In this document: piece after piece, positions 1 through 64,000 of the stretch
Layout: each line of letters starts with the position of its first letter
How positions within the stretch are numbered: the first letter of the stretch is position 1
Source of the DNA: a virus
IMG/VR virus record: IMGVR_UViG_3300042566_000762
Span: 42,462 to 106,461 of that record
Direction: 5' to 3' (one strand)
Length of the DNA: 64,000 nucleotides
Position numbers and translations under genes: made by a program
The notes under the pieces: model-generated
What the model was told of the DNA's origin: nothing
The model's database searches: none
Seen by the model: the letters and a program-made list of their open reading frames with translations, nothing else

Positions 1-490
1 TCTTAATTTCTTTATTTTGAATAGAGGAATTAATTATATTTTCTGCAATTGTAAATCTAGAAGATACAACATCGGTTGGGTCAAATGATTCTTCGGATGT
101 AACTGTTTCAAATATCTTATAAATAGATGCAAGAGTTTTATAGTTTGATATTGGAGATTTGATAAACTCATCCAAATTATAAGTTTCTTTAATTTCTTTA
201 ATTAAATTATATTTTTCTTTTGTAAGTTTTTTCTCATCTATTTTTTTACGAGCTTCTAATATTGTATTGATGAATTGTTCAGCTTTACTTTCTGAATTGT
301 ATTTTTCATTAATAAGATATTGGTATAATTTCAATTCTTTTGATAATTCTTTTTTAGAATTAAAATGTTCTTTTAAAATCTTTTCTGCTACTGATTTATT
401 GGCAGACATAATCTCTGATGTGATTTGTCTTACTAATAATTCAAATATAAATCCAGTATTTTTAAACTTCGAATGTTTTATTTTTTTCAT
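1..490 (-). CDS. Head-region protein of unknown function, 3' end outside window
   Basis: An open frame runs from an ATG at 490 to the left edge of the window, so only the first ~163 residues are present. It starts MKKIKHSKFKNTG and is lysine-, asparagine- and glutamate-rich, mostly predicted helical, with no signal peptide or membrane segment. It lies 48 nt downstream of the portal gene in the same direction, and a late-type motif (512..521) sits 21 nt before its ATG. In T4-like phages the genes after the portal encode the prohead core, the prohead protease and the capsid, so a head-assembly role is likely. That is inferred from position; I do not recognise a catalytic motif. The plus-strand frame covering 267..608 is its shadow. 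Confidence 0.75.
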   Translation of the reverse strand, partial: MKKIKHSKFKNTGFIFELLVRQITSEIMSANKSVAEKILKEHFNSKKELSKELKLYQYLINEKYNSESKAEQFINTILEARKKIDEKKLTKEKYNLIKEIKETYNLDEFIKSPISNYKTLASIYKIFETVTSEESFDPTDVVSSRFTIAENIINSSIQNKEIK

Positions 491-511
491 CAATTTGTCT
501 AATTTGTCAGA

Positions 512-521
512 TATAAATATA
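512..521 (-). promoter_or_regulatory. Late-promoter-like motif before the left-edge head gene
   Basis: The coding strand reads TATATTTATA, 21 nt before the ATG at 490. It matches the motif repeated upstream of other virion genes in this window and has no TTTGG box at the -33 distance. Assignment to the phage late sigma factor is an inference. Confidence 0.45.
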
Positions 522-538
522 TTTTTTCTATTGGTTTA

Positions 539-2278
539 TTACTCTTTATTGAAATCTTCCGTTAAAATAGTTTTTTTATTACCATTCATATCTTTAAATA
601 TCTCCTGATAATTATTTCTTGGTTTATATTTTACGGAACCTTCTTTTGCTTTAAGTGTCTTAATTCCCAATGGGTCTCTACCTTCTGGATGGTCATCCTT
701 ACCATATCTAACGGGGTCTTTAGGTCTACCCACACCATCTTCTTCTAATTCGGTTTTTAATCTATTCAATTCTTCTTCTACATTTGTAGGGCCCTCTGTT
801 CCAGTTTCTTTTGCCGGGTCCATACCCTGAGTTTCGATAGATGTTAAACGGAATGTTTGTTTAGTATCATCTAATACTTGCAATGTCATTTCATCTTGTT
901 CATCTTTCGCCATTTTCATTACCGCATCATACATCCATTCTTTAGAGAACATCTTTGTTTGTTGCATTTGTTGAATTAGAGCTACCTTAGAGGTGTATAA
1001 CTCAACTTGCTCTTGCTCATAGATTTTAGATGGGATAGTTAATTCTAATGAAAAATTAGTTAATCTATCATCATCGATACCTTGTGCATATAAATGAACA
1101 ATTGCAATTTTAGTTAATTCTGAAATAATTACTCTTTGAACTCTTTCGATTGTTTTTGCAAAACGGATATCCATTGCTGCAAGAGTTGCTTTACCATTTG
1201 TATCTTCTTCATAACCCATATATGCTTTTGGAATCTTCAATGCTGCCATTAACTTACCTTTCAAGTAGTTAATATCATCAATCATATTATATTCCAAACC
1301 TTTTAGAGTATCAATTGAAGTTCCATTATCATTACCACGAACTGGCATATAATAATCTTCAATAAGGTTTTGCATATTGTATTTTAAGTTATACTCACCC
1401 GTTCTTTCATCAACAAAAGGAACTTTTTTAGATGAGTTTATAATTTTTTGCATGTAATTATCCACTTCATTTGGTGGAATATTACCTACATCAATTTTAA
1501 AAATTCTCTTTTCAGGAGCTCTCATTACTCTATGAATTAACATAGCATCTTCCATTAACATTAATTGTTTCCAAACTCTTCTACCACCTTCAATCATTGA
1601 TTTACCATAAGGTAAGAAGTTTGAATCCGAATTTAAACGGAAGTGTGCCATTTCATAGTTTTCAAATTCTTTCTTTGCAGATTGTCCTACTGAATTATAT
1701 GGATTTTGGTATGGAGCGTATACAAACTTAACTCTTTGTGGATTTTCTGGGTCGAATCCTTCTACCCTACTCATTTCATATACCGATAATGGTGCAACAC
1801 CAACGATACCAACTTTGTCTGCCATTTCTAATTGTAAAAAGAAATCACCATATTTAACCAAATTTCTAGCCCATGGCCATAAATTAAATTCAACATTAAG
1901 AATATCGTAAAATAAATTTTCTAATATTTGTTTAATATTGTCATCCTCATGATGGATTTTTAAAACATTACCCATTTCATTTCTAGCAGTACTTTCATCT
2001 GCATAGACATCCAATGCCGATGATAATATCGGGTCCATATCCATAGAATCATAGTCTCTAAATAAATCTATTCTAACTTGTTGATATGCCATTGAAGATT
2101 CAACTTGGCCACTACCATAGTTAGTGACTTTCATTTTCATAAATCTATCAACCAAATTTGTGGTCATATTTTGCCACTCATCGGTATCAACAACTTTTAT
2201 ACCATCTTGCGTTTGACGAACAATTGTATTTGTTGAAAATAATTTTTGTAACCTACTAAATATTGTTTTATCTGCCAT
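539..2278 (-). CDS. 20: Portal vertex protein (T4 gp20-like)
   Basis: This 579-residue protein matches the T4 gp20 portal family, which forms the dodecameric ring at the capsid vertex through which DNA is packaged and to which the neck attaches. Typical family segments are the N-terminal DYDSMDMDPILSSALD region (about residues 75-90), WARNLVKYGD, MRAPEKRIFKIDVG, and LKIPKAYMGYEED in the C-terminal half. Length is close to T4 gp20 (524 residues), with a polar C-terminal extension containing a VGRPKDPVRYGKDDHPEGRDP segment. It follows the terminase and a small head protein and precedes the left-edge head gene, the expected packaging-to-head order. A host-type promoter (2300..2331) lies directly upstream. 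Confidence 0.95.
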   Translation of the reverse strand: MADKTIFSRLQKLFSTNTIVRQTQDGIKVVDTDEWQNMTTNLVDRFMKMKVTNYGSGQVESSMAYQQVRIDLFRDYDSMDMDPILSSALDVYADESTARNEMGNVLKIHHEDDNIKQILENLFYDILNVEFNLWPWARNLVKYGDFFLQLEMADKVGIVGVAPLSVYEMSRVEGFDPENPQRVKFVYAPYQNPYNSVGQSAKKEFENYEMAHFRLNSDSNFLPYGKSMIEGGRRVWKQLMLMEDAMLIHRVMRAPEKRIFKIDVGNIPPNEVDNYMQKIINSSKKVPFVDERTGEYNLKYNMQNLIEDYYMPVRGNDNGTSIDTLKGLEYNMIDDINYLKGKLMAALKIPKAYMGYEEDTNGKATLAAMDIRFAKTIERVQRVIISELTKIAIVHLYAQGIDDDRLTNFSLELTIPSKIYEQEQVELYTSKVALIQQMQQTKMFSKEWMYDAVMKMAKDEQDEMTLQVLDDTKQTFRLTSIETQGMDPAKETGTEGPTNVEEELNRLKTELEEDGVGRPKDPVRYGKDDHPEGRDPLGIKTLKAKEGSVKYKPRNNYQEIFKDMNGNKKTILTEDFNKE

Positions 2279-2299
2279 TTTAATATAATTCTATTTTTC

Positions 2300-2331
2300 T
2301 AAATATATGAAAAATTTTTCAATTTTCCAAA
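2300..2331 (-). promoter_or_regulatory. Bacteroidetes-type promoter before the portal gene
   Basis: On the coding strand a TTTGGAAAA box (2331..2323) is followed by TATATTTA (2307..2300). The distance from TTG to the -7 box is 23 nt, the same as in four other promoters in this window. The upstream box begins right after the preceding gene's stop codon. The expected transcript start is about 15-20 nt before the portal ATG. The upstream box is AAAA rather than TAAT, so this is the weakest match of the five. Confidence 0.6.
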
Positions 2332-3525
2332 TTACCACTTTCTACAACTCCAATATCTTGCCTTGTGTCTTGGTCCTGGACTATCACAATTATGTCTTGC
2401 TCTAAAAGATTTTCTCGCTTTGGGATTAGACTTTCTTATTCTCATCGTTTTCTCACCTTTGGATGCTGCGGATGTTCCACCATGTCCAAAGTTTACCTTT
2501 ACTACATTACCAGCTGGGTTCTTTACATATACTTTAAATTTCTTAACATCACCTGCCATTGGTTTACCTAACTTAACTTCTCTACCCTGATATTCTGCTT
2601 CTCTTAAACATTGACATCCTTCATTTAAGTTTTTATCATATGCTCTCATAAATGAAATGAAATCCTCCATATCCTCATCTTCTACATCATATTCTTCAGG
2701 TTCAACTAAACCATAATTTACATCATCGTCACTATTAATATCTTCACTTATAGGAACACAATTTGGAACCATTTTACCATTTTTCATTTTACCACCAACT
2801 TGCTTATAACCGTCCCAACAAGCTTCGTTTACTACACCTTCACCGAACATACCTACAAAATCACCTTGATATTTGTTACCAGGTCTGCCCGACATTGCCG
2901 TTGCGAAATCTTTTCTAACTTTTTCTTTTCCTTTAGCTATAAAGTTAAAAAGGTTTTTAGCATTCAAATTAAAATCATCTATAAATTTTTGTACTATACT
3001 ATCACGTGTGCCCGTCAATTTAGCAATTTCTTTTGCTTCTTTGCCCGCCACTTCACTTATTACATTTTCGCTACAAGTTTTCCAACCACCACCTTTTGAT
3101 TTGTAGTTTTTTGCAGCCCATCCATTTGCATAAGCCGATGGATATACATCAAATTTAGATTTTGCAGCTGCTTTACTTGCAGACCACTTACCTGGGTCAG
3201 TTGGACAATTCTTTTCTAAAAATAAATTTAGTTTTTCTTCTATGTTCATAGTTTCATTTTTTGGTTTAGTAGAAACATATATTGGTGTTTTACCTTGTCC
3301 ACTACTATTTTTACCACCTCTTCCTGCATCATTTTGTGCAGCTCTCTTTCTACGAGTTGCACTTTCTTTTTCTTTTTTACTCATTCCGGCTGCTTTTGCC
3401 GCAGGAACACATTTAGCATATCCTTTCTTTTCTCCCGAAGTTCCACATGGTGGGTGCTTGCCATCGACTTTTTTGCCGATGTTTACCCATTTTTCTTTAA
3501 ACCACTTATTCAAATCTTCGTTCAT
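2332..3525 (-). CDS. Mosaic virion/head protein with DUF5872-like modules
   Basis: The 397-residue protein is a string of short basic, cysteine-containing modules. Residues ~10-85 (GKHPPCG, GYAKCVPAAKA, TRRKRAAQ) resemble DUF5872. Residues ~107-151 contain a YPSAYANGWAAKNY segment. Residues ~226-258 contain ACWDGYKQVG and MVPNCVP. A strongly acidic stretch spans ~260-300. Residues ~303-397 form a basic tail ending RHNCDSPGP...YWSCRKW. I recall such modules from phages and large eukaryotic viruses, without known activity. Sequences LNE|G (300-303) and LRE|A (307-310) fit the T4 prohead-protease consensus (L/I)xE|(G/A), so the C-terminal ~90 residues could be released during head maturation. 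Position between terminase and portal supports a head role. Confidence 0.7.
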   Translation of the reverse strand: MNEDLNKWFKEKWVNIGKKVDGKHPPCGTSGEKKGYAKCVPAAKAAGMSKKEKESATRRKRAAQNDAGRGGKNSSGQGKTPIYVSTKPKNETMNIEEKLNLFLEKNCPTDPGKWSASKAAAKSKFDVYPSAYANGWAAKNYKSKGGGWKTCSENVISEVAGKEAKEIAKLTGTRDSIVQKFIDDFNLNAKNLFNFIAKGKEKVRKDFATAMSGRPGNKYQGDFVGMFGEGVVNEACWDGYKQVGGKMKNGKMVPNCVPISEDINSDDDVNYGLVEPEEYDVEDEDMEDFISFMRAYDKNLNEGCQCLREAEYQGREVKLGKPMAGDVKKFKVYVKNPAGNVVKVNFGHGGTSAASKGEKTMRIRKSNPKARKSFRARHNCDSPGPRHKARYWSCRKW

Positions 3526-3542
3526 CTATAATAGTTTCAACA

Positions 3543-3552
3543 TATAAATATA
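3543..3552 (-). promoter_or_regulatory. Late-promoter-like motif before the mosaic head gene
   Basis: TATATTTATA on the coding strand, 17 nt before the ATG at 3525, inside the 33-nt gap that follows the terminase gene's stop region. No -33 box is visible at the expected distance. Confidence 0.45.
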
Positions 3553-3558
3553 AAAAAA

Positions 3559-5166
3559 TTACTTTAGTAACCAAGTTAGATTTTCAGTATTTCCTCTAGT
3601 GTCATTCATTTCATATGGATTTGTTTTTAGATGGCCTGTTGAGATTAATCCTTCATATTTGTTTATATGTGCTGAGTTTAACATTTGTTTTGTCAAATCT
3701 ATACCTTCTTGTTTCAATCTCAGTGCAGTATTACGAACCCAAAGTCCAATACCCAACGCCATAATAAGGTCATCATTATATCCTTTCATTGCTTCTGCTC
3801 TACCATTCTGCCAAATGAACGTAAACATTTCATCTATCAATCTACTTGAACGAATTAGAATATCTTTTTCATTCATATATGTGTCTAATGCTGAAATAAT
3901 AAGTGGACGAGTTTTACTGGTCGTTGAAAATCCTGCAACCATTTGTCTTTCGTCTCTATAATATTTGTTTGACATTTGTCTTTCCGTATCAATATATTTC
4001 AAATCATTACTCATATAGAATAAGTTTTGATATCCTCTATTGATAATTTGTTGAATACATGCCCAACCTACATTTGAGTTCTCTACTACTAAAAGTGCGT
4101 TATTATATTCGGTTGCCAATGCAGTTAAAAAGTTTCCAAAATCTTTTGTGTCAATTTTACCTCTATATTCTGCAACTTGGGAACTATCTTCTATATCTAT
4201 AACTTGTGCAGTAGAATAGTCAGCTCCGTCACCACGTGCAACGTCCGCACATACCATATATGCTCTATTGTAATTTGGATGTTCCCATACCCAAAGATTA
4301 TTATCAAATCCTCTTTTTTGTGCAGGTTCCATCACATATGTATCTTTATACCATGTCAATAATGCCGGTTCAAATACCGTATCACCTGAACCAACAAAGT
4401 CACAATCACATTCTTGTGCCGCACCTTTAACTCCTAAGATTTTAGTTTGTTCATCTCTCCATGCCTGATTCCTTTCTGGGTGAACTGTCCAATGTAGATT
4501 GATATTATTAAATCCATTTTGGCCACTTTCTCCGTCTACCCACATTTTATGAAACCAATTACCAATACCATTTGGAGTTGATAATACGATTGCAGCACCA
4601 CCTGTTGATAGAGTCGATTGTGCTGATAACCAAATTTCATCAATATCTCTAATGAATGCAGCTTCATCCACAACTAATAGGGATAAGGCTTCGGAACGAC
4701 CTGCGTCCGGAGAACTTGCGATTGCTTTTACTTGTGAACCATTTTTTAATTTAAGAGAAAGTTTGTTATCTTCTACCGAACTACTACCCCCATCTCTTAA
4801 CCAAATAGGAAGTAAGTCGTGCATAACTCTTACCTTCTCTACCAGATTCTTCGCTACGGTCACTTTTGTTGCGATTACCAATGCATTGAAGTCTTGATTG
4901 AATAACATCTTCCATAAAATATATCCTGCAGATAAGGTCGATAGACCCAACTGGCGGGATTTAAGAATAATGTTAAAACGATTATCTTTAAAGTCTGTTA
5001 AACAATTTTCCTGGAATGGATAAAGGTGAAAGGGTATTTTTCCTCTCACCGGATGTTGAATGACACAATACTTCTTCATAAAGTAAATTGGGTCTAACGC
5101 ACACTTGCGATATTCTTCAGCAATTATCTCTTTTAAGGTTTTCTTAGGTTGCCCCTGAACTCCCAT
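3559..5166 (-). CDS. 17: Terminase large subunit (T4 gp17-like)
   Basis: This is the ATP-driven DNA packaging motor and headful nuclease. The ATPase half carries a degenerate Walker A, SRQLGLST (residues 70-77, where T4 has SRQLGKTT), and Walker B LLVVDEAAF with D167 and E168. A STPNG coupling motif is at 196-200. The RNase-H-like nuclease half shows CADVARGDGADYS (D308), VVENSN (E362) and NDDLIMA (D465/D466). At 535 residues it is shorter than T4 gp17 (610), mainly at the N-terminus. The start overlaps the preceding membrane-protein gene's stop by one base. Lysine is missing from the P-loop end, but this variant is common in terminases of this type, so it should be active. Confidence 0.96.
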   Translation of the reverse strand: MGVQGQPKKTLKEIIAEEYRKCALDPIYFMKKYCVIQHPVRGKIPFHLYPFQENCLTDFKDNRFNIILKSRQLGLSTLSAGYILWKMLFNQDFNALVIATKVTVAKNLVEKVRVMHDLLPIWLRDGGSSSVEDNKLSLKLKNGSQVKAIASSPDAGRSEALSLLVVDEAAFIRDIDEIWLSAQSTLSTGGAAIVLSTPNGIGNWFHKMWVDGESGQNGFNNINLHWTVHPERNQAWRDEQTKILGVKGAAQECDCDFVGSGDTVFEPALLTWYKDTYVMEPAQKRGFDNNLWVWEHPNYNRAYMVCADVARGDGADYSTAQVIDIEDSSQVAEYRGKIDTKDFGNFLTALATEYNNALLVVENSNVGWACIQQIINRGYQNLFYMSNDLKYIDTERQMSNKYYRDERQMVAGFSTTSKTRPLIISALDTYMNEKDILIRSSRLIDEMFTFIWQNGRAEAMKGYNDDLIMALGIGLWVRNTALRLKQEGIDLTKQMLNSAHINKYEGLISTGHLKTNPYEMNDTRGNTENLTWLLK

Positions 5167-5813
5167 TATTTTTTGAATTTAATCTTCCAATAAACACCAC
5201 CACCAATATATGGAGATAATGTTCCATTAGTTCCATCAGTTACTCTATTAGCAACACCAACACCAACTTGATAAATTTTGTCTTTTTTGGTTTTTACTAA
5301 CAATCCTGCACCAACATTTGAAACCACATCTGCTTTATTAAATCCACCTGTAAAACCATAATATACTTGTGTTTTAGGTAATTCTTTAACAATCATAGTT
5401 TCTTTAATAGTTCTTTCTTTAACTTTTGCATCAAAGGTTCTACCCCATATTTTATTTTGTGAGATTGTATCTGTTACTGAAACTGTTCCTAATGAATCAG
5501 GTAATACTAACACATCATTATATAATACTTTTGAATAATAATCTTTTAATAAAGCTTGTGTATCTACTACTGCAGGAATTACAACTTCTTTTTCAACGAT
5601 TGTTTCGTGATAGATATCTTCACCTTTTTTAGTTACTACTTTAGTTTTAACTACTTCAAATGTATCGATATCATGTTTAATTACTTCATATTTTTTACCA
5701 TCAATTCTAACGGTTCTTCCTGGCATCTTTCCACCTGGATTAAAATATTCTAATAATACGATTACAACTAATACCGCAATTGCGATGTTTTTTAAATTTA
5801 AGAATTTTTTCAT
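5166..5813 (-). CDS. Membrane-anchored protein of unknown function
   Basis: Residues ~8-24 (IAIAVLVVIVLLEYF) form one N-terminal hydrophobic helix, either a signal anchor or an uncleaved signal peptide, after a lysine-rich start. The rest of the 215 residues is mostly beta-strand-like and charged. The last ~70 residues alternate polar and hydrophobic residues (GAGLLVKT, QVGVGVANRV, YIGGGVYWKIK), a pattern reminiscent of outer-membrane or periplasmic beta proteins of Bacteroidetes. It sits between the terminase and a zinc-finger protein with 1-4 nt spacing, so it is co-transcribed with the packaging genes. A role in lysis (spanin-like) or superinfection control is possible but not shown by the sequence. 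Confidence 0.7.
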   Translation of the reverse strand: MKKFLNLKNIAIAVLVVIVLLEYFNPGGKMPGRTVRIDGKKYEVIKHDIDTFEVVKTKVVTKKGEDIYHETIVEKEVVIPAVVDTQALLKDYYSKVLYNDVLVLPDSLGTVSVTDTISQNKIWGRTFDAKVKERTIKETMIVKELPKTQVYYGFTGGFNKADVVSNVGAGLLVKTKKDKIYQVGVGVANRVTDGTNGTLSPYIGGGVYWKIKFKK

Positions 5814-5817
5814 AATT

Positions 5818-6486
5818 TTAATTTTTAACTAATTCTGAATGATTTAATTCAATCATTTTTTCTTCTAATAATCTTTTTCGTTCTATTAATAATTCAATGG
5901 CCTCATATGCACCATCTATATCTTTTTTTAAATCTTCTTTAACTTTTTCGATATCAACATCCCAAGTCCATGTTTCAATTCTACCATCTTCACCAACCAT
6001 TTCCATTTGTTTTTTGATACCACCTAAAGCTTCTTCATATCTATCTTTTAATTCTCTTACAAATGCCAGTTTATTTCTGGTTATTTTGTAATCTTCATAA
6101 AATGGATATGTTCCATCTTCTTTTAATGACCTTTCTTGTTTATCTAAACAAACAATACATAATCCTGTTTTACGAATTAGTTTTTTATCTGCTGAACTGT
6201 ATTTTTCCGTTTCACAATTGTCATTAGAACAAGTATTTATTTTTTGTAAATATTGTCTAATATCATCCATTTGAGTTACAGCAACTTTAAATCCTTCTTT
6301 TTGTTCCCACTCTTTACCATCTTTGTCAGACCACCTTTCACCCACTTTTCTTTTTTGTTCAACCTCGCCTTCATAACCATGCACTCGTTGTGTGTTGTCC
6401 TCTCTACCAAAAACCGTGTCTATAATGAGTTTACGAGATTTGTGCATCCCCTTTGATTTCTCATCAAAACTTTTTCTTTTTGCCAT
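5818..6486 (-). CDS. Zinc-ribbon/coiled-coil protein upstream of terminase
   Basis: A 222-residue protein with two visible parts. Residues 86-113 hold four cysteines (C86, C91, C110, C113) spaced like a zinc ribbon. Residues ~125-215 are rich in Lys and Glu and likely form helical coiled coils (VRELKDRYEEALGG, IELLIERKRLLEEKMIEL). The N-terminus is basic. It precedes the membrane protein and terminase in one operon. A terminase small subunit would fit position and helical content, but gp16 proteins normally lack a zinc ribbon, so this is only a candidate. No promoter motif is visible in the 47 nt before it. Confidence 0.65.
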   Translation of the reverse strand: MAKRKSFDEKSKGMHKSRKLIIDTVFGREDNTQRVHGYEGEVEQKRKVGERWSDKDGKEWEQKEGFKVAVTQMDDIRQYLQKINTCSNDNCETEKYSSADKKLIRKTGLCIVCLDKQERSLKEDGTYPFYEDYKITRNKLAFVRELKDRYEEALGGIKKQMEMVGEDGRIETWTWDVDIEKVKEDLKKDIDGAYEAIELLIERKRLLEEKMIELNHSELVKN

Positions 6487-6533
6487 ACTAATAACTTTTA
6501 AATAACTATTTCTTTATATTATATATATCAAAT

Positions 6534-9500
6534 TTATGCGTAAAAAATACCTAATATCTGATTTAGTGGTGCAAATGTACCAGTTAACTTATATGTTTTA
6601 CCATTATAAAAGAATACTAAACCTTCACTTGCAACTATTTTTTCAATACCACCCAATTGATTTAATCTTTCCAATTCAGTTTTCAATTTTTGTATTTGAG
6701 CTGGATTTCCAGCACTTCTAACTTGGTCTGCTACTGATTTGAATTTTTGTTTCATCGCTCTAATAGCATTTTCAGGGTGAACAGTTAATACACTTCCAAC
6801 AAAATCTAATACATCCGCACCTACACCTAAAAATATTTCTTCAAATGGTCTAATGTTTTCTTTTTGTTGTTTGATTACATTTACTTTATCATTTTCAATT
6901 GCCCACTCTTGCAATTCTTCATTTGAAATTGTGTTTAAACGAAATGTTTTTTCGCCAAACGCCCATCTTCTAATCAACGCTTCTTTAGTAATTTTATCAA
7001 CTTTAGTAGGCGCTTTTGATTCAATCCACCAATCCCACCAACTTTGATGATAATCAGCCACATTGTCCGTATCTTTTAAATGAAATTCCGATTGTAATTT
7101 ATTTAATTTTGATAAATATTTACCTTGTTTAGAACTTAAATTATTATCTTTTGGAATAGAAGTTATGGGAGGGCCTTGAATCGTATATTTTGATTGAACA
7201 TCTGCGTTTACTTGTTTAATCATTCCCGCCAATTTAGATGCCGCTGATTGGTCTGCACCAACTGCTTCACCTTTTTCATTATAACAAGTTGTATTATGAA
7301 ATACTAAAAGTGCTTGGCCATATGGAATAACATTAACCGAATCTGGCCATATTACTTCTAAATTCATAAAGCATTGGCCTTCGTTAAATATTTTCTTTCT
7401 TTGTGCTTCCGATAACCCACTAATTGCTGCTGATAAATCTTTCATTGCAAAGTTGTAAGCATCGGTTAATCCACCTCTACCGGCAAACTTTGATGCAACA
7501 TCTTCGATACCCATTGCGTTTGCACCTGCGTTTGCTAAATTACCTTTATTTCTGGCTGCAATCAATCTACCATTTTTCCAACTAATTGCTAATGCCTGGC
7601 CATCTGTTTTTTCTCTAACAACTCCCAAGTCACCTTCTAATGCAGATTTAATTATATTTTTCAAATCACCAAAAGTCAAATCCATATCATCAAAAGGATG
7701 TGACATGTGTCCGTATGCACCACCCTCCATCAATAATCCCTCTTTAATAAATTCCGTTTCTACATAATCAACATCTGGAAGGTTTTTTATACTATATGTA
7801 ATAGTTCTTTCTTCTGCATCGTCATCACCAAATATTGCATCTGCTTTTGGAAAATCAGTTTGAGTATATCCACCATTTTTATACCAATCTTCACTTTTAT
7901 CGGTATTTAATTTTCTTTTTTTACCTTTTTGAACAAATGAACCATCTGGAACATCTGCGGTATTGGATACCATAACACTACTAACTTCGTTTAAATCGGG
8001 TTCAATATTTAATTCTTTTTCCATTCTGGTAATATCATCATATCCCATATTACGAAGTGCTTTTGCAACTGCCGTTGGGTTGTTATGATTTGGATTACCA
8101 AATAAAAATGCATTAATTCTTTTTCTGAATTTTGCATCTCTGTAAAGTTGAATTATGTTTTTGAAATGAATATCTTTATTACCCATTTCATATATATTTT
8201 GTCCTTTTTGTCCTAAACGAAATGTGGTTGCCTTTTTACCATTTATAGTTGGCATTCCGTGGTCATCTTTACCAATATCTTTAACAACAACTTTTTTGTT
8301 TTTGAATTTACCCATTAAAACCTCATCACCCTTATCAACATCTATATTAATATCTTCATTATAGATTTGTTTATTTATCTTACCATAATTTCTCATTAAA
8401 ATACCGGCTACTGCATGTGCTTGATTTTCAATTGGAGAACCAGTTGCACCATCTTTAACTTCATCTTTTACTAATCCCAATTCATCTTGTTTTCTATGAA
8501 CCATTTCGTGTGCAAGAGTTCTAAGTATGTCTGCAGTTAATCTACCTTCTATTGCAACATATATTTCTTTAGACATTGGATTATACCCACCTAAAGAGGT
8601 TTTTGCTTCTGAATATTCTCTACCACTTAGTAAAGTTATTTTTGGAGTTTCTTTTAACTTTAATTTTTTAGTTGCATATTCTACAAAATGTTGAATTGAA
8701 TTTTGTTTTGTTTCTGAAATATTTTCGTTTAATCCTTTTGTAAGATTTTGTAATTTTGAAATTTCCTTTTGTTTTTTATAAGATTCCAATGTTTTTAATA
8801 ATTGTTGAGGATTTGGTTCAAATGTTTCCATTTTTTTAACAACGTCTGCAACTAATTTTATAAACATATCACCATTTGCTTTTGTTTCATTTACTTCTTC
8901 CGCCAATCCCATTCCTTTAAGTGCCATATGTCCCAATCCAAAAAGGCCTGCACCTACTTGTGCTTCGATGTGGCCCTCACCCGCTGCCAATCCTAATGCT
9001 TCTAATCCACAATGTTTTCCAAAATCAATTGCTGCATGTGCTGCAAATCCTCCCACACTTGATACGGAATGTGATGCACCTTGACTTGCGGCTTGTATTA
9101 CTCCACCAATACCCTTTCCTGCCGCAGCTGCACCGGTTGCTCCTGCGATTGCTGCACCGACAACAACCGATGCTCCTATTACCGCTACATCTTTAAGAGT
9201 TGAAATACATGCTTTTCTTTGTCTTTTTTCCTCATGCTCACTATGTTTATATTGACCATCTTTATCTTTAAACCAACCAAATTTAGGTTTTCCTGTATAC
9301 ATAGTTGATAATGCCAAAGATTTTAAACCTCTACCGGTATTTTTTAATTGATGGTATTTTTCTTTTACAACTTCGTATACTTTTTCAGCTATATTTTTTG
9401 GAAGATTTGAAATAAAATCACCAATTTTTTGAGACCAATTTTTTCTTGTTTCAGAATGTGGGTTGGTTGTTTCATGAACATCATGTTGTTCTTCTTCCGT

Positions 9501-10793
9501 AAAATCTTTAATTATCGCTTCACATTTTACTTTTGCCTCTTTTGCTATTTCAGCAGCTTTTTCTTTAATTTTATCTATACCAGATTTTTCAGCATCAGAT
9601 TTTAATTCTCCACCTCCTAACTTTTGTTCAGGTGGGGGGCCTTGTTCTTGACCTTTTTCACCAGGTGCAGCAGTTGGTTTTTCTTTATCTATTTTTCCCT
9701 GCGGCGTTTGTCCTTTTTTTGTGGGTTGGCCGGGTTCGGATGGTTTCGCCGATTGAGTTGCTGCTTTTCCAGGTTCCGTTTTTTTCTTTGGGTCGTTTGC
9801 AGGTGCATCATCTGGTCCTGCTATTTTTGAAGCTTGAATGTGTGCTGGATGTTCTTTTGGTAATCTTAATGCATCTCTTGCTTTAATTTTCTTTTGTTGG
9901 CCTTTACTATTTGTATAACTAATATCAACATCCAATGCTTTATTTGAAGCTTCACCAAAATATTCTTTAGCAAATTCTTCAAACATTTCATTTGTAATAT
10001 ATCTTTCTATTATTTCTGAAATGGGGTCATATGGTGCTTTATTTCCGTCAAATGCCTTTTTCTCATCTTCGGGATGTTCCGTTTCATGTCTTGTAGGATG
10101 TGGTTCTGGTCTCATTTCCGATGATGGTTTTGTATTATTGGTTTCATCTATTGAACCTGTTGGTGCACCATTGATATATCCTCCCGGTAAATTCAATCCA
10201 ACTCCTATTCCTCCTGGAAATCCTTCGTTCAATTTTGTTGTTATCATTTTAAAAATCTCTTTGTCAAATTTTGGATATGCTTTAAGAAAAAACTTTTTAG
10301 CCTTTTCTTTATCGTTACTTCCCAATCCTCGTCTAACTTCGGTTCCACTTATAGGATTTTCTTCGGCAGGTATTGGATATGTATAACCTATTTCATCGTA
10401 ACCATATCCAGCATTGCCTTTATATGGTTTAAAATATTTTCCCTGTAATCTACTTGCATCTTTATCACCTACTGCTGCAATATATGCAATAGTTTGTCCG
10501 TCATATTTTTTTAATATTTCGGCAGGTCTATATGGATTGTTTACTTTTACAAACTTAGTAGATGGAACACCAAACATCTTAGTTGCAATTTCCTTTTTCT
10601 CATTAAAAGAAAATGGAGATTTATCGGAAGATGTATCATTTGATGTTGCAATATAAACATTTGCAGAACCAAATTCACTTACTAAGTTTTGATATGCCGC
10701 ATAATGTCCTTTATGGAATGGTTGAAAACGACCAGCATATACGACTATTTCACCTTGTATTTTTGGTTTATCTTTTTCTGTCAATAAATTCAT
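6534..10793 (-). CDS. Giant multidomain protein: NMNAT-like + zincin + nucleic-acid-ligase-like
   Basis: A 1419-residue protein with three enzyme-like parts. Residues ~14-190 are an HxGH nucleotidyltransferase of the NMN-adenylyltransferase (NadM/NadR) type: GRFQPFHKGH at 21-30 and ISGTEVR at 148-154. Residues ~325-410 form a Pro/Lys/Gln-rich linker and ~530-600 a Gly/Ala-rich hydrophobic stretch. Residues 762-766 are HEMVH inside LAHEMVHRKQDE, a gluzincin-like HExxH site. Residues ~1030-1240 carry KTDG (K1062), RNKG and NLEVI (1144-1148), which match motifs I, Ia/III and IIIa of covalent nucleotidyltransferases (DNA/RNA ligases). LNE|G at 188-191 and IKE|G and LME|G just before the ligase part fit the prohead-protease consensus. 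It heads the packaging operon. No substrate can be read from the sequence. Confidence 0.85.
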   Translation of the reverse strand: MNLLTEKDKPKIQGEIVVYAGRFQPFHKGHYAAYQNLVSEFGSANVYIATSNDTSSDKSPFSFNEKKEIATKMFGVPSTKFVKVNNPYRPAEILKKYDGQTIAYIAAVGDKDASRLQGKYFKPYKGNAGYGYDEIGYTYPIPAEENPISGTEVRRGLGSNDKEKAKKFFLKAYPKFDKEIFKMITTKLNEGFPGGIGVGLNLPGGYINGAPTGSIDETNNTKPSSEMRPEPHPTRHETEHPEDEKKAFDGNKAPYDPISEIIERYITNEMFEEFAKEYFGEASNKALDVDISYTNSKGQQKKIKARDALRLPKEHPAHIQASKIAGPDDAPANDPKKKTEPGKAATQSAKPSEPGQPTKKGQTPQGKIDKEKPTAAPGEKGQEQGPPPEQKLGGGELKSDAEKSGIDKIKEKAAEIAKEAKVKCEAIIKDFTEEEQHDVHETTNPHSETRKNWSQKIGDFISNLPKNIAEKVYEVVKEKYHQLKNTGRGLKSLALSTMYTGKPKFGWFKDKDGQYKHSEHEEKRQRKACISTLKDVAVIGASVVVGAAIAGATGAAAAGKGIGGVIQAASQGASHSVSSVGGFAAHAAIDFGKHCGLEALGLAAGEGHIEAQVGAGLFGLGHMALKGMGLAEEVNETKANGDMFIKLVADVVKKMETFEPNPQQLLKTLESYKKQKEISKLQNLTKGLNENISETKQNSIQHFVEYATKKLKLKETPKITLLSGREYSEAKTSLGGYNPMSKEIYVAIEGRLTADILRTLAHEMVHRKQDELGLVKDEVKDGATGSPIENQAHAVAGILMRNYGKINKQIYNEDINIDVDKGDEVLMGKFKNKKVVVKDIGKDDHGMPTINGKKATTFRLGQKGQNIYEMGNKDIHFKNIIQLYRDAKFRKRINAFLFGNPNHNNPTAVAKALRNMGYDDITRMEKELNIEPDLNEVSSVMVSNTADVPDGSFVQKGKKRKLNTDKSEDWYKNGGYTQTDFPKADAIFGDDDAEERTITYSIKNLPDVDYVETEFIKEGLLMEGGAYGHMSHPFDDMDLTFGDLKNIIKSALEGDLGVVREKTDGQALAISWKNGRLIAARNKGNLANAGANAMGIEDVASKFAGRGGLTDAYNFAMKDLSAAISGLSEAQRKKIFNEGQCFMNLEVIWPDSVNVIPYGQALLVFHNTTCYNEKGEAVGADQSAASKLAGMIKQVNADVQSKYTIQGPPITSIPKDNNLSSKQGKYLSKLNKLQSEFHLKDTDNVADYHQSWWDWWIESKAPTKVDKITKEALIRRWAFGEKTFRLNTISNEELQEWAIENDKVNVIKQQKENIRPFEEIFLGVGADVLDFVGSVLTVHPENAIRAMKQKFKSVADQVRSAGNPAQIQKLKTELERLNQLGGIEKIVASEGLVFFYNGKTYKLTGTFAPLNQILGIFYA

Positions 10794-10796
10794 GTG

Positions 10797-10808
10797 TATA
10801 AATATCTT
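10797..10808 (-). promoter_or_regulatory. Late-promoter-like motif before the giant multidomain gene
   Basis: The coding strand reads AAGATATTTATA, ending only 3 nt before the ATG at 10793. If this is a true -10/-7 element the transcript would start at or next to the ATG, giving a leaderless mRNA. Confidence 0.45.
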
Positions 10809-10814
10809 AAAATA

Positions 10815-10940
10815 TTAGAAACTCTTATAAACAAATGGGTCTCTTTTTTTAAGTTCCTCTAATTTTTTCTTAAATTTTTGTTTTTTCTTTCTTTCTTCGT
10901 ATTTTTTTACAAAGAATGAAATGATTGGCCAGTTTTTCAT
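10815..10940 (-). CDS. Small basic protein, 41 residues
   Basis: An ATG at 10940 opens a 41-codon frame ending with TAA at 10815..10817. The product begins MKNWPIISFFVKKY and ends KKRDPFVYKSF. It is very lysine-rich in the middle and probably one helix. It fills the gap between the E1-beta-like gene (7 nt away) and the giant multidomain gene, in the same direction, and the absence of stops over a composition biased towards AAA codons fits real coding. No function is known to me. Confidence 0.6.
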   Translation of the reverse strand: MKNWPIISFFVKKYEERKKKQKFKKKLEELKKRDPFVYKSF

Positions 10941-10947
10941 AATTCTT

Positions 10948-11490
10948 TTAATTTTGGTAATACAATTCCGGATATTCTACTAATATATATACACCTTTGT
11001 TTTGTGTTGCATATTTGTAAGATAATTCTATATCGGTTGGTGTTTTTAAATCTAAAAATTCTATATTTTTACAAAGAGATTTAAATTCTTCTAAATAATT
11101 TCCTCTGTGTTGGTGACCAGGGTCTAATGGTTTGTCCGAACCTTTACCCAATCTAATTAGAATGTGTGGACGTTTTCCGGTCATCAATTCGTATTTATCA
11201 ATATGATTTACTAATTGATTGGTTGCTGATATTAAAAAATCCCATCTTGGATAAAATGATATTACTAATTTATTTGTCATTGCCAATCCCAATGTCATAC
11301 CCATTTGAGTTTCTTCCATTACTGGTAATTCAATCATTTTATCTTTTGAAACTTCACCCAATGTTGTACTCATTGGATTTCCTGCATAAAGAATTTGTTG
11401 GCCTATGAATATTGAATTATCCAAATCTGATAATTGATTCATAGCAGATGTCAATGCATCTTTGTATGGTGTATATTTTGGTGTGTTCAT
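10948..11490 (-). CDS. Thiamine-diphosphate enzyme, E1 beta-like (pyrimidine-binding) subunit
   Basis: The 180-residue product matches the N-terminal (Transket_pyr) domain of the E1 beta subunit of 2-oxo-acid dehydrogenases: a TLGEVSKD region, then MEETQMGMTLGLAM (the conserved E..xG.a.GaA segment) and FYPRWDFLISATNQLVNH. The usual C-terminal transketolase_C domain (~120 residues) is absent, so it is about half the family length. I use the ATG at 11490, 2 nt after the alpha subunit's stop, rather than the upstream in-frame GTG at 11508. With the preceding gene it should form an alpha/beta thiamine-diphosphate enzyme. Its place in a sugar cluster suggests decarboxylation or ketol transfer on a sugar precursor, which is inference. 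Confidence 0.75.
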   Translation of the reverse strand: MNTPKYTPYKDALTSAMNQLSDLDNSIFIGQQILYAGNPMSTTLGEVSKDKMIELPVMEETQMGMTLGLAMTNKLVISFYPRWDFLISATNQLVNHIDKYELMTGKRPHILIRLGKGSDKPLDPGHQHRGNYLEEFKSLCKNIEFLDLKTPTDIELSYKYATQNKGVYILVEYPELYYQN

Positions 11491-11492
11491 AA

Positions 11493-12131
11493 TTAAAAGA
11501 TAACCCACTTTCCACTTCCGTAGTGAGGGTATTTTGATTTATAAGTATAATGTATTACATCCGATGGAAGGTCTCTCTTTTCGTTCCACGTTGCTTCGGT
11601 TGGTGTGTTTGTTGAAATTCCATTATCTTCTACTATAAAATATAAAGGTAAATTAAAGTTTCTTGCATATTTGTGAACTTCATAAAATATACCACTCTCA
11701 AAACTCATATCACCAATAAAACACCAAACCTTATCCTCTCCACCATCTTTTTTTATAGATAGTGCAATTCCTAATGCAATTGATAATGTTGAACCAACAA
11801 TTGCAGATGAATAAAATTTAGCATCTATATCACACATTGTAATAGATTTACCATCTTTGATTAATTCGGTTGCATAATCGGCAGATATTCCTTTTAAAAC
11901 CCAATGATAATGAGAACGCCACGTTGAGAATACCCAATCCGTTTCTTTAACTCTTTTAAATACTTCTATTAATTGTTCTTCGTTTCCGTTTGATAAATGT
12001 ATTGGGCCTCTTATCTTTCCGGCCTCCCATAAATCAACGATGTCCTGCTCAAACTTAATTAATTTCTCAGGTGTCCAACCAATTTCTATTTCATTTCTTA
12101 CGATTGAATATTGTTCTAAATTTTGTATCAT
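11493..12131 (-). CDS. Thiamine-diphosphate enzyme, E1 alpha-like subunit
   Basis: A 212-residue protein with the thiamine-diphosphate/Mg motif: FIGDMSFESG (G140, D141) followed after ~28 residues by VEDNG (169-171), and an upstream SHYHWVLKG segment, as in E1 alpha or split transketolases. It lacks ~100 residues found in dehydrogenase E1 alpha chains. Its first 19 residues (MIQNLEQYSIVRNEIEIGW) are nearly identical to the start of the short chimeric gene at 13953..14132. The DNA just upstream (12133..12157) is a leftover of an rmlC 3' end. These repeats point to recent recombination at its 5' boundary. It is paired with the beta subunit 2 nt downstream. Confidence 0.78.
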   Translation of the reverse strand: MIQNLEQYSIVRNEIEIGWTPEKLIKFEQDIVDLWEAGKIRGPIHLSNGNEEQLIEVFKRVKETDWVFSTWRSHYHWVLKGISADYATELIKDGKSITMCDIDAKFYSSAIVGSTLSIALGIALSIKKDGGEDKVWCFIGDMSFESGIFYEVHKYARNFNLPLYFIVEDNGISTNTPTEATWNEKRDLPSDVIHYTYKSKYPHYGSGKWVIF

Positions 12132-12132
12132 T

Positions 12133-12157
12133 ATCTATCTCTTTTTTGTAATATTGG
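12133..12157 (-). repeat. rmlC 3'-end remnant, copy 1 of 3
   Basis: Twenty-five bases match 14131..14155 exactly and 12797..12821 with two differences. In frame it still reads LQKRDR-stop, the C-terminus of the intact rmlC-type gene at 14129. Here the remnant has only about 12 codons after a stop and no start, so it is debris 5' of the E1-alpha gene. Confidence 0.75.
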
Positions 12158-12198
12158 ATTTGTCTTTGTTTATTTAAACATATTTTTCAATGTTTAAC

Positions 12199-12798
12199 TT
12201 AAAGTATTGTTTTTTCGGTTTTACTAGGATGATATCCTATATTATATTTATTACTTTTATCTAAAATATTTTTAAAATCTTCATCAATATAATTAATATT
12301 TAAATAATCAAATAATTCAGAGAAATTTCCATAAAATAAATCTTCATAATAAAAAGAACGAAATAATGGGTCTTTTAATTCAAATAATACATTTTCCAAA
12401 GATACAAACACATCTTCCTTTTCTTTTATCATTTCTTCGGTTATGCCAGCTAAGTGATATTTTCTTTTGGTTTTATCTAAAAAATTTTTATTATGTTGTG
12501 CAGTAATAGAACTAATGACCTGTTCTCTTTTATTTTTTCTAGATATTAATAACACTTTATCAAAGTCATTTATAATTTTCTCTTTATTAATTTTTAGCAA
12601 GCTAAAATTACTTATATCACTTTTTACTAAAACATTTTCATATTTGATACATTCTTCGTATTTTGTTTTTTTAATTCCAGTTTCTTTGTAATGAGTAAAT
12701 GGTTGATTAAAATATTCATAATTGGAATTTTGTCTTAAAAAATACTCCGATATTGAATTAGTTCCACTACGTGGTATATATAATATTAATATTTTCAT
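12199..12798 (-). CDS. Sulfotransferase-like protein
   Basis: The N-terminus MKILILYIPRSGTN places PRSGTN (residues 9-14) after a beta-strand, matching the 5'-phosphosulfate-binding loop of PAPS-dependent sulfotransferases. A later VLLISRKNKREQVIS segment fits the 3'-phosphate-binding strand and helix of the same fold. Length (199 residues) suits the compact Stf0-like or phage versions. The start overlaps the stop of the preceding 50-residue gene as ATGA. In this cluster a sulfated sugar is a plausible product, but the acceptor is unknown. A general P-loop kinase is less likely because no GxxGxGK[ST] is present. Confidence 0.65.
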   Translation of the reverse strand: MKILILYIPRSGTNSISEYFLRQNSNYEYFNQPFTHYKETGIKKTKYEECIKYENVLVKSDISNFSLLKINKEKIINDFDKVLLISRKNKREQVISSITAQHNKNFLDKTKRKYHLAGITEEMIKEKEDVFVSLENVLFELKDPLFRSFYYEDLFYGNFSELFDYLNINYIDEDFKNILDKSNKYNIGYHPSKTEKTIL

Positions 12799-12947
12799 CT
12801 ATCTCTTTTTTGCAATGTTGGTTTATCTGATGGCCGTTCCATTTGATATTCCGGGTCGTTCCATTTAACCACTCCTTGTTCATCTGCATCAACATAACCA
12901 AATTTTTTCGATGGAGTAATTTGAAACTCATCCCATTTATTACTCAT
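12795..12947 (-). CDS. Short chimeric protein with an RmlC C-terminal tail
   Basis: An ATG at 12947 opens 50 codons ending TGA at 12795, with ATGA overlaps at both ends. The last ~28 residues (EQGVVKWNDPEYQMERPSD...LQKRDR) copy the C-terminus of the RmlC-like protein at 14129..14674; the first ~22 (MSNKWDEFQITPSKKFGYVD) do not match it. The tail lacks the cupin core and all catalytic residues, so it cannot be an epimerase. It is either a decaying fragment kept in frame or a small chimeric protein. The good overlaps suggest it is still translated. Confidence 0.55.
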   Translation of the reverse strand: MSNKWDEFQITPSKKFGYVDADEQGVVKWNDPEYQMERPSDKPTLQKRDR

Positions 12948-13402
12948 ATTATTGTTGTATTTTTTGATTTAAATAAATCATTATGTAGAAATCCAACTAA
13001 TGTAAATCTTTTACCTACACAATTTTCTACTCTATGTGTTTCTTCTCCTGTAAAATATATCATAGTTCCTATTTTTGGTTTTATAGTTAGTTCATTAAAT
13101 ATCAATTCACCTCCCGTATATTTATCATTTAAAAATATAACAAATGAATATGGGTTGATATGAGAATGTGTTGTTTTAACTTGTTCAATATTTTCATCGG
13201 TGTATTGTATTCTAAATTTCTTAAAATCACATTTTATAAATTCAGGAATAACATTAACAACTTTTTCTAAATGTGGAATTAAATTTAATCCGTGAAAATG
13301 ATAAATATTATCATATACAGAAATAACATTATTGTTATCCCATAAATTAAGTATCGAATTACATTGTACATTTGATATGTAATTATTTACAATCGTAATC
13401 AT
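12944..13402 (-). CDS. 2-oxoglutarate/Fe(II) dioxygenase-like protein (prolyl-4-hydroxylase type)
   Basis: The 152-residue protein has the double-stranded beta-helix signature of phage P4H-like oxygenases: THSHINPYSFVIFLND (H79), YTGGELIF, IKPKIGTMIYFTG, then ETHRVENCVGKRFTLVGFL with the distal iron histidine H123 and the 2OG-binding R132. The usual first metal motif HxD reads H79-S-H81 here, so the carboxylate ligand is not obvious. It overlaps the next gene as ATGA. A degraded partial copy lies at 13838..13939. Likely substrates are a protein residue or a sugar; the sequence does not say which. Confidence 0.7.
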   Translation of the reverse strand: MITIVNNYISNVQCNSILNLWDNNNVISVYDNIYHFHGLNLIPHLEKVVNVIPEFIKCDFKKFRIQYTDENIEQVKTTHSHINPYSFVIFLNDKYTGGELIFNELTIKPKIGTMIYFTGEETHRVENCVGKRFTLVGFLHNDLFKSKNTTII

Positions 13403-13420
13403 ATAATATTAACTATAATA

Positions 13421-13795
13421 TCATAGTAATTTTTTTTCTCTTGATTTCCAATACATCTTCCCATAACTGTGGCACAATTCATCACCCGCCTTTATGTTTT
13501 TTAATGAGAAAAATTCTATAATGATTGGTTTTTCTATGTTTATTAATCTCCAACGTATATTTGGTGTATCACTATGATTATAAATTGAACCATACCCCAA
13601 TGGTAGTAAGGATTCTGTGTCAGTAAGACTGAAAAGATAATCAATACCTGGATTAAATGGTTGAAGATATGTTTTAAGACTATAACAAGTTTCAACAATA
13701 CTGCCTTCATCAATATCTTGACAAGCAAAAACTCCGAAACCCATTATTTCATCTATGTATTTTACTTCTAATTCGATTTTATTTTTAATAATCAT
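13421..13795 (-). CDS. SET-domain protein (putative lysine methyltransferase)
   Basis: This compact 124-residue protein shows the SET hallmarks: GFGVFACQDIDEG (19-31, the N-terminal SAM-loop region), GYGSIYNHSDTPN (68-79, equivalent to RFINHSCxPN) and IKAGDELCHSYG (101-112, equivalent to xGEELTxDYG). Nothing else is fused to it. SET enzymes transfer methyl groups from SAM to lysine side chains; the target in a phage-infected cell is unknown. A host-type promoter (13802..13833) lies 6 nt before its ATG, so its mRNA would have almost no leader. It is the first gene of the segment that includes the oxygenase and sulfotransferase-like genes. Confidence 0.75.
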   Translation of the reverse strand: MIIKNKIELEVKYIDEIMGFGVFACQDIDEGSIVETCYSLKTYLQPFNPGIDYLFSLTDTESLLPLGYGSIYNHSDTPNIRWRLINIEKPIIIEFFSLKNIKAGDELCHSYGKMYWKSREKKLL

Positions 13796-13801
13796 ATGTC
13801 A

Positions 13802-13833
13802 TAAATATACGAAAAAAAGTTCATATTTCCAAA
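13802..13833 (-). promoter_or_regulatory. Bacteroidetes-type promoter before the SET gene
   Basis: The coding strand has TTTGGAAAT (13833..13825) and TCG-TATATTTA (-7 box 13809..13802), with 23 nt from TTG to the -7 box. Only 6 nt separate the -7 box from the ATG at 13795. The promoter abuts the duplicated debris at 13838 and so marks a cassette boundary. Confidence 0.7.
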
Positions 13834-13837
13834 TTTA

Positions 13838-13939
13838 TTAAAATCACATTTTATAAATTCAGGAATAATATTAACAACTTTTTATAAATGTGGAATTAAA
13901 TTTTGTATTTGATATATAATTGTCTATAACCATAACCAT
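13838..13939 (-). pseudogene. Decayed partial copy of the Fe(II)/2OG oxygenase gene
   Basis: Positions 13838..13903 align without gaps to 13221..13286 in the intact oxygenase gene, with only a few mismatches, and ~13908..13945 align to its 5' end (~13371..13412). The segment between them, ~85 nt of the original, is deleted. The remaining frame from ATG 13939 reads MVMVIDNYISNTKFN and then stops after 22 codons. It keeps the start region and part of the middle, but none of the iron-binding residues. Confidence 0.75.
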
Positions 13940-13952
13940 ATAATATTACATA

Positions 13953-14132
13953 TTATGTTTGATTTGCATAACCCAAAGGGAATCCATTTCTAAATTCTGC
14001 TCCCATTTTTGGAACTATCATTTGATATGCCATTATTAATTCCTGTATACCATTATCCAAATTTACATGTGGTCTCCAACCTATTTCAATATCATTTCTA
14101 ACTATTGAATATTGTTCTAAATTTTTTATCAT
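13953..14132 (-). CDS. Short chimera: E1-alpha N-terminus joined to epimerase C-terminus
   Basis: An ATG at 14132, overlapping the rmlC stop as ATGA, opens a 59-residue frame. Residues 1-19 (MIKNLEQYSIVRNDIEIGW) copy the start of the E1-alpha-like protein. Residues 19-57 (WRPHVNLDNGIQ...FPLGYAN) copy the C-terminus of the NAD-epimerase at 15491..16462. The join is at the shared IE.GW codons. The DNA match to the epimerase covers 13966..14081 against 15504..15619, ungapped and almost identical. The product has no Rossmann fold or active site, so it is probably non-functional recombination debris that remains translatable. Confidence 0.65.
   Translation of the reverse strand: MIKNLEQYSIVRNDIEIGWRPHVNLDNGIQELIMAYQMIVPKMGAEFRNGFPLGYANQT
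13966..14081. repeat. Direct repeat, copy A (epimerase 3' end)
   Basis: A 116-bp segment that matches 15504..15619 without gaps and with only a handful of substitutions. The near identity shows the duplication is recent relative to the divergence of the other paralogues here. Confidence 0.85.
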
Positions 14133-14674
14133 CTATCTCTTTTTTGTAATATTGGTGAATCCGTTGGCCATTCGATTTGAAATTCAGGGTCATTCCATTT
14201 TACAACACCTTGTGCGTTTTCTTCAACAAAATCACCTTCATAAAATAAATTATAATGAAATACACAATCGGTTAATGCATAGTGTCCATTTGCAAATCCA
14301 GGTGGAACTAATATTTGGTCTCTGGTTTTTTCAGTAAGTAAATATGAATTCCAATCACCATATGTAGGTGATTCTTTTCTAACATCCAATACTACTAAAA
14401 ATATATCACCGACCAAAGCTTGAACCAATTTCCAAGTCTTATTATCCCAATGCAATCCTCTCAATACACCTTTGTATGATTTTGAGAATCTACCATGTAC
14501 TTTCAAATCTCCGTGCATAAAATTATGAACAGGATGTTCTTCCGGATGATATGTTGTCCAAATCTCTCCCCTATATTCTCTATATACCGATGGTGAAAAT
14601 ACTGGTACATCTTTACCAAATGGTTTTAAAAATGATACATCTATATCATTCCATTTTTTATCTTTATAACTCAT
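14129..14674 (-). CDS. rmlC: dTDP-4-dehydrorhamnose 3,5-epimerase-like protein (RmlC family cupin)
   Basis: The 181 residues are the normal length of RmlC-type cupins. The family signatures are VHGRFSKSYKGVLRGLHWD (catalytic-site RGLHW at 72-76), LVGDIFLVVLDVRK, and ILVPPGFANGHYAL (124-134), followed by a tyrosine at 141. Such enzymes epimerise C3/C5 of dTDP-4-keto-6-deoxyhexoses or act as related 3- or 3,4-ketoisomerases. I cannot tell these apart here, so the gene symbol denotes the family. No RmlA, B or D gene is in view; host precursors may be used. Its 3' end has been copied twice (12133..12157 and the tail of 12795..12947). Confidence 0.82.
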   Translation of the reverse strand: MSYKDKKWNDIDVSFLKPFGKDVPVFSPSVYREYRGEIWTTYHPEEHPVHNFMHGDLKVHGRFSKSYKGVLRGLHWDNKTWKLVQALVGDIFLVVLDVRKESPTYGDWNSYLLTEKTRDQILVPPGFANGHYALTDCVFHYNLFYEGDFVEENAQGVVKWNDPEFQIEWPTDSPILQKRDR

Positions 14675-15489
14675 ATTAATTTATTTTTATGCGTATTAGT
14701 TAAGTATTTTGCTAATTCTTTTGCGTATTCAATATGTCCGAAATATCCAGGATGTAAATCTTCATATCCTGTTAATTCTCCTTTTAATTCATCTGTTATT
14801 GTTAGTTTATTTCTCAAACAATAATTGTAAATATCATCCGATTCCTGTGTGTTTGAAAATTTTATAATATCTTCTTTATCAAATGTAGTTGTTAAATATA
14901 ACCAATTTTTTTGCATTAAAAATATTTTAATATTATTAAATTTACAAAAAGAATATAATCCAGCTAATGCATATTCATCATTTTTTAAATTAGCTTGAAA
15001 ATTAAAATGATTTTCGTGCCAATTTAAAAATATATCTTTATATTCCAAATCTTTTTCTAAAATTTTAGGATTAAAATAATCTCTAGTGGCGCCGGCCATC
15101 TCGTAAATATCACCATCATTTTTTGAATTAACTATATAATATTCGTTGGTTTTATTTAAGAATACATCACATCTACTAGGGTCAGGCTTATCTAATATAA
15201 TAAAAAATTTATTTTTATTTTTCCAATTTTTTTCTATAAAATCATAAGTCATTCTAACTATTCTTTGAACACCTACTCCCGATTTAGCTTCGTTAATACA
15301 TTTCACATTTATTAATTTAGATAATCTATATCCAAAATTAACTTCTTCTCTATTTTTCCAACTTACATTATGTAATTTTTTATATAACCTATGAACACCA
15401 ATACCTCTGATATTCGGTTCTTCTAATCCACCACCTTCACAATGCGAACTTCCGTTAACATAAAAAAATTGATATTTACTAAAATCCAT
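14671..15489 (-). CDS. SGNH-like protein 1
   Basis: The N-terminus MDFSKYQFFYVNGSSHCEGG provides the GxS block I of the SGNH fold. NEAKSGVGVQRIVRMT is the block II glycine region, FFIILDKPDPSRCDVF replaces block III, and DLHPGYFGHIEYAKEL supplies the terminal Asp-x-His of block V. About 272 residues, no signal peptide. I use the ATG at 15489, one base after the epimerase stop; an in-frame ATG at 15507 would overlap that gene by 17 nt. It is one of six related proteins here. Possible roles are sugar O-deacetylation or acyl transfer in the surface-glycan pathway, inferred from neighbours. Confidence 0.7.
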   Translation of the reverse strand: MDFSKYQFFYVNGSSHCEGGGLEEPNIRGIGVHRLYKKLHNVSWKNREEVNFGYRLSKLINVKCINEAKSGVGVQRIVRMTYDFIEKNWKNKNKFFIILDKPDPSRCDVFLNKTNEYYIVNSKNDGDIYEMAGATRDYFNPKILEKDLEYKDIFLNWHENHFNFQANLKNDEYALAGLYSFCKFNNIKIFLMQKNWLYLTTTFDKEDIIKFSNTQESDDIYNYCLRNKLTITDELKGELTGYEDLHPGYFGHIEYAKELAKYLTNTHKNKLI

Positions 15490-15490
15490 A

Positions 15491-16462
15491 CTATCCCAAA
15501 TTTGCATACCCTAAAGGAAATCCATTTCTAAATTCTGCACTCATTTTGGGAACTATCATTTGATATGCCATTATTAATTCCTGTATACCATTATCCAAAT
15601 TTACATGTGGTCTCCAACCGGTTTCTTCTATTTTTGAATTTGATACAATATAGTTTCGTTTATCAGGGTCTTGATAATAATCATCGTATACTACTGCAAA
15701 ATCTTTTACATATTTTTGTATTTTTTCCAATAATTCTTGTTTATTCAAATTTGCATCACTCAATCCAATATTAAAAACTTCTCCTTTATATCTTTCATAT
15801 CTATCCAACATAAATGCAAATACGGATGCTACATCTCTAATATGAATAAAATTTCTTTTAAATGTTTTTTCAAATACAACAATGTATTTATCGGTAATAG
15901 CTTTATAAACAAAATCATTTACTAATAAATCCGTTCTCATTCTAGTTGAAACTCCAAATACGGTTGCTAATCTAAATACGATTGCATCAGTACAATTTCT
16001 TAAAAAATTTTCAGCTTCACATTTAGTTTGACCATAAACCGATATAGGAGTGAGTGGAGATTCTTCATTACATTCCAATTCACCCGTTCCTAACCCATAT
16101 CCACTATTTGTATTTGGATATAGAATTTTTTTATCTTTTCCGTTTGTAAATTTAACAATATTAACTATTTGTTGAAAGTTAATTTCTTTTGCAAGTTGTG
16201 GGTCTGCGTCGCATGCAGGAAACCCAACAATGGCTGCCAATGGAATTATTACATCTGCTCCATCACAAAGTTTTTCTAATAATGTTTCATTACGGACATC
16301 ACCATAAATAAATTTAAATTTAGAAGTATATGTATATCCCAATAAAGATGTTTGATTAAATAATAATTTATCTAATACCGTTACATTGTGGCCATCTTCC
16401 AATAATCGTTTTGTTATAACCGAACCTAAATATCCTGCACCACCGGTAATGAAAACTTTCAT
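15491..16462 (-). CDS. NAD-dependent nucleotide-sugar epimerase/dehydratase (extended SDR)
   Basis: The N-terminal Rossmann motif is GGAGYLGS (7-14) and the catalytic pair is Y143-x3-K147 in SVYGQTKCEA. IIPLAAIVG is the usual strand-4 region and RNFIHIRDVA the substrate-domain motif shared by GalE, RmlB and WcaG-like enzymes. Length 323 is normal. It acts on an NDP-sugar, probably epimerising, dehydrating or reducing it for the neighbouring glycosyltransferases; the exact sugar is not readable. Its last 39 codons are duplicated at 13953..14132. A TATATTTATA sequence lies 13 nt before its ATG, inside the upstream gene. Confidence 0.85.
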   Translation of the reverse strand: MKVFITGGAGYLGSVITKRLLEDGHNVTVLDKLLFNQTSLLGYTYTSKFKFIYGDVRNETLLEKLCDGADVIIPLAAIVGFPACDADPQLAKEINFQQIVNIVKFTNGKDKKILYPNTNSGYGLGTGELECNEESPLTPISVYGQTKCEAENFLRNCTDAIVFRLATVFGVSTRMRTDLLVNDFVYKAITDKYIVVFEKTFKRNFIHIRDVASVFAFMLDRYERYKGEVFNIGLSDANLNKQELLEKIQKYVKDFAVVYDDYYQDPDKRNYIVSNSKIEETGWRPHVNLDNGIQELIMAYQMIVPKMSAEFRNGFPLGYANLG

Positions 16463-17241
16463 AACTTATTTTTAATATAAATATAAAATTCTTTTGAAAA
16501 ATTGTCATGCCATAATTCTCCTGGGTGGTGATTATCTCTAGCTTTTAAATCATTTTTATAACAATTTATTGGGTCAAAAAATGTATCATAATTTATAGTA
16601 GAATTTAATTCCGATTTCAATTCTTTAAAAACATCGTAATAATATCCAGCTATTGTATGAAATATTTTTATATTGTATAATTTTGCAATTACTTCTACGA
16701 ATTTGTAAGCTTCCCAAAATGTCATTAAATCCTGATAATCATTTCTTAATTGAACAAACATCAAATCTTCATCTTCGTTTTTCCAAACTAAATCCATATC
16801 ATTGGCCATTCTAAATCCACCTATTTTTTTAAAAGAACCATTTTCTTTAATATAATCTCTCCTACTAAAACCAGGCCACATTATCAAAACCATATCCGGT
16901 ATAAATTCGGATGAAATTATTTTATATAATGTTTTCGCTATAAATGAAGTCGATGCACCATACATTCCATAATTAAAAACTTTACCAAATTGTTCACCAA
17001 TAAGATTTGGCCATATTTTTTCATTTTTAACACCAATACCCATAGTCCAAGAACAACCCAATGTTAATATGTTATAATCGGATTTATCTTTTAATGGGTT
17101 AGAACGATACCCATGTTCATTCATTTTATACCAAATTGTATTATCATCATTTGTATCACTTGCTAATGTTGGTAATATTTTATTTTTATATTGTTCAAAT
17201 ACAAAGACATCATCGGATAATATTTTTTCAAAATCTTTCAT
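16459..17241 (-). CDS. SGNH-like protein 2
   Basis: 260 residues. After a lead of ~55 residues, NILTLGCSWTMGIGV gives block I (GCS), NYGMYGASTSFIAKTL the block II glycine segment, MVLIMWPGFSRRDYI the block III equivalent, and ARDNHHPGELWH the Asp-x-His block V. No signal peptide. The start coincides with the previous gene's stop (one shared base) and the end overlaps the epimerase start by 4 nt. The family arrangement is the same as in the other five SGNH-like proteins of this island. Confidence 0.72.
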   Translation of the reverse strand: MKDFEKILSDDVFVFEQYKNKILPTLASDTNDDNTIWYKMNEHGYRSNPLKDKSDYNILTLGCSWTMGIGVKNEKIWPNLIGEQFGKVFNYGMYGASTSFIAKTLYKIISSEFIPDMVLIMWPGFSRRDYIKENGSFKKIGGFRMANDMDLVWKNEDEDLMFVQLRNDYQDLMTFWEAYKFVEVIAKLYNIKIFHTIAGYYYDVFKELKSELNSTINYDTFFDPINCYKNDLKARDNHHPGELWHDNFSKEFYIYIKNKL

Positions 17242-18683
17242 TAAATAATTAAGTTATTTTGAATAGAATACAATTCGTTTATAAAATCTGCACCATATAA
17301 TTTTGTGTTATTATATTCTAAAAATAATTTTTGATTATGTAGTAATATATCTTCCATTTTCCAATACCATTCATGCAATTCTTCATTTGACATTGAACAC
17401 AATCTTTTAATTTCATTGTGTATAGCTATCATTCTATCTGCTGTCGACTCAATTGTATCATATGTCTCATCTATGAATCCGTCAAATGTTTTAAATCCTA
17501 AGTCTCTTAACAATTGTAAACCCCCTGCAAATGTTACAAATATAAATGGTTGAAAATTAACAATAGGTTTAAATATTTTTTCAGTAAGAGATTTATGTTC
17601 ACCATCTACCAATGTTTCAAATAATATTTCAAAATAAGAATCCAAATGTGGTTTAAAATCAACATCAGTCCATGCATTTATTTCTCCGTAAGTATTTCCT
17701 GTTTCACTTTGTAAATTATGTGGAAACATCGTATATGCTGATTTAATTTTGTCTGCATCTATATCATGTAATTTATACTCAGATATTAAATGCCTTAAAC
17801 TGGGTTCATTTAATCCGTTTGTTGATAAAAATGACCAATCTCCATATTGTAATAAATCATCATTTATCATTCTATACATAACTGCCAACCTATGTAATCT
17901 GGCATTTCGCATTTTCATTAAGTATTTGTTTGGTCTTATTGTATTTTTACTGTTATTAAAATCATCTATATTCATTGATAATTTTAAATTATTTTTTATG
18001 CCATCGGAATAAAACCAAGAACCATGGTCTAAACAAAATGGTAAATTTCTAACTTCGTATTTTCTATCTTGTGGTTTAAACCAATTTTCATACAATTGTC
18101 TGGCATTAAAACTATTGACAACAACAAATATTGATGTTGATGGTAATCCACTATTTTTTAAACATTCGGTTAATCCGTTATGCATGTTTAAATCTAAAAA
18201 AGGTTCCATTGTATAATCTATGTAAATAATTCCTTTTCTTTTTTTTACTTTTTCCAAAACTTCTCTTGAAATAAATTTCCAAAAATACGAACCATTTAAT
18301 TTGTCAGCTATACCATTTTGAACGCCTGTGAATTGTGTAAATATTGGATTTGGTCTAATTGGATATATAAATTTTTTATTTGTATTTCTTTCAAATAAAA
18401 CCGAAGATTCTTTATAATCTAAATGTTCTCTATAAACATTGGCTTGGAAAAAATATCCATGTGCTGTATTGGGATTATGACCCATTGAATCTTCAAACAT
18501 ATCTTTCATAAAAATTTGATTACCTCTATCGGTTGTAGATGCTTCAAATATTGTAGAATGCAATGTTCTATTTGTGTGGACAGACGATATATAATTTATG
18601 ATACCCAGTTGGGTATCTAATGCATTTGGTAATATAAAAGTAGGAAATATGTAATCAAATACAAATGTTAATTGTTTTTTCAT
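17241..18683 (-). CDS. Putative glycosyltransferase with a fucosyltransferase-like C-terminal block
   Basis: A 480-residue cytoplasmic-type protein. The C-terminal segment SLTEKIFKPIVNFQPFIFV (from about residue 363) followed by LLRDLGFKTFDGFIDETYD resembles the nucleotide-sugar-binding block of GT10 or exostosin-like GT-B enzymes (xxEKxFxPxxxxxPxI). The N-terminal half is not recognisable to me. It lies between two SGNH-like genes with 0-2 nt spacing. Sugar donor and acceptor are unknown; the glycosyltransferase call rests on the C-terminal block and on context. Confidence 0.6.
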   Translation of the reverse strand: MKKQLTFVFDYIFPTFILPNALDTQLGIINYISSVHTNRTLHSTIFEASTTDRGNQIFMKDMFEDSMGHNPNTAHGYFFQANVYREHLDYKESSVLFERNTNKKFIYPIRPNPIFTQFTGVQNGIADKLNGSYFWKFISREVLEKVKKRKGIIYIDYTMEPFLDLNMHNGLTECLKNSGLPSTSIFVVVNSFNARQLYENWFKPQDRKYEVRNLPFCLDHGSWFYSDGIKNNLKLSMNIDDFNNSKNTIRPNKYLMKMRNARLHRLAVMYRMINDDLLQYGDWSFLSTNGLNEPSLRHLISEYKLHDIDADKIKSAYTMFPHNLQSETGNTYGEINAWTDVDFKPHLDSYFEILFETLVDGEHKSLTEKIFKPIVNFQPFIFVTFAGGLQLLRDLGFKTFDGFIDETYDTIESTADRMIAIHNEIKRLCSMSNEELHEWYWKMEDILLHNQKLFLEYNNTKLYGADFINELYSIQNNLII

Positions 18684-18685
18684 AA

Positions 18686-19474
18686 TTAATAAAATAATTT
18701 AGGGCCTAACCAAAAGGCTTTATTAAATGGTTCTAAAATGATTTTAGAGTAAATTTCATGTTGTAATTTAGTTGATTTATTATTAACGGCTTTTAGTGAT
18801 AACTCATATCTTAGTTTAGATTCTAATGTATCGTATTCAGGAAAAGTTTCCTTTAAATATTGGTAATGCATCGTTTGAGTTGGGTGTGTATCATAGTCAT
18901 TTTGGTCATCATATTTTACATATTCTAACTGATTTGGGTAGTTTTTACGTCTCCAATCATCCATAGATTCTTTCACATCTAACATATCATAAATTGAATC
19001 AAAATAATATTGTATTAATTTATTATCTTTATATTCATTTGATAATGAATTATTATTCATAGATGTCAAAAATGTGTGTTTAATATTTTTTAGTGTTAAT
19101 ATTTCTTTAATAGTTTTAATTGCAATAAATGATTGATAAACTGACCATTCACTTGACCACATATTTTCTAAAAACTCATTTGATATGTCAGGATTGAAAT
19201 AAATATTTCCACCATGCACCCAGTTATTTTTATTTCTAAAAGAAAGCCTATCCATATTAGTAAACATAACAATTACATAATCCGTTTGATTTAAATTTAA
19301 ATTATTATTGACTTCTATAAATCTGTTCATTATAAAAGTATTGGATGCACCACCTTGTCCAAAATTCATATATTCTTCAAAATTTGCACCCATATAATCG
19401 GCCCATGTTGCAGTAAAATATCCAGTATAACTGCAACCAAATGTTATTAGTCTTTTATTATTAAATGTAGTCAT
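18686..19474 (-). CDS. SGNH-like protein 3
   Basis: 262 residues. LITFGCSYTG (block I), NFGQGGASNTFIMNRF (block II), YVIVMFTNMDRLSFRN (block III equivalent with the family's conserved arginine) and YDTHPTQTMHYQYLKE (block V, D-x-H) are all present. There is no secretion signal. The start overlaps the upstream SGNH gene by 14 nt, which fits translational coupling. The protein continues ~55 residues beyond block V, longer than its paralogues. Confidence 0.72.
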   Translation of the reverse strand: MTTFNNKRLITFGCSYTGYFTATWADYMGANFEEYMNFGQGGASNTFIMNRFIEVNNNLNLNQTDYVIVMFTNMDRLSFRNKNNWVHGGNIYFNPDISNEFLENMWSSEWSVYQSFIAIKTIKEILTLKNIKHTFLTSMNNNSLSNEYKDNKLIQYYFDSIYDMLDVKESMDDWRRKNYPNQLEYVKYDDQNDYDTHPTQTMHYQYLKETFPEYDTLESKLRYELSLKAVNNKSTKLQHEIYSKIILEPFNKAFWLGPKLFY

Positions 19475-20252
19475 TATTTTTCAATTTATCTAATATTATT
19501 TTGTATACTATTTCATGTCCTATATTTGATGTGTGCATTGTATTCATATCATCAGGATATTGATGGGAAAGTTTCATAAAATCTACATTGGCCAAATTTT
19601 TCATAGGAATATATTTATTAAATTCAACCAAATCATATGTTAAAAATATATGCTTAATACCTTTATTTTTTAATAATGAATGTGCTAAATTCATCATACC
19701 AATATCATATTGTCTTTGAATATTATCATCAAATATTTCTAAATAATATTCTTTTAATAATTTCATTCTAGTTTTACTTTCAGTATCAAATCTACTATAA
19801 TAATTGGATTTCCAATTTGGATTGTCCATACAATTATCCACATAATCAATTATACTATTAAAATTTTCAGTTAATAATTTACCATTATAATCACCATCTA
19901 ATTGCATTGGATTTGGTATATTATATTTGTAACTATCTTTACCAAATGGTGGATATTGGTGATAATTCACATTGGTATTCTTAATATCTCCATTAAATTC
20001 ATAATTTTCAGGAAACCATTCCGTTCGATTATATGTTGTAACACCGATGCACATTAAATCAATATTTTTATAATTTTCAATTGCATATTTTACTTGTAAA
20101 AATATAGAAAAATTAGAACTAGACCCTTTAGCTAAATTTATTAAATTTAAATTTAATTTATCAGATAATAGTGAACCATATGGTTCTTTTTCTAAATTAT
20201 GACAACCAATTCCTATATTAAAAGAATCTCCACAAATAACTAAATTATTCAT
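19461..20252 (-). CDS. SGNH-like protein 4
   Basis: 263 residues. LVICGDSFNIG is a classic GDS block I. NLAKGSSSNFSIFLQ is block II and CIGVTTYNRTEWF the block III equivalent. Near the C-terminus MNTMHTSNIGHEIVYK holds a histidine, but the residue two before it is not aspartate, so block V is degenerate unless another carboxylate serves. It is the only member of the six where the Asp-His pair is not evident. Overlaps the upstream gene by 8 nt. Confidence 0.68.
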   Translation of the reverse strand: MNNLVICGDSFNIGIGCHNLEKEPYGSLLSDKLNLNLINLAKGSSSNFSIFLQVKYAIENYKNIDLMCIGVTTYNRTEWFPENYEFNGDIKNTNVNYHQYPPFGKDSYKYNIPNPMQLDGDYNGKLLTENFNSIIDYVDNCMDNPNWKSNYYSRFDTESKTRMKLLKEYYLEIFDDNIQRQYDIGMMNLAHSLLKNKGIKHIFLTYDLVEFNKYIPMKNLANVDFMKLSHQYPDDMNTMHTSNIGHEIVYKIILDKLKNNDYI

Positions 20253-21126
20253 ATATAAGTTTATTTTGTTTTATATAATCATATAATTCATTTGCCCATA
20301 TCAAATGCGATTCTTCTGATGGATGCCAACCTGAATATGGGTTATTTATTGCATTTTGTTCCATAAAAGATTTAAATGTATTATTTTTTTTATTCTTTTT
20401 ATAAAATCTAATAGAATCAATACTTTCCCACAATGATACATATTCTTGTTTATAGTATTCTCTTTCAAAATTTTTGTTAGTATGATATGGATGATTTTGT
20501 AAATGTAATTTTTGCAATTCCAATTTTATATCAATGTCTTTCCAAACTTCAATAGATGTTCCAACATTTTGATAAAAGGAATTAAATGATAACCATTTTA
20601 TATTATTTGCTTTACAAAAATTTTCAAATTGTAAAATATTCATAATATGTCTTGGTAAATATTCTTCTTTATTCCAAAGATATTCAACATAATAATTCCA
20701 AAATTCTTTTTGATTTTCTTTTTGTAGATTTTGAATGGATGGCCAGATTCTCATATTGTAATTCAAATCTTCATCTTTATACCAAAAAGAATTTCGTTCA
20801 GGAGATGACCAACCAACTAATAAAAATAAATTATCAGTTGGGATATTTTTTACAATATAATTTGAGGTAACATATGTTATTATTCTGTTTAATATGGTAT
20901 TATTATCATCTGCAGACCAACTTAAATTTATTACATCTGCGTCTAATAATTTACCTAAATGAGTTGAAAATATTTTAGATAATCTATATTCGTTATTTTC
21001 ATTAATCCAATCATATTCTCCGGCATGAGTATTTGTTGGTTTATTTTTAAGTATATTTGGGTCTAATATTTCTGAACCAAATACCCAGCTATCCCCATCA
21101 CAAATAATTTTTAATTTCTTTTCCAT
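20245..21126 (-). CDS. SGNH-like protein 5
   Basis: 293 residues. KIICDGDSWVFGSE provides GDS block I, NLSWSADDNNTILNRI the block II region, LLVGWSSPERNSFWY the block III equivalent and NPYSGWHPSEESHLIWANEL block V, where the histidine follows a tryptophan and not D-x. It shares one base with the upstream gene. The largest of the six, with an insertion of ~60 residues between blocks III and V. Confidence 0.68.
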   Translation of the reverse strand: MEKKLKIICDGDSWVFGSEILDPNILKNKPTNTHAGEYDWINENNEYRLSKIFSTHLGKLLDADVINLSWSADDNNTILNRIITYVTSNYIVKNIPTDNLFLLVGWSSPERNSFWYKDEDLNYNMRIWPSIQNLQKENQKEFWNYYVEYLWNKEEYLPRHIMNILQFENFCKANNIKWLSFNSFYQNVGTSIEVWKDIDIKLELQKLHLQNHPYHTNKNFEREYYKQEYVSLWESIDSIRFYKKNKKNNTFKSFMEQNAINNPYSGWHPSEESHLIWANELYDYIKQNKLIYE

Positions 21127-21785
21127 TATATTAATTTTGCTTTAAACGCCGTTTCAGTATCGTGATATATTTTATTAAGTATTATTTTAGAAAAATCTCT
21201 ATGTCCCTTATATGACCAATGTAAATCTTCTATTTCACCATTGGTACAAGTTTTTATATTTTCATAAACTGTCCATAATTGTTCTACTTCCCAAAAAACC
21301 AATTTATCTATTTTTTTATTTTTTAAATATTTTTTAATAAAATCAAATCTTAAATTTTGTCTTTTTTTAGTATTTTCATCGCAAAGTAAAGATAAAAAAT
21401 ATTCTATATGTTCTATTTCATTTTTATTAAAATTCAATTGTTTTAATAATGCCGATGAATTTAAACTAATTGTATTAAATTTATAAATTATATCATTTTT
21501 AATATTAAATTCATTATTTGGAATATCAAATCTACTATAAAAAGTTTTGCCTATTATTACAATATCATCTTTAGAAATCAAATCTATTTTTTCAATTATA
21601 TTATCAAGTATTCTATCATTTGAAAGGCCGCCATAACCAAAATTAACTAATTTCAAATTTAATTCATTGGCAACGATATCTGGCCAATGCATGTCACCAT
21701 CTATTCTATATTTTTGAGAATATTCACATTCTTCATGTGTTTTATTAAATGTGAACGAATCACCAAAAGTAAATAATTTTTTCAT
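21126..21785 (-). CDS. SGNH-like protein 6
   Basis: I choose the ATG at 21785 (MKKLFTFGDSFTF), one base after the upstream stop, over a longer frame from 21812 that overlaps that gene. The 219-residue product has GDS block I, NFGYGGLSNDRILDNI block II, IVIIGKTFYSRFDIPN as block III equivalent, and IEDLHWSYKGHRDFSK as block V with D-x-H. It is the most compact of the six and may represent the minimal fold. No signal peptide or membrane segment. Confidence 0.72.
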   Translation of the reverse strand: MKKLFTFGDSFTFNKTHEECEYSQKYRIDGDMHWPDIVANELNLKLVNFGYGGLSNDRILDNIIEKIDLISKDDIVIIGKTFYSRFDIPNNEFNIKNDIIYKFNTISLNSSALLKQLNFNKNEIEHIEYFLSLLCDENTKKRQNLRFDFIKKYLKNKKIDKLVFWEVEQLWTVYENIKTCTNGEIEDLHWSYKGHRDFSKIILNKIYHDTETAFKAKLI

Positions 21786-21786
21786 A

Positions 21787-22653
21787 TTAAGGTTGGCCAA
21801 AGTTATCACCATACCAATCTACGGAAATTTGATGTATTTCTTTCCAATTTTTGACACCATCTAATTGTTTATCCTCAGCTTCTTTTCTGACAATATAGTA
21901 TGGTGTAGTAACTTCTCCTGTCGGATATATTTGCCAATTTATTAAATGTCTATATAATGTAGTACCGGGTCCTAAATTGAATATTGTTTCATCCATAATT
22001 TCGTTTGAATTTAATTTCAACTTATCTGCAGTTACAACTTTGTGTTGCCATCTAAATGCATTTCCAATAATGTCCATTGTGGGTGAATCTGAATAAAAAA
22101 ATACATCGTCAAATGAAATTGTATTAAATTCTTTTGGGAATCTTGCTAAAAATTCGGCCGATGAATAAGCTGAAAATGGTTGGGTTGGATGAACATAAAA
22201 TTTATTAGTCATAAAACCAAATCGTGGAAATGGGTCTAATGAAAAGTTTAAATCAAATCTACTTTTTATTACTAAATCATATACAAAATCATTTTCAATT
22301 TCATATTTTCTTTTTAATTGAACAACTTTCATCAAACTATAAAAAAGTGGAGACCATACATTATTAAAATCTGCTGCGTTGTATTTTTCATATTCCATTA
22401 AAACCGGGTTGAATGCGTTTTGTATTTCGGTTTCGGTTATCGGGTCTAATAAATAATCATCACCTTCCCATCTTTGTTTTGTTTTATCTCTATAACTATT
22501 TGTATCCCAAGTATGAACAAAATAATCAACTTCTACTTTTTGTTTTGTAAAATCATTTACCTTTATATTGAAATAATTTAATATATTTTGTATACCTACT
22601 TTGAAAGTTCTGGATTGGCCGGTCAGTAAAATTGCAACTTTAAATGGTTTCAT
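21787..22653 (-). CDS. Glycosyltransferase-like protein of the HTWD family, copy 1
   Basis: 288 residues. The N-terminal strand KVAILLTGQSRTFK resembles the nucleotide-binding start of GT-A enzymes. VDYFVHTWDTN (HTWD at 47-50) and DLVIKSRFDL (129-135, DxD-like position) are shared with the genes at 22656 and 40208. I know such proteins as phage-encoded putative glycosyltransferases; activity is unproven. It ends one base before the SGNH-like protein 6 start and follows its paralogue by 2 nt. Confidence 0.65.
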   Translation of the reverse strand: MKPFKVAILLTGQSRTFKVGIQNILNYFNIKVNDFTKQKVEVDYFVHTWDTNSYRDKTKQRWEGDDYLLDPITETEIQNAFNPVLMEYEKYNAADFNNVWSPLFYSLMKVVQLKRKYEIENDFVYDLVIKSRFDLNFSLDPFPRFGFMTNKFYVHPTQPFSAYSSAEFLARFPKEFNTISFDDVFFYSDSPTMDIIGNAFRWQHKVVTADKLKLNSNEIMDETIFNLGPGTTLYRHLINWQIYPTGEVTTPYYIVRKEAEDKQLDGVKNWKEIHQISVDWYGDNFGQP

Positions 22654-22655
22654 AT

Positions 22656-23411
22656 TTAAATAAAATTTATTTTTTTATCATTTAAAATATTTAATCTATG
22701 CATTTTCATATCAAACATTCTCAGAAAATAACCAAACATATATTCTGGTGATATATTTTTTGGAAACTGTTCACTTTTTAATAATGGTATCATATTATAA
22801 ATTGAACACAATACATCGAATGTTTGTGAATTTGCAAAGAATAAATTAAAATTAACAACATCATATGGAAATTCAAATGTCTTTATAACATTGGCTGGAA
22901 AAACCATTCTGTCGTTTGGTATTGTAAATTTGTCTAATATAGTATTAGTTATAGTATCGTTCATCATTACATCACTTGATAATCTGAAGCAAACATCGTA
23001 TTCAAAATTGTGTTTTAATTCATATTCTCTTTTAATATGAGATGCCATCATCATACTATAAAATTCAGGTGCATGCTTTAATAATAAAGATTTATGATGT
23101 GTGTTACCTGCATGTTGATATTTTAATTCATTTAATGTATCCGCTCTACTTATATATTTTTCAAAGTTTTCAATTTTAATATCTTTGGGTCTTACAAAGT
23201 TTTGAAAATCTAACAAAACCGAATTATCTATCATTTTGATTTCACTATGGTCATTGATATTAAAATCCCAGGTATGAACAAAAATATCAAATGATGCATC
23301 TGTATTAAAATATTTAGATGAATTTAATATTTTATAAAATAAATTATTCCATGTAGAATATTTATCTAACCAATTTTTTAAATTACCTGATATACAAACT
23401 GCTATTTTCAT
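22656..23411 (-). CDS. Glycosyltransferase-like protein of the HTWD family, copy 2
   Basis: 251 residues with the same plan as its downstream neighbour: N-terminal strand MKIAVCISGNLKNW, FDIFVHTWDFN (HTWD 46-49) and VCFRLSSDVMMND (143-152) in place of IKSRFD. Overall similarity is moderate, so the duplication is old compared with the near-identical repeats at 13-15 kb. Probably transfers a sugar in the island's glycan pathway; donor unknown. Confidence 0.65.
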   Translation of the reverse strand: MKIAVCISGNLKNWLDKYSTWNNLFYKILNSSKYFNTDASFDIFVHTWDFNINDHSEIKMIDNSVLLDFQNFVRPKDIKIENFEKYISRADTLNELKYQHAGNTHHKSLLLKHAPEFYSMMMASHIKREYELKHNFEYDVCFRLSSDVMMNDTITNTILDKFTIPNDRMVFPANVIKTFEFPYDVVNFNLFFANSQTFDVLCSIYNMIPLLKSEQFPKNISPEYMFGYFLRMFDMKMHRLNILNDKKINFI

Positions 23412-23414
23412 ATT

Positions 23415-24170
23415 TTAAAAATATATATTATTTTTGATATAAAGTTGTGGGTTATTTCCTTTAAAAGATAAATCCCAAATCTTATAACGATTGTGATTTA
23501 AAAAATTACAAAAAAATGAAAAAGAATAATCCGTTTGCATTTTGTTATTAATTCGTTTTAAATCTCCAGTAACTTCTATTAAGTTTTCATTATAACTTTT
23601 AGATATTTCAATTACATCTTCAATTGTTAAATTTTTTGTTGATAAAAAAGATAAATCATATTCAAAGTCACCAAAGCTAGAATGTTCATCATCGGAAATC
23701 ATATTACCACATCCAAACCAATAAAATGCACCTTTATAAGAAACTTTATCCATATCAATATAATATATTAAACCCACCAATTCGTTGTTTATGTAACAAT
23801 CAATTGTTTTTTTTGCATCATTACAAATCATTGTATAATCATTATATTCATCCCAATTAGATTCATCAAGTAATACGGATACATCTTTATAAATTGGTGT
23901 GGTTTTTTCTATATCCGTTGTTTCATAAAACCAATAAGAAAATTGAATAACAATTTTATCATTTGGGTCTTTGAATGTAGATATGCCAGCATGCATACCA
24001 TTTCTTGCTAAAATATATGCTGCTTTATTTGTTATTGTTTCTGGAAACAATTTAGCCTTTACATATAATGTAAAGTCTTTATCCATACATTCATCTATTT
24101 TATCGGATAAACCATATATGTTTTCGGTTAATATAAAAAATATATTATCTTTATTTATTTTTAAACTCAT
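23415..24170 (-). CDS. LamG/concanavalin-A-like lectin-fold protein
   Basis: The 251 residues alternate beta strands in a pattern typical of laminin-G/concanavalin-like folds: FTLYVKAKLFPET, KIVIQFSYWFYET, YTMICNDAKKTIDCYINNELVGLIYY (the ligand-rim strand pair) and AFYWFGCGNMISDDEHSSFGDFEYDLSFLS. No enzyme motif and no signal peptide. It is located between the radical SAM gene and two glycosyltransferase-like genes. Related LamG segments are inserted in the two galactosyltransferase-like proteins nearby, so a shared glycan-binding role is plausible. Confidence 0.6.
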   Translation of the reverse strand: MSLKINKDNIFFILTENIYGLSDKIDECMDKDFTLYVKAKLFPETITNKAAYILARNGMHAGISTFKDPNDKIVIQFSYWFYETTDIEKTTPIYKDVSVLLDESNWDEYNDYTMICNDAKKTIDCYINNELVGLIYYIDMDKVSYKGAFYWFGCGNMISDDEHSSFGDFEYDLSFLSTKNLTIEDVIEISKSYNENLIEVTGDLKRINNKMQTDYSFSFFCNFLNHNRYKIWDLSFKGNNPQLYIKNNIYF

Positions 24171-24172
24171 AT

Positions 24173-25585
24173 TTATATTGTTTTACAAAAGTTATAAAAT
24201 TCTTCTAATTCAGGGAATGTTTTTACAAAATCAGTTCCTCTTCTTTTATCATGTTCAGTAAAAAATTTGTAAAAATCACTTCGATTTCTCATTTGTTGCT
24301 GTGCATCTTGTGGTGAAATCATCCAATCGTATATTCTTTTAATTTTTTGAACTTCAACATCACTATATCCAATATGTGTATGGTCAAATGATGGTGATGC
24401 ATAATATGTAATCAATTTAACTTGGTCTACAATATATTTAGAAAAATCATAAGGAAGAATTTGTACGGTTTGATGTAATGGAAATCTCAAATACGATGAA
24501 TCCAAAAATGTTGCTGAGTTCCAATATCTATCGGTGCTAGCATATTCATCTTTTAATTTATAGACTTCATGTATTAATTTATTGTAATTAAATAAACTTA
24601 ATGCATTATAAGTTGACATAAATGTAACATTTGTTCTATTTAATGAACTCAATATTTTATTTACATTATCCCAAAACCTATTAAATTCTAAACCATTACG
24701 AATATATTCAGCTTGGGGGCCCCATGTATCACACGATGTAAATATTACAATTTCTTTAACTCTACCTTCATCTTCAATTTTTTTAATTTTTTGAATAAAC
24801 TTATTTATCAATTCATCTGGTGCACCTAAATTTGAATTAATTGCTAACTTCAATTCTCTATTTGGGTTTTCTTGTTCTAAAATAAAATCCAATACTCCCC
24901 AAGTATCTTTTGACAATAAAGGTTCACCACCAGTAATTCTAAAGGTATGTAAATCCCTATATAATTCAGGCCACCATTTCCAAAATGCGTCTACATATGG
25001 ATTTGGTTTACTATGTGGAATCGGAAATTTATTTTCAGCTTTTAACCAATCATCTGAATTAAACTTGTTAGATGTTGGGTATCCACCGAATTTACCAATT
25101 TCTTCTACCCATTTAGAACTATATGCGGGCCCGCAATATGAACATTTAAAATTACATGCATTACTAAATGAAACTTCTACATATTTTGGATTATAATCAT
25201 CTCTCCAATTAGAATTAAAAATTTCTTCTTTAAATGGTAAAGACCAACTTTCACCTGATTTAAAAATTCTATCACTAAATCTATCGGAATTATCTTCTAC
25301 ATTCCAACAATAGTCACACTCTTCAGGTCTTGCACCACTTAACATTTCTTTTCTGCGAAGTTTTTTATATCTTGTATTATGAAGTGCCGATGGATTACGT
25401 TCAATTTCTTTTTCAGAAATTTTATGAGTTCTAGGGTGGTGACATGAGTGGTTATGACCACTTTGTAATTGTAAAGTTACTTGTGTCCATTTTGCTAAAC
25501 ACATACCAGTTCCTACTTCATTTAATTCGTCTTTTAGTTTTGTGTAAAACGGATTATCAAAATTTATTTTTTCTTCTTCTGCCAT
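24173..25585 (-). CDS. Twitch-domain radical SAM protein
   Basis: 470 residues. The radical SAM cluster motif is C144-x3-C148-x2-C151 in SNACNFKCSYCG, followed by the GGEPL motif (RITGGEPLLSK). Upstream, C29, C48 (CHHPRTHK), C90 and C93 (EECDYCWN), with KLRRKEMLSGARPEEC between, match the N-terminal region of twitch-type radical SAM proteins, which hold an auxiliary or partial cluster site. Such enzymes do radical chemistry on peptides or sugars. In this cluster a sugar or peptide substrate is possible; I cannot choose. It lies 2 nt downstream of a galactosyltransferase-like gene. Confidence 0.8.
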   Translation of the reverse strand: MAEEEKINFDNPFYTKLKDELNEVGTGMCLAKWTQVTLQLQSGHNHSCHHPRTHKISEKEIERNPSALHNTRYKKLRRKEMLSGARPEECDYCWNVEDNSDRFSDRIFKSGESWSLPFKEEIFNSNWRDDYNPKYVEVSFSNACNFKCSYCGPAYSSKWVEEIGKFGGYPTSNKFNSDDWLKAENKFPIPHSKPNPYVDAFWKWWPELYRDLHTFRITGGEPLLSKDTWGVLDFILEQENPNRELKLAINSNLGAPDELINKFIQKIKKIEDEGRVKEIVIFTSCDTWGPQAEYIRNGLEFNRFWDNVNKILSSLNRTNVTFMSTYNALSLFNYNKLIHEVYKLKDEYASTDRYWNSATFLDSSYLRFPLHQTVQILPYDFSKYIVDQVKLITYYASPSFDHTHIGYSDVEVQKIKRIYDWMISPQDAQQQMRNRSDFYKFFTEHDKRRGTDFVKTFPELEEFYNFCKTI

Positions 25586-25587
25586 AA

Positions 25588-26994
25588 TTATACTTTAACA
25601 TTTATTAATTTGTGTCTGCCGAATATAGTATCCGTATTAAGATATTCATATTTCATATTATTGATACCATCTTTTTTATAATCAACGTTTCCTTGTTGCA
25701 TTTCTAATATATATCTTCTCTCATTTTTTGCAGTTGTCTCACCTTTTGACCACTTATCTATACCACCTTCGGTTATTAGTCCTTCCGTTGGATGTGGTAA
25801 ACATTTGAATTTTCCATTTTTTCTATAAGGTAATATTGTATGTGGTATTTCTATTTTTTCTTTTGTTAATTCAATTCTTCTCATTTTACCAAATTCCAAA
25901 TTCATAGTGAATATATCTAATATTAAATTATCTTGTGGTGTTTCTTTGTGTAAATTTTTTATTTCTTCTGGATTTAAACACCTATCCCACATTTTTATAT
26001 CAGCGATACCACCTTTAAAAAAAACTTCAGTTGGAGATTTTGAATACCCAATGGTAAATGGTTCCATACCATATCGTTTCAATGGTTCAGTATATTTTAA
26101 TGGTGATTGTGTTCCGGTTCCCAATCTTGCATCACTTTCTTGTCCATTTAAATAAAAATGTATTTTTTTATTTTTAGCGTCTACTGAAAGTGTAACCCAA
26201 CTCCATTGATTTTCATACCTCTTAATCCATTGATATAAATGCCCTTTCATTCTATCCCAAAGTTGTATAGTATATGCTCTACTATTATTGAAAGATAATC
26301 CCCAATCGTATCCAGGTTTTCTGAATATTGGATACTCCATAAATCGCCTATCAGTATCTCCTATTAAGTAAATGGGAACTTTTTCAATCTGTTGTTCAGC
26401 TTTTACTAATATAGAAATTGTGTGTGAGTTTGAAAGACAATCTTTTTGTTCTTTAGATGGTTCAAATTCAATTTTAGAATTTATTCCATTAAAATTAGCT
26501 ACATACTTTTCTTCATTATAATCTAATTTTGTTTCTTCTGCATATCCTTCCATTACACATCTCCAAAATAAATCATCATCTTCCATACCCCAATCCCAAT
26601 ATTCATTTGAGTAACCATTGGTTTTTTCAACTTGTTCTTTTGAAAATACAACTGCACCTCCAAAATATTCTTGATATTTTAATTGATAATCGGATTGTGA
26701 AATACGAACTGCAATGTGTTGGGGATTATCATTAGGAAATGAATAATCACAACTATCATCTTCAGGAACCATATCTATATCATGCCAAACGATGTAATCA
26801 CATCCATCATCAAACGCATGTTTAGCGGCAATGTTTTTCATTAAACCTCTATTAAAAAGTTTATCATCGCATTGGTGAGCAAGGTATATAGTGTGTTCGA
26901 TTCCTCTTTCTTCTAAGAATTTTGTAATATGGGGAACAAATATATGCATATGCTCCTCTCTATTTCTATATGGTACACATACTCCTAATTTCAT
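25588..26994 (-). CDS. B4GALT-like (GT7) glycosyltransferase with inserted LamG domain, copy 1
   Basis: 468 residues in three parts. Residues 1-150 match the catalytic half of beta-1,4-galactosyltransferases: VPYRNREEH, LFNRGLMKN, VWHDIDMVPED (D-I-D metal site 72-74), YFGGAVVFS, and WDWGMEDDDLFWR (acceptor and catalytic region). Residues ~165-365 are a LamG lectin-fold domain ending ADIKMWDRCLNPEEI. Residues ~370-468 (RKNGKFKCLPHP, DGINNMKYEYL) resemble the GT7 C-terminus, so the lectin domain interrupts the enzyme. No membrane anchor. It overlaps its paralogue by 4 nt. Confidence 0.75.
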   Translation of the reverse strand: MKLGVCVPYRNREEHMHIFVPHITKFLEERGIEHTIYLAHQCDDKLFNRGLMKNIAAKHAFDDGCDYIVWHDIDMVPEDDSCDYSFPNDNPQHIAVRISQSDYQLKYQEYFGGAVVFSKEQVEKTNGYSNEYWDWGMEDDDLFWRCVMEGYAEETKLDYNEEKYVANFNGINSKIEFEPSKEQKDCLSNSHTISILVKAEQQIEKVPIYLIGDTDRRFMEYPIFRKPGYDWGLSFNNSRAYTIQLWDRMKGHLYQWIKRYENQWSWVTLSVDAKNKKIHFYLNGQESDARLGTGTQSPLKYTEPLKRYGMEPFTIGYSKSPTEVFFKGGIADIKMWDRCLNPEEIKNLHKETPQDNLILDIFTMNLEFGKMRRIELTKEKIEIPHTILPYRKNGKFKCLPHPTEGLITEGGIDKWSKGETTAKNERRYILEMQQGNVDYKKDGINNMKYEYLNTDTIFGRHKLINVKV

Positions 26995-28412
26995 ATTGAT
27001 ACAATTATATGTGTTTGATTTTTAACATTTGCATTACTTAATTCTTTAAATACACAATTATTTAATCCATCTTCTTTAGTTGACTTATGTCCTCTACTAA
27101 CTTCATTAAAATATCTAACTTGATTATATCTGGTTGTAATATCTTTCCATGCACCATCTACATATCCATTTTCGGAGTGTGGCATTAATTCAAATTTACA
27201 TTCTCTTCTATGTGGTATTGTTAATATTTTATAATCATCTTTTTCAAACGGAACTATTTCACATTCATTTATAATTCCATCATTACCATTACCACTTAAA
27301 TCAATCATCTTATAACCTTTAATAAATTTTGCATCAAAGTATAATTTTAAATTATCACAAGATGTATAATTACCAAAATTGGATGTCAATCCAAAATATT
27401 TATTTTCAGATATTTCTTTTATTTCAATTTCATTTAACACATTTCCAAATATTGCAAAAGAATCCATTAAACCATTAAAGAATTTTGGATTATCATTTCT
27501 ATTTGGGTTACCCGCACCTAAATATATTTTACTATGTTTTCTATATGAATATAAATCTTTTGTATAATTTTTAGTTCCAATTAAAATACCATCTTGATAC
27601 ATTTTTAATTGTTTATTATCTGCATCAATTGTGATACATATTATAGTTTTATAGTTTGGTTTGATATCTGAGTTTAAATAAATAATATTTTCTTCTTCGT
27701 CATATATTTCAAAATTATATCTTGCATAAGAATTATAGTTAATAGACATATCAACTCCTGCAATAGTAAATACTGAATAAGTATCATCGTATTTATCAAT
27801 ATCACAATAGATATATTCAGGAGAAAAGGATATAAAAATAGTTGTATTTGTATTTGGGTCTATTACATTATTTGTTTTTACATATGCACTTTTTCCGTTG
27901 AATTTAAGCGCAGCTGAATTACTTCCCAATAATTTTATTTTCTTTTCGTATAAATCAACATTATATTGTCTGCATCTAAAAAGTAAATCATTATCTTCAT
28001 ATCCCCATCCCCAATATTCATTGGGATAACCATTTATAGTTTCAAATATATTTGTTGGAAATAATGTTACTCCACCAAAATATTCATCAAATACTATTCT
28101 ATTAAATGTAGGGTCTTCGGATATAAATTTTGTAGATAATTGTATAGGGTGTGGTGAGTATGAATAATCAACATCAATTGGAAGCATATCTATATCGTGA
28201 AATACAACATAATCACAATTTAATTTTTTAGAATATATAAATCCAATATTTAATAGTTTTCCTCTATTAAATGTTTTGGCCTCATCTTGTTCTACAACAA
28301 TTAATTCATAATCTATATTTTTCCCACTTAGATAATTCGATATAAACTTTTTAAATATTAATAATTGTTTATCCCTATCTCTATATGGAACTATAATACC
28401 TAATTTATGCAT
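26991..28412 (-). CDS. B4GALT-like (GT7) glycosyltransferase with inserted LamG domain, copy 2
   Basis: 473 residues with the same order as its downstream paralogue: IIVPYRDRDKQ, TFNRGKLLNIGF, VFHDIDMLPID (metal-binding D-I-D), YFGGVTLFP and WGWGYEDNDLLFRC. A LamG domain follows (IDPNTNTTIFISF through FNGLMDSFAIFGNVLNE), then a C-terminal CKFELMPHS / DGLNNCVFKEL block. The FNRGKLLN motif is strikingly B4GALT-like. Conservation of catalytic residues in both copies suggests that both are active, perhaps on different acceptors. Confidence 0.75.
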   Translation of the reverse strand: MHKLGIIVPYRDRDKQLLIFKKFISNYLSGKNIDYELIVVEQDEAKTFNRGKLLNIGFIYSKKLNCDYVVFHDIDMLPIDVDYSYSPHPIQLSTKFISEDPTFNRIVFDEYFGGVTLFPTNIFETINGYPNEYWGWGYEDNDLLFRCRQYNVDLYEKKIKLLGSNSAALKFNGKSAYVKTNNVIDPNTNTTIFISFSPEYIYCDIDKYDDTYSVFTIAGVDMSINYNSYARYNFEIYDEEENIIYLNSDIKPNYKTIICITIDADNKQLKMYQDGILIGTKNYTKDLYSYRKHSKIYLGAGNPNRNDNPKFFNGLMDSFAIFGNVLNEIEIKEISENKYFGLTSNFGNYTSCDNLKLYFDAKFIKGYKMIDLSGNGNDGIINECEIVPFEKDDYKILTIPHRRECKFELMPHSENGYVDGAWKDITTRYNQVRYFNEVSRGHKSTKEDGLNNCVFKELSNANVKNQTHIIVSI

Positions 28413-28593
28413 CTTTGGATTTTTCCTTAGCTGCAGCTAGTTTATGGAATTCAGATAAATAATATTGAGTTCTTTGACTCCATTCATCTTTATCAATTTC
28501 TTCAAACCAAATTGTAAGTGCATCTAATGAGTTTGCAATTTTCTCTAAAGCTTTAATTTTTCTAGTTTCTAACAACAATTCTTCTTCTGTCAT
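28405..28593 (-). CDS. Small helical protein, 62 residues
   Basis: A short acidic-then-basic protein (MTEEELLLETRKIKALEKIANSL start) that is likely entirely helical, with an IWFEEIDKDEW segment in the middle. It is the first gene after a clear host-type promoter (28610..28641) and overlaps the next gene by 8 nt, which supports real translation. No function recognised; it may be a leader or partner protein for the galactosyltransferase-like genes. Confidence 0.65.
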   Translation of the reverse strand: MTEEELLLETRKIKALEKIANSLDALTIWFEEIDKDEWSQRTQYYLSEFHKLAAAKEKSKDA

Positions 28594-28609
28594 AATTTAT
28601 TTATTTTTA

Positions 28610-28641
28610 TAAATGTAGTATTTTTATTTGATATTACCAAA
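28610..28641 (-). promoter_or_regulatory. Bacteroidetes-type promoter inside the glycan island
   Basis: The coding strand shows TTTGGTAAT (28641..28633) and TACATTTA (28617..28610), with 23 nt from TTG to the -7 box as in the other four sites. It begins immediately after the upstream stop codon and leaves a leader of roughly 10-15 nt before the ATG at 28593. It would start transcription of the main glycan operon independently of the tail fibre. Confidence 0.75.
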
Positions 28642-29490
28642 TTATATTGATATTATTTTTTTGAATAATTTATTCCATTGTTTATAATCCAATTCCTTTC
28701 CTATATATTCAAACATATATTCTGTATTTGTAACGTCTATTTCAAAATTATTACTTCTTAAAGATTGATACATTTTTAAATATTCATCTGATGATGCATG
28801 GTCTTTTCTAATATCTGCAACCTGTTTAATTCTTTCTACACAAGTTGAATCCCATTTGAAGTGATGAACCTGAACATTATATTCATCAATAGGTGCAATC
28901 AATGGGTGATTCCAACCTTGCCATTTCCATGTCGTATGTCCGTCAATTTTTGCGTAGTGTTGACCTGCGGTTATTTCTATATACCCTTTCATTATACATA
29001 CCTTATTAGGACATGCACCACTCATTGGATATCTAAAAAATCCTGCAACTGGAAATTGTTCAAATATATTTTCTTTTTTATTTATCTTTGGAAAATCACC
29101 AACTTGTCCTATTCTATCAATAAACCCACCTCTTACTAAGTCCCAACCATTTCTTTCACATACTGATATAATTTCATTTAGTGGTTTTGAATAAATGTGA
29201 AATTCATCATCATCTGAAACTACCCACCAATCATTAGGGAATAACATTTTAGTTTCGTTATATAATTGAGTAACATATTCCCAATTAAATTTTTCTTTAG
29301 TTACTCTTTTTACAATTTTAGCTTTTTCAAATTCTTTTGTTATTTTTAAAACTTCATTATAAGTAGTAGAAAATTCCCACTCATAAACTACAATATACAT
29401 TTCATCTACCAAATCTTTATAATGATTCAGCATATGCCACAAAGTTTCTACCCTACTACCAGTAACTGTAACTAATCTTATTTTATTCAT
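28642..29490 (-). CDS. Glycosyltransferase-like protein (GT-A fold)
   Basis: 282 residues. RLVTVTGSRVETLWHMLNHY at the N-terminus and MYIVVYEW fit the first strands of GT-A enzymes. WWVVSDDDEFHIY (acidic D93-D96 cluster) is a DxD-type metal site. ITAGQHYAKIDGH and VQVHHFKWDSTC later resemble GT2/GT92-like proteins that keep a histidine near the acceptor site. It ends right at a promoter, so it is the last gene of the transcript that runs from the tail fibre. Donor sugar unknown. Confidence 0.68.
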   Translation of the reverse strand: MNKIRLVTVTGSRVETLWHMLNHYKDLVDEMYIVVYEWEFSTTYNEVLKITKEFEKAKIVKRVTKEKFNWEYVTQLYNETKMLFPNDWWVVSDDDEFHIYSKPLNEIISVCERNGWDLVRGGFIDRIGQVGDFPKINKKENIFEQFPVAGFFRYPMSGACPNKVCIMKGYIEITAGQHYAKIDGHTTWKWQGWNHPLIAPIDEYNVQVHHFKWDSTCVERIKQVADIRKDHASSDEYLKMYQSLRSNNFEIDVTNTEYMFEYIGKELDYKQWNKLFKKIISI

Positions 29491-29511
29491 TTAATTTTTT
29501 ATTAATCTTTT

Positions 29512-30270
29512 TTAAAACTTTCTTGTTAGTAAAGCTAAACCAGTGCTTGTAACTTTTTTATCAAACATACGAAAATTTTTTAAATTTACCAAATTCCATT
29601 TTTCATCCTCTTCTAATTCTTTAATAAATTTTGCAGGGCCATCGAAGGGAACAAAGTTTTCTTTTGCATCTTCGGTTACTACAAATGTGTCATGATAAGA
29701 TTGGTCTATGTCGTGAATTGTAATAATTCCATTTTCAGATATAATTGAAGAATATAATTCAAAATCTTTTTTAACTCCTTCATATGAATGGTCTCCGTCA
29801 ATATGTAAATAATCTATTTTAATATCTTGTCTTACAAAATAATCATAGAATGCTTTTTCTGATGTTTCTAAAATAACTTGCGGTTGAAAATGTTGTCTTA
29901 AGAAACTATTATCAGAAGTCCAATCGGTAAACCCACCAACACCATTGGCTGCATCAATTATAATAGTAGTTCCAATATCACCCCACTCCGTAGAATTGTT
30001 TCCTTCAAATATTTTTTGTTCCCATAAATCTTTTCTTGCTTGCGTCATTAAACGGGGTATAAATCCTCCTCCTGAACCAATACAGACACATACCTTTGCT
30101 CTGATAAATTGAATGAAAGAATATATCAAAAGACCATCACCCAGGTGTAAATCGGTTGCACCATGTGTCCATCTATATTTAACTGGTTCCAATACTTCAT
30201 CACCATTTTCATTAATTATATGGTTATTTGTAAGATATTTTTTTATAAGTGTTTCGTTAAGTAACTGCAT
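29512..30270 (-). CDS. Class I SAM-dependent methyltransferase-like protein
   Basis: 252 residues. VCVCIGSGGGFIPRL (60-73) is the glycine-rich motif I, IIIDAANG a later strand, and IDYLHIDGDHSYEGVKKDF (152-170) is the DGDHxYE signature of Methyltransferase_24/cephalosporin-hydroxylase-like proteins, where Asp and His bind a metal. IITIHDIDQSYHDTF follows as usual. Such enzymes often methylate sugar hydroxyls in surface-glycan clusters. The start overlaps the upstream GT4 gene by 28 nt; no later ATG fits better. Confidence 0.75.
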   Translation of the reverse strand: MQLLNETLIKKYLTNNHIINENGDEVLEPVKYRWTHGATDLHLGDGLLIYSFIQFIRAKVCVCIGSGGGFIPRLMTQARKDLWEQKIFEGNNSTEWGDIGTTIIIDAANGVGGFTDWTSDNSFLRQHFQPQVILETSEKAFYDYFVRQDIKIDYLHIDGDHSYEGVKKDFELYSSIISENGIITIHDIDQSYHDTFVVTEDAKENFVPFDGPAKFIKELEEDEKWNLVNLKNFRMFDKKVTSTGLALLTRKF

Positions 30271-31229
30271 ATTTCTTTAATCCAATTTTGTTTATTTGTA
30301 TATTCATTTAATCCATCTCTTAATTTACAAAATTCTAAATTTACTTTTTCAAATCCATCCTCTTGTATTTCTAAATATCTTTCATAGAATTCTCCTTTAC
30401 TACTTGCTCTATATTTGTAATCAATATGTTTCATCCAATCGGTGTGTATGATTGGAACTTTACCATTATCTACTGCATCAAATATTGCATAACCAAATGG
30501 TTCTTTAGTATAACATCCATGAAATATTTGAAAGTTTCCTTCAAAAAATTTATTATGAAATGTATAATCAAATTGAATAAATCTATGATAGTCAGAATTG
30601 GTTTTTGACCCTTCTAACATTCTTTTGTAATCATATTTGTTTGAAAATATAATTGACGGAATATAATCTAAATAATGTGCATTCTTTCTTGTTTCACATC
30701 GCGCAGCATATCCAATTTTATTACTTACAATTCCTGTAAATGGTTTATTTTGTTTCCATTCATAATAATTTGTAATGTTTTTTGTTTTTGGATAATGTTT
30801 ATGTATTGTATCATTCTCATACCCTATCCAAACTATATTGTCGGAATTATCTAATATTTCTTTTTGCCATTCCCAATCGACTTTTGTCATTATATTTTCA
30901 TAATCAGAATTTAGTCCTAACATATCAGGAATAAAAGCATGAACAAATGTAAGATAAGTTTTATGTAAATAATTTTTAATAATAGGATTTTGTTTGTAAG
31001 AGTGATGTAAGAAAATTATCTTATCACATTCTTTTAATATCTTATCAACTTCTTTTTCGTTTTCGTAAGTGTAGATTGCACCAAACTCTTTAATCAAAGG
31101 TCTACCATCTATTACAATTTTATAATCTTTTTTGACTAATGGTAAAACATTATCTATAAAGTTATTGCACCATAAATCGGCACCACCAATAACATTTTTT
31201 CCGTAACCGGTTGTAATAAATACTATCAT
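30243..31229 (-). CDS. GT4-like glycosyltransferase (GT-B fold)
   Basis: 328 residues. The N-terminus MIVFITTGYGKNVIGGADLW gives the glycine loop of GT-B enzymes, and KEPFGYAIFDAVDNGKVPIIHTDW (about 238-260) is the GT4 donor-binding signature (ExFGxxxxEAxxxGxPVI). It overlaps the 3' end of the tail-fibre gene by 4 nt. It is therefore directly coupled to the fibre and is a candidate for modifying it, although the acceptor is not shown by sequence. Confidence 0.78.
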   Translation of the reverse strand: MIVFITTGYGKNVIGGADLWCNNFIDNVLPLVKKDYKIVIDGRPLIKEFGAIYTYENEKEVDKILKECDKIIFLHHSYKQNPIIKNYLHKTYLTFVHAFIPDMLGLNSDYENIMTKVDWEWQKEILDNSDNIVWIGYENDTIHKHYPKTKNITNYYEWKQNKPFTGIVSNKIGYAARCETRKNAHYLDYIPSIIFSNKYDYKRMLEGSKTNSDYHRFIQFDYTFHNKFFEGNFQIFHGCYTKEPFGYAIFDAVDNGKVPIIHTDWMKHIDYKYRASSKGEFYERYLEIQEDGFEKVNLEFCKLRDGLNEYTNKQNWIKEICSYLTKHL

Positions 31230-34200
31230 ATTGAACCTGATATGTTTTCAAACAATTCTTTCTTAAAAATTTCCAAATATTCCGATGTATATCTTTCCGG
31301 TTTATAATTACCATTTGAATCATATAATGGACTATTTAAAATATCTTTATCTCTTCTTTCCGCAACAGCCATCCAACTAATCACATCATTTGAATTAATA
31401 TTTTCCGAAATTACAGTTATAGAACCACTTATCACATTTCCTCTTACTCTATCAAAACCACTTTCATTTTGTAAAAATAATTGTGAGTTTTTTGTAAGGG
31501 ATTCAAATGTACCATCTGACATTCTAGATGATGAATCTATTAAACAACTACCACTTCCATTTTCTAATTGTATATGTCCTCTATAAATCAAATCAGCTCT
31601 AGGTGCCTCAATTGATGTATGATATAACCATTTATTTTCATTAACAGGATGTTGAATTTTAAATTGTTTATTTGCAGCACTAAATCCTGAAGTAACATCC
31701 AATGAACCGACAATTTGAGATTTACCTTTAATTAAACAAAAGTTACTAGCTACACCGGTTGAACCCGATGGACTAGATAGATTCATATAGTTTCTAAAAC
31801 CCTGATAAACTTGTAGTCCACCTGGAGAAAATACAGAATAACCATTACCAACTCTACCAAATCTTACTTGAATATTACTCGCCGGCCGACTTAAGATAAT
31901 ACTATCAAAGTCATCTCCAGCAACGATTGTCCCAGTCCAACTCTGCAAAATCTCAACTCTATACCAATTGGATTGATTAATATCGGTATTTATACCTCCA
32001 GGACCAGAAGCTTCTACCGTTGCACCATATACTTGTCTACTATTTTCATATACACTTCCAGCGATACTACCGAATTCTGCTTTGGCCACCAACACTTGTT
32101 TATCACCAAATGTGGTATTCATATTTGTTTGATTCAATGCATCGGTAGATGTTGGAAATCTCCTAACCCTTAATGTACATGTGTATTGTGCATATGAATT
32201 CCCAGTGTATACACTTGAATTAATAACACCAAATATGCTTGGAAATGTCTCTGAATCAATTGAAATTTCTTCAGTTGCATAAACTAATCCAATAATACCA
32301 TGTACACCCGTTCCATATTGATTTGAACTTCCATTACCCAATACCCAACCGGTATCAACACCAACTGCAGATGCGGAATATGCCGTTCCAACTGATGAAC
32401 CATCATTTGAATAATCAATATATCCAGTATCACTTGCAGTAATCTGCTCAATTGTCTCCGTTGCATCTAATACAACTACATCCAAAGAATCTACTGGATT
32501 TGTTTTTGTAATTGATATTTTTGTTGCATTTGAATTTAATTTTAAAATATAATTACCACTTATTTTTTGTAGTCCATTTGTTCCATCAATAGTCCACCCT
32601 GCAATAGAACCGGTATCAAATTGTGCATCTCTACCAAAAAACTTTAATGAAGCAATTTTTTCTGCAACAATTTGGTTTGCTAATATTTTACCAGTAGTAA
32701 TTGAATTGTCATCTATATAAGTTGCATTAACCGAATTACGTGTTGCAAGTGCACCCAAACCGGTTACATCCGTAGTTGCCGATACACTGCTTTTTAATGC
32801 CAAAGAACCAAGTCCATCAACCGATGCATTTGGAACTTTTACGCCTGCACTTAATGTTAGTGATGTTGCAGTTATTGCGCCATTGATAGTTGCAGATGTT
32901 GCCGTTAATACACCGGCCGCCGTAACTCTAAATGGTGCATCTGCAAATGTTGCATGTCCCAAAGAAATACCATCGGTACTTGCTTTGAAAATAGTATTAC
33001 CACTGCCTATTGCAATTGTACCACCACTAATTGTACCACCACTAATTGTACCACCACTAATAGTAGCGGTTGATGTTATATTTCCACTAAATGTTCCTGC
33101 AGTTGCATTTATTGTCCCATTAACTGTTAATGTATCTACACCATTCCAATTTAGTTTATTTCCTAATGAAAATTTACCGGTACTATCTAAATAAACATTT
33201 GTATTTGTATTATTATATGAACCAGAGTATTCCGTTTGACCAGCTGGAATTGCCCCTCCAATAAATATTTTTCTAGGATTCTGTCTTGCATCTAAATAAA
33301 TTGATGGTGTAGTTCCTACTTTAAATAAATCACTAATATACCCCTGTTGTCCGCCTATTGTCGGTGAATAAATTACAGTATCTCCAATGAACGAACCACT
33401 ATATTCTCCATCAGCCAATTGTTGAACTTTGGATAATGATGATGATAATATAAATACATTTGAAGAACTAACCGATGAACTTAATAATGAAATTGTTCCA
33501 CTAACAGAACCACTTAATGTAGTTATCGTTCCACTCACAGAACCACTTAATGTGGTTATACTTCCACTAATAGACCCACTTGTTACAACAATAGTTCCAC
33601 TAATTGACGATGAAACTCTATTTAAATCTGCCAATGAAGAAGATGCGGAAGAACTAATAAATGTTAATGTTCCACCTATATTATTATTACCACCTGTAAA
33701 TAATGCCGATTGCGTAACTGCAACGGGAACATAATTATTATTTACATCATAAAATTCAAATTTAAAATTAAATGTTTCATTTCCAATTACAGTTGGCATT
33801 GATGTTACAAATGAAATTTCCGATGGTGAAAATGCCGTATCTTGTGTCAATTGTAAAGTTAAATTACCAATATGCCATTCACCTTGTGATTGGGATAGAT
33901 ATAAACTCGCAGTAGGTTCTGCTTTTGGTAATGAAAATTGTATTATAGTATCTTTTAAATTTTTTGTAGGAGATATTCCACTTAATGTTCCAACCAATAT
34001 CTCTCCATTATTAGAACCACTTAAATAAACCTGCAAATCGCTGGATGTGGATGCAGAATAAAATGCGTCAATACCAAATTCATAAACACTTACATCGGAT
34101 AAATTTAAAGAAGATGTGTATCTAAATTTACCCACACCATTTAATCTTAAACCATTATCAACTCTACTAGAAGTTAATAGTGTATTTAAAGAACCGGTAT

Positions 34201-35041
34201 TCCATAATTTTTTTACAACTTCTGATGTGAAAAACCCAGCGTCACCAACAACACTACCACTAAGTGCGGTTGTTGATAATAATTCTTTTGATTCTACTAA
34301 AATGTCTTGTATTAAATCATAATCCGATATATCTCCTTGTGAAGTTCTATATACTTTAATTCTTTTAACATCACCCGCAAATGTATCTAATTGTGATACT
34401 TTTACGTTTGCAAATGATTGTGTTACACTCGACGCAACTTTAGAACCAGTTGCATCAAATGCATATATCGGTGATAATGTTTCAAAAATAGTGGCAGTTG
34501 GTCTCTTGTAAAATCTTACTTTGGTGGTATTAGCTAAAGCTGGATTTACATTTATAGTTTTTTGCCATTTAACATTATATTTTCCTTCCCAAATTGTAGG
34601 AACATTAACATTTGTTCCATTATTATCATATGTAGATAATTCACCTAATATTGTAATAGTTGCAGGCCCATAAGCGGTTCCATCCGAATAATTACCCGAA
34701 GTATCTAATGTTCTATTTGGGTAAATATAAACGGCAACTACTTTAGAAACACCTTCATAATATTCGGTAACAATTTGTTCCGAACCAACTGAGGCTGATA
34801 TAATTCCCTCTCCTGGTTCGTTATAAATGATATTACCTTGAGCATCTTTGATTTCAATTTTTATTAAAGTATCAGGAACCAAATATTCAGAACCTTGAAT
34901 TAAAAATGCATTCTTACCACCGGTAAAGGTATCGGGTAATTCGGTTACTTTAAAATATTTACTATTTGGGTCAACATCATTAACTAATACGGAAATCTTA
35001 TCCAAATTCTCAGCCGATATTGTTTTCTTTATAATTGCCAT
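31226..35041 (-). CDS. Long tail-fibre / host-recognition protein with repeats
   Basis: A 1271-residue Ser/Thr/Gly-rich beta protein. The N-terminal ~450 residues (NSKYFKVTELPDTFTGGKNAF at the start) look like several beta-sandwich modules. Residues ~480-530 are 11-residue repeats of the type SGTITTLSGSV; residues ~659-680 are ISGG repeats. Then ATSATINGAITATSLTL and SIAGWTIDGTNGL resemble the C-terminal part of J-like host-specificity proteins. The last ~120 residues (GHIQLENGSGSCLIDSSSR) could be the receptor-binding end. It is followed directly by glycosyltransferase genes. T4 gp34-gp37 similarity is not visible, so the name is functional only. Confidence 0.75.
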   Translation of the reverse strand: MAIIKKTISAENLDKISVLVNDVDPNSKYFKVTELPDTFTGGKNAFLIQGSEYLVPDTLIKIEIKDAQGNIIYNEPGEGIISASVGSEQIVTEYYEGVSKVVAVYIYPNRTLDTSGNYSDGTAYGPATITILGELSTYDNNGTNVNVPTIWEGKYNVKWQKTINVNPALANTTKVRFYKRPTATIFETLSPIYAFDATGSKVASSVTQSFANVKVSQLDTFAGDVKRIKVYRTSQGDISDYDLIQDILVESKELLSTTALSGSVVGDAGFFTSEVVKKLWNTGSLNTLLTSSRVDNGLRLNGVGKFRYTSSLNLSDVSVYEFGIDAFYSASTSSDLQVYLSGSNNGEILVGTLSGISPTKNLKDTIIQFSLPKAEPTASLYLSQSQGEWHIGNLTLQLTQDTAFSPSEISFVTSMPTVIGNETFNFKFEFYDVNNNYVPVAVTQSALFTGGNNNIGGTLTFISSSASSSLADLNRVSSSISGTIVVTSGSISGSITTLSGSVSGTITTLSGSVSGTISLLSSSVSSSNVFILSSSLSKVQQLADGEYSGSFIGDTVIYSPTIGGQQGYISDLFKVGTTPSIYLDARQNPRKIFIGGAIPAGQTEYSGSYNNTNTNVYLDSTGKFSLGNKLNWNGVDTLTVNGTINATAGTFSGNITSTATISGGTISGGTISGGTIAIGSGNTIFKASTDGISLGHATFADAPFRVTAAGVLTATSATINGAITATSLTLSAGVKVPNASVDGLGSLALKSSVSATTDVTGLGALATRNSVNATYIDDNSITTGKILANQIVAEKIASLKFFGRDAQFDTGSIAGWTIDGTNGLQKISGNYILKLNSNATKISITKTNPVDSLDVVVLDATETIEQITASDTGYIDYSNDGSSVGTAYSASAVGVDTGWVLGNGSSNQYGTGVHGIIGLVYATEEISIDSETFPSIFGVINSSVYTGNSYAQYTCTLRVRRFPTSTDALNQTNMNTTFGDKQVLVAKAEFGSIAGSVYENSRQVYGATVEASGPGGINTDINQSNWYRVEILQSWTGTIVAGDDFDSIILSRPASNIQVRFGRVGNGYSVFSPGGLQVYQGFRNYMNLSSPSGSTGVASNFCLIKGKSQIVGSLDVTSGFSAANKQFKIQHPVNENKWLYHTSIEAPRADLIYRGHIQLENGSGSCLIDSSSRMSDGTFESLTKNSQLFLQNESGFDRVRGNVISGSITVISENINSNDVISWMAVAERRDKDILNSPLYDSNGNYKPERYTSEYLEIFKKELFENISGSI
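33021..33065. repeat. Three 15-bp tandem repeats in the tail-fibre gene
   Basis: The unit CCACCACTAATTGTA occurs at 33021..33035 and 33036..33050, with a variant ending AATAGTA at 33051..33065. It encodes the ISGGT pentapeptide on the minus strand. Exact DNA identity of two units suggests recent slippage and possible length variation. Confidence 0.85.
33498..33596. repeat. Three 33-bp tandem repeats in the tail-fibre gene
   Basis: Units at 33498..33530, 33531..33563 and 33564..33596 begin CCACT(A/C)A(C/T)AGA and each encode an 11-residue SGxIxxLSGSV-type repeat. A degenerate fourth unit starts at 33597. The regular period fits a beta-structured fibre shaft. Confidence 0.8.
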
Positions 35042-35054
35042 TTAATCTTTTTAA

Positions 35055-35065
35055 ATAAATATCTT
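35055..35065 (-). promoter_or_regulatory. Late-promoter-like motif before the tail fibre
   Basis: AAGATATTTAT on the coding strand, 13 nt before the ATG at 35041, in the 111-bp region separating the fibre from the only plus-strand gene. Confidence 0.45.
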
Positions 35066-35082
35066 CAAAAAAAGAATTATTT

Positions 35083-35094
35083 CATATTTATATA
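35083..35094 (+). promoter_or_regulatory. Plus-strand late-like motif before the ribbon-helix-helix gene
   Basis: The plus strand reads CATATTTATATA about 58 nt before the ATG at 35153, matching the motif found on the minus strand before virion genes. It is the only such motif found directed rightwards and would make this 111-bp region divergent. Confidence 0.35.
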
Positions 35095-35096
35095 AA

Positions 35097-35145
35097 GAAA
35101 ACTAATAAATACTTTAATCTATTATAGAAAACTAAAGAAAACTAA
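35097..35145 (+). promoter_or_regulatory. Phased GAAAACTAA repeats, putative operator
   Basis: Three perfect copies of GAAAACTAA lie at 35097..35105, 35127..35135 and 35137..35145, on the plus strand, just upstream of a ribbon-helix-helix gene. Spacings are 30 and 10 bp, whole helical turns, so all three face the same side of DNA. Ribbon-helix-helix repressors typically bind such direct repeats cooperatively, so autoregulation is the likely role (inferred). Confidence 0.55.
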
Positions 35146-35152
35146 ATAAGTT

Positions 35153-35338
35153 ATGAAATACGCAATGTTACAAATAAAAAAAGAAACCCATGAACTTCTC
35201 AAAGAATATTGTGAAGAACACGGGTTCAAAATGGGTAGCCTAGTTGAAAATCTAATTAAGAAACACATTGGTGTTCCAAAACCACAATCTAGTGTGTTGA
35301 AGGCTGATAAGGTCGTTATTAGAAATCAATCTTACTAA
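35153..35338 (+). CDS. Ribbon-helix-helix (Arc/CopG-type) DNA-binding protein
   Basis: The only gene on the plus strand. The 61 residues start MKYAMLQIKKETHELLKEYC: an N-terminal strand (YAMLQIK) followed by two helices separated by GFKMGSL, the layout of Arc/CopG/MetJ-type repressors in which the strand inserts into the DNA major groove. A basic tail follows. Three phased GAAAACTAA repeats lie upstream. Its last 20 nt overlap the 3' end of the convergent recombination gene. A likely role is a switch for the divergent tail-fibre/glycan transcription or its own gene. Confidence 0.8.
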   Translation: MKYAMLQIKKETHELLKEYCEEHGFKMGSLVENLIKKHIGVPKPQSSVLKADKVVIRNQSY

Positions 35339-38300
35339 ACCCATCTACTTTTTTTATTTCTATCAATCCATCTACAATATCTCTCATTTGTTCTAAGTGA
35401 GAAATCATCCATATAAAATCGAATTGTGTTTTAAGATATTGCATCATCATAAATAAAGATGATAAGTTATCAGCATCTAATGTTCCAAATCCTTCATCCA
35501 CTACTAAGAAATTCGGACGAGGTAAATTACACACATTGATAAGTGCAACTCTAATTGCCAACCCACTTACGAATTTCTCCATACCACTACACATTTCTAA
35601 TGGCCATTCCTGGTCTTCGTAAACAATTTTTGCATTGATTGACTTGCCGTCCATTTCCATTGTAACACCAAAGTCTACAACTTGTGCAAGAATGTTATTG
35701 ATTTCATTTTCAATTACCGGAAGTGCTTTACTAATCAACTCATATGGAATACCATCTCTCTTCACAGCATCTAAATAATAGGTGTATAATCGGTTCTTTT
35801 CTTCTAAGTCCTTAACATCACTCATCTTCTGCTTTATACCCTCTATATAGGTCTGTAATGATGAAATAGAACCATTTGTAGTAGCTATCTGTTTACTGAT
35901 ATCTTTAATATCCAACTCAATTTTATGTTTCTCTACCTCTAATTCTTTGATTTGTTTTTCTAACTCTTTATTGCTTTCAATTGTTTCTTCGTTTTCAAAA
36001 TACTTCTCAATATCTTCTTCAACTTTATCTAATTGAGTTTGTAATAATTCTTCTTTTGTTTCCAACCCCTTCAATTCGGCCTCTGCCGTTTTTAAGATAC
36101 CTTTGGATTGTCCAAGTTTTATTTTTAAGTCGGTCAATTCATTATATTGTTCCTCAACACCTTCCATCGTATCTATGGTTTGTTGAATACCAACACAATC
36201 AATCATTGCTTGTTTAACTATTTCTTGTAATTGAGGCAATGCTTCTTTTGACTTCATTGCATCTTTTACAAATGTGTTATCACAACAAAATTTACAATTT
36301 GGGTCATATTCATGTTTATCCAAATGTTTAATCTTTTCTTCTGCACCCCTTAAATACACTTTTGCAGTGTCATATACTTTAGTAGCTTCAATTAAAGATT
36401 TTTGTTCTCGTTGATAGTTTGAATAGACAATTTCTATATCAATACCATTTGATTGTTTCTTTTCATCTATTGATTGTGAAATTTCTTCAATTTTTCCTTC
36501 TAATATTTTAATGAATGTTTCTTTTGTCCCAATTAAAGTTGTATTGTTTTGAATATCTTCACCCAAACCCTTTCTTTTTTCTTCCAATTTAGGTAAGTCC
36601 AAATTAGAGTCAATTGGAGTAAGGTTTCTACTTAATTCCAATATAATACCATCTAACCCATCCTTATTACCATTCAACTTAGCCAATTCTTTCTCAAATT
36701 CTTTTAATTCACCTTTCTTATCTTTCAACTCATTTGCTTTATCAGCAAGTTCAGTTGTAAAATCAGTTTTCTTAAAGTTCTTAATTAAGACCGAAACTTC
36801 TTTAATATCTTCGGTTGCGGTTTCGTATAATTTATCAAAAACATTCAATCCCATAAATTGAGCAAGTAAGTCTTTCCTCTCACTTTGTGACTTATCAATG
36901 AATATAGAATTATTACCTTGTAAAGATAATGTAGTCAATACAAAATCTTCATACTTACCAACATATTGTTCAATGACTTGATTTGTATCCCTTCTTTCAG
37001 TTCCGTTCAAAGATATTTTCTCATCACCATCAATATACCAAAAGTTTACATCAACTTTTACATTCTTACCTTTGTTAATTGTTTTTGCAGTTCTTTCGAT
37101 AAAATAATCTACTCCATTAACTTGGAAATTTAAATAACATCTAAAATCAGTCTTACGATTGTTTAGGATATTAGCTGCTTTGAATGCTCTACTACTTTTA
37201 TCATAAAGACAAAATGAAATAGCATCAAAGATAGATGACTTACCTTGTGCATTTGGTGCAAACAATCCCATCAATCCATTTAACTTACTAAAATCAATTT
37301 TGTTATCTTCACCATAACTAAACATATTGGAAAACTCAAATCTAATTGGTTTCCACATAATGTTTCTTAAAGTATCTTCATGTACAATTCTACTATTTAC
37401 ATCTCTGTTAATATTTTCTAGTTCTGCCAAATCTTTCTTATCAACGAATGGCATCATTCTTTCTACATATTCATTGATTAAAGAGTTTTGATAATTGATG
37501 TCGGAAATATCTTCAAAGTCTAATTTATTTTGTCTATCTCCTGTTTTCTTTTTTGATAATGAGTCCGTTCTAATAATTGTAAAGTCCTCAACACCATATT
37601 TCATTTTAATTTCTGCAATTACTTTTTTAGTATCCGCAGTATCTGTATTTGACAATCTTACTCTTAAACGAGGATGTTTTGGCATATCATTTACAACTGG
37701 AACTTTACCATTGTCGATATCCATTGTATAATAACCATAATCATTTTGTAAATCAACTTCTTCATAGGTCATTGTGTCCAAATCCCATGCTAAAAAACCA
37801 TGTCTACCCAATGTTTCACCAAAGTTTTGTTGGATTAGTGAACCTGCATAAACTACCTTACAACCTTTCGGACTTATCATTTCCTGACGCTTATGAATAT
37901 CACCTAATAAGGCTAAATCAAATCCATCAAATATATCCGTTGTAAAATGTCTACTACTTACTACATATCCAATATCAGTTTGTGAATTATCAACAGGTCC
38001 GTGGAATAATGCAATCTTTTTATTACCAAATAGTTTATCAGCAGTAATCCAATTGTCTTTGTTATCTAAAATACTAAATACTGAAAAATCAACACCACCA
38101 ATTGAATAAACCTGTGTATCTTTTAAATAATAAAAGTTTTCCAATTCCAATGCATCAACAATAGGAGTAAGAACATCCATTCTATCCATATTGTTCATAT
38201 TACAATCGTGATTTCCGGTAATAAGAATTGTAGGGCAAGTTTTAGCACACTCTTTAAATAACCAACTTATTTCGTTGACTAATTCAGGTGACATTTCTAA

Positions 38301-38462
38301 TTTAGCGTGGGCAATATCACCTGCTAAATATATAATTGCATCTTCCGTTCCTCTTTTACGGATTTCTACAAACATTTTTTCAAATATCTGTCTATACTCT
38401 TTGTGTCTTTTCACATTACGGATATGAACATCCGCTATATGATAAATCTTCTTTAAACTCAT
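35319..38462 (-). CDS. Fused recombination nuclease-ATPase (T4 gp47-gp46, Mre11-Rad50 in one chain)
   Basis: 1047 residues. The first ~350 are the Mre11/SbcD phosphodiesterase: IADVH, LAGDIAHA and TGNHDCN metal-binding motifs. From ~370 the Rad50/SbcC part begins: Walker A GLFAPNAQGKSS (K408), coiled coils, zinc hook C723-K-F-C726, the signature-like MCSGMEKFVSGLAIR, and Walker B NFLVVDEGFGTLD near residue 988. In T4 the two proteins come from separate genes 47 and 46, so fusion is unusual. It resects DNA ends for recombination-dependent replication and host DNA breakdown. It overlaps the primase gene by 4 nt upstream. Confidence 0.92.
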   Translation of the reverse strand: MSLKKIYHIADVHIRNVKRHKEYRQIFEKMFVEIRKRGTEDAIIYLAGDIAHAKLEMSPELVNEISWLFKECAKTCPTILITGNHDCNMNNMDRMDVLTPIVDALELENFYYLKDTQVYSIGGVDFSVFSILDNKDNWITADKLFGNKKIALFHGPVDNSQTDIGYVVSSRHFTTDIFDGFDLALLGDIHKRQEMISPKGCKVVYAGSLIQQNFGETLGRHGFLAWDLDTMTYEEVDLQNDYGYYTMDIDNGKVPVVNDMPKHPRLRVRLSNTDTADTKKVIAEIKMKYGVEDFTIIRTDSLSKKKTGDRQNKLDFEDISDINYQNSLINEYVERMMPFVDKKDLAELENINRDVNSRIVHEDTLRNIMWKPIRFEFSNMFSYGEDNKIDFSKLNGLMGLFAPNAQGKSSIFDAISFCLYDKSSRAFKAANILNNRKTDFRCYLNFQVNGVDYFIERTAKTINKGKNVKVDVNFWYIDGDEKISLNGTERRDTNQVIEQYVGKYEDFVLTTLSLQGNNSIFIDKSQSERKDLLAQFMGLNVFDKLYETATEDIKEVSVLIKNFKKTDFTTELADKANELKDKKGELKEFEKELAKLNGNKDGLDGIILELSRNLTPIDSNLDLPKLEEKRKGLGEDIQNNTTLIGTKETFIKILEGKIEEISQSIDEKKQSNGIDIEIVYSNYQREQKSLIEATKVYDTAKVYLRGAEEKIKHLDKHEYDPNCKFCCDNTFVKDAMKSKEALPQLQEIVKQAMIDCVGIQQTIDTMEGVEEQYNELTDLKIKLGQSKGILKTAEAELKGLETKEELLQTQLDKVEEDIEKYFENEETIESNKELEKQIKELEVEKHKIELDIKDISKQIATTNGSISSLQTYIEGIKQKMSDVKDLEEKNRLYTYYLDAVKRDGIPYELISKALPVIENEINNILAQVVDFGVTMEMDGKSINAKIVYEDQEWPLEMCSGMEKFVSGLAIRVALINVCNLPRPNFLVVDEGFGTLDADNLSSLFMMMQYLKTQFDFIWMISHLEQMRDIVDGLIEIKKVDGFSKIDF

Positions 38463-39400
38463 AATGAATTTATTTTGTTCAATAATAATTCTTCCGATGA
38501 AAACTCTTTAGCTTCCTTCAACTCTTCGTAGAATTTTTCATACCCCATATCGGCGGCATCTTTGTCTTTAAGATACATCATTTTTACATGAATACCTTGC
38601 TTTCTAAAATATTCGGCAGCTTTAAGTGCCTCATTTATTGCATCGTTATCCAATGAAATAATAATGTCAGTAATTCCACTCATAAAGATTTTCTCCACCA
38701 ATGTTCTAGATGGAAACTTACCTAGTAATGGAATTGCATTTCTTTTAATTGTAATTGCATCAAATACACCCTCACAAAGTATAATCGGTTCATTCCAATT
38801 AACTTGTGAATCAAAACATATTACATTTTTACTGATTGGAGGATTTTTGTATTTCATTTTGTTGTCCGGATAATACGAACGAGAAACAAAGTAATTCAAT
38901 GACCCATCGGAATTGTATGATGGTATAATTACTCTTTGTCCATATAATCCTTCTTTACAATATCCTATGTTATATTTGATTATATCTTTTTCGGTAATAC
39001 CTCTTTGAGTAAGGTAATGGATTGCATGTTTATATTCTGGATTAAACCCCTTTGGAGTCTCACTAAGTGATATAAATTCTTTTGGTAGGGAAATGAACAC
39101 CTTTGTATCGGCATCCTCTAATTGTGGGTTATAATTACTATCTCCGTAGATTTCTCTAATGATTGAAATAGTCTTTCTATCAACATCTAACTTTTTTAAT
39201 AAAGATGTCAATTTCTTACCACCACTATTGCAAGTCCAACAATGCCACTTTTGTGTTTCCGTATTAACTTGTAGTTTTTGTTTGTGGTGATTACAAAAAG
39301 GACAATAAAATGCCAACTCATTCCCTTTTAGAGTGAGATGACTACCTAACACGCCGGTTAGAGTAGATACGACTATATTCTTATCATTTTGCTTCAACAC
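38459..39400 (-). CDS. 61: DNA primase (DnaG/T4 gp61-type)
   Basis: 313 residues. The N-terminal zinc ribbon has CPFC (C33, C36), H38/H39 and CWTC (C54, C57). RVIIPSYNSDGSLNYFVSR is the RNA-polymerase-domain start, and the TOPRIM core has E210 in ILCEGVFDA and D251-x-D253 in ISLDNDA. It makes RNA primers for the phage replisome. The frame opens with GTG (39400) or TTG (39397); no ATG is available. The promoter -7 box ends only 4 nt before the GTG. DnaB-type helicase is not in view. Confidence 0.9.
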   Translation of the reverse strand: MLKQNDKNIVVSTLTGVLGSHLTLKGNELAFYCPFCNHHKQKLQVNTETQKWHCWTCNSGGKKLTSLLKKLDVDRKTISIIREIYGDSNYNPQLEDADTKVFISLPKEFISLSETPKGFNPEYKHAIHYLTQRGITEKDIIKYNIGYCKEGLYGQRVIIPSYNSDGSLNYFVSRSYYPDNKMKYKNPPISKNVICFDSQVNWNEPIILCEGVFDAITIKRNAIPLLGKFPSRTLVEKIFMSGITDIIISLDNDAINEALKAAEYFRKQGIHVKMMYLKDKDAADMGYEKFYEELKEAKEFSSEELLLNKINSL

Positions 39401-39404
39401 CCCC

Positions 39405-39436
39405 TAAATATACGACAAATATTTGATATTACCAAA
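39405..39436 (-). promoter_or_regulatory. Bacteroidetes-type promoter before primase
   Basis: The coding strand has TTTGGTAAT (39436..39428) and TCG-TATATTTA (-7 box 39412..39405), with 23 nt from TTG to the -7 box. This is the best consensus match in the window. The -7 box lies only 4 nt before the primase GTG, implying a leaderless or nearly leaderless mRNA. Confidence 0.78.
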
Positions 39437-39440
39437 TAAT

Positions 39441-39866
39441 TTATGGTCTATTTTCCTCCAAAAACCACTCATTTGGGATGATTTTGTCCGCATATTTATA
39501 TCCGTTCTTTTCACACCAATCTCCATAGGTCGTTTTAGACTTTTTGCTGATTTTGTTCTTTGAATTGGAAAATACGAAACGAATGTCCAAATGTGGGTTG
39601 TGTTCTTTAACTAATAGGTGTTTTTTCCTATCGGCAGCTACAAACCTACCTTTTGTCTCCACTCTAATGCCATTTGGTAATTTGAAGTCAGGACTATATG
39701 TGTGATTTGATGCAGGAATTATATATGGAACCTTTTCAGTTTCATACTCTACTTTAATTCCTTGAGATTCTATTTGTTGAGAAATGGTTTCTTCTAAACC
39801 AGACTTAAATCCATACTTCTTCGCAACCCATTTTGGATTGTTCTTTTTTGTAACTTTTTTAGCCAT
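39441..39866 (-). CDS. T7 endonuclease I-like Holliday-junction resolvase
   Basis: 141 residues with the catalytic layout of T7 gp3: SGLEET (E25/E26), YSPDF (D60), VETKGRF (E70, K72), and later KKHLLVKEHNP, FVFSNSKNKISKKSKTTYGDWCEKNGY and IPNEWF, all family hallmarks. It cuts branched DNA intermediates before packaging, the job done in T4 by endonuclease VII. It lies between the small protein at 39879 and the primase promoter, so it ends the virion-side transcript. Confidence 0.88.
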   Translation of the reverse strand: MAKKVTKKNNPKWVAKKYGFKSGLEETISQQIESQGIKVEYETEKVPYIIPASNHTYSPDFKLPNGIRVETKGRFVAADRKKHLLVKEHNPHLDIRFVFSNSKNKISKKSKTTYGDWCEKNGYKYADKIIPNEWFLEENRP

Positions 39867-39878
39867 TAAATTCTTTTA

Positions 39879-40166
39879 TTATGATGGGTCTTTCTTAACA
39901 GTTGCAGAATACTTCTTTGCAGAAGTTGCTCCACCAACATAAGTACTTCCTGCACCCAAATCACCTAATTGATATCTACCAATACCTTTTTTTGTTTCAA
40001 AAGCTTTTACACCTTCGTCATCATCAGCAGCTTGTTTATCTCGTGCACCCTTTGTGTATGGGGTAATGTCTTTCTTAAAAGCTTCTAACGCCTTGATATC
40101 AGGCCCACCTTTTGTAAAAGATACTGTTTTGTTAGCTTCGTATAATTCTAAAATACTTTTTGCCAT
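39879..40166 (-). CDS. Small charged protein of unknown function, 95 residues
   Basis: A hydrophilic protein with SFTKGGPDIKALEAFKKDI, YTKGARDKQAADDDEGVKAFE and a C-terminal Gly/Ser/Lys-rich tail. No cysteines or membrane segments. A TATATTTATA late-like motif lies 14 nt before it. The composition resembles small virion or capsid-decorating proteins of T4-like phages, but I know no function. Confidence 0.65.
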   Translation of the reverse strand: MAKSILELYEANKTVSFTKGGPDIKALEAFKKDITPYTKGARDKQAADDDEGVKAFETKKGIGRYQLGDLGAGSTYVGGATSAKKYSATVKKDPS

Positions 40167-40180
40167 ATTTCTTATTTTAA

Positions 40181-40190
40181 TATAAATATA
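40181..40190 (-). promoter_or_regulatory. Late-promoter-like motif before the 95-residue gene
   Basis: TATATTTATA on the coding strand, 14 nt before the ATG at 40166, in a 41-nt gap after the glycosyltransferase-like gene. Confidence 0.45.
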
Positions 40191-40207
40191 AATTATTTGA
40201 TAAAAAA

Positions 40208-40867
40208 TTATAATTCGGGTCTAATGAAATGTCCATTGAATGGATAATGTGAATTTGGTATTAAATTTAAAGATAAAAATGTTTCAGCCAACCAAAAGTG
40301 ACTATGTATTTTTAAAGATGCATCCGTTACATCTGGAATCATGTTAATCCACTTGCCCATTACATCCACACTTCCCATAAACATCACATCCTGTGCTATA
40401 AATTTACATGGTTTCCCTTCAGTAAATTTAATATCTTTTCCAAATAAATCATTGGGATGTTCGTTTATCCAATCATAAACATTTATATCAATCAATGAAT
40501 TGGTTGATAATACCGAATCACTTCTCATTAAAATAACCATATCATAATCTTTGCATGATTCCAACATCAATCTATATAAATTTTTCCAATGAAACATTAA
40601 CATATTAGAACTTGGGTATTCTGGTTTTATTGGAAATATTAAATCTTCGTCTAAAATATCATAAACACAATTTGGTAAATAATCGGTTATCATATTCGGC
40701 GTAACATCAAACTCTTTAATTAAATCACTATTTGAATATTTTTGTTTGGATTTATTCCAAGTAGAAAAATAATAATCACATTCATAATATTTTTCTATAT
40801 CAATCCACTTATCTATACAATTATCAAATTCTCGATACATCCCATAAATTAAAATAGCAGCTTTCAT
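40208..40867 (-). CDS. Glycosyltransferase-like protein of the HTWD family, copy 3
   Basis: 219 residues with the family plan seen at 21787 and 22656: N-terminal strand MKAAILIYGMYREF, CDYYFSTWNKS (STW at the HTWD position) and MVILMRSDSVLSTN (MRSD 114-117). It is located among tail genes, 9 kb away from its relatives, and begins 3 nt after the upstream virion gene. A virion-protein-modifying role would fit this context, but no acceptor is evident. Confidence 0.6.
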   Translation of the reverse strand: MKAAILIYGMYREFDNCIDKWIDIEKYYECDYYFSTWNKSKQKYSNSDLIKEFDVTPNMITDYLPNCVYDILDEDLIFPIKPEYPSSNMLMFHWKNLYRLMLESCKDYDMVILMRSDSVLSTNSLIDINVYDWINEHPNDLFGKDIKFTEGKPCKFIAQDVMFMGSVDVMGKWINMIPDVTDASLKIHSHFWLAETFLSLNLIPNSHYPFNGHFIRPEL

Positions 40868-40870
40868 CGA

Positions 40871-42082
40871 TTAAGTATCAAACCTAACAATAAAGTTTAC
40901 AGGAATATCAGGTTCCGATTTTATCGGTTGTGGCAATTTAGCAACTGCTACTAAATCACAATTATCATCATATAAACCAATTGTTGTTATAAATGGTGCA
41001 AGGAATGAGCCAGTTGAATCCAATGATGAACTATATTCATATTGTTCAAATCCACCGGATATTGTATTGTTATAAGAAGATGTAAAAGTATAATCTAATA
41101 CATTTCCATTTTCTAATGTTGATTTTTTACGAATATACTTTATTCCAGAGTTTGTTGTTGTTTTATATATTTTACCATCAGAACCCGTTACAAACAACGT
41201 TTCTTTTCCTACTTCTACAATTGCAGATGGGTTAGTTGAAACATTAAATTCATCTTCATTTGCAATTAATAAATACTCATGTTCATATATTGTTTCTGTT
41301 GATTTATACGTCAAATCCCAATTAGTTCCTTTTATATTGATAGCATCGGATGTTACCGATTCTCTTGTTACAACAATCAATCCTTGTGGATAAAAAATAT
41401 TACCAACTTTAATACCTTGTGACTCCTCAGGTAAAAATGGAATATCCTTTGCAACCAAAAAACCATTGGATATATCGATTGAATCAATTATTAAATTATA
41501 TACAATACCATTATATCGTATCTTCAATGTTTTGTTTTCAATATCAAAATCACCCGTTCCATCCAATACTGAACCTGTGTAACTATATTCGGCTAAGTCT
41601 TCGAATTCGACTACTTCACTTTCAACATCCAATTTTGATAATATTAATTTATCTCTTTCATCATATAAATTACCATATTTATCGTCAATATATGTTAAAT
41701 CATCATTATACAATAAAACCGAACCTTTTTTAATACCATCACCTATTGCAATTTGTGGTATTGAAATAACAACAGCTGAACCTGATAAAAACCTTTCATT
41801 TGTATTTACTTTTTTTGAATAAATTGGTTTTTTATTTCCAAATCTTATAAATGGATTATCTTCATGTCCATTATAAAATTGAGCCCTCAATTGGCCGTAT
41901 ATAGAATGTTTATTATACGCAGAACCACTTAAATATCCAATTGAAGAAATTGTTTCATCTATTGATGCATAATTTCCATTTTGCGCATTAAATATAGATA
42001 AATTAGAAGTTTCTTTATTCCACTCTTTATAGGCCTTAAATGGTCTAATACTAATATCCGACTTTGGTATTCTTTTTAACAT
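40871..42082 (-). CDS. Virion protein with conserved C-terminal module, A
   Basis: 403 residues, beta-rich, Ser/Asn/Asp-rich. The C-terminus (FITTIGLYDDNCDLVAVAKL...PVNFIVRFDT) is clearly homologous to that of the next gene upstream, while the rest differs. The shared end may anchor both to one baseplate or tail position. A terminator and a late-like motif separate it from that gene. No enzymatic motif seen. Confidence 0.65.
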   Translation of the reverse strand: MLKRIPKSDISIRPFKAYKEWNKETSNLSIFNAQNGNYASIDETISSIGYLSGSAYNKHSIYGQLRAQFYNGHEDNPFIRFGNKKPIYSKKVNTNERFLSGSAVVISIPQIAIGDGIKKGSVLLYNDDLTYIDDKYGNLYDERDKLILSKLDVESEVVEFEDLAEYSYTGSVLDGTGDFDIENKTLKIRYNGIVYNLIIDSIDISNGFLVAKDIPFLPEESQGIKVGNIFYPQGLIVVTRESVTSDAINIKGTNWDLTYKSTETIYEHEYLLIANEDEFNVSTNPSAIVEVGKETLFVTGSDGKIYKTTTNSGIKYIRKKSTLENGNVLDYTFTSSYNNTISGGFEQYEYSSSLDSTGSFLAPFITTIGLYDDNCDLVAVAKLPQPIKSEPDIPVNFIVRFDT

Positions 42083-42088
42083 ATCGTA

Positions 42089-42100
42089 TATAAATATCTT
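42089..42100 (-). promoter_or_regulatory. Late-promoter-like motif before virion protein A
   Basis: AAGATATTTATA on the coding strand, 6 nt before the ATG at 42082 and immediately after the terminator's T-tract, an arrangement that lets this gene be re-initiated independently. Confidence 0.5.
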
Positions 42101-42130
42101 AAAACTAAAAACCCACCAAATTAAGGTGGG
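42101..42130 (-). terminator. Rho-independent terminator after virion protein B
   Basis: For leftward transcription, CCCACC (42130..42125) pairs with GGTGGG (42117..42112) around a 7-nt AT-rich loop, followed by TTTTTAGTTTT. It lies 25 nt past the stop of the 42156 gene. It is the only convincing intrinsic terminator found in the window. Confidence 0.85.
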
Positions 42131-42155
42131 CCATAGTTTTTATTTTATTCTCCGA

Positions 42156-43397
42156 TTAGAAGTCTAATTTAACTTTGATTGCAACTTCCTTATCAAATGA
42201 TTTTTCAATTGGTTTAGAAGTTTTTGCTACTGCTAATAATTCGTTTGCATCATCATAAAGACCAACTGTTGTAATGTAAACTTTAGGGTCTCTTTCAAAT
42301 GATGAATTAACAAATGCTCCAACTGAACCAGTTACAAATGTTGGATTGTTTGAGAAGTTAAATTCTCTATTGTTTGCTCTTACAAAATAATGTGATGTAG
42401 AAACGTTTTCAGTTCTACGAACCTGGAAATCCATACCACCACTAATTGCCATCAACAATGCAACCGAACCTGAGTTACTACCATTATTTTGATGGTAAGT
42501 TGAAGTTATAGAATTATTTGCTGCGGCTAATTTAGGGTCAACTGCTGATTCCAATGCTTCTGGGTTCAATAAGATGATTCCCATATCAGGATAGAATAAA
42601 CCAAATCCTTTACCATTAGGAGCGGTGTATGAAGAAATTGATGCAGTTAATGCTGAACCAATATTCAATGAACCACTAACCATATTATAAACTCTTCCTG
42701 CAGTTGTTACATTTTCATCTGTTCCACCACTATCATCAATTAAAGTGATAGTTCTAACTGAACCAGAAAGTTCAATTGAAATGTTACCTGGGTCCAATCT
42801 TTCTTTGTATCTTGCTCTATTTACATTGATTGCGTAAAATGATGTCATATCAACTCCAGCTGCAGTAGAACCTGTGTAAACACTAAAGTAAGGGTCTGCT
42901 GAATCTAATAATACGTTTTTGTATTGATTATATGTAGCTTTTGTTGGTAATGTTGAATCATCGTTTTGAGTCAATGTAGGTGCACCAAATCCTCTTGAAT
43001 CACCATATGCGATTGAGAATTGAACCTCAGCTGCTTCAGATGAAGTTTGCATATTGTAAACATCTAAATAGTATTTACCACTAGTAGATGCAACCTGTAC
43101 AGAAGATGTATAATTTGCTTTAACATCCAAAGAACCCGTATCACCACTCCATATTCCAGAAGTTACGATTTCAGTTCTATTAGTTACTTTATCAATTGCA
43201 CCAAATTTTTTATAGATACCATTTGATATTGATGTAATATCTGAACTAATTTGTTCACCTGTACCTAAAAATTGGTTTACAATTCTAACTAATTCGCTAG
43301 TATCTACGGGAGTTCCTGCGGTGTTTGCTGCACCTGCTAAGTATTGCGATATATTACTTGCTAAAAGGGCTCCTCTATTGTCTCTTATTACTGCCAT
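42156..43397 (-). CDS. Virion protein with conserved C-terminal module, B
   Basis: 413 residues. The N-terminal part is helical (MAVIRDNRGALLASNISQYL), the middle is Ser/Thr-rich with FYAINVNRARYKERLDPGNISIEL, which I associate with structural proteins of marine T4-like phages. The C-terminal module (VYITTVGLYDDANELLAVAKTSKPIE) is shared with the 40871 gene. It is followed by the window's strongest terminator, consistent with high expression. Probably a tail or baseplate component; no T4 counterpart assigned. Confidence 0.68.
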   Translation of the reverse strand: MAVIRDNRGALLASNISQYLAGAANTAGTPVDTSELVRIVNQFLGTGEQISSDITSISNGIYKKFGAIDKVTNRTEIVTSGIWSGDTGSLDVKANYTSSVQVASTSGKYYLDVYNMQTSSEAAEVQFSIAYGDSRGFGAPTLTQNDDSTLPTKATYNQYKNVLLDSADPYFSVYTGSTAAGVDMTSFYAINVNRARYKERLDPGNISIELSGSVRTITLIDDSGGTDENVTTAGRVYNMVSGSLNIGSALTASISSYTAPNGKGFGLFYPDMGIILLNPEALESAVDPKLAAANNSITSTYHQNNGSNSGSVALLMAISGGMDFQVRRTENVSTSHYFVRANNREFNFSNNPTFVTGSVGAFVNSSFERDPKVYITTVGLYDDANELLAVAKTSKPIEKSFDKEVAIKVKLDF

Positions 43398-43406
43398 GGT
43401 ATTTTA

Positions 43407-44030
43407 TTATTGAACGTAAGTTACTGTTATTGGAATTGTTTGTGAACCACCCGTTTCGTTACCATAAACTGTAATTGTAGTTCTGATGGTCGAAGTTAAA
43501 GATGGATTTGGAATAAATTTGAAAGATAATCCTTTTGCAATCGCTGCCGTTGCAGATACATCGTCACCGATAAATACTGGAACAGAACCAATTTCAGATG
43601 TTACACCTTCGCCTACAATATCACCTGCATTTTTATTAGATAATACAATAGTATATCCTAAACTTCTATTACCAGCTGGAGATGTAGTTGGAGATAATGC
43701 AACCTCACCACTTTTTTGATTAACTGAAATATTTGGAACACCAAACTCAACAACAGGAATTCTTGTTGTATTTTTTGGAAGGGTTACCAACTTATATTTC
43801 ATAACTTGTGTTTCATCAGGATTAGCTTCTAATACAGGCATATTTTTAATTGCTGCATCGTAATAAGAAGAACCCAATGGATGAGCCGGTTCATAAAGTG
43901 TGTAATCAATCTCATCATCTGCTAATGCAAATTGAGTTATGTTTAAACCCTGACCTGCTGCTAATTTTTCTCTACCTTTTTTGGTAAGAATTGCATCAAC
44001 CGTTAATTCGGTGTTACTTAAATATCCCAT
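43407..44030 (-). CDS. Virion structural protein, unassigned
   Basis: 207 residues. The N-terminus (MGYLSNTELTVDAILTKKGREKLAAG) is a conserved start of small phage structural proteins, followed by a beta-rich Thr/Ser body ending in TVYGNETGGSQTIPITVTYV. It sits 9 nt upstream of virion protein B and has a late-like motif before it. Function unknown. Confidence 0.65.
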   Translation of the reverse strand: MGYLSNTELTVDAILTKKGREKLAAGQGLNITQFALADDEIDYTLYEPAHPLGSSYYDAAIKNMPVLEANPDETQVMKYKLVTLPKNTTRIPVVEFGVPNISVNQKSGEVALSPTTSPAGNRSLGYTIVLSNKNAGDIVGEGVTSEIGSVPVFIGDDVSATAAIAKGLSFKFIPNPSLTSTIRTTITVYGNETGGSQTIPITVTYVQ

Positions 44031-44053
44031 AGTATTATATTAATCGTTTGTTA

Positions 44054-44063
44054 ATAAATATAG
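44054..44063 (-). promoter_or_regulatory. Late-promoter-like motif before the 207-residue virion gene
   Basis: CTATATTTAT on the coding strand, 23 nt before the ATG at 44030, in the gap after the giant tail protein. Confidence 0.42.
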
Positions 44064-44078
44064 TTTTTATAAAAATTA

Positions 44079-47000
44079 TTACTCAACTTCTAAAATTGGT
44101 TCATTTGCATCTCTACCTGCTTTACTTACTTTCAATGTATTAGGGTTAGTAGTAAAGGTTTCAATAGGAGAACTACCATCTAAAGTAGTTGCCGCAGTGT
44201 TTTTTGAACCTTTAAAGAAACTATTTTCCAATCCTCTTGTTAAATCCGAAGTATTTCTATAATGTGTTGATAAATATCCACTAACTGGTTTTACCGAAAT
44301 TATATTACCTTTAACTGTCGGTATAGTTGAACCCGAAAATGGTTGTATGTTCAAAGAGGTTTCAGTATAAACCGAAGATGTCAATATATAACCATCTCTA
44401 GGGTCACCACTACCATTTATTGTAGTTTTATATTTTAAAATATCTCTACTCTTTTGTTCAGTTACTAAATTAACTCTAATTCTTTCTTTAACAATATTTC
44501 TATTTGTATCATAATAAGTTCTAATTGCAGAACCACTTTCAGCATAAATACCAAACCCAATCGTTTCATAGTCACTTTGACCAACCACTATATTACTATT
44601 AATTAAATCAATTTCAGTCAATATAGTCGGTTCACCCAACCCTGCATTAATATTTGTATATTGTTGATATGAATCACTTGATAAAACAAAATTATCATTT
44701 GTATTAATTAACGAATCATATTGATAATTATTTGCTGTAATTTGGTCTATTGTGGTATCAGTTATTAATGTTTCAAATTGGCCATTTTCACCAGATAAAT
44801 TTTCCCCCAAATTTGAATCTATTATAACTTCCAATTGTCCGTTGTCTGCAGTCAATGTTGTCGTATCTGAAAAATGTATGGTTGCATCTTTTTGATAATC
44901 TTCTGCAGTTGGTTTTTTATGAGAAACTTTACTTCTTTCTAAAATGTGTGGTTCAATCAATAAACCAGTAGTTGCTTTAACTCTTGCCGGTAACATTTTC
45001 TTAATATCCTCAAACATAGATTTCTCATATAGTTTTATTAAGTTAATGTATGCGTAAATATCTCTACCATCAAATCTTTGGAAATAATAATTTCTCAAAT
45101 CATCCAAACGTTTATAATTTGATTTGTATCTATCGGCCGGGTCACCTATGTAATTATCTAAATTAACACCACCCAATGATTTGGCAATATCAATATTCAA
45201 TTCCTTTGTAGGAGAGAAGAATAAACCAACTCTATTAGAATCGGTAGGAGATTGGTCAAATGCTTTTTTAGTAGAACGATTTTTTGATGATAAATCAACA
45301 CCTTCAGAAACATTTTTACCATTCATTGTATATTGTTCTTCAAATCTTACTTTATTTGTTGAATATCTAGTAGAACCAACATCAGGTATCTCCAACACAA
45401 CACTTCTATCTATTGGTTCGAATTGGTATGGATAAGTTGTTATAGATGTAAACCCATACGCACTTGCCGTAAATGATGCCGATGGATTTAGTGAATATAT
45501 GGGTTGTAAGTTTCCATCTTCATAATCATTTCTTGTCAATGATGCGGAAAAATACATATTTGTATCCACATTTATTAAAGAAGATGTTTGATTTAAGTTT
45601 TTAGGATATTCAAAATCTAAACGGAAATATAAATCATCGGTTGATGACGAAATGTGGTTACCATTAATCATTTCAGGAAACGAAACGTGTTCATAGAATC
45701 TTTCCTTTTGTAATGGTGTACTCCATAAACGAAATTCATCAACACTACCTGTAAAATTATTACCCATTCTAATATACGACCCATCATTCCAACTAGATGA
45801 TATGGCTAATATAGACGATGAATATGATTGTTGAAATATAGTTCTTTCCTTATCAGATTGCCTTATGTTTAATTCAAAATTATGATAACTACCACTTACT
45901 TCTCTACTAACTCCAATACCAAAAAATCTATTATTGAAAATAGGTAATAAAGATGACGATATAGCAGAACCACTATAATTAAGTGTTACAACTCCATAAT
46001 TACTATCTGTGCTTCCACTTAAATTTAATATGATACCACCACTGCCACTAATAATATTGTAATTACCTGATGTATATGGTTTTACAAAAAATTCAATTGT
46101 ATCGGGTTTTCTATTTCTTTCAGTATTTTTCCATTCAAATTCAATATAAGAACCACTTATCATATTAAGAGCGGTTGTAATATTATCCATTACCAATTTA
46201 CTCTTTGATATATCAGTTACCTCTGGCCCTCCGAATTCTAATATTGAAAGATTAGATGATGGTATACCATAACAACTTAATAATGCGTAAACTCCTCTTC
46301 GAGTTCCTTTATGTTTTAGTAAGTAAGGTAGATTGTTTGCAATTCTTCTCCAAATTTCAAATGTTCTTTGCTTAGCTGGACTGATATTTTTTGTTGTGCC
46401 TTCACTATCCACCCCAAATACATATTCCCAAAGTTTAGCATCATCTGCCAAATTTTTAGCATCCCAATTAAAAGACTTTAAAACATCAAATAATAATCTA
46501 TCAGGAACACCATTTTTTGATTTATATCCCAAACCTCTACCGTTTTCAATGGATTTTGTATAATAATAAATTACATCAAAATGATGAGCCAACATATTCA
46601 ATAATAAATGAAAACTTTCGGAATTTTCAACATCATTGATAAATGTTGGAATATTATTCATAACCCAATTAGGATTTTCTAAATCAAATGTCTCAGCTGC
46701 AACCGATGCTGATGCATACCAATTGGTGACATTTGTATTTGTATGATATAATCTATTACCACCAATATCATGTGGCCAACTCAAAGAAGATGATGTATAT
46801 AGGAATGCTTCAAAACCGTCAAATCCTTGAAGTATTTGATTTTTCTTTATTATTTGTTTTTCAACTTCTTGCTTTGATACCAATTCATTTACATATGAGC
46901 CTGAGGGCCCACCCGTATAATTGGTTGATGCTGATGTAATTAATTGTTCGTATTTTTCAATTAATTGAACTTTATAAACAAAATTATCTACTCTTTCTTT

Positions 47001-49340
47001 TGCTGAACTAAAATGAACAAAATTATCCCACAAATATCCTTCTAATGGATTTGAACCAGATGCATAATCTATATTTAAATCGTCTTGATACGATAATGAC
47101 GAACTTAAATACGTTGTAACTAAACTATTTGCAGATGTCGAACTACTTAATATTAAATTATCTAAAGATTCATATGTAGTAGATTTACCAGTAGTAAAAT
47201 CAACTTCTATATTAAAATTAGGCCCCTTTATTGGTGGACATTTTAAAGTATCTTGTTCATTTAAAATTATTGTTTCTATCAAAGGATTACTCATTAATTT
47301 TGTAATCCAAAATGTAGAGTTTTCATTTATATTTGCCGGAATGGGTGAATATAATTTTAATATAATAGATTTAACTTCTTTATCAACTATTTCATTTCCT
47401 AATTCATCTTTCTTTTTAGATGATAATGTCCAATTATCTTCCTCATACGATGACACTAATATTTGTTCATCGTCACCAAAATTTGCAAGATGAGTTAAAT
47501 ATTTACTATCTTTCTCCGGCTCTATAAATGATAATTTATTTATAAATGCATCATAAATAGATTTTTTTATAGAATTTTCATCCAAATATATAGATGGGTA
47601 AAATATCTGAGTTACAACTTCATATTCATTACCATTTAAAGCTTCCGCACCTCCATTATTTCTTGGTAACAAATATAATGTTATATTATCACTACCATTC
47701 CATTGAGGAAATCTGTCAGATAAATTTCTTAAATTTATTTTAAAAGAACCATTTGGTGTTAATTTTTCAAATAATCCTACTTTTGTTTTATCTTTTAAAA
47801 GTAAAAAAACATCAACAAAACTGGTTGCAAATGTGTTATATTCTACTTCCCATTCTATTTGCAAATCCGAAAAAGATGGAACATCAATTACTTCTGGAAA
47901 CAATACCTGAGTTATTGAGGGGTAGTCATTAATAGCCGTAAATGTGATTAAAATTTCTACTCTTTGTCCGGTACCGTATAATTTAGATGTTGGGGTTAGT
48001 ATGACCTTTTTAGTTCCATAAACTTCATTGAAGTCTTTTTGAAAATATAAACTTACATACCCAACGCCTGCTTCGGTTAGAATATATTTGTCGGTTGATG
48101 TGTATGCAATTACCTCATCCGCATTTTCCGTTCTAAATGCAATTCTTATTTCTTTTTCTAAATCGGAATCCTTTACTTGTACATTATATTGAGTTTCGGA
48201 AACCATAATAACAGGTGTAGCTACATTGATTTCTTTTTCCAATATTGCAACAACAACTATACCGGATGATAATTCTTTACCTGTTAATTTGAATGCTTTA
48301 CCAACCGAATTCCATTTTGAATAATCACCCTCCGGACTATTTTGTGCAACGGTTAGTGATGTGTAGTATATGTTTTTATATAAATACGAAGTGGATATGT
48401 CACCAACAATTGATAAATTAACATCTGAATTTTCTAAAACCGATTTATTTATACTTTTATTATTAGTATTACCATCTGCTAATGAAATTGTTCCAAAATC
48501 TACCTTCCCACTAGAATTATTTAATATTTCATAATTTAATTTTAATATATCGCCCAATTCATTTTTGAAATTAGAAGAAAATCCAATTTCATAATTTATT
48601 ATAGCAGGTGTAACGGGTTCAACCGGAACATTATTTTCTTTTGAAATTGCTTTAAATTTAAATTCTAAATTTATTGTTCCTGATGTCGAATCTAATCGCC
48701 TTTCAGATGATGCATAAGTTCCATCGGTATTTAATATAAATTCTTGTATTGCAATTACTTCCGTAAATAAAACATCATTTGTCGTTAATGATGGTTTGTA
48801 GTTATACTTAAATGAGTTATTATATGTTCCATATTCGGATAACCCACTAAACCCGGTATTACCACCCATACCACCAAACATAGATGAATATGGATTTATG
48901 TTTAAATCAAAATTTGTGAACTTTAATTCGGAGTTATATGAGTATTTTTTAGAAACACTTACTGTAAAATAATTTTCAGCTGTTTTATTATTTGATATTG
49001 CTTTATATGTTCTACTACTTCCAAATGTGGTTGATGGGGCAAATGTATCTACTACCGATAAACCGACACCAATGTTAGAACCATCTCTTTCAAATTGAGA
49101 ATTTTCAGGAGAAGTTAAATATATTTTTAATGCACCTGCATCATTTGATGTATACGATGGTGGTATAAAAGTTTGATTTGGTTCAACTGGAGGAGTATAA
49201 CCACCACCACCCGTACTACCGCCTGATAAATTGGGAAACGATTCATATTGGCCGATACCATCCCATGATGGATTTGTTAGTTCACCACCCATCATATCCT
49301 GAACATTGGCCTTATATTGTTTAAAATGCTTTACTCCCAT
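44079..49340 (-). CDS. Giant tail/baseplate protein with LamG domain
   Basis: 1753 residues. The N-terminal ~80 are Gly/Pro-rich; ~80-620 look like serial Ig/FN3-like beta domains. Around 1000-1030, NLPYLLKHKGTRRGVYALLSCYGIP resembles the tail-protein-I type baseplate motif. Residues ~1050-1225 form a LamG-like lectin domain (IEFFVKPYTSG to EFRLWSTPLQKERFYEH). Residues ~1490-1570 contain four imperfect short repeats of the type TADNGQLEVIIDSN. The protein is therefore probably a baseplate-attached, glycan-binding structure. It is preceded by a late-like motif. Confidence 0.7.
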   Translation of the reverse strand: MGVKHFKQYKANVQDMMGGELTNPSWDGIGQYESFPNLSGGSTGGGGYTPPVEPNQTFIPPSYTSNDAGALKIYLTSPENSQFERDGSNIGVGLSVVDTFAPSTTFGSSRTYKAISNNKTAENYFTVSVSKKYSYNSELKFTNFDLNINPYSSMFGGMGGNTGFSGLSEYGTYNNSFKYNYKPSLTTNDVLFTEVIAIQEFILNTDGTYASSERRLDSTSGTINLEFKFKAISKENNVPVEPVTPAIINYEIGFSSNFKNELGDILKLNYEILNNSSGKVDFGTISLADGNTNNKSINKSVLENSDVNLSIVGDISTSYLYKNIYYTSLTVAQNSPEGDYSKWNSVGKAFKLTGKELSSGIVVVAILEKEINVATPVIMVSETQYNVQVKDSDLEKEIRIAFRTENADEVIAYTSTDKYILTEAGVGYVSLYFQKDFNEVYGTKKVILTPTSKLYGTGQRVEILITFTAINDYPSITQVLFPEVIDVPSFSDLQIEWEVEYNTFATSFVDVFLLLKDKTKVGLFEKLTPNGSFKINLRNLSDRFPQWNGSDNITLYLLPRNNGGAEALNGNEYEVVTQIFYPSIYLDENSIKKSIYDAFINKLSFIEPEKDSKYLTHLANFGDDEQILVSSYEEDNWTLSSKKKDELGNEIVDKEVKSIILKLYSPIPANINENSTFWITKLMSNPLIETIILNEQDTLKCPPIKGPNFNIEVDFTTGKSTTYESLDNLILSSSTSANSLVTTYLSSSLSYQDDLNIDYASGSNPLEGYLWDNFVHFSSAKERVDNFVYKVQLIEKYEQLITSASTNYTGGPSGSYVNELVSKQEVEKQIIKKNQILQGFDGFEAFLYTSSSLSWPHDIGGNRLYHTNTNVTNWYASASVAAETFDLENPNWVMNNIPTFINDVENSESFHLLLNMLAHHFDVIYYYTKSIENGRGLGYKSKNGVPDRLLFDVLKSFNWDAKNLADDAKLWEYVFGVDSEGTTKNISPAKQRTFEIWRRIANNLPYLLKHKGTRRGVYALLSCYGIPSSNLSILEFGGPEVTDISKSKLVMDNITTALNMISGSYIEFEWKNTERNRKPDTIEFFVKPYTSGNYNIISGSGGIILNLSGSTDSNYGVVTLNYSGSAISSSLLPIFNNRFFGIGVSREVSGSYHNFELNIRQSDKERTIFQQSYSSSILAISSSWNDGSYIRMGNNFTGSVDEFRLWSTPLQKERFYEHVSFPEMINGNHISSSTDDLYFRLDFEYPKNLNQTSSLINVDTNMYFSASLTRNDYEDGNLQPIYSLNPSASFTASAYGFTSITTYPYQFEPIDRSVVLEIPDVGSTRYSTNKVRFEEQYTMNGKNVSEGVDLSSKNRSTKKAFDQSPTDSNRVGLFFSPTKELNIDIAKSLGGVNLDNYIGDPADRYKSNYKRLDDLRNYYFQRFDGRDIYAYINLIKLYEKSMFEDIKKMLPARVKATTGLLIEPHILERSKVSHKKPTAEDYQKDATIHFSDTTTLTADNGQLEVIIDSNLGENLSGENGQFETLITDTTIDQITANNYQYDSLINTNDNFVLSSDSYQQYTNINAGLGEPTILTEIDLINSNIVVGQSDYETIGFGIYAESGSAIRTYYDTNRNIVKERIRVNLVTEQKSRDILKYKTTINGSGDPRDGYILTSSVYTETSLNIQPFSGSTIPTVKGNIISVKPVSGYLSTHYRNTSDLTRGLENSFFKGSKNTAATTLDGSSPIETFTTNPNTLKVSKAGRDANEPILEVE
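44640..44860 (-). repeat. Four imperfect protein repeats in the giant tail protein
   Basis: The encoded segments TADNGQLEVIIDSN, SGENGQFETLITDT, TANNYQYDSLINTN and SSDSYQQYTNINAG are consecutive variants of one ~18-25-residue unit. The DNA copies have diverged, so this is a protein-level repeat, likely a beta-spacer near the C-terminus. Confidence 0.6.
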
Positions 49341-49352
49341 TTATTCTTTTTT

Positions 49353-49364
49353 TATAAATATCTT
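49353..49364 (-). promoter_or_regulatory. Late-promoter-like motif before the giant tail protein
   Basis: AAGATATTTATA on the coding strand, 12 nt before the ATG at 49340. Identical over 12 bases to the motifs before 10793 and 42082. Confidence 0.5.
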
Positions 49365-49367
49365 ATA

Positions 49368-50639
49368 TTATGTAAATTCCACTCGTTCTCTACCCATTCC
49401 ACCACCTGGCAAATTCTGTCTGTCCAATGTATCATATTCTCGGTAGATACTTCCACCGCCACCACCCTGACTAGGAGTTGGTAAAACCACTTTTGGGGCC
49501 GGTGGTTCTATCGGTGCAGGTGCAGTAACTACTATTGGTTCGGTTATAACTGCTGGTTCTATAATTTGTGGTTTTGCAACCGGTTCTTTTTTAATAGGAA
49601 CTTCACCAACAAATGTGTCATTTAAATTAATTTGAACTTTGTCACCATCGTATACATTTCTTACAAATGTAGTCGGAGTTTTAAATGTTTCTAAATTATT
49701 TGCAATTTGTTTTCTTAATTCTACTATTGCAAATTCTTTAGGAAGGGTTTTAATTTCAACCGGTCTTCTTTTTAAAGTTTTAATATTAAAATCAACACAC
49801 TCAAATAATATTTTCTTAATTTCATTTGTCAATATATTGAAATCATATTGGTCACAATCATCAAATCGTTCTTCAGATGGTTTACCAAATTTTGATTCAG
49901 TAATATTATAGTATTTATTGTTTAAATAATAATTTACCGATGTTTGAAAATCTACATATATTTTTTTTCTAAAATCTGGAAACTTACTTAAACCAAAATC
50001 TTTTTTTAATACATTAAAAAAATCTTTACCAAATTGAGTTTGTAATGCTGAATCGATTCCTTCTAAAAAACTACCTTCAAATGCATATATCGAATCTAAT
50101 AGTGATTTTTTATAATATTTAAAATCTTTACTTAAGTTTTGTAAATTATTAAATTCTCTATTTGTAATTGAATTTATATTTTCATCTTTTGTTTTCAAAG
50201 GTAAAATACGAATTTCTTCTCTTGAAGGAGAAATTTCTTGTATCCATACTCTTGTTAATAAATTATCCGTTCCTACTCTATTTCTAACAAAATTTATATT
50301 AAGTTTAAGAATACCATTTGTAAATCCTAAATCATTTAATAATTTTTCTGCATCAATTGCTAATTCTTTTAAACCACCTTTATTTATGATAGAATGCATG
50401 TAATGTTTAATCTCACCCTTCTTTATATAAGCAACATTATTACCAGATTTTTGTGGTAATAAATTACTATTGATGTCGTATACGGAAACTTCCATTACAT
50501 CATATTTACAATCACCAAAATCGGTTTCTTGTATTTCATTTTTTGAAACTATAAATAAATCATCTGCTAACAAAAATTTTCCTTTGTTATCTGTGTTTAC
50601 ATCAATTTGTTCAAAGTTTGTATATTTTTTAATACTCAT
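49368..50639 (-). CDS. Virion/baseplate-associated protein with Pro-rich tail
   Basis: 423 residues. The first ~320 are mixed alpha/beta, with cysteines at DDCDQYDFN and FECVDFN but no recognisable motif. Residues ~350-400 are Pro/Val/Ala-rich (KPQIIEPAVITEPIVVTAPAP), followed by GGGGG and a short end REYDTLDRQNLPGGGMGRERV. The flexible tail suggests a linker to another baseplate part. It is located between the giant tail protein and a coiled-coil protein in one operon. Confidence 0.62.
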   Translation of the reverse strand: MSIKKYTNFEQIDVNTDNKGKFLLADDLFIVSKNEIQETDFGDCKYDVMEVSVYDINSNLLPQKSGNNVAYIKKGEIKHYMHSIINKGGLKELAIDAEKLLNDLGFTNGILKLNINFVRNRVGTDNLLTRVWIQEISPSREEIRILPLKTKDENINSITNREFNNLQNLSKDFKYYKKSLLDSIYAFEGSFLEGIDSALQTQFGKDFFNVLKKDFGLSKFPDFRKKIYVDFQTSVNYYLNNKYYNITESKFGKPSEERFDDCDQYDFNILTNEIKKILFECVDFNIKTLKRRPVEIKTLPKEFAIVELRKQIANNLETFKTPTTFVRNVYDGDKVQINLNDTFVGEVPIKKEPVAKPQIIEPAVITEPIVVTAPAPIEPPAPKVVLPTPSQGGGGGSIYREYDTLDRQNLPGGGMGRERVEFT

Positions 50640-50645
50640 AATCTA

Positions 50646-51791
50646 TTAATATGAATCTGGATGATTTTTTGTATATTTAGTTGGATATGATTTTGATGCC
50701 GATTTGCCATCACCTTTTGTTACTGTAACAGTTAGTTCCGATTTGTAATCAGTAGAACCACTCCATCCAAATGTTTTTTTCTTAGAATCTTTACCCTCAC
50801 CTGCTTTACCAATTATTCCCAATTCAACAGTCTCACTCGCACCAGCTGCAATTGGAAAAGATTTGCCTTTAGGAAATGCCATCCAATTTGTATTAAATCC
50901 AGATGGATTTGCATGACTTAATGTTATGGTTACCGGTGTTTTATCATTGTTTGTAAAATCTAAGATACCGCCACTATTCCATTTAGTATCACCACTTTTT
51001 GCGTTTTGTTTTGATGCAATTTTAAATTCTTTATCGTTAGATGGGCCGTTAATTTTTAAAATAACAACTTCATTTATCACATCTGCACCACCCGCTAATG
51101 CTTGTGCCTGTGTTCCTGTTGTAATAGCCTGTTGTTGTTGGACTGCACCCAATTGTGCTTGTAATCCTTCAATAATTGAATTTAATGAATCAATTTGTTT
51201 AATCAATGCTTCAATTTGAACTTTATATCCTGAGTTTTGTGATTGTAGTGATGTTCTTAATATTGATTCTTCCACCGATTTTTGAACTGCAGTTTGAATT
51301 TGGTCTGTAAAAAGATTTAATGTATCTTTTAATGTTTCCATTTGATTTGCAATTAAATCATCTTTTTGTTCTATTGTTAATTTTTCAATAGTTACCCTCT
51401 TAACCTCATTATCTAACCTTTGTATTTCATTAACAGCAACTTGATAAATTGTATCTAAATCATTATATTGTTTTTGTAAATCAGCATATTGTAAAGATAG
51501 TTTATCATAAATTGGTTTGGGAATTAAATTTAAATTTGGTTCCGGAATATTTGGTTTTAGTTCGATGACGTTTACATTAATTGCTTTTTTAATTTCGTCT
51601 TCATCGTATTTATCTTTATTTAATTCTTTAAATATCAATGAGGACGCGACGTTTTTATTATCAACAATTGTTACATTATATTCGTTTTTAGCAATAGCTT
51701 CCGAACCAGATGAAATTAATATAGATTCTAATCTATTACTTCTTTCTTCTTGTAATTTTTGTGCAATCGTTTCAAGTGCAGTTAGTGCCAT
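50646..51791 (-). CDS. Coiled-coil virion protein with C-terminal beta domain
   Basis: 381 residues. About 85-225 is a long coiled coil (QKQYNDLDTIYQVAVNEIQ, QIEALIKQIDSLNSIIEGLQ) ending in a Gln/Ala-rich stretch. The last ~140 residues (from VILKINGPSNDKEF) form a beta-rich Gly/Lys/Ser domain. A trimeric fibre or whisker-like shape is likely. No T4 homologue recognised. Spacing to neighbours is 2-6 nt. Confidence 0.65.
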   Translation of the reverse strand: MALTALETIAQKLQEERSNRLESILISSGSEAIAKNEYNVTIVDNKNVASSLIFKELNKDKYDEDEIKKAINVNVIELKPNIPEPNLNLIPKPIYDKLSLQYADLQKQYNDLDTIYQVAVNEIQRLDNEVKRVTIEKLTIEQKDDLIANQMETLKDTLNLFTDQIQTAVQKSVEESILRTSLQSQNSGYKVQIEALIKQIDSLNSIIEGLQAQLGAVQQQQAITTGTQAQALAGGADVINEVVILKINGPSNDKEFKIASKQNAKSGDTKWNSGGILDFTNNDKTPVTITLSHANPSGFNTNWMAFPKGKSFPIAAGASETVELGIIGKAGEGKDSKKKTFGWSGSTDYKSELTVTVTKGDGKSASKSYPTKYTKNHPDSY

Positions 51792-51793
51792 TG

Positions 51794-52849
51794 TTAAATT
51801 ATTTGAAATGTGTATTTTCCATCAGATATATAATCTATACCATCTATTACAACTTTTAATTTTAATTTATAAATTCTATCAATTGGTAATGATTGTAAAT
51901 CTAATATAAAATAACTACCATTTGAATCACAACTTATTTTTGTGTAATTACCAAATGGAAATATAACCTCTTCAGTTAAATAATCTTCTAATTGATAATA
52001 CGATGTTTGTGGTAAATATTTTACATCACTATAATTGAATGTAGTTGCAAAATCTTTAATAGGAAATAATTCTCTACCTCTTACTTTGATTTTTATTTTA
52101 CTATTTGCGGTATATTTTGATTTTAAATTGGTAATTGATACTTTAAAATTATCCACTGGCATTGCCGTTATTGACCCCGTTGGTGCAAATGAACTGCCAT
52201 CCCAAACTACTTCTAATGTTGGTTCATATATAGTGTGTGTCTCTTTCGAAAAGAATTTAAGAACACCATAATCCAATACATCCTCTTCAGCTGCAAAATT
52301 ATGATGAATAATAAATCCGTTATTTGGTAAAGAACCACTAACCCACAATTTAACAATATTAGTTACATCCATTTTAATATCATCACTTTCATAATTAAAA
52401 GATTGTGATGCCTGTGATGCCGTATACCATGTACCTCCTTCTGCGTTTGATGAACCGGTTGTACCAGCTACATAATATGCAGTTCCACCAATTGTATTAT
52501 CTTGCCAACTATCTACTCCGTTTTTATATTTCCAACTAATACCATCCGATGTTATATTATCGAATTTAGTACCGGTTCCCATTGTCCAACTTTGTGAAAC
52601 TGCATTTGCAAATAATGTATATTGCAATGGAATTTCCTCAGACCCAGCAGCTTTTAAATTTAAATATGTTTTCCACCCACTACCTGTTTCTAAATTTGAA
52701 ACATCGAATTTAATCAATGTTCTGGCTAAATCTTTTGTAGAACCATAATAAAGTTTACCTACTTCCAATATCTCATCTCTACCTGAATTTTGTTCGGGTT
52801 GTTGTAAGTAGATACTAGCGTCATATGATGATGTGTATAATTTATGCAT
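51794..52849 (-). CDS. Virion protein with DNRLRE-like beta domain
   Basis: 351 residues. The N-terminal two-thirds (TSSYDASIYLQQ, ARTLIKFDVSNL, DIKMDVTNIVKLWVSGSLPN, GFIIHH) follow the DNRLRE pattern, a beta-sandwich found in secreted and surface proteins of bacteria and in phage tails. The C-terminal third is beta-rich. It shares one base with the gp6 gene and is expected in the baseplate or a tail appendage. Confidence 0.65.
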   Translation of the reverse strand: MHKLYTSSYDASIYLQQPEQNSGRDEILEVGKLYYGSTKDLARTLIKFDVSNLETGSGWKTYLNLKAAGSEEIPLQYTLFANAVSQSWTMGTGTKFDNITSDGISWKYKNGVDSWQDNTIGGTAYYVAGTTGSSNAEGGTWYTASQASQSFNYESDDIKMDVTNIVKLWVSGSLPNNGFIIHHNFAAEEDVLDYGVLKFFSKETHTIYEPTLEVVWDGSSFAPTGSITAMPVDNFKVSITNLKSKYTANSKIKIKVRGRELFPIKDFATTFNYSDVKYLPQTSYYQLEDYLTEEVIFPFGNYTKISCDSNGSYFILDLQSLPIDRIYKLKLKVVIDGIDYISDGKYTFQII

Positions 52850-54867
52850 TATAATGCCCTCCCTTTTATGTCTTTATTTGGATATTTTACTTCAAAGATA
52901 CATGGGTCTAAAGATGGATAAACTATCTTTCCCTTTGTAGCTTCATCAATATTATATCTATTTGGTGAATATTCTCCGTCTCCCGCACATAGATTGTATA
53001 TTTTAACCGATGGAACACTCATAACTCCTTCTACATTTGCAAGTAATAATTCTATTTCCGAAATGTTTATTGGTTTATTGAATGTCCAATTATCTATATT
53101 AAAATAAGATTGAACTTCTGCTAAACAAGATGCAAGAACTTCTCTTTTATTATAATTGGAATAACTAATTATTTCAAAATCACATCCAATATTAACTATA
53201 AATCCGTCAATCATATTTACCGCATCGGTAATCATTCTATATTCACCCAAATATGTTTTAAGATTTTGTTTAATTGCCTGATTTAATTGTGTTAGTTTTT
53301 TATCACTATTATATCCTAAAACATACATGTTTATTGCAAATGGGTTATTCACCTCTGCAATTGCACTCTTTTTTTGTGTTAAATATTTAACCAATTCTTT
53401 TTGAATTTCTGATTTGGCCATTCCTTTCATTGAGTCTACTAAATTTGTAAACTCTGCAATATTATTAGGACTTGCTAAAATAGAAGATGGAGAATTGTTA
53501 TCAATTTCACCATCTGGACTAACATATACTTTTGCAACACTACCATATCTTGCTGGCATTGATAGAGCTCTAACAACATAGTCTTGTCTTGTTACTGCTC
53601 TATTTTGAGAACCAAATGTTGCCAAAGCGTTTTGTCTAATTTCTTCAATAGACTCTGCACCTCTACCACCTACTGCAGCCTCAATATTTTCAACTGCCAA
53701 TGTTGTTTTAATTTGATTATATATTCTTAAGTTATCATCGTTTAAAGATAATAAATCCTCTTCATATTCTAATCTAGTAATATTGGTTAAATCTCCTTTG
53801 TTTATATTAGAATTAATACCACCACCTACTAAATATTTTACAATTAATGTTGTATTTGTAGGTGCAATACCAAATGTATTTGTTTTTAAAAAGTTAGATG
53901 GGTCAATTCCTTGGTTTAATCTATTAATTGAATTTGCTAACCCTAATCCTATATTTTTTGTATTTGGTAAAATGATTTCATCATTCATTGTAATATCACC
54001 ACTACCAAATTGTAAATCGGTTGTATTATTTGCATTTAATTTTACCGAATATCTTCTAGGAACTTTTTGAACTTCTAAAATATATGGAACCACCGATGAA
54101 GATGTATATAATTCACCATTATATTCCATATTGGGTTGTTCAACAAATATACTCTCTTGAGCCAAATAAGGAACTTCATAATATTTGTTATTACTACTAT
54201 CCGTAACAGAAACTATATGAATAATATTAGTATCAGTTAATGTTAAAGTTGGATAATCAACATCACCACCCATCATAAATGTAGTAGAAACTTCACTTGC
54301 TGATATTGCCTTTACTAATTTACTAATTAAATATTGTGTAGGAACTCCCGTTGCATCTCTTTCATATACACTTATTTCTCTATCTATTTCGTTTTCAAAG
54401 TCAACCGAATCGGTTGTTCTAAATATAATATCGGAACTACTATTAGACTTTATCTCCATTCCCTCTTTTATTTTTAAATAAAATTTAGAATCTGGACCAT
54501 AGTTACCGGCCGCACCTAATGATGGAACAATTTGATAAACTTTAATAGTTGTAGTTGCGGGTGATGTTAATTTTGGTTTATATCCCATTGTTTGTGCAAG
54601 TGCCACAACGTTTTTACGTTCGGTAGCATTTGCTAACATAGATTCCTTTAATTGTGTATCTTGATAAAATGAAAGAACATCACCAACATATGATGCCATA
54701 TCAATAAAGATGGTACCAGGTGAAGCTTCGGAAAAATCGGCATAACTATCTGGAAAATATGTTTGTGTAAAATTTACCAAATTTTGCTTAAATGCTGAAA
54801 AATCTTTACCAATATAGTTTATATCTTTACCGGTTCCCCAAGATTTATTTAAAGGTTTAATTGCCAT
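52849..54867 (-). CDS. 6: Baseplate wedge protein (T4 gp6-like)
   Basis: 672 residues, close to T4 gp6 (660). The N-terminus is the conserved wedge motif (GKDINYIGKDFSAFKQNL; YADFSEASPGTIFIDMASYVGDVLSFYQD), followed by the gpJ-like region with RGAESIEEIRQNALATFGSQNRAVTRQDYVVRA. gp6 dimers form the continuous ring of the baseplate and are needed for the sheath-contraction switch. Adjacent to gp25, as in other T4-like genomes. Confidence 0.93.
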   Translation of the reverse strand: MAIKPLNKSWGTGKDINYIGKDFSAFKQNLVNFTQTYFPDSYADFSEASPGTIFIDMASYVGDVLSFYQDTQLKESMLANATERKNVVALAQTMGYKPKLTSPATTTIKVYQIVPSLGAAGNYGPDSKFYLKIKEGMEIKSNSSSDIIFRTTDSVDFENEIDREISVYERDATGVPTQYLISKLVKAISASEVSTTFMMGGDVDYPTLTLTDTNIIHIVSVTDSSNNKYYEVPYLAQESIFVEQPNMEYNGELYTSSSVVPYILEVQKVPRRYSVKLNANNTTDLQFGSGDITMNDEIILPNTKNIGLGLANSINRLNQGIDPSNFLKTNTFGIAPTNTTLIVKYLVGGGINSNINKGDLTNITRLEYEEDLLSLNDDNLRIYNQIKTTLAVENIEAAVGGRGAESIEEIRQNALATFGSQNRAVTRQDYVVRALSMPARYGSVAKVYVSPDGEIDNNSPSSILASPNNIAEFTNLVDSMKGMAKSEIQKELVKYLTQKKSAIAEVNNPFAINMYVLGYNSDKKLTQLNQAIKQNLKTYLGEYRMITDAVNMIDGFIVNIGCDFEIISYSNYNKREVLASCLAEVQSYFNIDNWTFNKPINISEIELLLANVEGVMSVPSVKIYNLCAGDGEYSPNRYNIDEATKGKIVYPSLDPCIFEVKYPNKDIKGRAL

Positions 54868-54874
54868 TTTTATT

Positions 54875-55309
54875 TTATTCTTTTATTGTTACCTGAATAC
54901 TGTCTGTTATATCAGGATTAATTACCAATGAAAATACTACATTTAAATTAATTAAATGATTATCAATATCTTTATCATCAAAATCAAAAACAATTTCTTC
55001 AATATTAACTTCAGGTATCCAATAATTTACAGCCTGCTCTATTGATTGTTGAATTTTATTTTCTATTTGTCCTGGAATAAATGGTTCAAATAAAACTCTA
55101 TGAACATCACAACCAAAAAGAGGGTTCATAATTCTTTCACCTTTTTTTGTTAAAATGAGATTTTTAATATTTTCTGCAAGTTGTTTTCTAGTTGTATAAT
55201 TTTTTTGAAATACACCATCCTTATTTGAATTAGAAAATCCAATACTTAGTGCTTTATTTTCATTTTGAACTAAGTCGTTAACCGGTATTTTACCTAAATC
55301 AATTGCCAT
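54875..55309 (-). CDS. 25: Baseplate wedge protein (T4 gp25-like)
   Basis: 144 residues, near T4 gp25 (132). The central LILTKKGERIMNPLFGCDVHRVLFEP motif is the family's EPR-like core (KGERxxxPxFG), followed by VEEIVFDF-type strands. gp25 binds gp6 and nucleates the sheath. The gene ends 7 nt before gp6 and begins 3 nt after the unknown 166-residue gene. Confidence 0.92.
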   Translation of the reverse strand: MAIDLGKIPVNDLVQNENKALSIGFSNSNKDGVFQKNYTTRKQLAENIKNLILTKKGERIMNPLFGCDVHRVLFEPFIPGQIENKIQQSIEQAVNYWIPEVNIEEIVFDFDDKDIDNHLINLNVVFSLVINPDITDSIQVTIKE

Positions 55310-55312
55310 TTA

Positions 55313-55813
55313 TTATTTAAATCTTTTTACTAATTCACTATAATCTCTTGTCAATGCTTTTATTGTTGCATCTTGTAAACCATCACCGGTTGATTCGAAT
55401 TGTTGTGGAATGTTTTTAGGAATTTGAATACCCTCTCTATAATCCATTGTTTCCCAATCTCCTTCCATAGTTTTTTGTGGTTGTATCATATCTAATACAC
55501 TTCCACCACCTTGGCCACCTTCCACACGTTGTGCAGCAGTAAATGGTTGAGTCATGTTTAAAATCTCATTAATCATAGGGTCTTTTGTAAACTCCTTTTG
55601 TATTTGAGGTCTTTGCTGAATAACTTGTTGTCTTTTAACCGGTGTAGGTGTAACTTCTGTCATCTCTCTTAATGATGGAGTAGCTGATTTCTTTTGTGAG
55701 TTTAATGTAACTGCACCAGATTTGATAAGTTTAACAAGTTCTTCTTTTACTTGTAACTTAACTTCGTTTTTAACAACTTCTTTAATTAAAGTTAATAAAA
55801 TTTCTGATTTCAT
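55313..55813 (-). CDS. Small virion-operon protein, Gln/Pro-rich
   Basis: 166 residues. The N-terminal ~45 are helical and charged (EVVKNEVKLQVKEELVKLIK); the middle is Gln/Pro-rich (VIQQRPQIQKEF) and the rest contains GGQGGGSVLDMIQ and TMDYREGIQIPKN. No catalytic residues. Position before gp25 suggests a baseplate accessory or scaffold role; not recognised. Confidence 0.6.
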   Translation of the reverse strand: MKSEILLTLIKEVVKNEVKLQVKEELVKLIKSGAVTLNSQKKSATPSLREMTEVTPTPVKRQQVIQQRPQIQKEFTKDPMINEILNMTQPFTAAQRVEGGQGGGSVLDMIQPQKTMEGDWETMDYREGIQIPKNIPQQFESTGDGLQDATIKALTRDYSELVKRFK

Positions 55814-55839
55814 AATAATTGTTTATATATGTTTTAGTA

Positions 55840-55850
55840 ATAAATATCTA
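55840..55850 (-). promoter_or_regulatory. Late-promoter-like motif before the 166-residue baseplate-operon gene
   Basis: TAGATATTTAT on the coding strand, 26 nt before the ATG at 55813; the first motif of the gp25-gp6 run. Confidence 0.45.
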
Positions 55851-55861
55851 AAGTTTAAAAA

Positions 55862-57238
55862 TTACCCACCACCACGATTTACAGCACTTTTAACTGTTTG
55901 TATAGTTGTATTTAATCCAGTTTGTACCGATTGAACACCTGAGTCGATTGCACCTGTTAATCCTTTTTCACTTATTTGTTCTAATACGGAAGTTGCACCT
56001 TCTTCTAATCCATAATCAATAAGATTTTCTTTTACTTCCTCAAATAACTCTTTAGGATTTTTTACCATCTCCTTAAGACTTTTACTAAATGGATTAATTA
56101 CAGGAATAGCAAATGGTTTTGTTATATAACCGGCCCAAGGAGTTACCATCACCGGTATTGGTATACCGGTTAATGATGTTTTATGAAACGTTATATGTGT
56201 ACCAATAAGTGTTAATAAGTGTAAATTTGCATTTACTATAAAACTAAGTAACCATTGGTCAACAGTCCCAGCTGGTAGCAACGGAACAGGAATAAAAACT
56301 CCAGGAAAAATACAAAAACTCATAATAGTTCTATCTCCAGGAGTTCTCAATGCGGGTGGGGTTGCAAAGATTGGTGTATCATCTCTATTCATTTGTCTAA
56401 ATGCCCACCAAGCTACTATAATAAGTGCAACTTTTTGCATCAAATCTCCCTTTGGGTCATATTTAATTGATTCAATCATTAGACCAGCTAGAGCTTGATT
56501 TGCTTCATTTAGTCCGTAATTTATTAAACTAGCAATGGATTTCTTTTTAAATTTTATTTTAAAGTTTTTCTTTTGACCACCAAATATATTTTTTTCACCA
56601 AATTTGGGTGATGTTTTAGTTTCTACAAAATTGGTTGATTTAAATCCAGATTGTTCGACATGTAACATTCCAGGAAAAGCTATAAAGCCACCCACAATAA
56701 CGCTTTCATATTCTGTTAAAAAGGTTTCAACCCACTCTGCGGTTTCTAAATAATTTAGAACATGTTCAGCGCCCGAACTTCTTTTTGTATTTTCTTTTTC
56801 TGCAGAACCATCTGCAATTTCTTTAGCTTGTTTTTTTAAAATTTTAACACCAATTTTAAAATCAACGGCCACTTTACCAGTTCTTCTATCATATGATAAT
56901 GCTCTTTTTCTTTTTATAAAATTTTGATATTTTTTAAAACTCTTTGTCGCTGTATTTAAAGTTTCAGACTCCATGCCAAACAAAGCTACCGGATTATCTT
57001 TTGTTAAAAATGTTCTCATATTTAAATAGAACATTCCCCAACTACCAGAGGATTCTATTTGTTTTTTCTTTTTATCTGCCGCATCGGCCATTGCTTTCTT
57101 TCTAGTAGCTTTGGTTTCTTTTTTAGTTTCGGCTTGTTTGTATTGTTTTTTTAAAGCATCATTTTTAGCTTTTTCTTGCTTTCTATTTAATGTTGCTGTT
57201 TCTGCACCATGGCGACTTGTAATAGGAATGTACACCAT
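55862..57238 (-). CDS. Basic/hydrophobic virion protein of unknown function
   Basis: 458 residues. The N-terminal ~65 residues are a very basic helix (KQEKAKNDALKKQYKQ, TKATRKKAMADAADKKKKQ). The middle carries charged alpha/beta segments. Residues ~280-400 are hydrophobic and Pro-rich (LIIVAWWAFRQ, FPGVFIPVPLLPAG, GIPIPVMVTPWAGYI), with possible membrane-interacting stretches. The Gly-rich end follows a predicted helix. Between the spike gene and the gp25 operon; might be a tail-tip or membrane-interacting protein, but nothing specific is visible. Confidence 0.6.
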   Translation of the reverse strand: MVYIPITSRHGAETATLNRKQEKAKNDALKKQYKQAETKKETKATRKKAMADAADKKKKQIESSGSWGMFYLNMRTFLTKDNPVALFGMESETLNTATKSFKKYQNFIKRKRALSYDRRTGKVAVDFKIGVKILKKQAKEIADGSAEKENTKRSSGAEHVLNYLETAEWVETFLTEYESVIVGGFIAFPGMLHVEQSGFKSTNFVETKTSPKFGEKNIFGGQKKNFKIKFKKKSIASLINYGLNEANQALAGLMIESIKYDPKGDLMQKVALIIVAWWAFRQMNRDDTPIFATPPALRTPGDRTIMSFCIFPGVFIPVPLLPAGTVDQWLLSFIVNANLHLLTLIGTHITFHKTSLTGIPIPVMVTPWAGYITKPFAIPVINPFSKSLKEMVKNPKELFEEVKENLIDYGLEEGATSVLEQISEKGLTGAIDSGVQSVQTGLNTTIQTVKSAVNRGGG

Positions 57239-57244
57239 TTTAAA

Positions 57245-58516
57245 TTAGTTTTTACTTAAGAAATTTCTTGCAGATAATATTACATCCAATTTTCCTTGTA
57301 ATTCTTTAAATGCGGGAGTATTAACTGGCCCAATTGCAGATGGGCCTGCGGGAGTGTAAAATACTTGATTTGCAATCAAATCTATTAGTGAAGTTAATAC
57401 ATCAACTAACTCACCACCCAATACCATTTGTTGAACATCTGCCCCTGCATCGCCGGCACCACTATCACTTCCCAAATATACTTGTCCACTACCTTCAGTA
57501 TTCAAATATATTTTAGTTCCAGTATGTAATGTAATGTCACCATCCGAATGTTCATAAATAGAACTTGCTGCATCTACTGAAAAAACACCATCAGTTATCA
57601 CACCGGTGTTGCCTTTACCAAATATAATAAACTCACTTGCTTTTGCTGATAAAATAATTCTATCGGAATTTACAATCAGTTGGTCACCTGTTAGGTTGCC
57701 AGATGATGGGTATCCTGAAAATGCTGTTTTTGATTTACCAATAGTTTCTTTAAATGGAACTTTTATTTTTCCAGATGTTAGGTAAATAGATGTTCCATCT
57801 TTATTAATATCTTCATCAACCAATTCACCCAATTTTTTACTATTTAAACTTGGATTTTGTTTATTACGAATGAATATACCAGGTGAAGAAGTTTTACCAT
57901 CCTCAGTTAAAAAAAATTCAGAAAATCTAATAGTATTACCTACTCTACCAGTTATAAATGTATCACCGATTCTGGGTTGTAAGAAATGTATTTTTTCGTT
58001 TACTTTATATTCTCTTTTATTTTTTTGTTTACTTGTATTTGATTTCTCAGGTATACCGGTAGTTTGTGCAGCTGAATAGTTTTGGTCTGTTTTTGGTGTT
58101 CCAATATATTCAACCGGTTCACTTGCAATTGTAGTTTTTAAATCTTCTCTATAATTTGGATATTGTGTATTTGAAAATGGTAACCAAAAATGTTGTTTAC
58201 CAATATCCAAAATTAAAACAGTTTCACCTACAATTGGATATGTTACATTATTTTTATCAAACGGAATAGCGTAATCTTCTAAACGAATCGAATACTCTCT
58301 TTGAAATTGAATAGCACCTAAAAATCTAACATCAGGGTCTTTGTCTTTATATTTATTATCATTATAAATTACACTTGCACTAATATTATATTCAAGCTTA
58401 TCATCTTTTATTTCTTGAATTTTTGTATATACCTTTCTAACATTCGCTAGAAATATATTCATACTATTACCACTATCGCCAGTAAATTCGGAGTTTGTAG
58501 TTATATTGTCGTACAT
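57245..58516 (-). CDS. 5: Baseplate hub/spike protein (T4 gp5-like, no lysozyme domain)
   Basis: 423 residues. The N-terminal region (RFLGAIQFQREYSIRLED, YPIVGETVLILDIG, FWLPFSNT) is an OB-fold typical of gp5/gpV spikes. The C-terminal part has repeated short strands (DRIILSAKASEFIIFGKG, GDITLHTGTKIYLNTEG) as in the triple beta-helix needle. The lysozyme domain present in T4 gp5 is absent; cell-wall degradation must be provided elsewhere. The final ~70 residues are helical, which is unusual. Confidence 0.75.
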   Translation of the reverse strand: MYDNITTNSEFTGDSGNSMNIFLANVRKVYTKIQEIKDDKLEYNISASVIYNDNKYKDKDPDVRFLGAIQFQREYSIRLEDYAIPFDKNNVTYPIVGETVLILDIGKQHFWLPFSNTQYPNYREDLKTTIASEPVEYIGTPKTDQNYSAAQTTGIPEKSNTSKQKNKREYKVNEKIHFLQPRIGDTFITGRVGNTIRFSEFFLTEDGKTSSPGIFIRNKQNPSLNSKKLGELVDEDINKDGTSIYLTSGKIKVPFKETIGKSKTAFSGYPSSGNLTGDQLIVNSDRIILSAKASEFIIFGKGNTGVITDGVFSVDAASSIYEHSDGDITLHTGTKIYLNTEGSGQVYLGSDSGAGDAGADVQQMVLGGELVDVLTSLIDLIANQVFYTPAGPSAIGPVNTPAFKELQGKLDVILSARNFLSKN

Positions 58517-58921
58517 CTATAATTTAGTTTTAATTTCTTCAATTTCTATTTCTAAATCACCCATTTTTTCTTTTGTCTTTTCTTCTACTGCATTTATAGT
58601 ATCTTCCATATCTGCCAGTAATTGAGCCTTTTCGTTTTCACTTAACCAACCATCTTCACCAATACCCTTAGCTTCAGCAGCTGCAAGTCTTTGTGCAATA
58701 GTTGCAAGTTTAATTAAGTGGTCATCGTTTTTAACCGATACCTCAATTAAGTCTTTTATAATTGGTGCAATTACAGTTGCTTCACCAACATTACGAATTA
58801 ATTTCCTCAAAGATTCTATCAATTCGGAAATGTTTTTCTTTTTGTTTTGTTGATTTTCGTATATATCTTTAAACAATGATGATAAGTTTTTACCATCAAA
58901 TAATTGAAATTCGTTTGCCAT
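58517..58921 (-). CDS. Small helical virion-operon protein
   Basis: 134 residues, almost entirely helical, with RKLIRNVGEATVIAPIIKDL and a coiled-coil C-terminus (EEKTKEKMGDLEIEIEEIK). It lies immediately upstream of the spike gene with no gap and could be its chaperone or assembly partner. No known homologue is recognised. Confidence 0.62.
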   Translation of the reverse strand: MANEFQLFDGKNLSSLFKDIYENQQNKKKNISELIESLRKLIRNVGEATVIAPIIKDLIEVSVKNDDHLIKLATIAQRLAAAEAKGIGEDGWLSENEKAQLLADMEDTINAVEEKTKEKMGDLEIEIEEIKTKL

Positions 58922-58944
58922 ATTTGTTATTTACCTACTAATAA

Positions 58945-60642
58945 TTATTTACTAATCAAAAATTTACCCAATACTAAATAATCCATATCACAATTATGAA
59001 ATGTCCAAATTGCTTTTTGTGGGTCATTTGTCATTGTATGGTCTTTTAAGTTAAACGATGTATTCAATAGAATAGGTGTTCCTGTTAGTTTTTCGAACTC
59101 CTTTAATAAGTCATAGTAAAGTGGGTTATCTTCTCTTTTAAGTGTCTGTATCCTTGCAGAATTGTCAACATGGGTTACTGACGGAATGTTTACATCCTTT
59201 TTAACTTTGACAACCTGATTCATATAGGGAACATCTTCTTCTGATAGAAAATACTTTTGATAATCTTCATGTGTAACCGATGGAGCAAATGGTCTAAACA
59301 TTTCTCTCTTTTTGACAACCTTATTAATTCTATCTCTAATGTCGGACAAATGTGGATTACCTAATATAGAACGATTACCTAATGCTCTTGCACCAAATTC
59401 GGTTCTACCTTGAAACCAACCAACTATATTACCTTCTTCAATTAATTTTGCAACCTCTTTACACAATGTCTGATGGGTATCATGCATTATAACCTTACTT
59501 CTATTGTTTTGTAATATAATTTTAAGTAATTCAGGACTACTCCACTCTTCACCCAAATATGGAGATTGATTATCACCACCTTTTACTTTTGGATTACCCA
59601 ATAGAATGTGATGTTGATATAAACATGCACCTATTGCAGAACCCGCATCCGATGGAGCAAATGGAATCCAAACATTTTTGATTGACGTAGCTGTTTTTAT
59701 TTTACCATTGGCAGTTCCGTTGTATGCACATCCACCGCCCAACACCAAATTCTCACATTCCCAAATATTGGTAATTCTATTGATAATAAAATATAAAGCA
59801 CTTTCATACCATTTTTGTAATGATGCAGCTAAGTCTTTGTGATGTTGTTCAATGGGTTCATCTTTAAATCTTGGTGGAAACCCAATCAAATCAATTAACT
59901 TATCATTAAACATATCGTTATCGGATGTATGCCATGTAAAGTAAGACATATCCATCTTTACGATGTCAATTTCACCACCAGTAGTAACAACTTTGTCAAA
60001 TATGTTATTATATTTTTGATTATCACCATATGGTGCCAATCCCATTACTTTATACTCACCTTCGTTTGGTTTAAATCCTAAATAAGCAGTAAATGCCGAA
60101 TAGATTAAACCCAATGAATGTGGAAAGTGTAATGTTTGTATTTTATGAAAGCCTATGTCATCACACATTGCTGCATATATAGTATGTGATTCACCAACTC
60201 CATCAATTGATAAACCTATTGCTTTATCAAATGGTGATGTGTAGTAAGATAGTGCTAAATGTGATAAATGGTGTTGTGTATAAGTAATAATTCCTTCATA
60301 TCCAATAGATTTCAATATTCCTTTTAAATTACCTTCGGTTTGATTCCATCGTTTATTAAAGTTTCTCCATTTCATTGGAAATCTTAAACCACCCCATTTA
60401 CCAATTGTTTCTTTAACTCTTTCATATTTTAAATTCGGGTCTTCATACCAACAAACCATATCAATCTCATCAATTGTTATCTTTGTGTATTCCAAACACC
60501 ATTGAATTGCTTTAAACGGAAAAGAACTATCATGTTTAATTCCAGATAGTTTCTCTTCTTCAATAGCACAAATTACTTTACCATCTATAACGATTGTAGC
60601 TGCTGAATCGTGGTAAAATCCTGATAAACCTAATTGTATCAT
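58945..60642 (-). CDS. Carbamoyltransferase (NodU/TobZ/CmcH family)
   Basis: 565 residues with both family domains. The N-terminal YrdC-like kinase-fold part has GLSGFYHDSAA, QHHLSHLALSYYTSPF (iron-binding HHxxH) and LSIDGVGESHT; GGCAYNGTANGKI is the ATP-binding loop. The C-terminal part has GRTEFGARALGNRSIL and LNTSFNLKD. These enzymes transfer carbamoyl from carbamoyl-phosphate via carbamoyl-AMP to a hydroxyl of sugars or antibiotics. In a phage the acceptor could be a glycan built by the island or a modified DNA base. It lies 3 nt after the late sigma gene. Confidence 0.9.
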   Translation of the reverse strand: MIQLGLSGFYHDSAATIVIDGKVICAIEEEKLSGIKHDSSFPFKAIQWCLEYTKITIDEIDMVCWYEDPNLKYERVKETIGKWGGLRFPMKWRNFNKRWNQTEGNLKGILKSIGYEGIITYTQHHLSHLALSYYTSPFDKAIGLSIDGVGESHTIYAAMCDDIGFHKIQTLHFPHSLGLIYSAFTAYLGFKPNEGEYKVMGLAPYGDNQKYNNIFDKVVTTGGEIDIVKMDMSYFTWHTSDNDMFNDKLIDLIGFPPRFKDEPIEQHHKDLAASLQKWYESALYFIINRITNIWECENLVLGGGCAYNGTANGKIKTATSIKNVWIPFAPSDAGSAIGACLYQHHILLGNPKVKGGDNQSPYLGEEWSSPELLKIILQNNRSKVIMHDTHQTLCKEVAKLIEEGNIVGWFQGRTEFGARALGNRSILGNPHLSDIRDRINKVVKKREMFRPFAPSVTHEDYQKYFLSEEDVPYMNQVVKVKKDVNIPSVTHVDNSARIQTLKREDNPLYYDLLKEFEKLTGTPILLNTSFNLKDHTMTNDPQKAIWTFHNCDMDYLVLGKFLISK

Positions 60643-60645
60643 ATG

Positions 60646-61344
60646 TTATATTTTAATATCACCATCTTTGTCAAATTCATTATATAATTCCATTTGTCTT
60701 TCTTTCATTTTGTTGACAACTTTGGTTATGTAATGTGTAGGGTGGCCGGTCATTTCTCTAATAAGTAGATAAAGTGATTTTTTATTAAAATTTTCTATAT
60801 ACTCTGCTCTTCTAAATAATTCTAATACAGAATCTGCAATTTGTAAGTCTCTTTTCTTTGGAAAATAGTTTTCTAAATGTTTATCCCAATATTGTAACAT
60901 TCTAACATTAAAAATTCTATGTTCATCATTTCTTTGTTCTTCTCTAAAATTATTTTCTGTATCAAATGATTCTGGTAAGCCGGACATTATATCCGTATCT
61001 TTATATCGTTTATAATTTGCATTATTATTTAAAATCAAATAGTTTCTTGCAACAATAGTAAAGTATGAGAACGCTTTACCTTTACCACTTTTATACATAT
61101 GAATTTTTTCAATCATAAATGTAACAACCTCTGCCATTACATCTTTCGGGTCATCATCAAAATAAGTAAATTTCCATTTATTGTAAACTATCTCTGCAAG
61201 CTTATCAAATGCAGATGCAATTCTTTCTCTATACAATTTATCTTTAATATATTGGTCATTGGTTAGATTGTATTCAATAATAGCATCTTCGGTATCTTTT
61301 GTAAAGTATTGACGATTAGGGCCCCTTTTTTTTCTAATTGGCAT
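60646..61344 (-). CDS. 55: Late-transcription sigma factor (T4 gp55-like)
   Basis: 232 residues. DPKDVMAEVVTFMIEKIHMYKSGKGKAFSYFTIVARNYLI is the region-2 core of gp55-type sigma factors (promoter melting and core binding; K/Y/F-rich). The helical C-terminal REMTGHPTHYITKVVNKMKERQ could be a helix-turn-helix-like or clamp-binding end. It is longer than T4 gp55 (185). It should direct RNA polymerase to late promoters, probably the recurring (A/G)TATTTAT motifs here. Overlaps the upstream membrane-protein gene by 11 nt. Confidence 0.85.
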   Translation of the reverse strand: MPIRKKRGPNRQYFTKDTEDAIIEYNLTNDQYIKDKLYRERIASAFDKLAEIVYNKWKFTYFDDDPKDVMAEVVTFMIEKIHMYKSGKGKAFSYFTIVARNYLILNNNANYKRYKDTDIMSGLPESFDTENNFREEQRNDEHRIFNVRMLQYWDKHLENYFPKKRDLQIADSVLELFRRAEYIENFNKKSLYLLIREMTGHPTHYITKVVNKMKERQMELYNEFDKDGDIKI

Positions 61345-61609
61345 TTTGTTGTTTTTTGAATTTTTCGATAGTTTCTTTAATTTGATAAAATATAGAACCT
61401 ACTTCATCATCCTTCTCAAACATTTCACGACTATCAATTAGTCTCAATGCTTCCAGTAATGCTTCGTTTCTTTCTAACTCGGTTTGTAAAAAAATATCAT
61501 TTTCTTCAATGATATCTTCGTATTTTTCTAATTTATTTAAAAGATTATAAATTGCAAATGATAATGCAACTAATAATACTGATAATATTGTGATTATTGT
61601 GTATAACAT
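61334..61609 (-). CDS. Small membrane-anchored protein
   Basis: 91 residues. MLYTIITILSVLLVALSFAI is an N-terminal membrane helix; the rest is an acidic coiled coil (KLEKYEDIIEENDIFLQTEL). It resembles single-anchor phage proteins such as lysis or host-membrane factors, but no motif distinguishes these. It sits 2 nt after peptide deformylase and overlaps gp55. Confidence 0.7.
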   Translation of the reverse strand: MLYTIITILSVLLVALSFAIYNLLNKLEKYEDIIEENDIFLQTELERNEALLEALRLIDSREMFEKDDEVGSIFYQIKETIEKFKKQQNAN

Positions 61610-61611
61610 AA

Positions 61612-62247
61612 TTAAACGATTTCGTATCCTTGTAAAAATAATTTATTTGCGTGTTTGTATTTAACTTCAATCATTTCACCTTGTGGTGATTTCATTACAA
61701 TTTTTTCATTTCTACCAAAATCTACTTTTTTTACAACTTGTGTATTATAAACTCTATCTTTAATAGTAAATCCGTCTAAATGGTCGATTTCATGTTGAAC
61801 TATAACCGTCATCATTGTTTCCACCGAAACTTGTTCGTTTTGCTTATCTCCTTCGGGATTAATTTCAAATGTTAATTCACCTAAGTTATCAGTTTGTATG
61901 ATAATTTTAGAAGCCCGTATAGTTCGTATTGGTGATGTTAATGTAGATGGAATTGATAAACATCCTTCATAAAATATAAAACCTTCTTTTGATTTTTCTT
62001 TAATAAATGGATTGACTAAAAATAATTCCTCATCTCCAAATTTAATATAACAAGCTCTCTTTTTAATTCCCAATTGTGTTGCGGATATTCCCAAACCTGG
62101 ATGTAATTTTAATCCTTCAATTAAAGTTGACTCCAATGTATCCACTTCTAATGTTGTAAGTTCCGTTCTAGGACATGGTGTTTTTAAATATTCTCTAAAT
62201 TCGGCTGTTTCTAAACCAAATTGATTTTTGTCTGTTACTAATTTCAT
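61612..62247 (-). CDS. def: Peptide deformylase
   Basis: 211 residues. Motif 1 is GLGISATQ (51-58, usual GxGLAAxQ), motif 2 EGCLS (94-98) and motif 3 QHEIDHLDG (151-159) with metal-binding C96, H152 and H156 and catalytic E153. The ~35-residue C-terminal extension (KKVDFGRNEKIVMKSPQGEM) is longer than in bacterial enzymes. It removes N-formyl groups from new proteins; phage copies are thought to support rapid synthesis. It lies 3 nt after the DUF2061 gene. Confidence 0.9.
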   Translation of the reverse strand: MKLVTDKNQFGLETAEFREYLKTPCPRTELTTLEVDTLESTLIEGLKLHPGLGISATQLGIKKRACYIKFGDEELFLVNPFIKEKSKEGFIFYEGCLSIPSTLTSPIRTIRASKIIIQTDNLGELTFEINPEGDKQNEQVSVETMMTVIVQHEIDHLDGFTIKDRVYNTQVVKKVDFGRNEKIVMKSPQGEMIEVKYKHANKLFLQGYEIV

Positions 62248-62250
62248 TTT

Positions 62251-62460
62251 TTATTTTTTAAGTCCGTATTTTATAAATTTATACCATATTCTTTCATGTA
62301 AGTAATATTGAATGGGTTTATATACTAATTCTGCCACCCCAAATGCCGCTCCTACCTTAATATCACCACTTACCCACCACATTATACCAAATCCGATTAA
62401 AGTTGATACAATACGATATGAAATGGTTTTGGCAATGTGTCTTTTACGCTCTACTACCAT
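62251..62460 (-). CDS. DUF2061 small membrane protein
   Basis: I use the ATG at 62460 (MVVERKRHIAKTISYR), which gives 69 residues; an in-frame ATG at 62496 would overlap the upstream gene by 53 nt. RHIAKTISYRIVSTLIGFGIMW and the following VGAAFGVAELVYKPIQYYLHERIW are DUF2061 signatures with two membrane helices. This family often neighbours sulfate-activation or nucleotidyltransferase genes in bacteria. The linkage is repeated here with the gene immediately upstream. Function unknown. Confidence 0.78.
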   Translation of the reverse strand: MVVERKRHIAKTISYRIVSTLIGFGIMWWVSGDIKVGAAFGVAELVYKPIQYYLHERIWYKFIKYGLKK

Positions 62461-62803
62461 CTTTCTCAATTTCACCTTTACGAATTTTAGTTCCACTAAT
62501 TACTTCAATATTGGTAGGAGGTTCGTGATAAATCACTTCATAACCAACCCCTCTACCATAATTTACCGATTCAATATCTGGAACAATTGATAACATTATT
62601 TTATCCCAATTGTTTGTAAAAAATGATTCTTTTTGTAATTCTTGTAATACTTCTTGTGCTGATTTTGGATTATTTTCATCCTTTTGTACATCTCTAATTG
62701 CAACCCAACAATTTTTTCCTTTTTCTAATTGTTGATTAATTAACCACTCATGACCTTTGTGCCACGTTTGCCATCTTCCGATGAATAATGCATATTTTTT
62801 CAT
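62444..62803 (-). CDS. HxGH nucleotidyltransferase-like protein (NMNAT/cytidylyltransferase fold)
   Basis: 119 residues. The N-terminus MKKYALFIGRWQTWHKGHEWL gives the strand-loop with H15-K-G-H18, and ISGTKIR (102-108) is the second nucleotide-binding motif, as in NMN adenylyltransferases and related enzymes. It is smaller than bacterial versions (~160-200) and resembles the N-terminal part of the 1419-residue protein, with the same HxGH and ISGT motifs. It likely adenylates or cytidylates a small molecule. It is the first gene after a host-type promoter. Confidence 0.75.
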   Translation of the reverse strand: MKKYALFIGRWQTWHKGHEWLINQQLEKGKNCWVAIRDVQKDENNPKSAQEVLQELQKESFFTNNWDKIMLSIVPDIESVNYGRGVGYEVIYHEPPTNIEVISGTKIRKGEIEKDGSRA

Positions 62804-62812
62804 AAATTATAA

Positions 62813-62835
62813 TTTCGTATTTCTAATATACGAAA
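62813..62835. repeat. Perfect inverted repeat overlapping the promoter at 62823
   Basis: TTTCGTAT (62813..62820) and ATACGAAA (62828..62835) are perfect inverted repeats with a 7-bp spacer. They cover the -7 box (62823..62830) and the expected transcript start, the classic place for a repressor operator. Confidence 0.6.
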
Positions 62836-62854
62836 ATAATTCTAAATTACCAAA
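62823..62854 (-). promoter_or_regulatory. Bacteroidetes-type promoter before the nucleotidyltransferase/PDF/gp55 operon
   Basis: On the coding strand TTTGGTAAT (62854..62846) precedes TCG-TATATTAG (-7 box 62830..62823) with 23 nt from TTG to the -7 box. The leader to the ATG at 62803 is ~15-18 nt. It would drive early or middle expression of the operon that contains the late sigma gene. Confidence 0.75.
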
Positions 62855-62857
62855 TAA

Positions 62858-63970
62858 TTAGTAAGTTTTAACTAAATCTTCTTCTTGCTGTTTTTTATAT
62901 TTCAACCAAAAATTAATAGCGTTCTGGTCGTTTATCCATTTTGATTTATCATTCCAATCAAAATCGCTTTTTGCATAATATGGTAATTTATGCTGTATTT
63001 CTCTTGCTCTACCTGATGACTTTGGAGTAAATTCATCTATAAGTCCGTCAGAGTTTGTATCATATCCATCAATGTTTCCATCACCATCCAAGTCAATAGG
63101 AATCCTAACAGATGTAATTTCATTCGTTTCGTTAATCTCATTTTTCTCGTTTTCGTTAAAAATATTATCTCCATAAACCTCATATAACCCTAATTTTTCG
63201 TCATTTTCCATTATATCAACAATATGTTGCTTTTGTTCTTTCTTTTTTTGTAAAATTAAACCATTAAATGCAATAATTAACGCAACTGCTAATGGGTCAA
63301 ATACAATTACAATCAAAAATATGAAGAATTTTACCACATTTTTCAATTCCATACCAAATGCTTCCGCAATAAATCGAAATCCACCGACTTCTTTTTCTAA
63401 ATCCAAGTTTGAAGTCTTAATTTCGTTGATTTTTTCATTATTTTTAGCATTTTCAGTTTGTAAAATCTCAATTTTTTTGTTAATTGTAGCAACTTGCTTA
63501 TCTTTATTATCAATTGAACGTAAAAGACGAGAATTTATCTTACCTTTGTCTAAAATTGTGCTTTGAGTTGATGATAATTGACCCAATTGTGTGTTTAATT
63601 GATTGAGTTGTATGGTATTTTGGTCAATTTTTGTAGTATAGACTAAAATTTCTCTATCTACCTGTTGCAATTTTAAGGACTGAGATTGGAATGCATTGGA
63701 AAGATATCCAAATATACCCGCAGAGGTGATTAACATCAGTAATGCAACGGCAGAGGTCAAATACCACTTATTAAATCCCTTTATGTTTTCCCACTCTTGT
63801 TTAAGATAAGTTGCTGCAACTAACTTTGCAAACTCTAATGCACCGGCCATTACCATAACTGATACGGCTGCTCCACTAAATAGAACACCTAAACCGGTTA
63901 CGGAGAAGTAAGCTGCACATCCGGCAATAATTAGTGCAGAAAATCCGACTAAATATTTAAGCCAATTCAT
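62858..63970 (-). CDS. Four-helix membrane protein with coiled coil and EF-hand-like loop
   Basis: 370 residues. Two N-terminal membrane helices (about 5-27 and 29-55) and a third (70-90) are followed by a long coiled coil (100-195). A fourth helix lies at 213-240 (FFIFLIVIVFDPLAVALIIAF). A soluble C-terminal part contains two tandem DxDGxG/DxNxDG-type loops (DLDGDGNID and DTNSDGLID, 293-312), typical calcium-binding loops. The C-terminal SDFDWNDKSKWINDQNAI region is acidic. I associate similar proteins with T4-like phages of marine hosts. Possible role in membrane remodelling or sensing; unproven. Confidence 0.72.
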   Translation of the reverse strand: MNWLKYLVGFSALIIAGCAAYFSVTGLGVLFSGAAVSVMVMAGALEFAKLVAATYLKQEWENIKGFNKWYLTSAVALLMLITSAGIFGYLSNAFQSQSLKLQQVDREILVYTTKIDQNTIQLNQLNTQLGQLSSTQSTILDKGKINSRLLRSIDNKDKQVATINKKIEILQTENAKNNEKINEIKTSNLDLEKEVGGFRFIAEAFGMELKNVVKFFIFLIVIVFDPLAVALIIAFNGLILQKKKEQKQHIVDIMENDEKLGLYEVYGDNIFNENEKNEINETNEITSVRIPIDLDGDGNIDGYDTNSDGLIDEFTPKSSGRAREIQHKLPYYAKSDFDWNDKSKWINDQNAINFWLKYKKQQEEDLVKTY

Positions 63971-64000
63971 TTATCGATTGATTCTGGTTAATTCGGCAAC

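Follow-up and report, generated by a model that had tools for sequence, protein, structure and literature searches.

This locus raises the question of why a phage would encode an NMNAT-type domain, a zincin and a ligase-like domain as one chain of 1419 residues, and keep the gene among those for its head. We analysed the gene within a window of 64,000 nucleotides (G000:C1:42462-106461 of a 106-kb viral record) and compared the chain with its relatives. The source seems to be a T4-like lake phage that packs several enzymes as one long chain and cuts it in the head, and hundreds of related environmental phages seem to exchange different middle modules between the same cut sites. We consider it likely that the chain is modular cargo of a T4-type prohead, a polyprotein that the gp21-type protease encoded by the phage cuts in trans and whose pieces are injected. 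The domains, the conserved sites, the swapping of modules, the protease in the genome and the location among head genes are read directly from sequence.

A chain with constant ends and a changing middle

The open reading frame that the first-pass annotation had described, with its NMNAT-type domain, HEMVH zincin and ligase-like KTDG domain, was confirmed on the minus strand (Table 1). Scanning viral contigs returned 458 relatives, from which 79 loci were kept, and a second scan with the ligase profile added more relatives. Relatives are almost absent from isolate and deposited phage records: three carry the NMNAT domain, the ligase domain or both (Microcystis phage Mel-JY01, LR756508 and LR756500), and three further records match the zincin alone. 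Among the relatives, nothing but the two ends, NMNAT and ligase, is near-constant. The modules between them are gained, lost and reordered, with more than 30 architectures among complete chains, and the NMNAT–ligase frame is kept in nearly all full-length relatives. Inner modules found in some relatives include a RegB-like module (sub-threshold Pfam E = 0.003; BLAST match to T4 RegB of 27% over 48 aa), ParB-like DGHHR domains, DUF5661 and a second zincin; one relative, L155, has an HNH-like insertion at the ligase border. The earlier description as a three-enzyme polyprotein is too narrow, as the middle cargo varies between phages.

In the chain itself, residues 191-690 are mostly missing from shorter homologues (for example, L023, L029 and L035) and contain additional [LI]xE motifs at residues 217, 260, 263, 411, 470 and 632. 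The zincin-like domain had a profile match to Reprolysin only (E = 0.003, below the cut-off). It probably stays joined to the GKFKNKK module, because sites between the two are rare.

Table 1 Features of the polyprotein gene and its surroundings (arrows mark predicted cuts; coordinates are those of the window unless prefixed)
Feature	Coordinates	Strand	Basis
Modular polyprotein gene, ATG start, 1419 aa	6534..10793	-	ORF real
Propeptide MNLLTE, capsid-targeting-like, predicted cut after E6	10776..10793	-	Conservation, T4 likeness
NMNAT-type nucleotidyltransferase domain, residues 14-189, GRFQPFHKGHY ... ISGTEVR	10227..10754	-	Pfam, PHROG, PDB, AF2
Putative head-protease site KLNE↓G (E190) after NMNAT	10224..10232	-	Conservation
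Variable middle region, residues 191-690, for the most part helical or of low confidence	8724..10223	-	AF2, comparison
Putative site GLNE↓N (E690) before zincin	8724..8732	-	Conservation
Zincin-like domain, HEMVH 762-766 (8496-8510), conserved E789	8376..8720	-	Motif conservation
GKFKNKK module, usually joined to zincin	8217..8348	-	Module comparison
Putative site DLNE↓V (E936)	7986..7994	-	Site list
Swappable WYxNGGYTQ module, residues 937-1018, ends IKE↓G (E1018)	7740..7985	-	Site list, module comparison
Putative site LME↓GG (E1023), ligase start	7725..7733	-	Conservation across relatives
Covalent nucleotidyltransferase / RNA-ligase-like domain, residues 1024-1419	6537..7724	-	Motifs, AF2
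Ligase motifs EKTDG 1061-1065 / NLEVI 1144-1148	7599-7613 / 7350-7364	-	Conservation
Ligase motifs EGLVF 1390-1394 / YKLTG 1401-1405	6612-6626 / 6579-6593	-	Conservation
Large terminase, downstream	3559..5166	-	Context
Portal protein	539..2278	-	Context
gp21-type head maturation protease, just outside the window	G000:C1:40623-41213 (L085:18162-18752)		phrog_207, E = 8e-53

[LI]xE motifs at the module borders

The cleavage motif of gp21 has been published as L/I-x-E (PMC9026906). LNE↓G (E190), IKE↓G (E1018) and LME↓G (E1023) sit at domain borders, as had been claimed; the sites at E6 (the N terminus), E690 (before the zincin) and E936 are additions of the present analysis. The motif is weak, in that 21 of 89 ORFs of the same genome carry one within their first 24 residues. 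The 1419-residue chain holds 17 such sites in total, near the shuffled density, and the single chain is therefore not decisive; the relatives decide.

An alignment of 35 sequences showed no change at E6, E690 or E1023. Immediately before the ligase GG, 57 of 58 full-length relatives carry an [LI]xE triplet, in the forms LLE, LME, LNE, LSE, ILE, LTE, ITE, IME, ISE and LVE, and the sole exception among these complete chains is L155 (LLC); L186 (LLM) and L081 (no site) are further exceptions at the ligase border. When the 90 residues before the site were clustered, 14 of 15 unrelated upstream contexts ended in [LI]xE↓GG. At the other borders, [LI]xE was present in 41 of 45 distinct N-terminal extensions (27% in shuffled sequence), 37 of 39 distinct windows after NMNAT (31%) and 34 of 42 distinct windows before the zincin (27%; 41 of 42 for [LIVMF]xE). 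These frequencies of 81-95%, against 27-31% after shuffling, come from counts that are not independent events, because many relatives share ancestry. The control motifs [LI]xD and [LI]xN were not enriched at borders; E.[LI] and [LI]..E were enriched at some of them, a pattern expected from overlapping double sites. At the E936 position, a site followed the preceding module within 15 aa in 93% of instances. Module breakpoints fell within 5 aa of a site in 27% of cases, compared with 16% for random linker positions, and we treat this as secondary evidence because BLAST alignment ends are noisy.

Across chains, linkers had 1.63 sites per 100 aa, compared with 1.03 after shuffling, and the three cores had 0.32, compared with 0.71. 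The original proposal would have been refuted by sites buried in folded domains; in addition to this depletion of the cores, 13 of the 17 sites lie in or beside segments of low AlphaFold2 (AF2) confidence, which total 31% of the chain, and low pLDDT is not proof of disorder, because the conserved GGAYGHM segment also scores low. E190, for example, precedes the low-pLDDT segment 191-270. Confidence of the two AF2 models was modest (pLDDT 56 and about 74).

Likely cutting by the head protease

Each of the 11 relatives searched has a gp21-type protease. At 103 of 104 loci, the polyprotein gene precedes the terminase gene on the same strand, and the genes for portal and protease come after. The major capsid protein of the same genome has a conserved LDE↓A near residue 59, and major capsid proteins of the clade conserve [LIV]xE↓A at about this residue, where the maturation cut is expected. 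For calibration, the T4 record gives gp21 substrate N termini of MEGLIE (gp67), MLLIPE (gp68) and MAKINE (gp24), together with TYQEFIAE (IPII and IPIII), TITE (IPI) and LTE at position 65 of gp23. MNLLTE resembles this N-terminal pattern (compare MEGLIE and MAKINE). The first-pass annotation had the chain packaged in the prohead, cut and injected. Packaging and cutting are strongly supported by comparison: border sites are kept through module swaps, the propeptide is T4-like, the cores are depleted of sites, a gp21-type protease is encoded in the same genome and the gene has a fixed place upstream of terminase and portal. Injection we infer.

The motif itself bears on what would do the cutting. 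No domain is commoner in polyvalent proteins than embedded zincin-like peptidases, which have been proposed to autoprocess them (PMC5512222), and 79 of 109 chains here contain a zincin, so the chain could be a polyvalent-type injected protein that its own zincin cuts, before packaging or inside the host, or that works uncut. We regard this as unlikely, because [LI]xE is a head-protease motif and because the zincin-free architectures L080, L145, L147 and L158 keep it before the ligase, the last three also having N-terminal extensions that end in it.

Conservation of [LI]xE might instead reflect structure, the motif capping helices at domain ends in a multidomain enzyme that stays uncut, whether in the virion or in the cytoplasm. 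Amphipathic domain ends are common, and the motif carries little information and is frequent in this proteome, but the pattern of conservation makes this explanation improbable. The middle residue (P2) is free, and the flanks and preceding modules are unrelated; indels move the site yet keep [LI]xE (KLNE, KLISE, KLMKE and KLKKLNE); GGAYGHM persists without the E in L155 and L186; and a structural role would account neither for the depletion of the cores nor for N-terminal hexamers that match T4 propeptides. A point that does count against release of internal enzymes here comes from phage SPN3US, in which nearly all mapped head-protease cuts strip N-terminal propeptides rather than freeing internal enzymes (PMC10052503).

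For a head-protease polyprotein, we infer a course of events running from targeting by the first residues through packaging, cutting, retention and ejection to enzyme activities and a benefit to the phage. MNLLTE would direct the chain to the scaffold core in the manner of T4 capsid-targeting sequences, and the gp21-type protease would cut after [LI]xE in the linkers during head maturation. The predicted products are an NMNAT-type enzyme (residues ~7-190), middle fragments, a zincin–GKFKNKK piece (~691-936), a small module (937-1018) and a ligase-like enzyme (1024-1419). These pieces would remain in the head and enter the host along with the DNA, and the enzymes could then work immediately on the host's nucleotides and RNA, or in the repair of cut nucleic acid. 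Among related phages, the inner modules are exchanged. More broadly, we lean towards a widespread T4-like lineage in which interchangeable cassettes (NMNAT-type, zincin, RegB-like RNase, ParB-like, ligase-like and other modules) follow one shared capsid-targeting propeptide, with head-protease sites as the joints between them. A single chain, once packaged, would then yield several injected enzymes, and insertion between sites would add payloads.

The terminal domains

Residues 18-155 match Pfam CTP_transf_like (E = 1.8e-6; 28.7 bits, cut-off 21), and the domain also matches the cytidyltransferase family phrog_395 (E = 1.5e-12). A search of PDB sequences gave NMN adenylyltransferases as the closest solved chains (E of about 1e-4), and NadD, NadR and FAD synthetase were among the best matches to the AF2 fold, at E values of at least 0.1. 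The domain has the HxGH nucleotidyltransferase fold with ISxTxxR (ISGTEVR), as in NadM/NadR-type NMN adenylyltransferases. No Nudix or kinase domain fused to it was detected. NadV or NAPRTase was found in none of the 11 relatives searched, whose records may be incomplete or fragmentary and could hide one. An NMNAT by itself cannot recycle nicotinamide. Phage NadM has been reported only together with NadV (PMC9503650). The suggestion that NAD synthesis counters NAD-depleting defences was not adopted, because the search for NadV in relatives was negative.

At the other end of the chain, EKTDG, NLEVI, EGLVF and YKLTG are near-invariant in relatives down to 34% identity. The ligase motifs KxDG, xxExI, EGxV and the motif V lysine are all present, with K1062, D1064, G1065, E1146, E1390, G1391 and K1402 near-invariant. 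Searched by itself, the domain had no match in Pfam or PHROG, PDB sequences gave no ligase in a profile search, and hhalign to T4 Rnl2 was not significant, aligning motif I alone (P = 0.11). When this part was modelled with AF2 (pLDDT 73.6), RNA ligases made up the top eight PDB fold matches, all with E values of at least 0.1. Best-scoring matches in a viral library included 'cytidyltransferase-like' proteins, which at 80% and 37% identity belong to the same family, and an RNA ligase domain protein ranked seventh (E = 0.3). The ligase assignment is plausible, and weak at fold level. The ligase-only relative L082 starts MKFLKSYEEFLNENLILE↓GGSYGHL, a T4-like propeptide set directly on the enzyme. 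A possible role predicted for the enzymes is the handling of RNA ends or nucleotides. That the chain belongs to the scaffold or core and is chopped up and largely expelled, as T4 gp22, gp67 and gp68 are, with enzyme domains as relics, would suit its many sites and its place in the head gene cluster, but is very improbable given the near-invariant NMNAT and ligase motifs, a split intein placed precisely at KTDG of the ligase in L041/L042, which is typical of functional active sites, and a separate acidic scaffold-like gene already present beside that of the major capsid protein.

Comparison with known systems

If the head-protease polyprotein reading is right, such a chain would load many enzymes into the head with one targeting signal, and its [LI]xE borders would be a readable code for spotting injected proteins of uncultured phages. 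The swapped modules would offer candidates for host-takeover or counter-defence enzymes, many of them without a known family. In the open-access papers searched, we found no phage chain of several enzymes that has head-protease sites separating its modules.

Several known systems share parts of this arrangement. Salvage by phage NadM/NadR plus NadV has the HxGH NMNAT-type adenylyltransferase domain in common with it, whereas here the domain would be polyprotein cargo, and the 11 relatives gave no NadV. T4 internal head proteins and Alt have a short N-terminal [LI]xE propeptide and a gp21-type protease, with packaging and ejection expected (PMC9026906); they are encoded by separate genes with end propeptides only, unlike the several cargoes and internal cut sites per chain seen here. 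The inner-head proteins of phiKZ and SPN3US are ejected proteins that the head proteases gp175/gp245 cut after a short motif ending in Glu (PMC5694885, PMC10052503), but they do not form a multi-enzyme chain, and the SPN3US cuts mapped remove N-terminal propeptides. Polyvalent proteins are likewise large late-region chains joining disparate enzymatic domains, with zincin and ParB-like modules, strong mosaicism and predicted injection with DNA (Iyer et al. 2017, PMC5512222; 'NMNAT' is not a word of that paper's main text), and the present chain shares with them several unrelated enzymatic domains in a late or structural gene context. As regards their MPTase-type zincin, the chain shows HEMVH, the conserved E789 and the sub-threshold Reprolysin match, which make its domain zincin-like. 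It differs in the T4 head-protease sites at its borders, its T4-like N-terminal propeptide, its constant NMNAT and ligase-like ends and a cutting proposed to occur in trans, not through a peptidase within the chain. By these comparisons, the chain seems to be an injected protein of the polyvalent type, arranged as a polyprotein for the head protease.

Insertions in the ligase-like domain and at its border, and other genes

In L041 and L042, two loci from viral contigs carrying polyprotein relatives, the ligase active-site motif is broken between EK and TDG by an intein that is itself split, its N-half reading CIAGDT... and its C-half ...VHN. This intein-split motif, together with a separate ORF between the halves in L041 that is probably a homing endonuclease, is a fractured-gene arrangement. 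In a third such locus, L155, an HNH-like insertion of approximately 265 residues lies exactly at the putative head-protease site ([LI]xE) of the ligase border and replaces its E, the sole exception among 58 chains. The GKFKNKK...GMPTINGKxATTFR module was present at many loci (90/109 chains) and also occupies the N-terminus of a further relative, L188.

Coordinates of the features described
Feature	Position	Basis
Split intein	L041:14400-15450; L042:8474	
ORF between intein halves	L041:14604-15335	
Region with the HNH-like insertion	L155:5051-8209	
GKFKNKK module	window 8217-8348 (-)	
Nol-like carbamoyltransferase	window 58945-60642	phrog_1601, E=4e-119
Second small HxGH protein (MKKYALFIGRWQTWHKGHEW), putatively cytidylyltransferase-like	window 62444-62803	inspection by eye
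bS21 gene	G000:C1:39372-39527	

A gene for ribosomal protein bS21 lies left of the window, within head genes, and was found in six of nine other records searched, including Microcystis phage Mel-JY01. The gene recalls the freshwater bS21 phages, whose predicted hosts are Bacteroidetes (PMC9723584).

Follow-up and report, generated by a model that had tools for sequence, protein, structure and literature searches.

The 64,000-nucleotide window analysed here (positions 42,462 to 106,461 of the viral record IMGVR_UViG_3300042566_000762) carries an array of six genes, designated A to F, which are divergent paralogs of one family. The profile and motif comparisons described below are best explained by a clade of SGNH proteins marked by a conserved arginine and widespread in uncultured phages. 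SGNH/GDSL-fold enzymes usually add or remove small ester groups, and we give a probability of roughly 55% to the reading that the six proteins are cytosolic enzymes which attach O-acyl groups to a phage-directed glycan or take them off it.

Organization of the array

All six ORFs were confirmed on the minus strand between positions 14671 and 21785 (Table 1). The ATG at position 21785, used by the relatives, was taken as the start of F; the ORF list has 21812. The spacing between neighbouring genes is -17 to +3 bases, a tight packing which includes overlaps. The products are short, single-domain proteins, B having an N-terminal extension of about 55 residues, and no strongly hydrophobic stretch was found in any of them (highest 19-residue hydropathy mean, 1.13).

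Table 1. Genes of the array and of its surroundings in the window.
Feature	Coordinates	Strand	Description	Basis
Split TPP enzyme	10948..12131	-	E1-like subunit and transketolase-pyrimidine subunit	Pfam
RmlC-like	14129..14674	-	dTDP-sugar 3,5-epimerase; shares 4 bases with end of A	Pfam 9e-34
A	14671..15507	-	278 aa paralog; Ser21, Arg112, Asp250-x-His252	profile homology; group conservation, 5 sequences
Sugar epimerase	15491..16462	-	NAD-dependent epimerase/dehydratase, between B and A	Pfam 9e-34
B	16459..17241	-	260 aa paralog; Ser64, Arg127 (Arg128), Asp236-x-x-His239	profile homology; group conservation, 11 sequences
Family c0	17241..18683	-	480 aa, between C and B	glycosyltransferase-like by eye only
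C	18686..19474	-	262 aa paralog; Ser15, Arg76, Asp195-x-His197	profile homology; group conservation, 11 sequences
D	19461..20252	-	263 aa paralog; Ser10, Arg76, His240, without Asp	profile homology; group conservation, 19 sequences
E	20245..21126	-	293 aa, DUF6071 (PF19547) and predicted SGNH fold; Ser13, Arg111, His268, without Asp before His	Pfam and AF2 model
F	21126..21785	-	219 aa paralog, predicted SGNH fold; Ser10, Arg85, Asp187-x-His189	AF2 model and fold match
Family c2	21787..23411	-	two tandem genes	PHROG 13607; glycosyltransferase-like by eye only
Family c5	23415..24170	-	conserved gene	-
Family c1	24173..25585	-	radical SAM protein	Pfam 1.2e-6, just under its cut-off
GT7-type	25588..28412	-	two galactosyltransferase + Laminin_G_3 proteins	Pfam

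The six genes belong to one family

Direct similarity among the six proteins is weak: the best blastp pair, B-C, gave an E value of about 4e-6 and many pairs were without significance. Alignment by hhalign of the first groups, of 4-5 rows, yielded low probabilities, and extended groups were used instead. Profile-profile comparison of the extended groups joined 15 of 15 pairs with probabilities of 72-99.7%, including the links of F to C (99.7%), B (99.6%), D (99.6%) and A (99.2%) and that of A to E (97.6%); six unrelated neighbour families, used as control, scored at most 2%. The six SGNH-like proteins proposed in a preliminary description of this DNA are supported as paralogs.

Iterated HMM searches begun with A, B, D, E or F converged on the same 133 of 822 ORFs (91 unique); the search begun with C stalled at 18 ORFs. 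The set used for conservation counts (A6) contained 135 members of less than 70% identity, from uncultured phages. Two of 137 candidates were left out: L024:10434-10946, which is only part of a disrupted gene, and L052:7031-7912, a weak match on the opposite strand. Neighbour counts refer to 68 loci. These remained of 111 sources, made up of the window and 110 loci, when 20 sub-loci of the same contigs and then 23 near-duplicates had been removed.

Searched against the whole 106-kb record, the 135-member profile found the six window genes and no others, and it found nothing in the cultured marine T4-like phages HTVC008M, P-SSM2 and S-CAM8. No match was obtained by tblastn with the six window proteins and three distant members in 50,697 phage records, 144 of which were matched by the carbamoyltransferase of the window, used as control. 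Pattern scans made from the E and F alignments detected no relatives in bacterial genome contigs; these scans rest on few short peptide patterns, so that distant bacterial relatives may exist. By pattern scan, gene C led to no separate viral locus, and its orthologs were later found beside the other members.

Fold and family matches

Structure models of E (AF2; pLDDT 79.4, pTM 0.80) and F (pLDDT 83.8, pTM 0.81) have the SGNH flavodoxin-like fold. The best fold match was the thioesterase TesA in both cases: 1ivn for E (VIA Z 14.0, rmsd 3.2, 167 aligned residues) and 4jgg for F (VIA Z 11.8, rmsd 2.9, 138 aligned residues). The top matches of both models were GDSL/SGNH esterases and carbohydrate esterases, CE2 among them. 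Foldseek alone gave no match of F in the PDB at E ≤0.001 (best 1.8e-3). Searched by sequence against solved structures, the 135-member profile matched SGNH enzymes, best 4rsh (E value 4.6e-6), and also the CE2 acetylxylan esterase Est2A (3u37, E value 3.5e-5). Folds unrelated to SGNH, named in the preliminary description as what would refute the assignment, were not obtained for E and F, and profile homology would place A-D in the same superfamily.

In Pfam, E belongs to DUF6071 (PF19547) with 42.1 bits (E value 1.1e-10; gathering cut-off 27). The other five window proteins fall under the cut-off, F with 13.1 bits and A-D not being listed; F also matched Lipase_GDSL under its cut-off (E value 3.4e-4). 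Among the 135 members, 22 matched PF00657, 12 PF13472 and 23 DUF6071 at an E value of 0.001. Two one-member NCBIfam matches (flavodoxin and sigma-54, E values of about 8e-4) were regarded as noise. DUF6071 has no stated function; the present analysis adds the predicted fold and the arginine signature. No paper on DUF6071 was found in the literature available outside subscription, nor, by title or abstract start in the same literature, one on such SGNH arrays in phages.

That E alone, as DUF6071, exceeds a Pfam cut-off and that A-D go unrecognised could point to a chance resemblance of motifs in proteins which are not SGNH. We consider this hardly credible: it is contradicted for E and F by the structure matches, and the family profile matches solved SGNH enzymes while profile links join all 15 pairs.

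The fold matches cover nearly all of E and of F, which argues against virion proteins of the tail-spike type that deacetylate the host surface polysaccharide at adsorption. Phage tail proteins with SGNH domains do exist, the family profile weakly matches the tail-associated lysin gp59 (6v8i, E value 5.1e-5) and F has one match in PHROG that carries a tail fiber label (E value 0.002). However, no tail domain was found by Pfam or PHROG in these six short single-domain proteins, and their genes sit among sugar-metabolism genes; a virion role is improbable.

Active-site motifs and the conserved arginine

Block I has the form G-x-S in all six proteins, as GSS in A, GCS in B and C and GDS in D, E and F, in agreement with the G(D/S/C)S proposed earlier. 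The glycine-rich block II, also proposed for all six, is found in five and not in E, which carries WSADDN; the aligned column is Gly in 99 of the 135 members and Ala in E. The arginine-bearing block III in place of GxND, the main point of the preliminary description, is confirmed. GxND was found at block III in 0 of 135 members, a single text match lying upstream of it. An arginine six residues past the usual Gly position is present in 131, and the Ser (131/135) and the His (131/135) are conserved to the same degree. This arginine is invariant within every orthologous group, A-H. When 183 unique members were counted and gaps set aside, Arg occupied 174 of 177 aligned cells and Ser 171 of 175. 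Positions conserved in at least 90% of the 135 members are G8, S10, N48, R85 and H189. Arg is replaced by Lys in L061 and L070. The rows of L101 and L107, scored as having lost the His, look like alignment slips, the His standing one column earlier.

In block V, Asp-x-His had been described in four proteins. It is present in A, C and F, and B really has Asp-x-x-His, the DxxH of the SGNH block V; since these four carry the Asp, and D and E keep the His without it, the count of four retaining and two lacking was right. D and E, called degenerate, are probably not dead: dN/dS values of 0.11-0.28 indicate purifying selection on both, and CE2 contains working enzymes whose Ser-His dyad has no Asp (PMC2661963). 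Over all six genes dN/dS was 0.11-0.48 in 16 valid comparisons of 18, which indicates purifying selection on each gene where computable; the two rows of gene A versus L028 were left out as invalid, a shifted start having put the codons out of register.

The family shares with the SGNH/GDSL superfamily (E. coli TesA; PF00657, PF13472) the fold of E and F, the GxS block I, in most though not all members a block II of N-x4-G type, and a catalytic-type His that precedes the last helix close to the C-terminus. It differs in the lack of GxND in 135 of 135 members, with the conserved Arg instead, and in that most groups have Asp-x-His or no Asp. Both block V states also occur within CE2 (PMC2661963): CjCE2A has Asp333/His335 (Asp-x-His), and CtCE2 and CjCE2B have Asp-less dyads. 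The Trp-His-Pro of E resembles Trp790-His791 of CtCE2 described there, the Pro being found in E only. Unlike CE2, whose oxyanion hole keeps an Asn in the same account, the array family is without GxND and its Asn; moreover, the SGNH domain fills E and F, with no space for a second domain. In the SGNH domains of the O-antigen acetyltransferases OafA and OafB, which acetylate a glycan, GxND is likewise not evident and the oxyanion hole is atypical (PMC7448272). The residues replacing GxND in those domains differ from those of the array family, and OafA and OafB are periplasmic and fused to an AT3 membrane domain.

Because GxND is absent, catalysis is not assured. In a few related arrays (L047, L057, L059) a member has lost the Ser together with the His and/or the Arg, so that non-catalytic roles do occur in the family; Ser is lacking in four rows of the 135-member set, one of them truncated (L055), and the Fisher values calculated from these rows are not taken as proof. 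The losses, and the coding of members side by side with overlaps, would suit a complex that is catalytic only in part, with pseudoenzymes among its members serving as scaffold or regulators for the others. For the window this is doubtful, since Ser, Arg and His are intact in all six proteins.

Gene neighbourhood

Sugar genes lie next to the array in this window and in related loci. Relatives of the c0 gene were found in 23 of the 68 loci and the radical SAM family c1 in 22. The c0 family had no Pfam or PHROG match at an E value of 0.001 and no PDB match by profile search; the c2 profile gave no PDB match either. No AT3 (PF01757) or MBOAT membrane partner was detected in ten phage records (the phage's own and nine related ones, which may be fragments). 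This removes one known periplasmic route of acyl transfer; a soluble donor may serve instead. A carbamoyltransferase is present in eight of the ten records; it says little about the glycan, since in P-SSM2 it lies among replication genes. A late promoter was also considered, and the motif TATAAATA, with 17 copies in the window versus 23.0 expected from shuffling, gives no evidence for one.

The six proteins might instead do no more than hydrolyse small esters or thioesters inside the cell, as TesA or lysophospholipases do, serving host takeover and unrelated to glycans. Both models match TesA best in fold, and hydropathy indicates no signal peptide or membrane segment. However, a substrate cannot be read from a similar fold, the sugar-gene setting is conserved over loci, and one general esterase role hardly explains six retained paralogs; we regard this possibility as unlikely.

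Proposed function

With an array placed among sugar-handling genes, the six proteins probably fine-tune a sugar coat. In the glycan-acylation reading, the phage would build or alter a glycan with the neighbouring epimerase, RmlC-like, TPP, GT7 and radical SAM genes, and the array enzymes would add or remove O-acyl groups, probably O-acetyl, at different positions of that glycan or of its sugar precursors. The Ser of block I would form the acyl-enzyme, aided by the His of block V. This His may be polarised by the Asp in A, B, C and F, and otherwise in D and E, for example by a main-chain carbonyl. The Arg which replaces GxND could stabilise the oxyanion or anchor an acidic donor or acceptor. 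The homology of the six, the predicted fold of E and F, the conserved residues, the purifying selection and the gene context are direct results of the analysis; catalysis, substrate, direction (transfer or hydrolysis) and the part played by the Arg are inferred from them. The preliminary description further suggested that the expansion reflects distinct acceptors or a multi-part complex and that the proteins are possibly acyltransferases rather than hydrolases; both suggestions are conjectural. More tentatively, the family may be a large phage-specific SGNH branch in which the invariant Arg now does the work of GxND, at the oxyanion or in anchoring the donor, and the tandem paralogs may O-acylate different glycan positions as a combinatorial decoration module.

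If the glycan reading is true, phage genes without an assigned function, including Pfam DUF6071, would gain a fold and a residue signature, along with a chemistry open to testing. Phages would then possess a set of several enzymes, evolved by themselves, for the ester decoration of glycans. The exchange of Arg for GxND would test how far the SGNH active site can be rebuilt, and the activity would bear on the masking of virions or the change of the host surface by phages.

The array genes form a single family

The sequence examined (bases 42462-106461 of the 106,461-base virus record; GC content 29.6%) belongs to what is, by its genes, a tailed phage related to T4, since a T4-type Gp23 capsid protein is coded on the record (E 2.2e-77). 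The nearest matches of the record's carbamoyltransferase are in marine T4-like phages, at about 30% identity. Genes A-F, the six SGNH-like paralogs of the array, are closely packed with other genes, among them one for a sugar epimerase and one of 480 aa, at operon-like spacings of -17 to +3 bases. The true start of F is probably 21785 and not 21812, because its relatives begin there. No membrane-like stretch was found in A-F by hydropathy.

Features of the window and of related viral loci (prefix L)
Feature	Position	Strand	Description
A	14671-15507	-	SGNH-like array gene
B	16459-17241	-	SGNH-like array gene
C	18686-19474	-	SGNH-like array gene
D	19461-20252	-	SGNH-like array gene
E	20245-21126	-	SGNH-like array gene
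F	21126-21785	-	SGNH-like array gene
Two tandem GT7-type galactosyltransferases	25588-28412		each with a Laminin_G_3 lectin-like domain (Pfam)
1419-aa protein	6534-10793		cytidylyltransferase-like N-terminus
Intergenic patchwork	13796-14155		gene scraps
Split E	L024:10001-10946		two ORFs
Split B	L027:14639-15339		two ORFs
Ser-less member	L047:7331-8008		Ser replaced by Asn or Gly
Ser-less member	L057:7333-8004		Ser replaced by Asn or Gly
Ser-less member	L059:9489-10094		Ser replaced by Asn or Gly
617-aa protein	L047:3792-5645		near an SGNH array

Plain blastp hardly connected A-F. Profile-profile comparison of the extended groups joined all 15 pairs, from B-D (72%, E 3.4e-5) to C-F (99.7%, E 1.2e-26); F matched each of the other five at >99%, and six unrelated neighbour families, used as controls, gave at most 2% against A-F. 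Iterated HMM searches begun at A, B, D, E or F recovered the identical 133 ORFs (91 unique) of 822; the search begun at C did not grow beyond 18 ORFs. A profile of 135 family members below 70% identity matched only A-F in the whole record, E in two pieces.

Distribution of the family

Among 2,068 ORFs of 91 loci, 224 members (183 unique) were found, with at least two in 52 loci; these counts are not natural frequencies, because the loci were picked for holding a member, are partly near-duplicate and are often cut at contig ends. L014 carries seven members, L013, L015, L017 and L020 five each, and contig 3300032304_000700 has all six array genes in identical order. The tree resolves deep orthologous groups, A to H, of which G and H are absent from this record. 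All members come from viral contigs; none was found among 50,697 annotated phage records, or in bacterial genomes by two pattern scans. BFVD gave 33 similar folds at E <=0.001 from uncultured Caudovirales phages, mostly uncharacterised and some named SGNH hydrolase, so the broad family was already on view.

Simple Nei-Gojobori dN/dS was 0.11-0.48 over the 16 valid rows of 18, and 0.11-0.28 for D and E. The two split genes reflect either mutation or sequencing error.

Predicted fold and conserved residues

AlphaFold2 models were built from 17-sequence alignments for E (pLDDT 79.4, pTM 0.80) and F (pLDDT 83.8, pTM 0.81). VIA-align placed both on TesA (E on 1ivn, Z 14.0, rmsd 3.2, 167 aligned; F on 4jgg, Z 11.8, rmsd 2.9, 138 aligned), and almost all lower-ranked rows were GDSL/SGNH esterases. 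Foldseek alone gave nine PDB matches at E <=0.001 for E and none for F, whose best (1.8e-3) was a GDSL protein. The SGNH fold is thus seen in the predicted structures of two of the six proteins and backed by homology for the other four. Judged from secondary structure rather than coordinates, the models put Ser after strand 1, Arg after the third strand and His before the last helix, the placement found in SGNH enzymes.

Columns conserved at 90% or more in the 135 members correspond to G8, S10, N48, R85 and H189 of F. Ser, Arg and His are each present in 131 (two of the four His misses look like alignment slips), and Asp in 80. The preliminary description of six SGNH-like genes with an atypical block III was borne out: A-F are linked by profiles, and the classical GxND occurs at block III in 0/135. 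Four positions before Arg, where GxND has its Asn, stands Thr/Ser (113/131) or Pro (13/131). In some SGNH enzymes, such as TesA, an Arg directly follows GxND, so the conserved Arg may be an old residue retained, not newly gained.

Three members have lost Ser and are likely pseudoenzymes within their arrays; two of them also lack Arg and two lack His, at most a hint that Arg acts together with the catalytic residues.

Block V reads Asp-x-His in A, C and F and Asp-x-x-His in B, and D and E have no Asp before His; its state is uniform inside each orthologous group. In published descriptions, CjCE2A has Asp333 and His335, CtCE2 and CjCE2B use Ser-His dyads with a main-chain carbonyl instead of Asp (PMC2661963), CE20 enzymes have Gln in place of the block III Asn (PMC12313940), and GxND is not evident in OafA and OafB (PMC7448272). 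On these accounts, loss of GxND and loss of Asp are each precedented in active glycan esterases or acetyltransferases. No precedent for replacement of GxND by Arg was found in the open-access SGNH/GDSL literature searched.

Sugar-gene neighbourhood

Beside the array, Pfam identified an RmlC-like epimerase, an NAD-dependent epimerase, a split TPP enzyme, a 2OG oxygenase and a SET protein, in addition to the galactosyltransferases; a radical SAM gene matched slightly below cut-off. As raw recurrence over 68 member-bearing loci, members were accompanied by neighbour families c0 (23 loci), c1 (radical SAM, 22), c2 (21), c3 (epimerase, 17), c4 (mannose-isomerase/nucleotidyltransferase protein, 16) and c7 (carbamoyltransferase, 12). 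By eye c0 and c2 look like glycosyltransferases; no library searched supported this. Searches of 10 records turned up neither an AT3 nor an MBOAT protein.

The intergenic patchwork, which resembles a recombination scar in its sequence, consists of pieces 76-95% identical to gene ends: 15500-15625 (epimerase 3' end), 13210-13286, 13348-13419 and 12070-12157 (TPP gene 5' end). The 1419-aa protein matches PHROG 395 over residues 8-184 (E 1.5e-12), its long remainder being without assignment. The 617-aa protein has a C-terminal intein/HINT-like match (E 3e-6) under the Pfam cut-off.

Because A-F share the SGNH fold but not GxND, they are classed here as an Arg-marked, divergent clade of the SGNH fold superfamily and not placed in the motif-defined SGNH family. 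Their predicted role is most likely ester chemistry on a glycan or glycan precursors.
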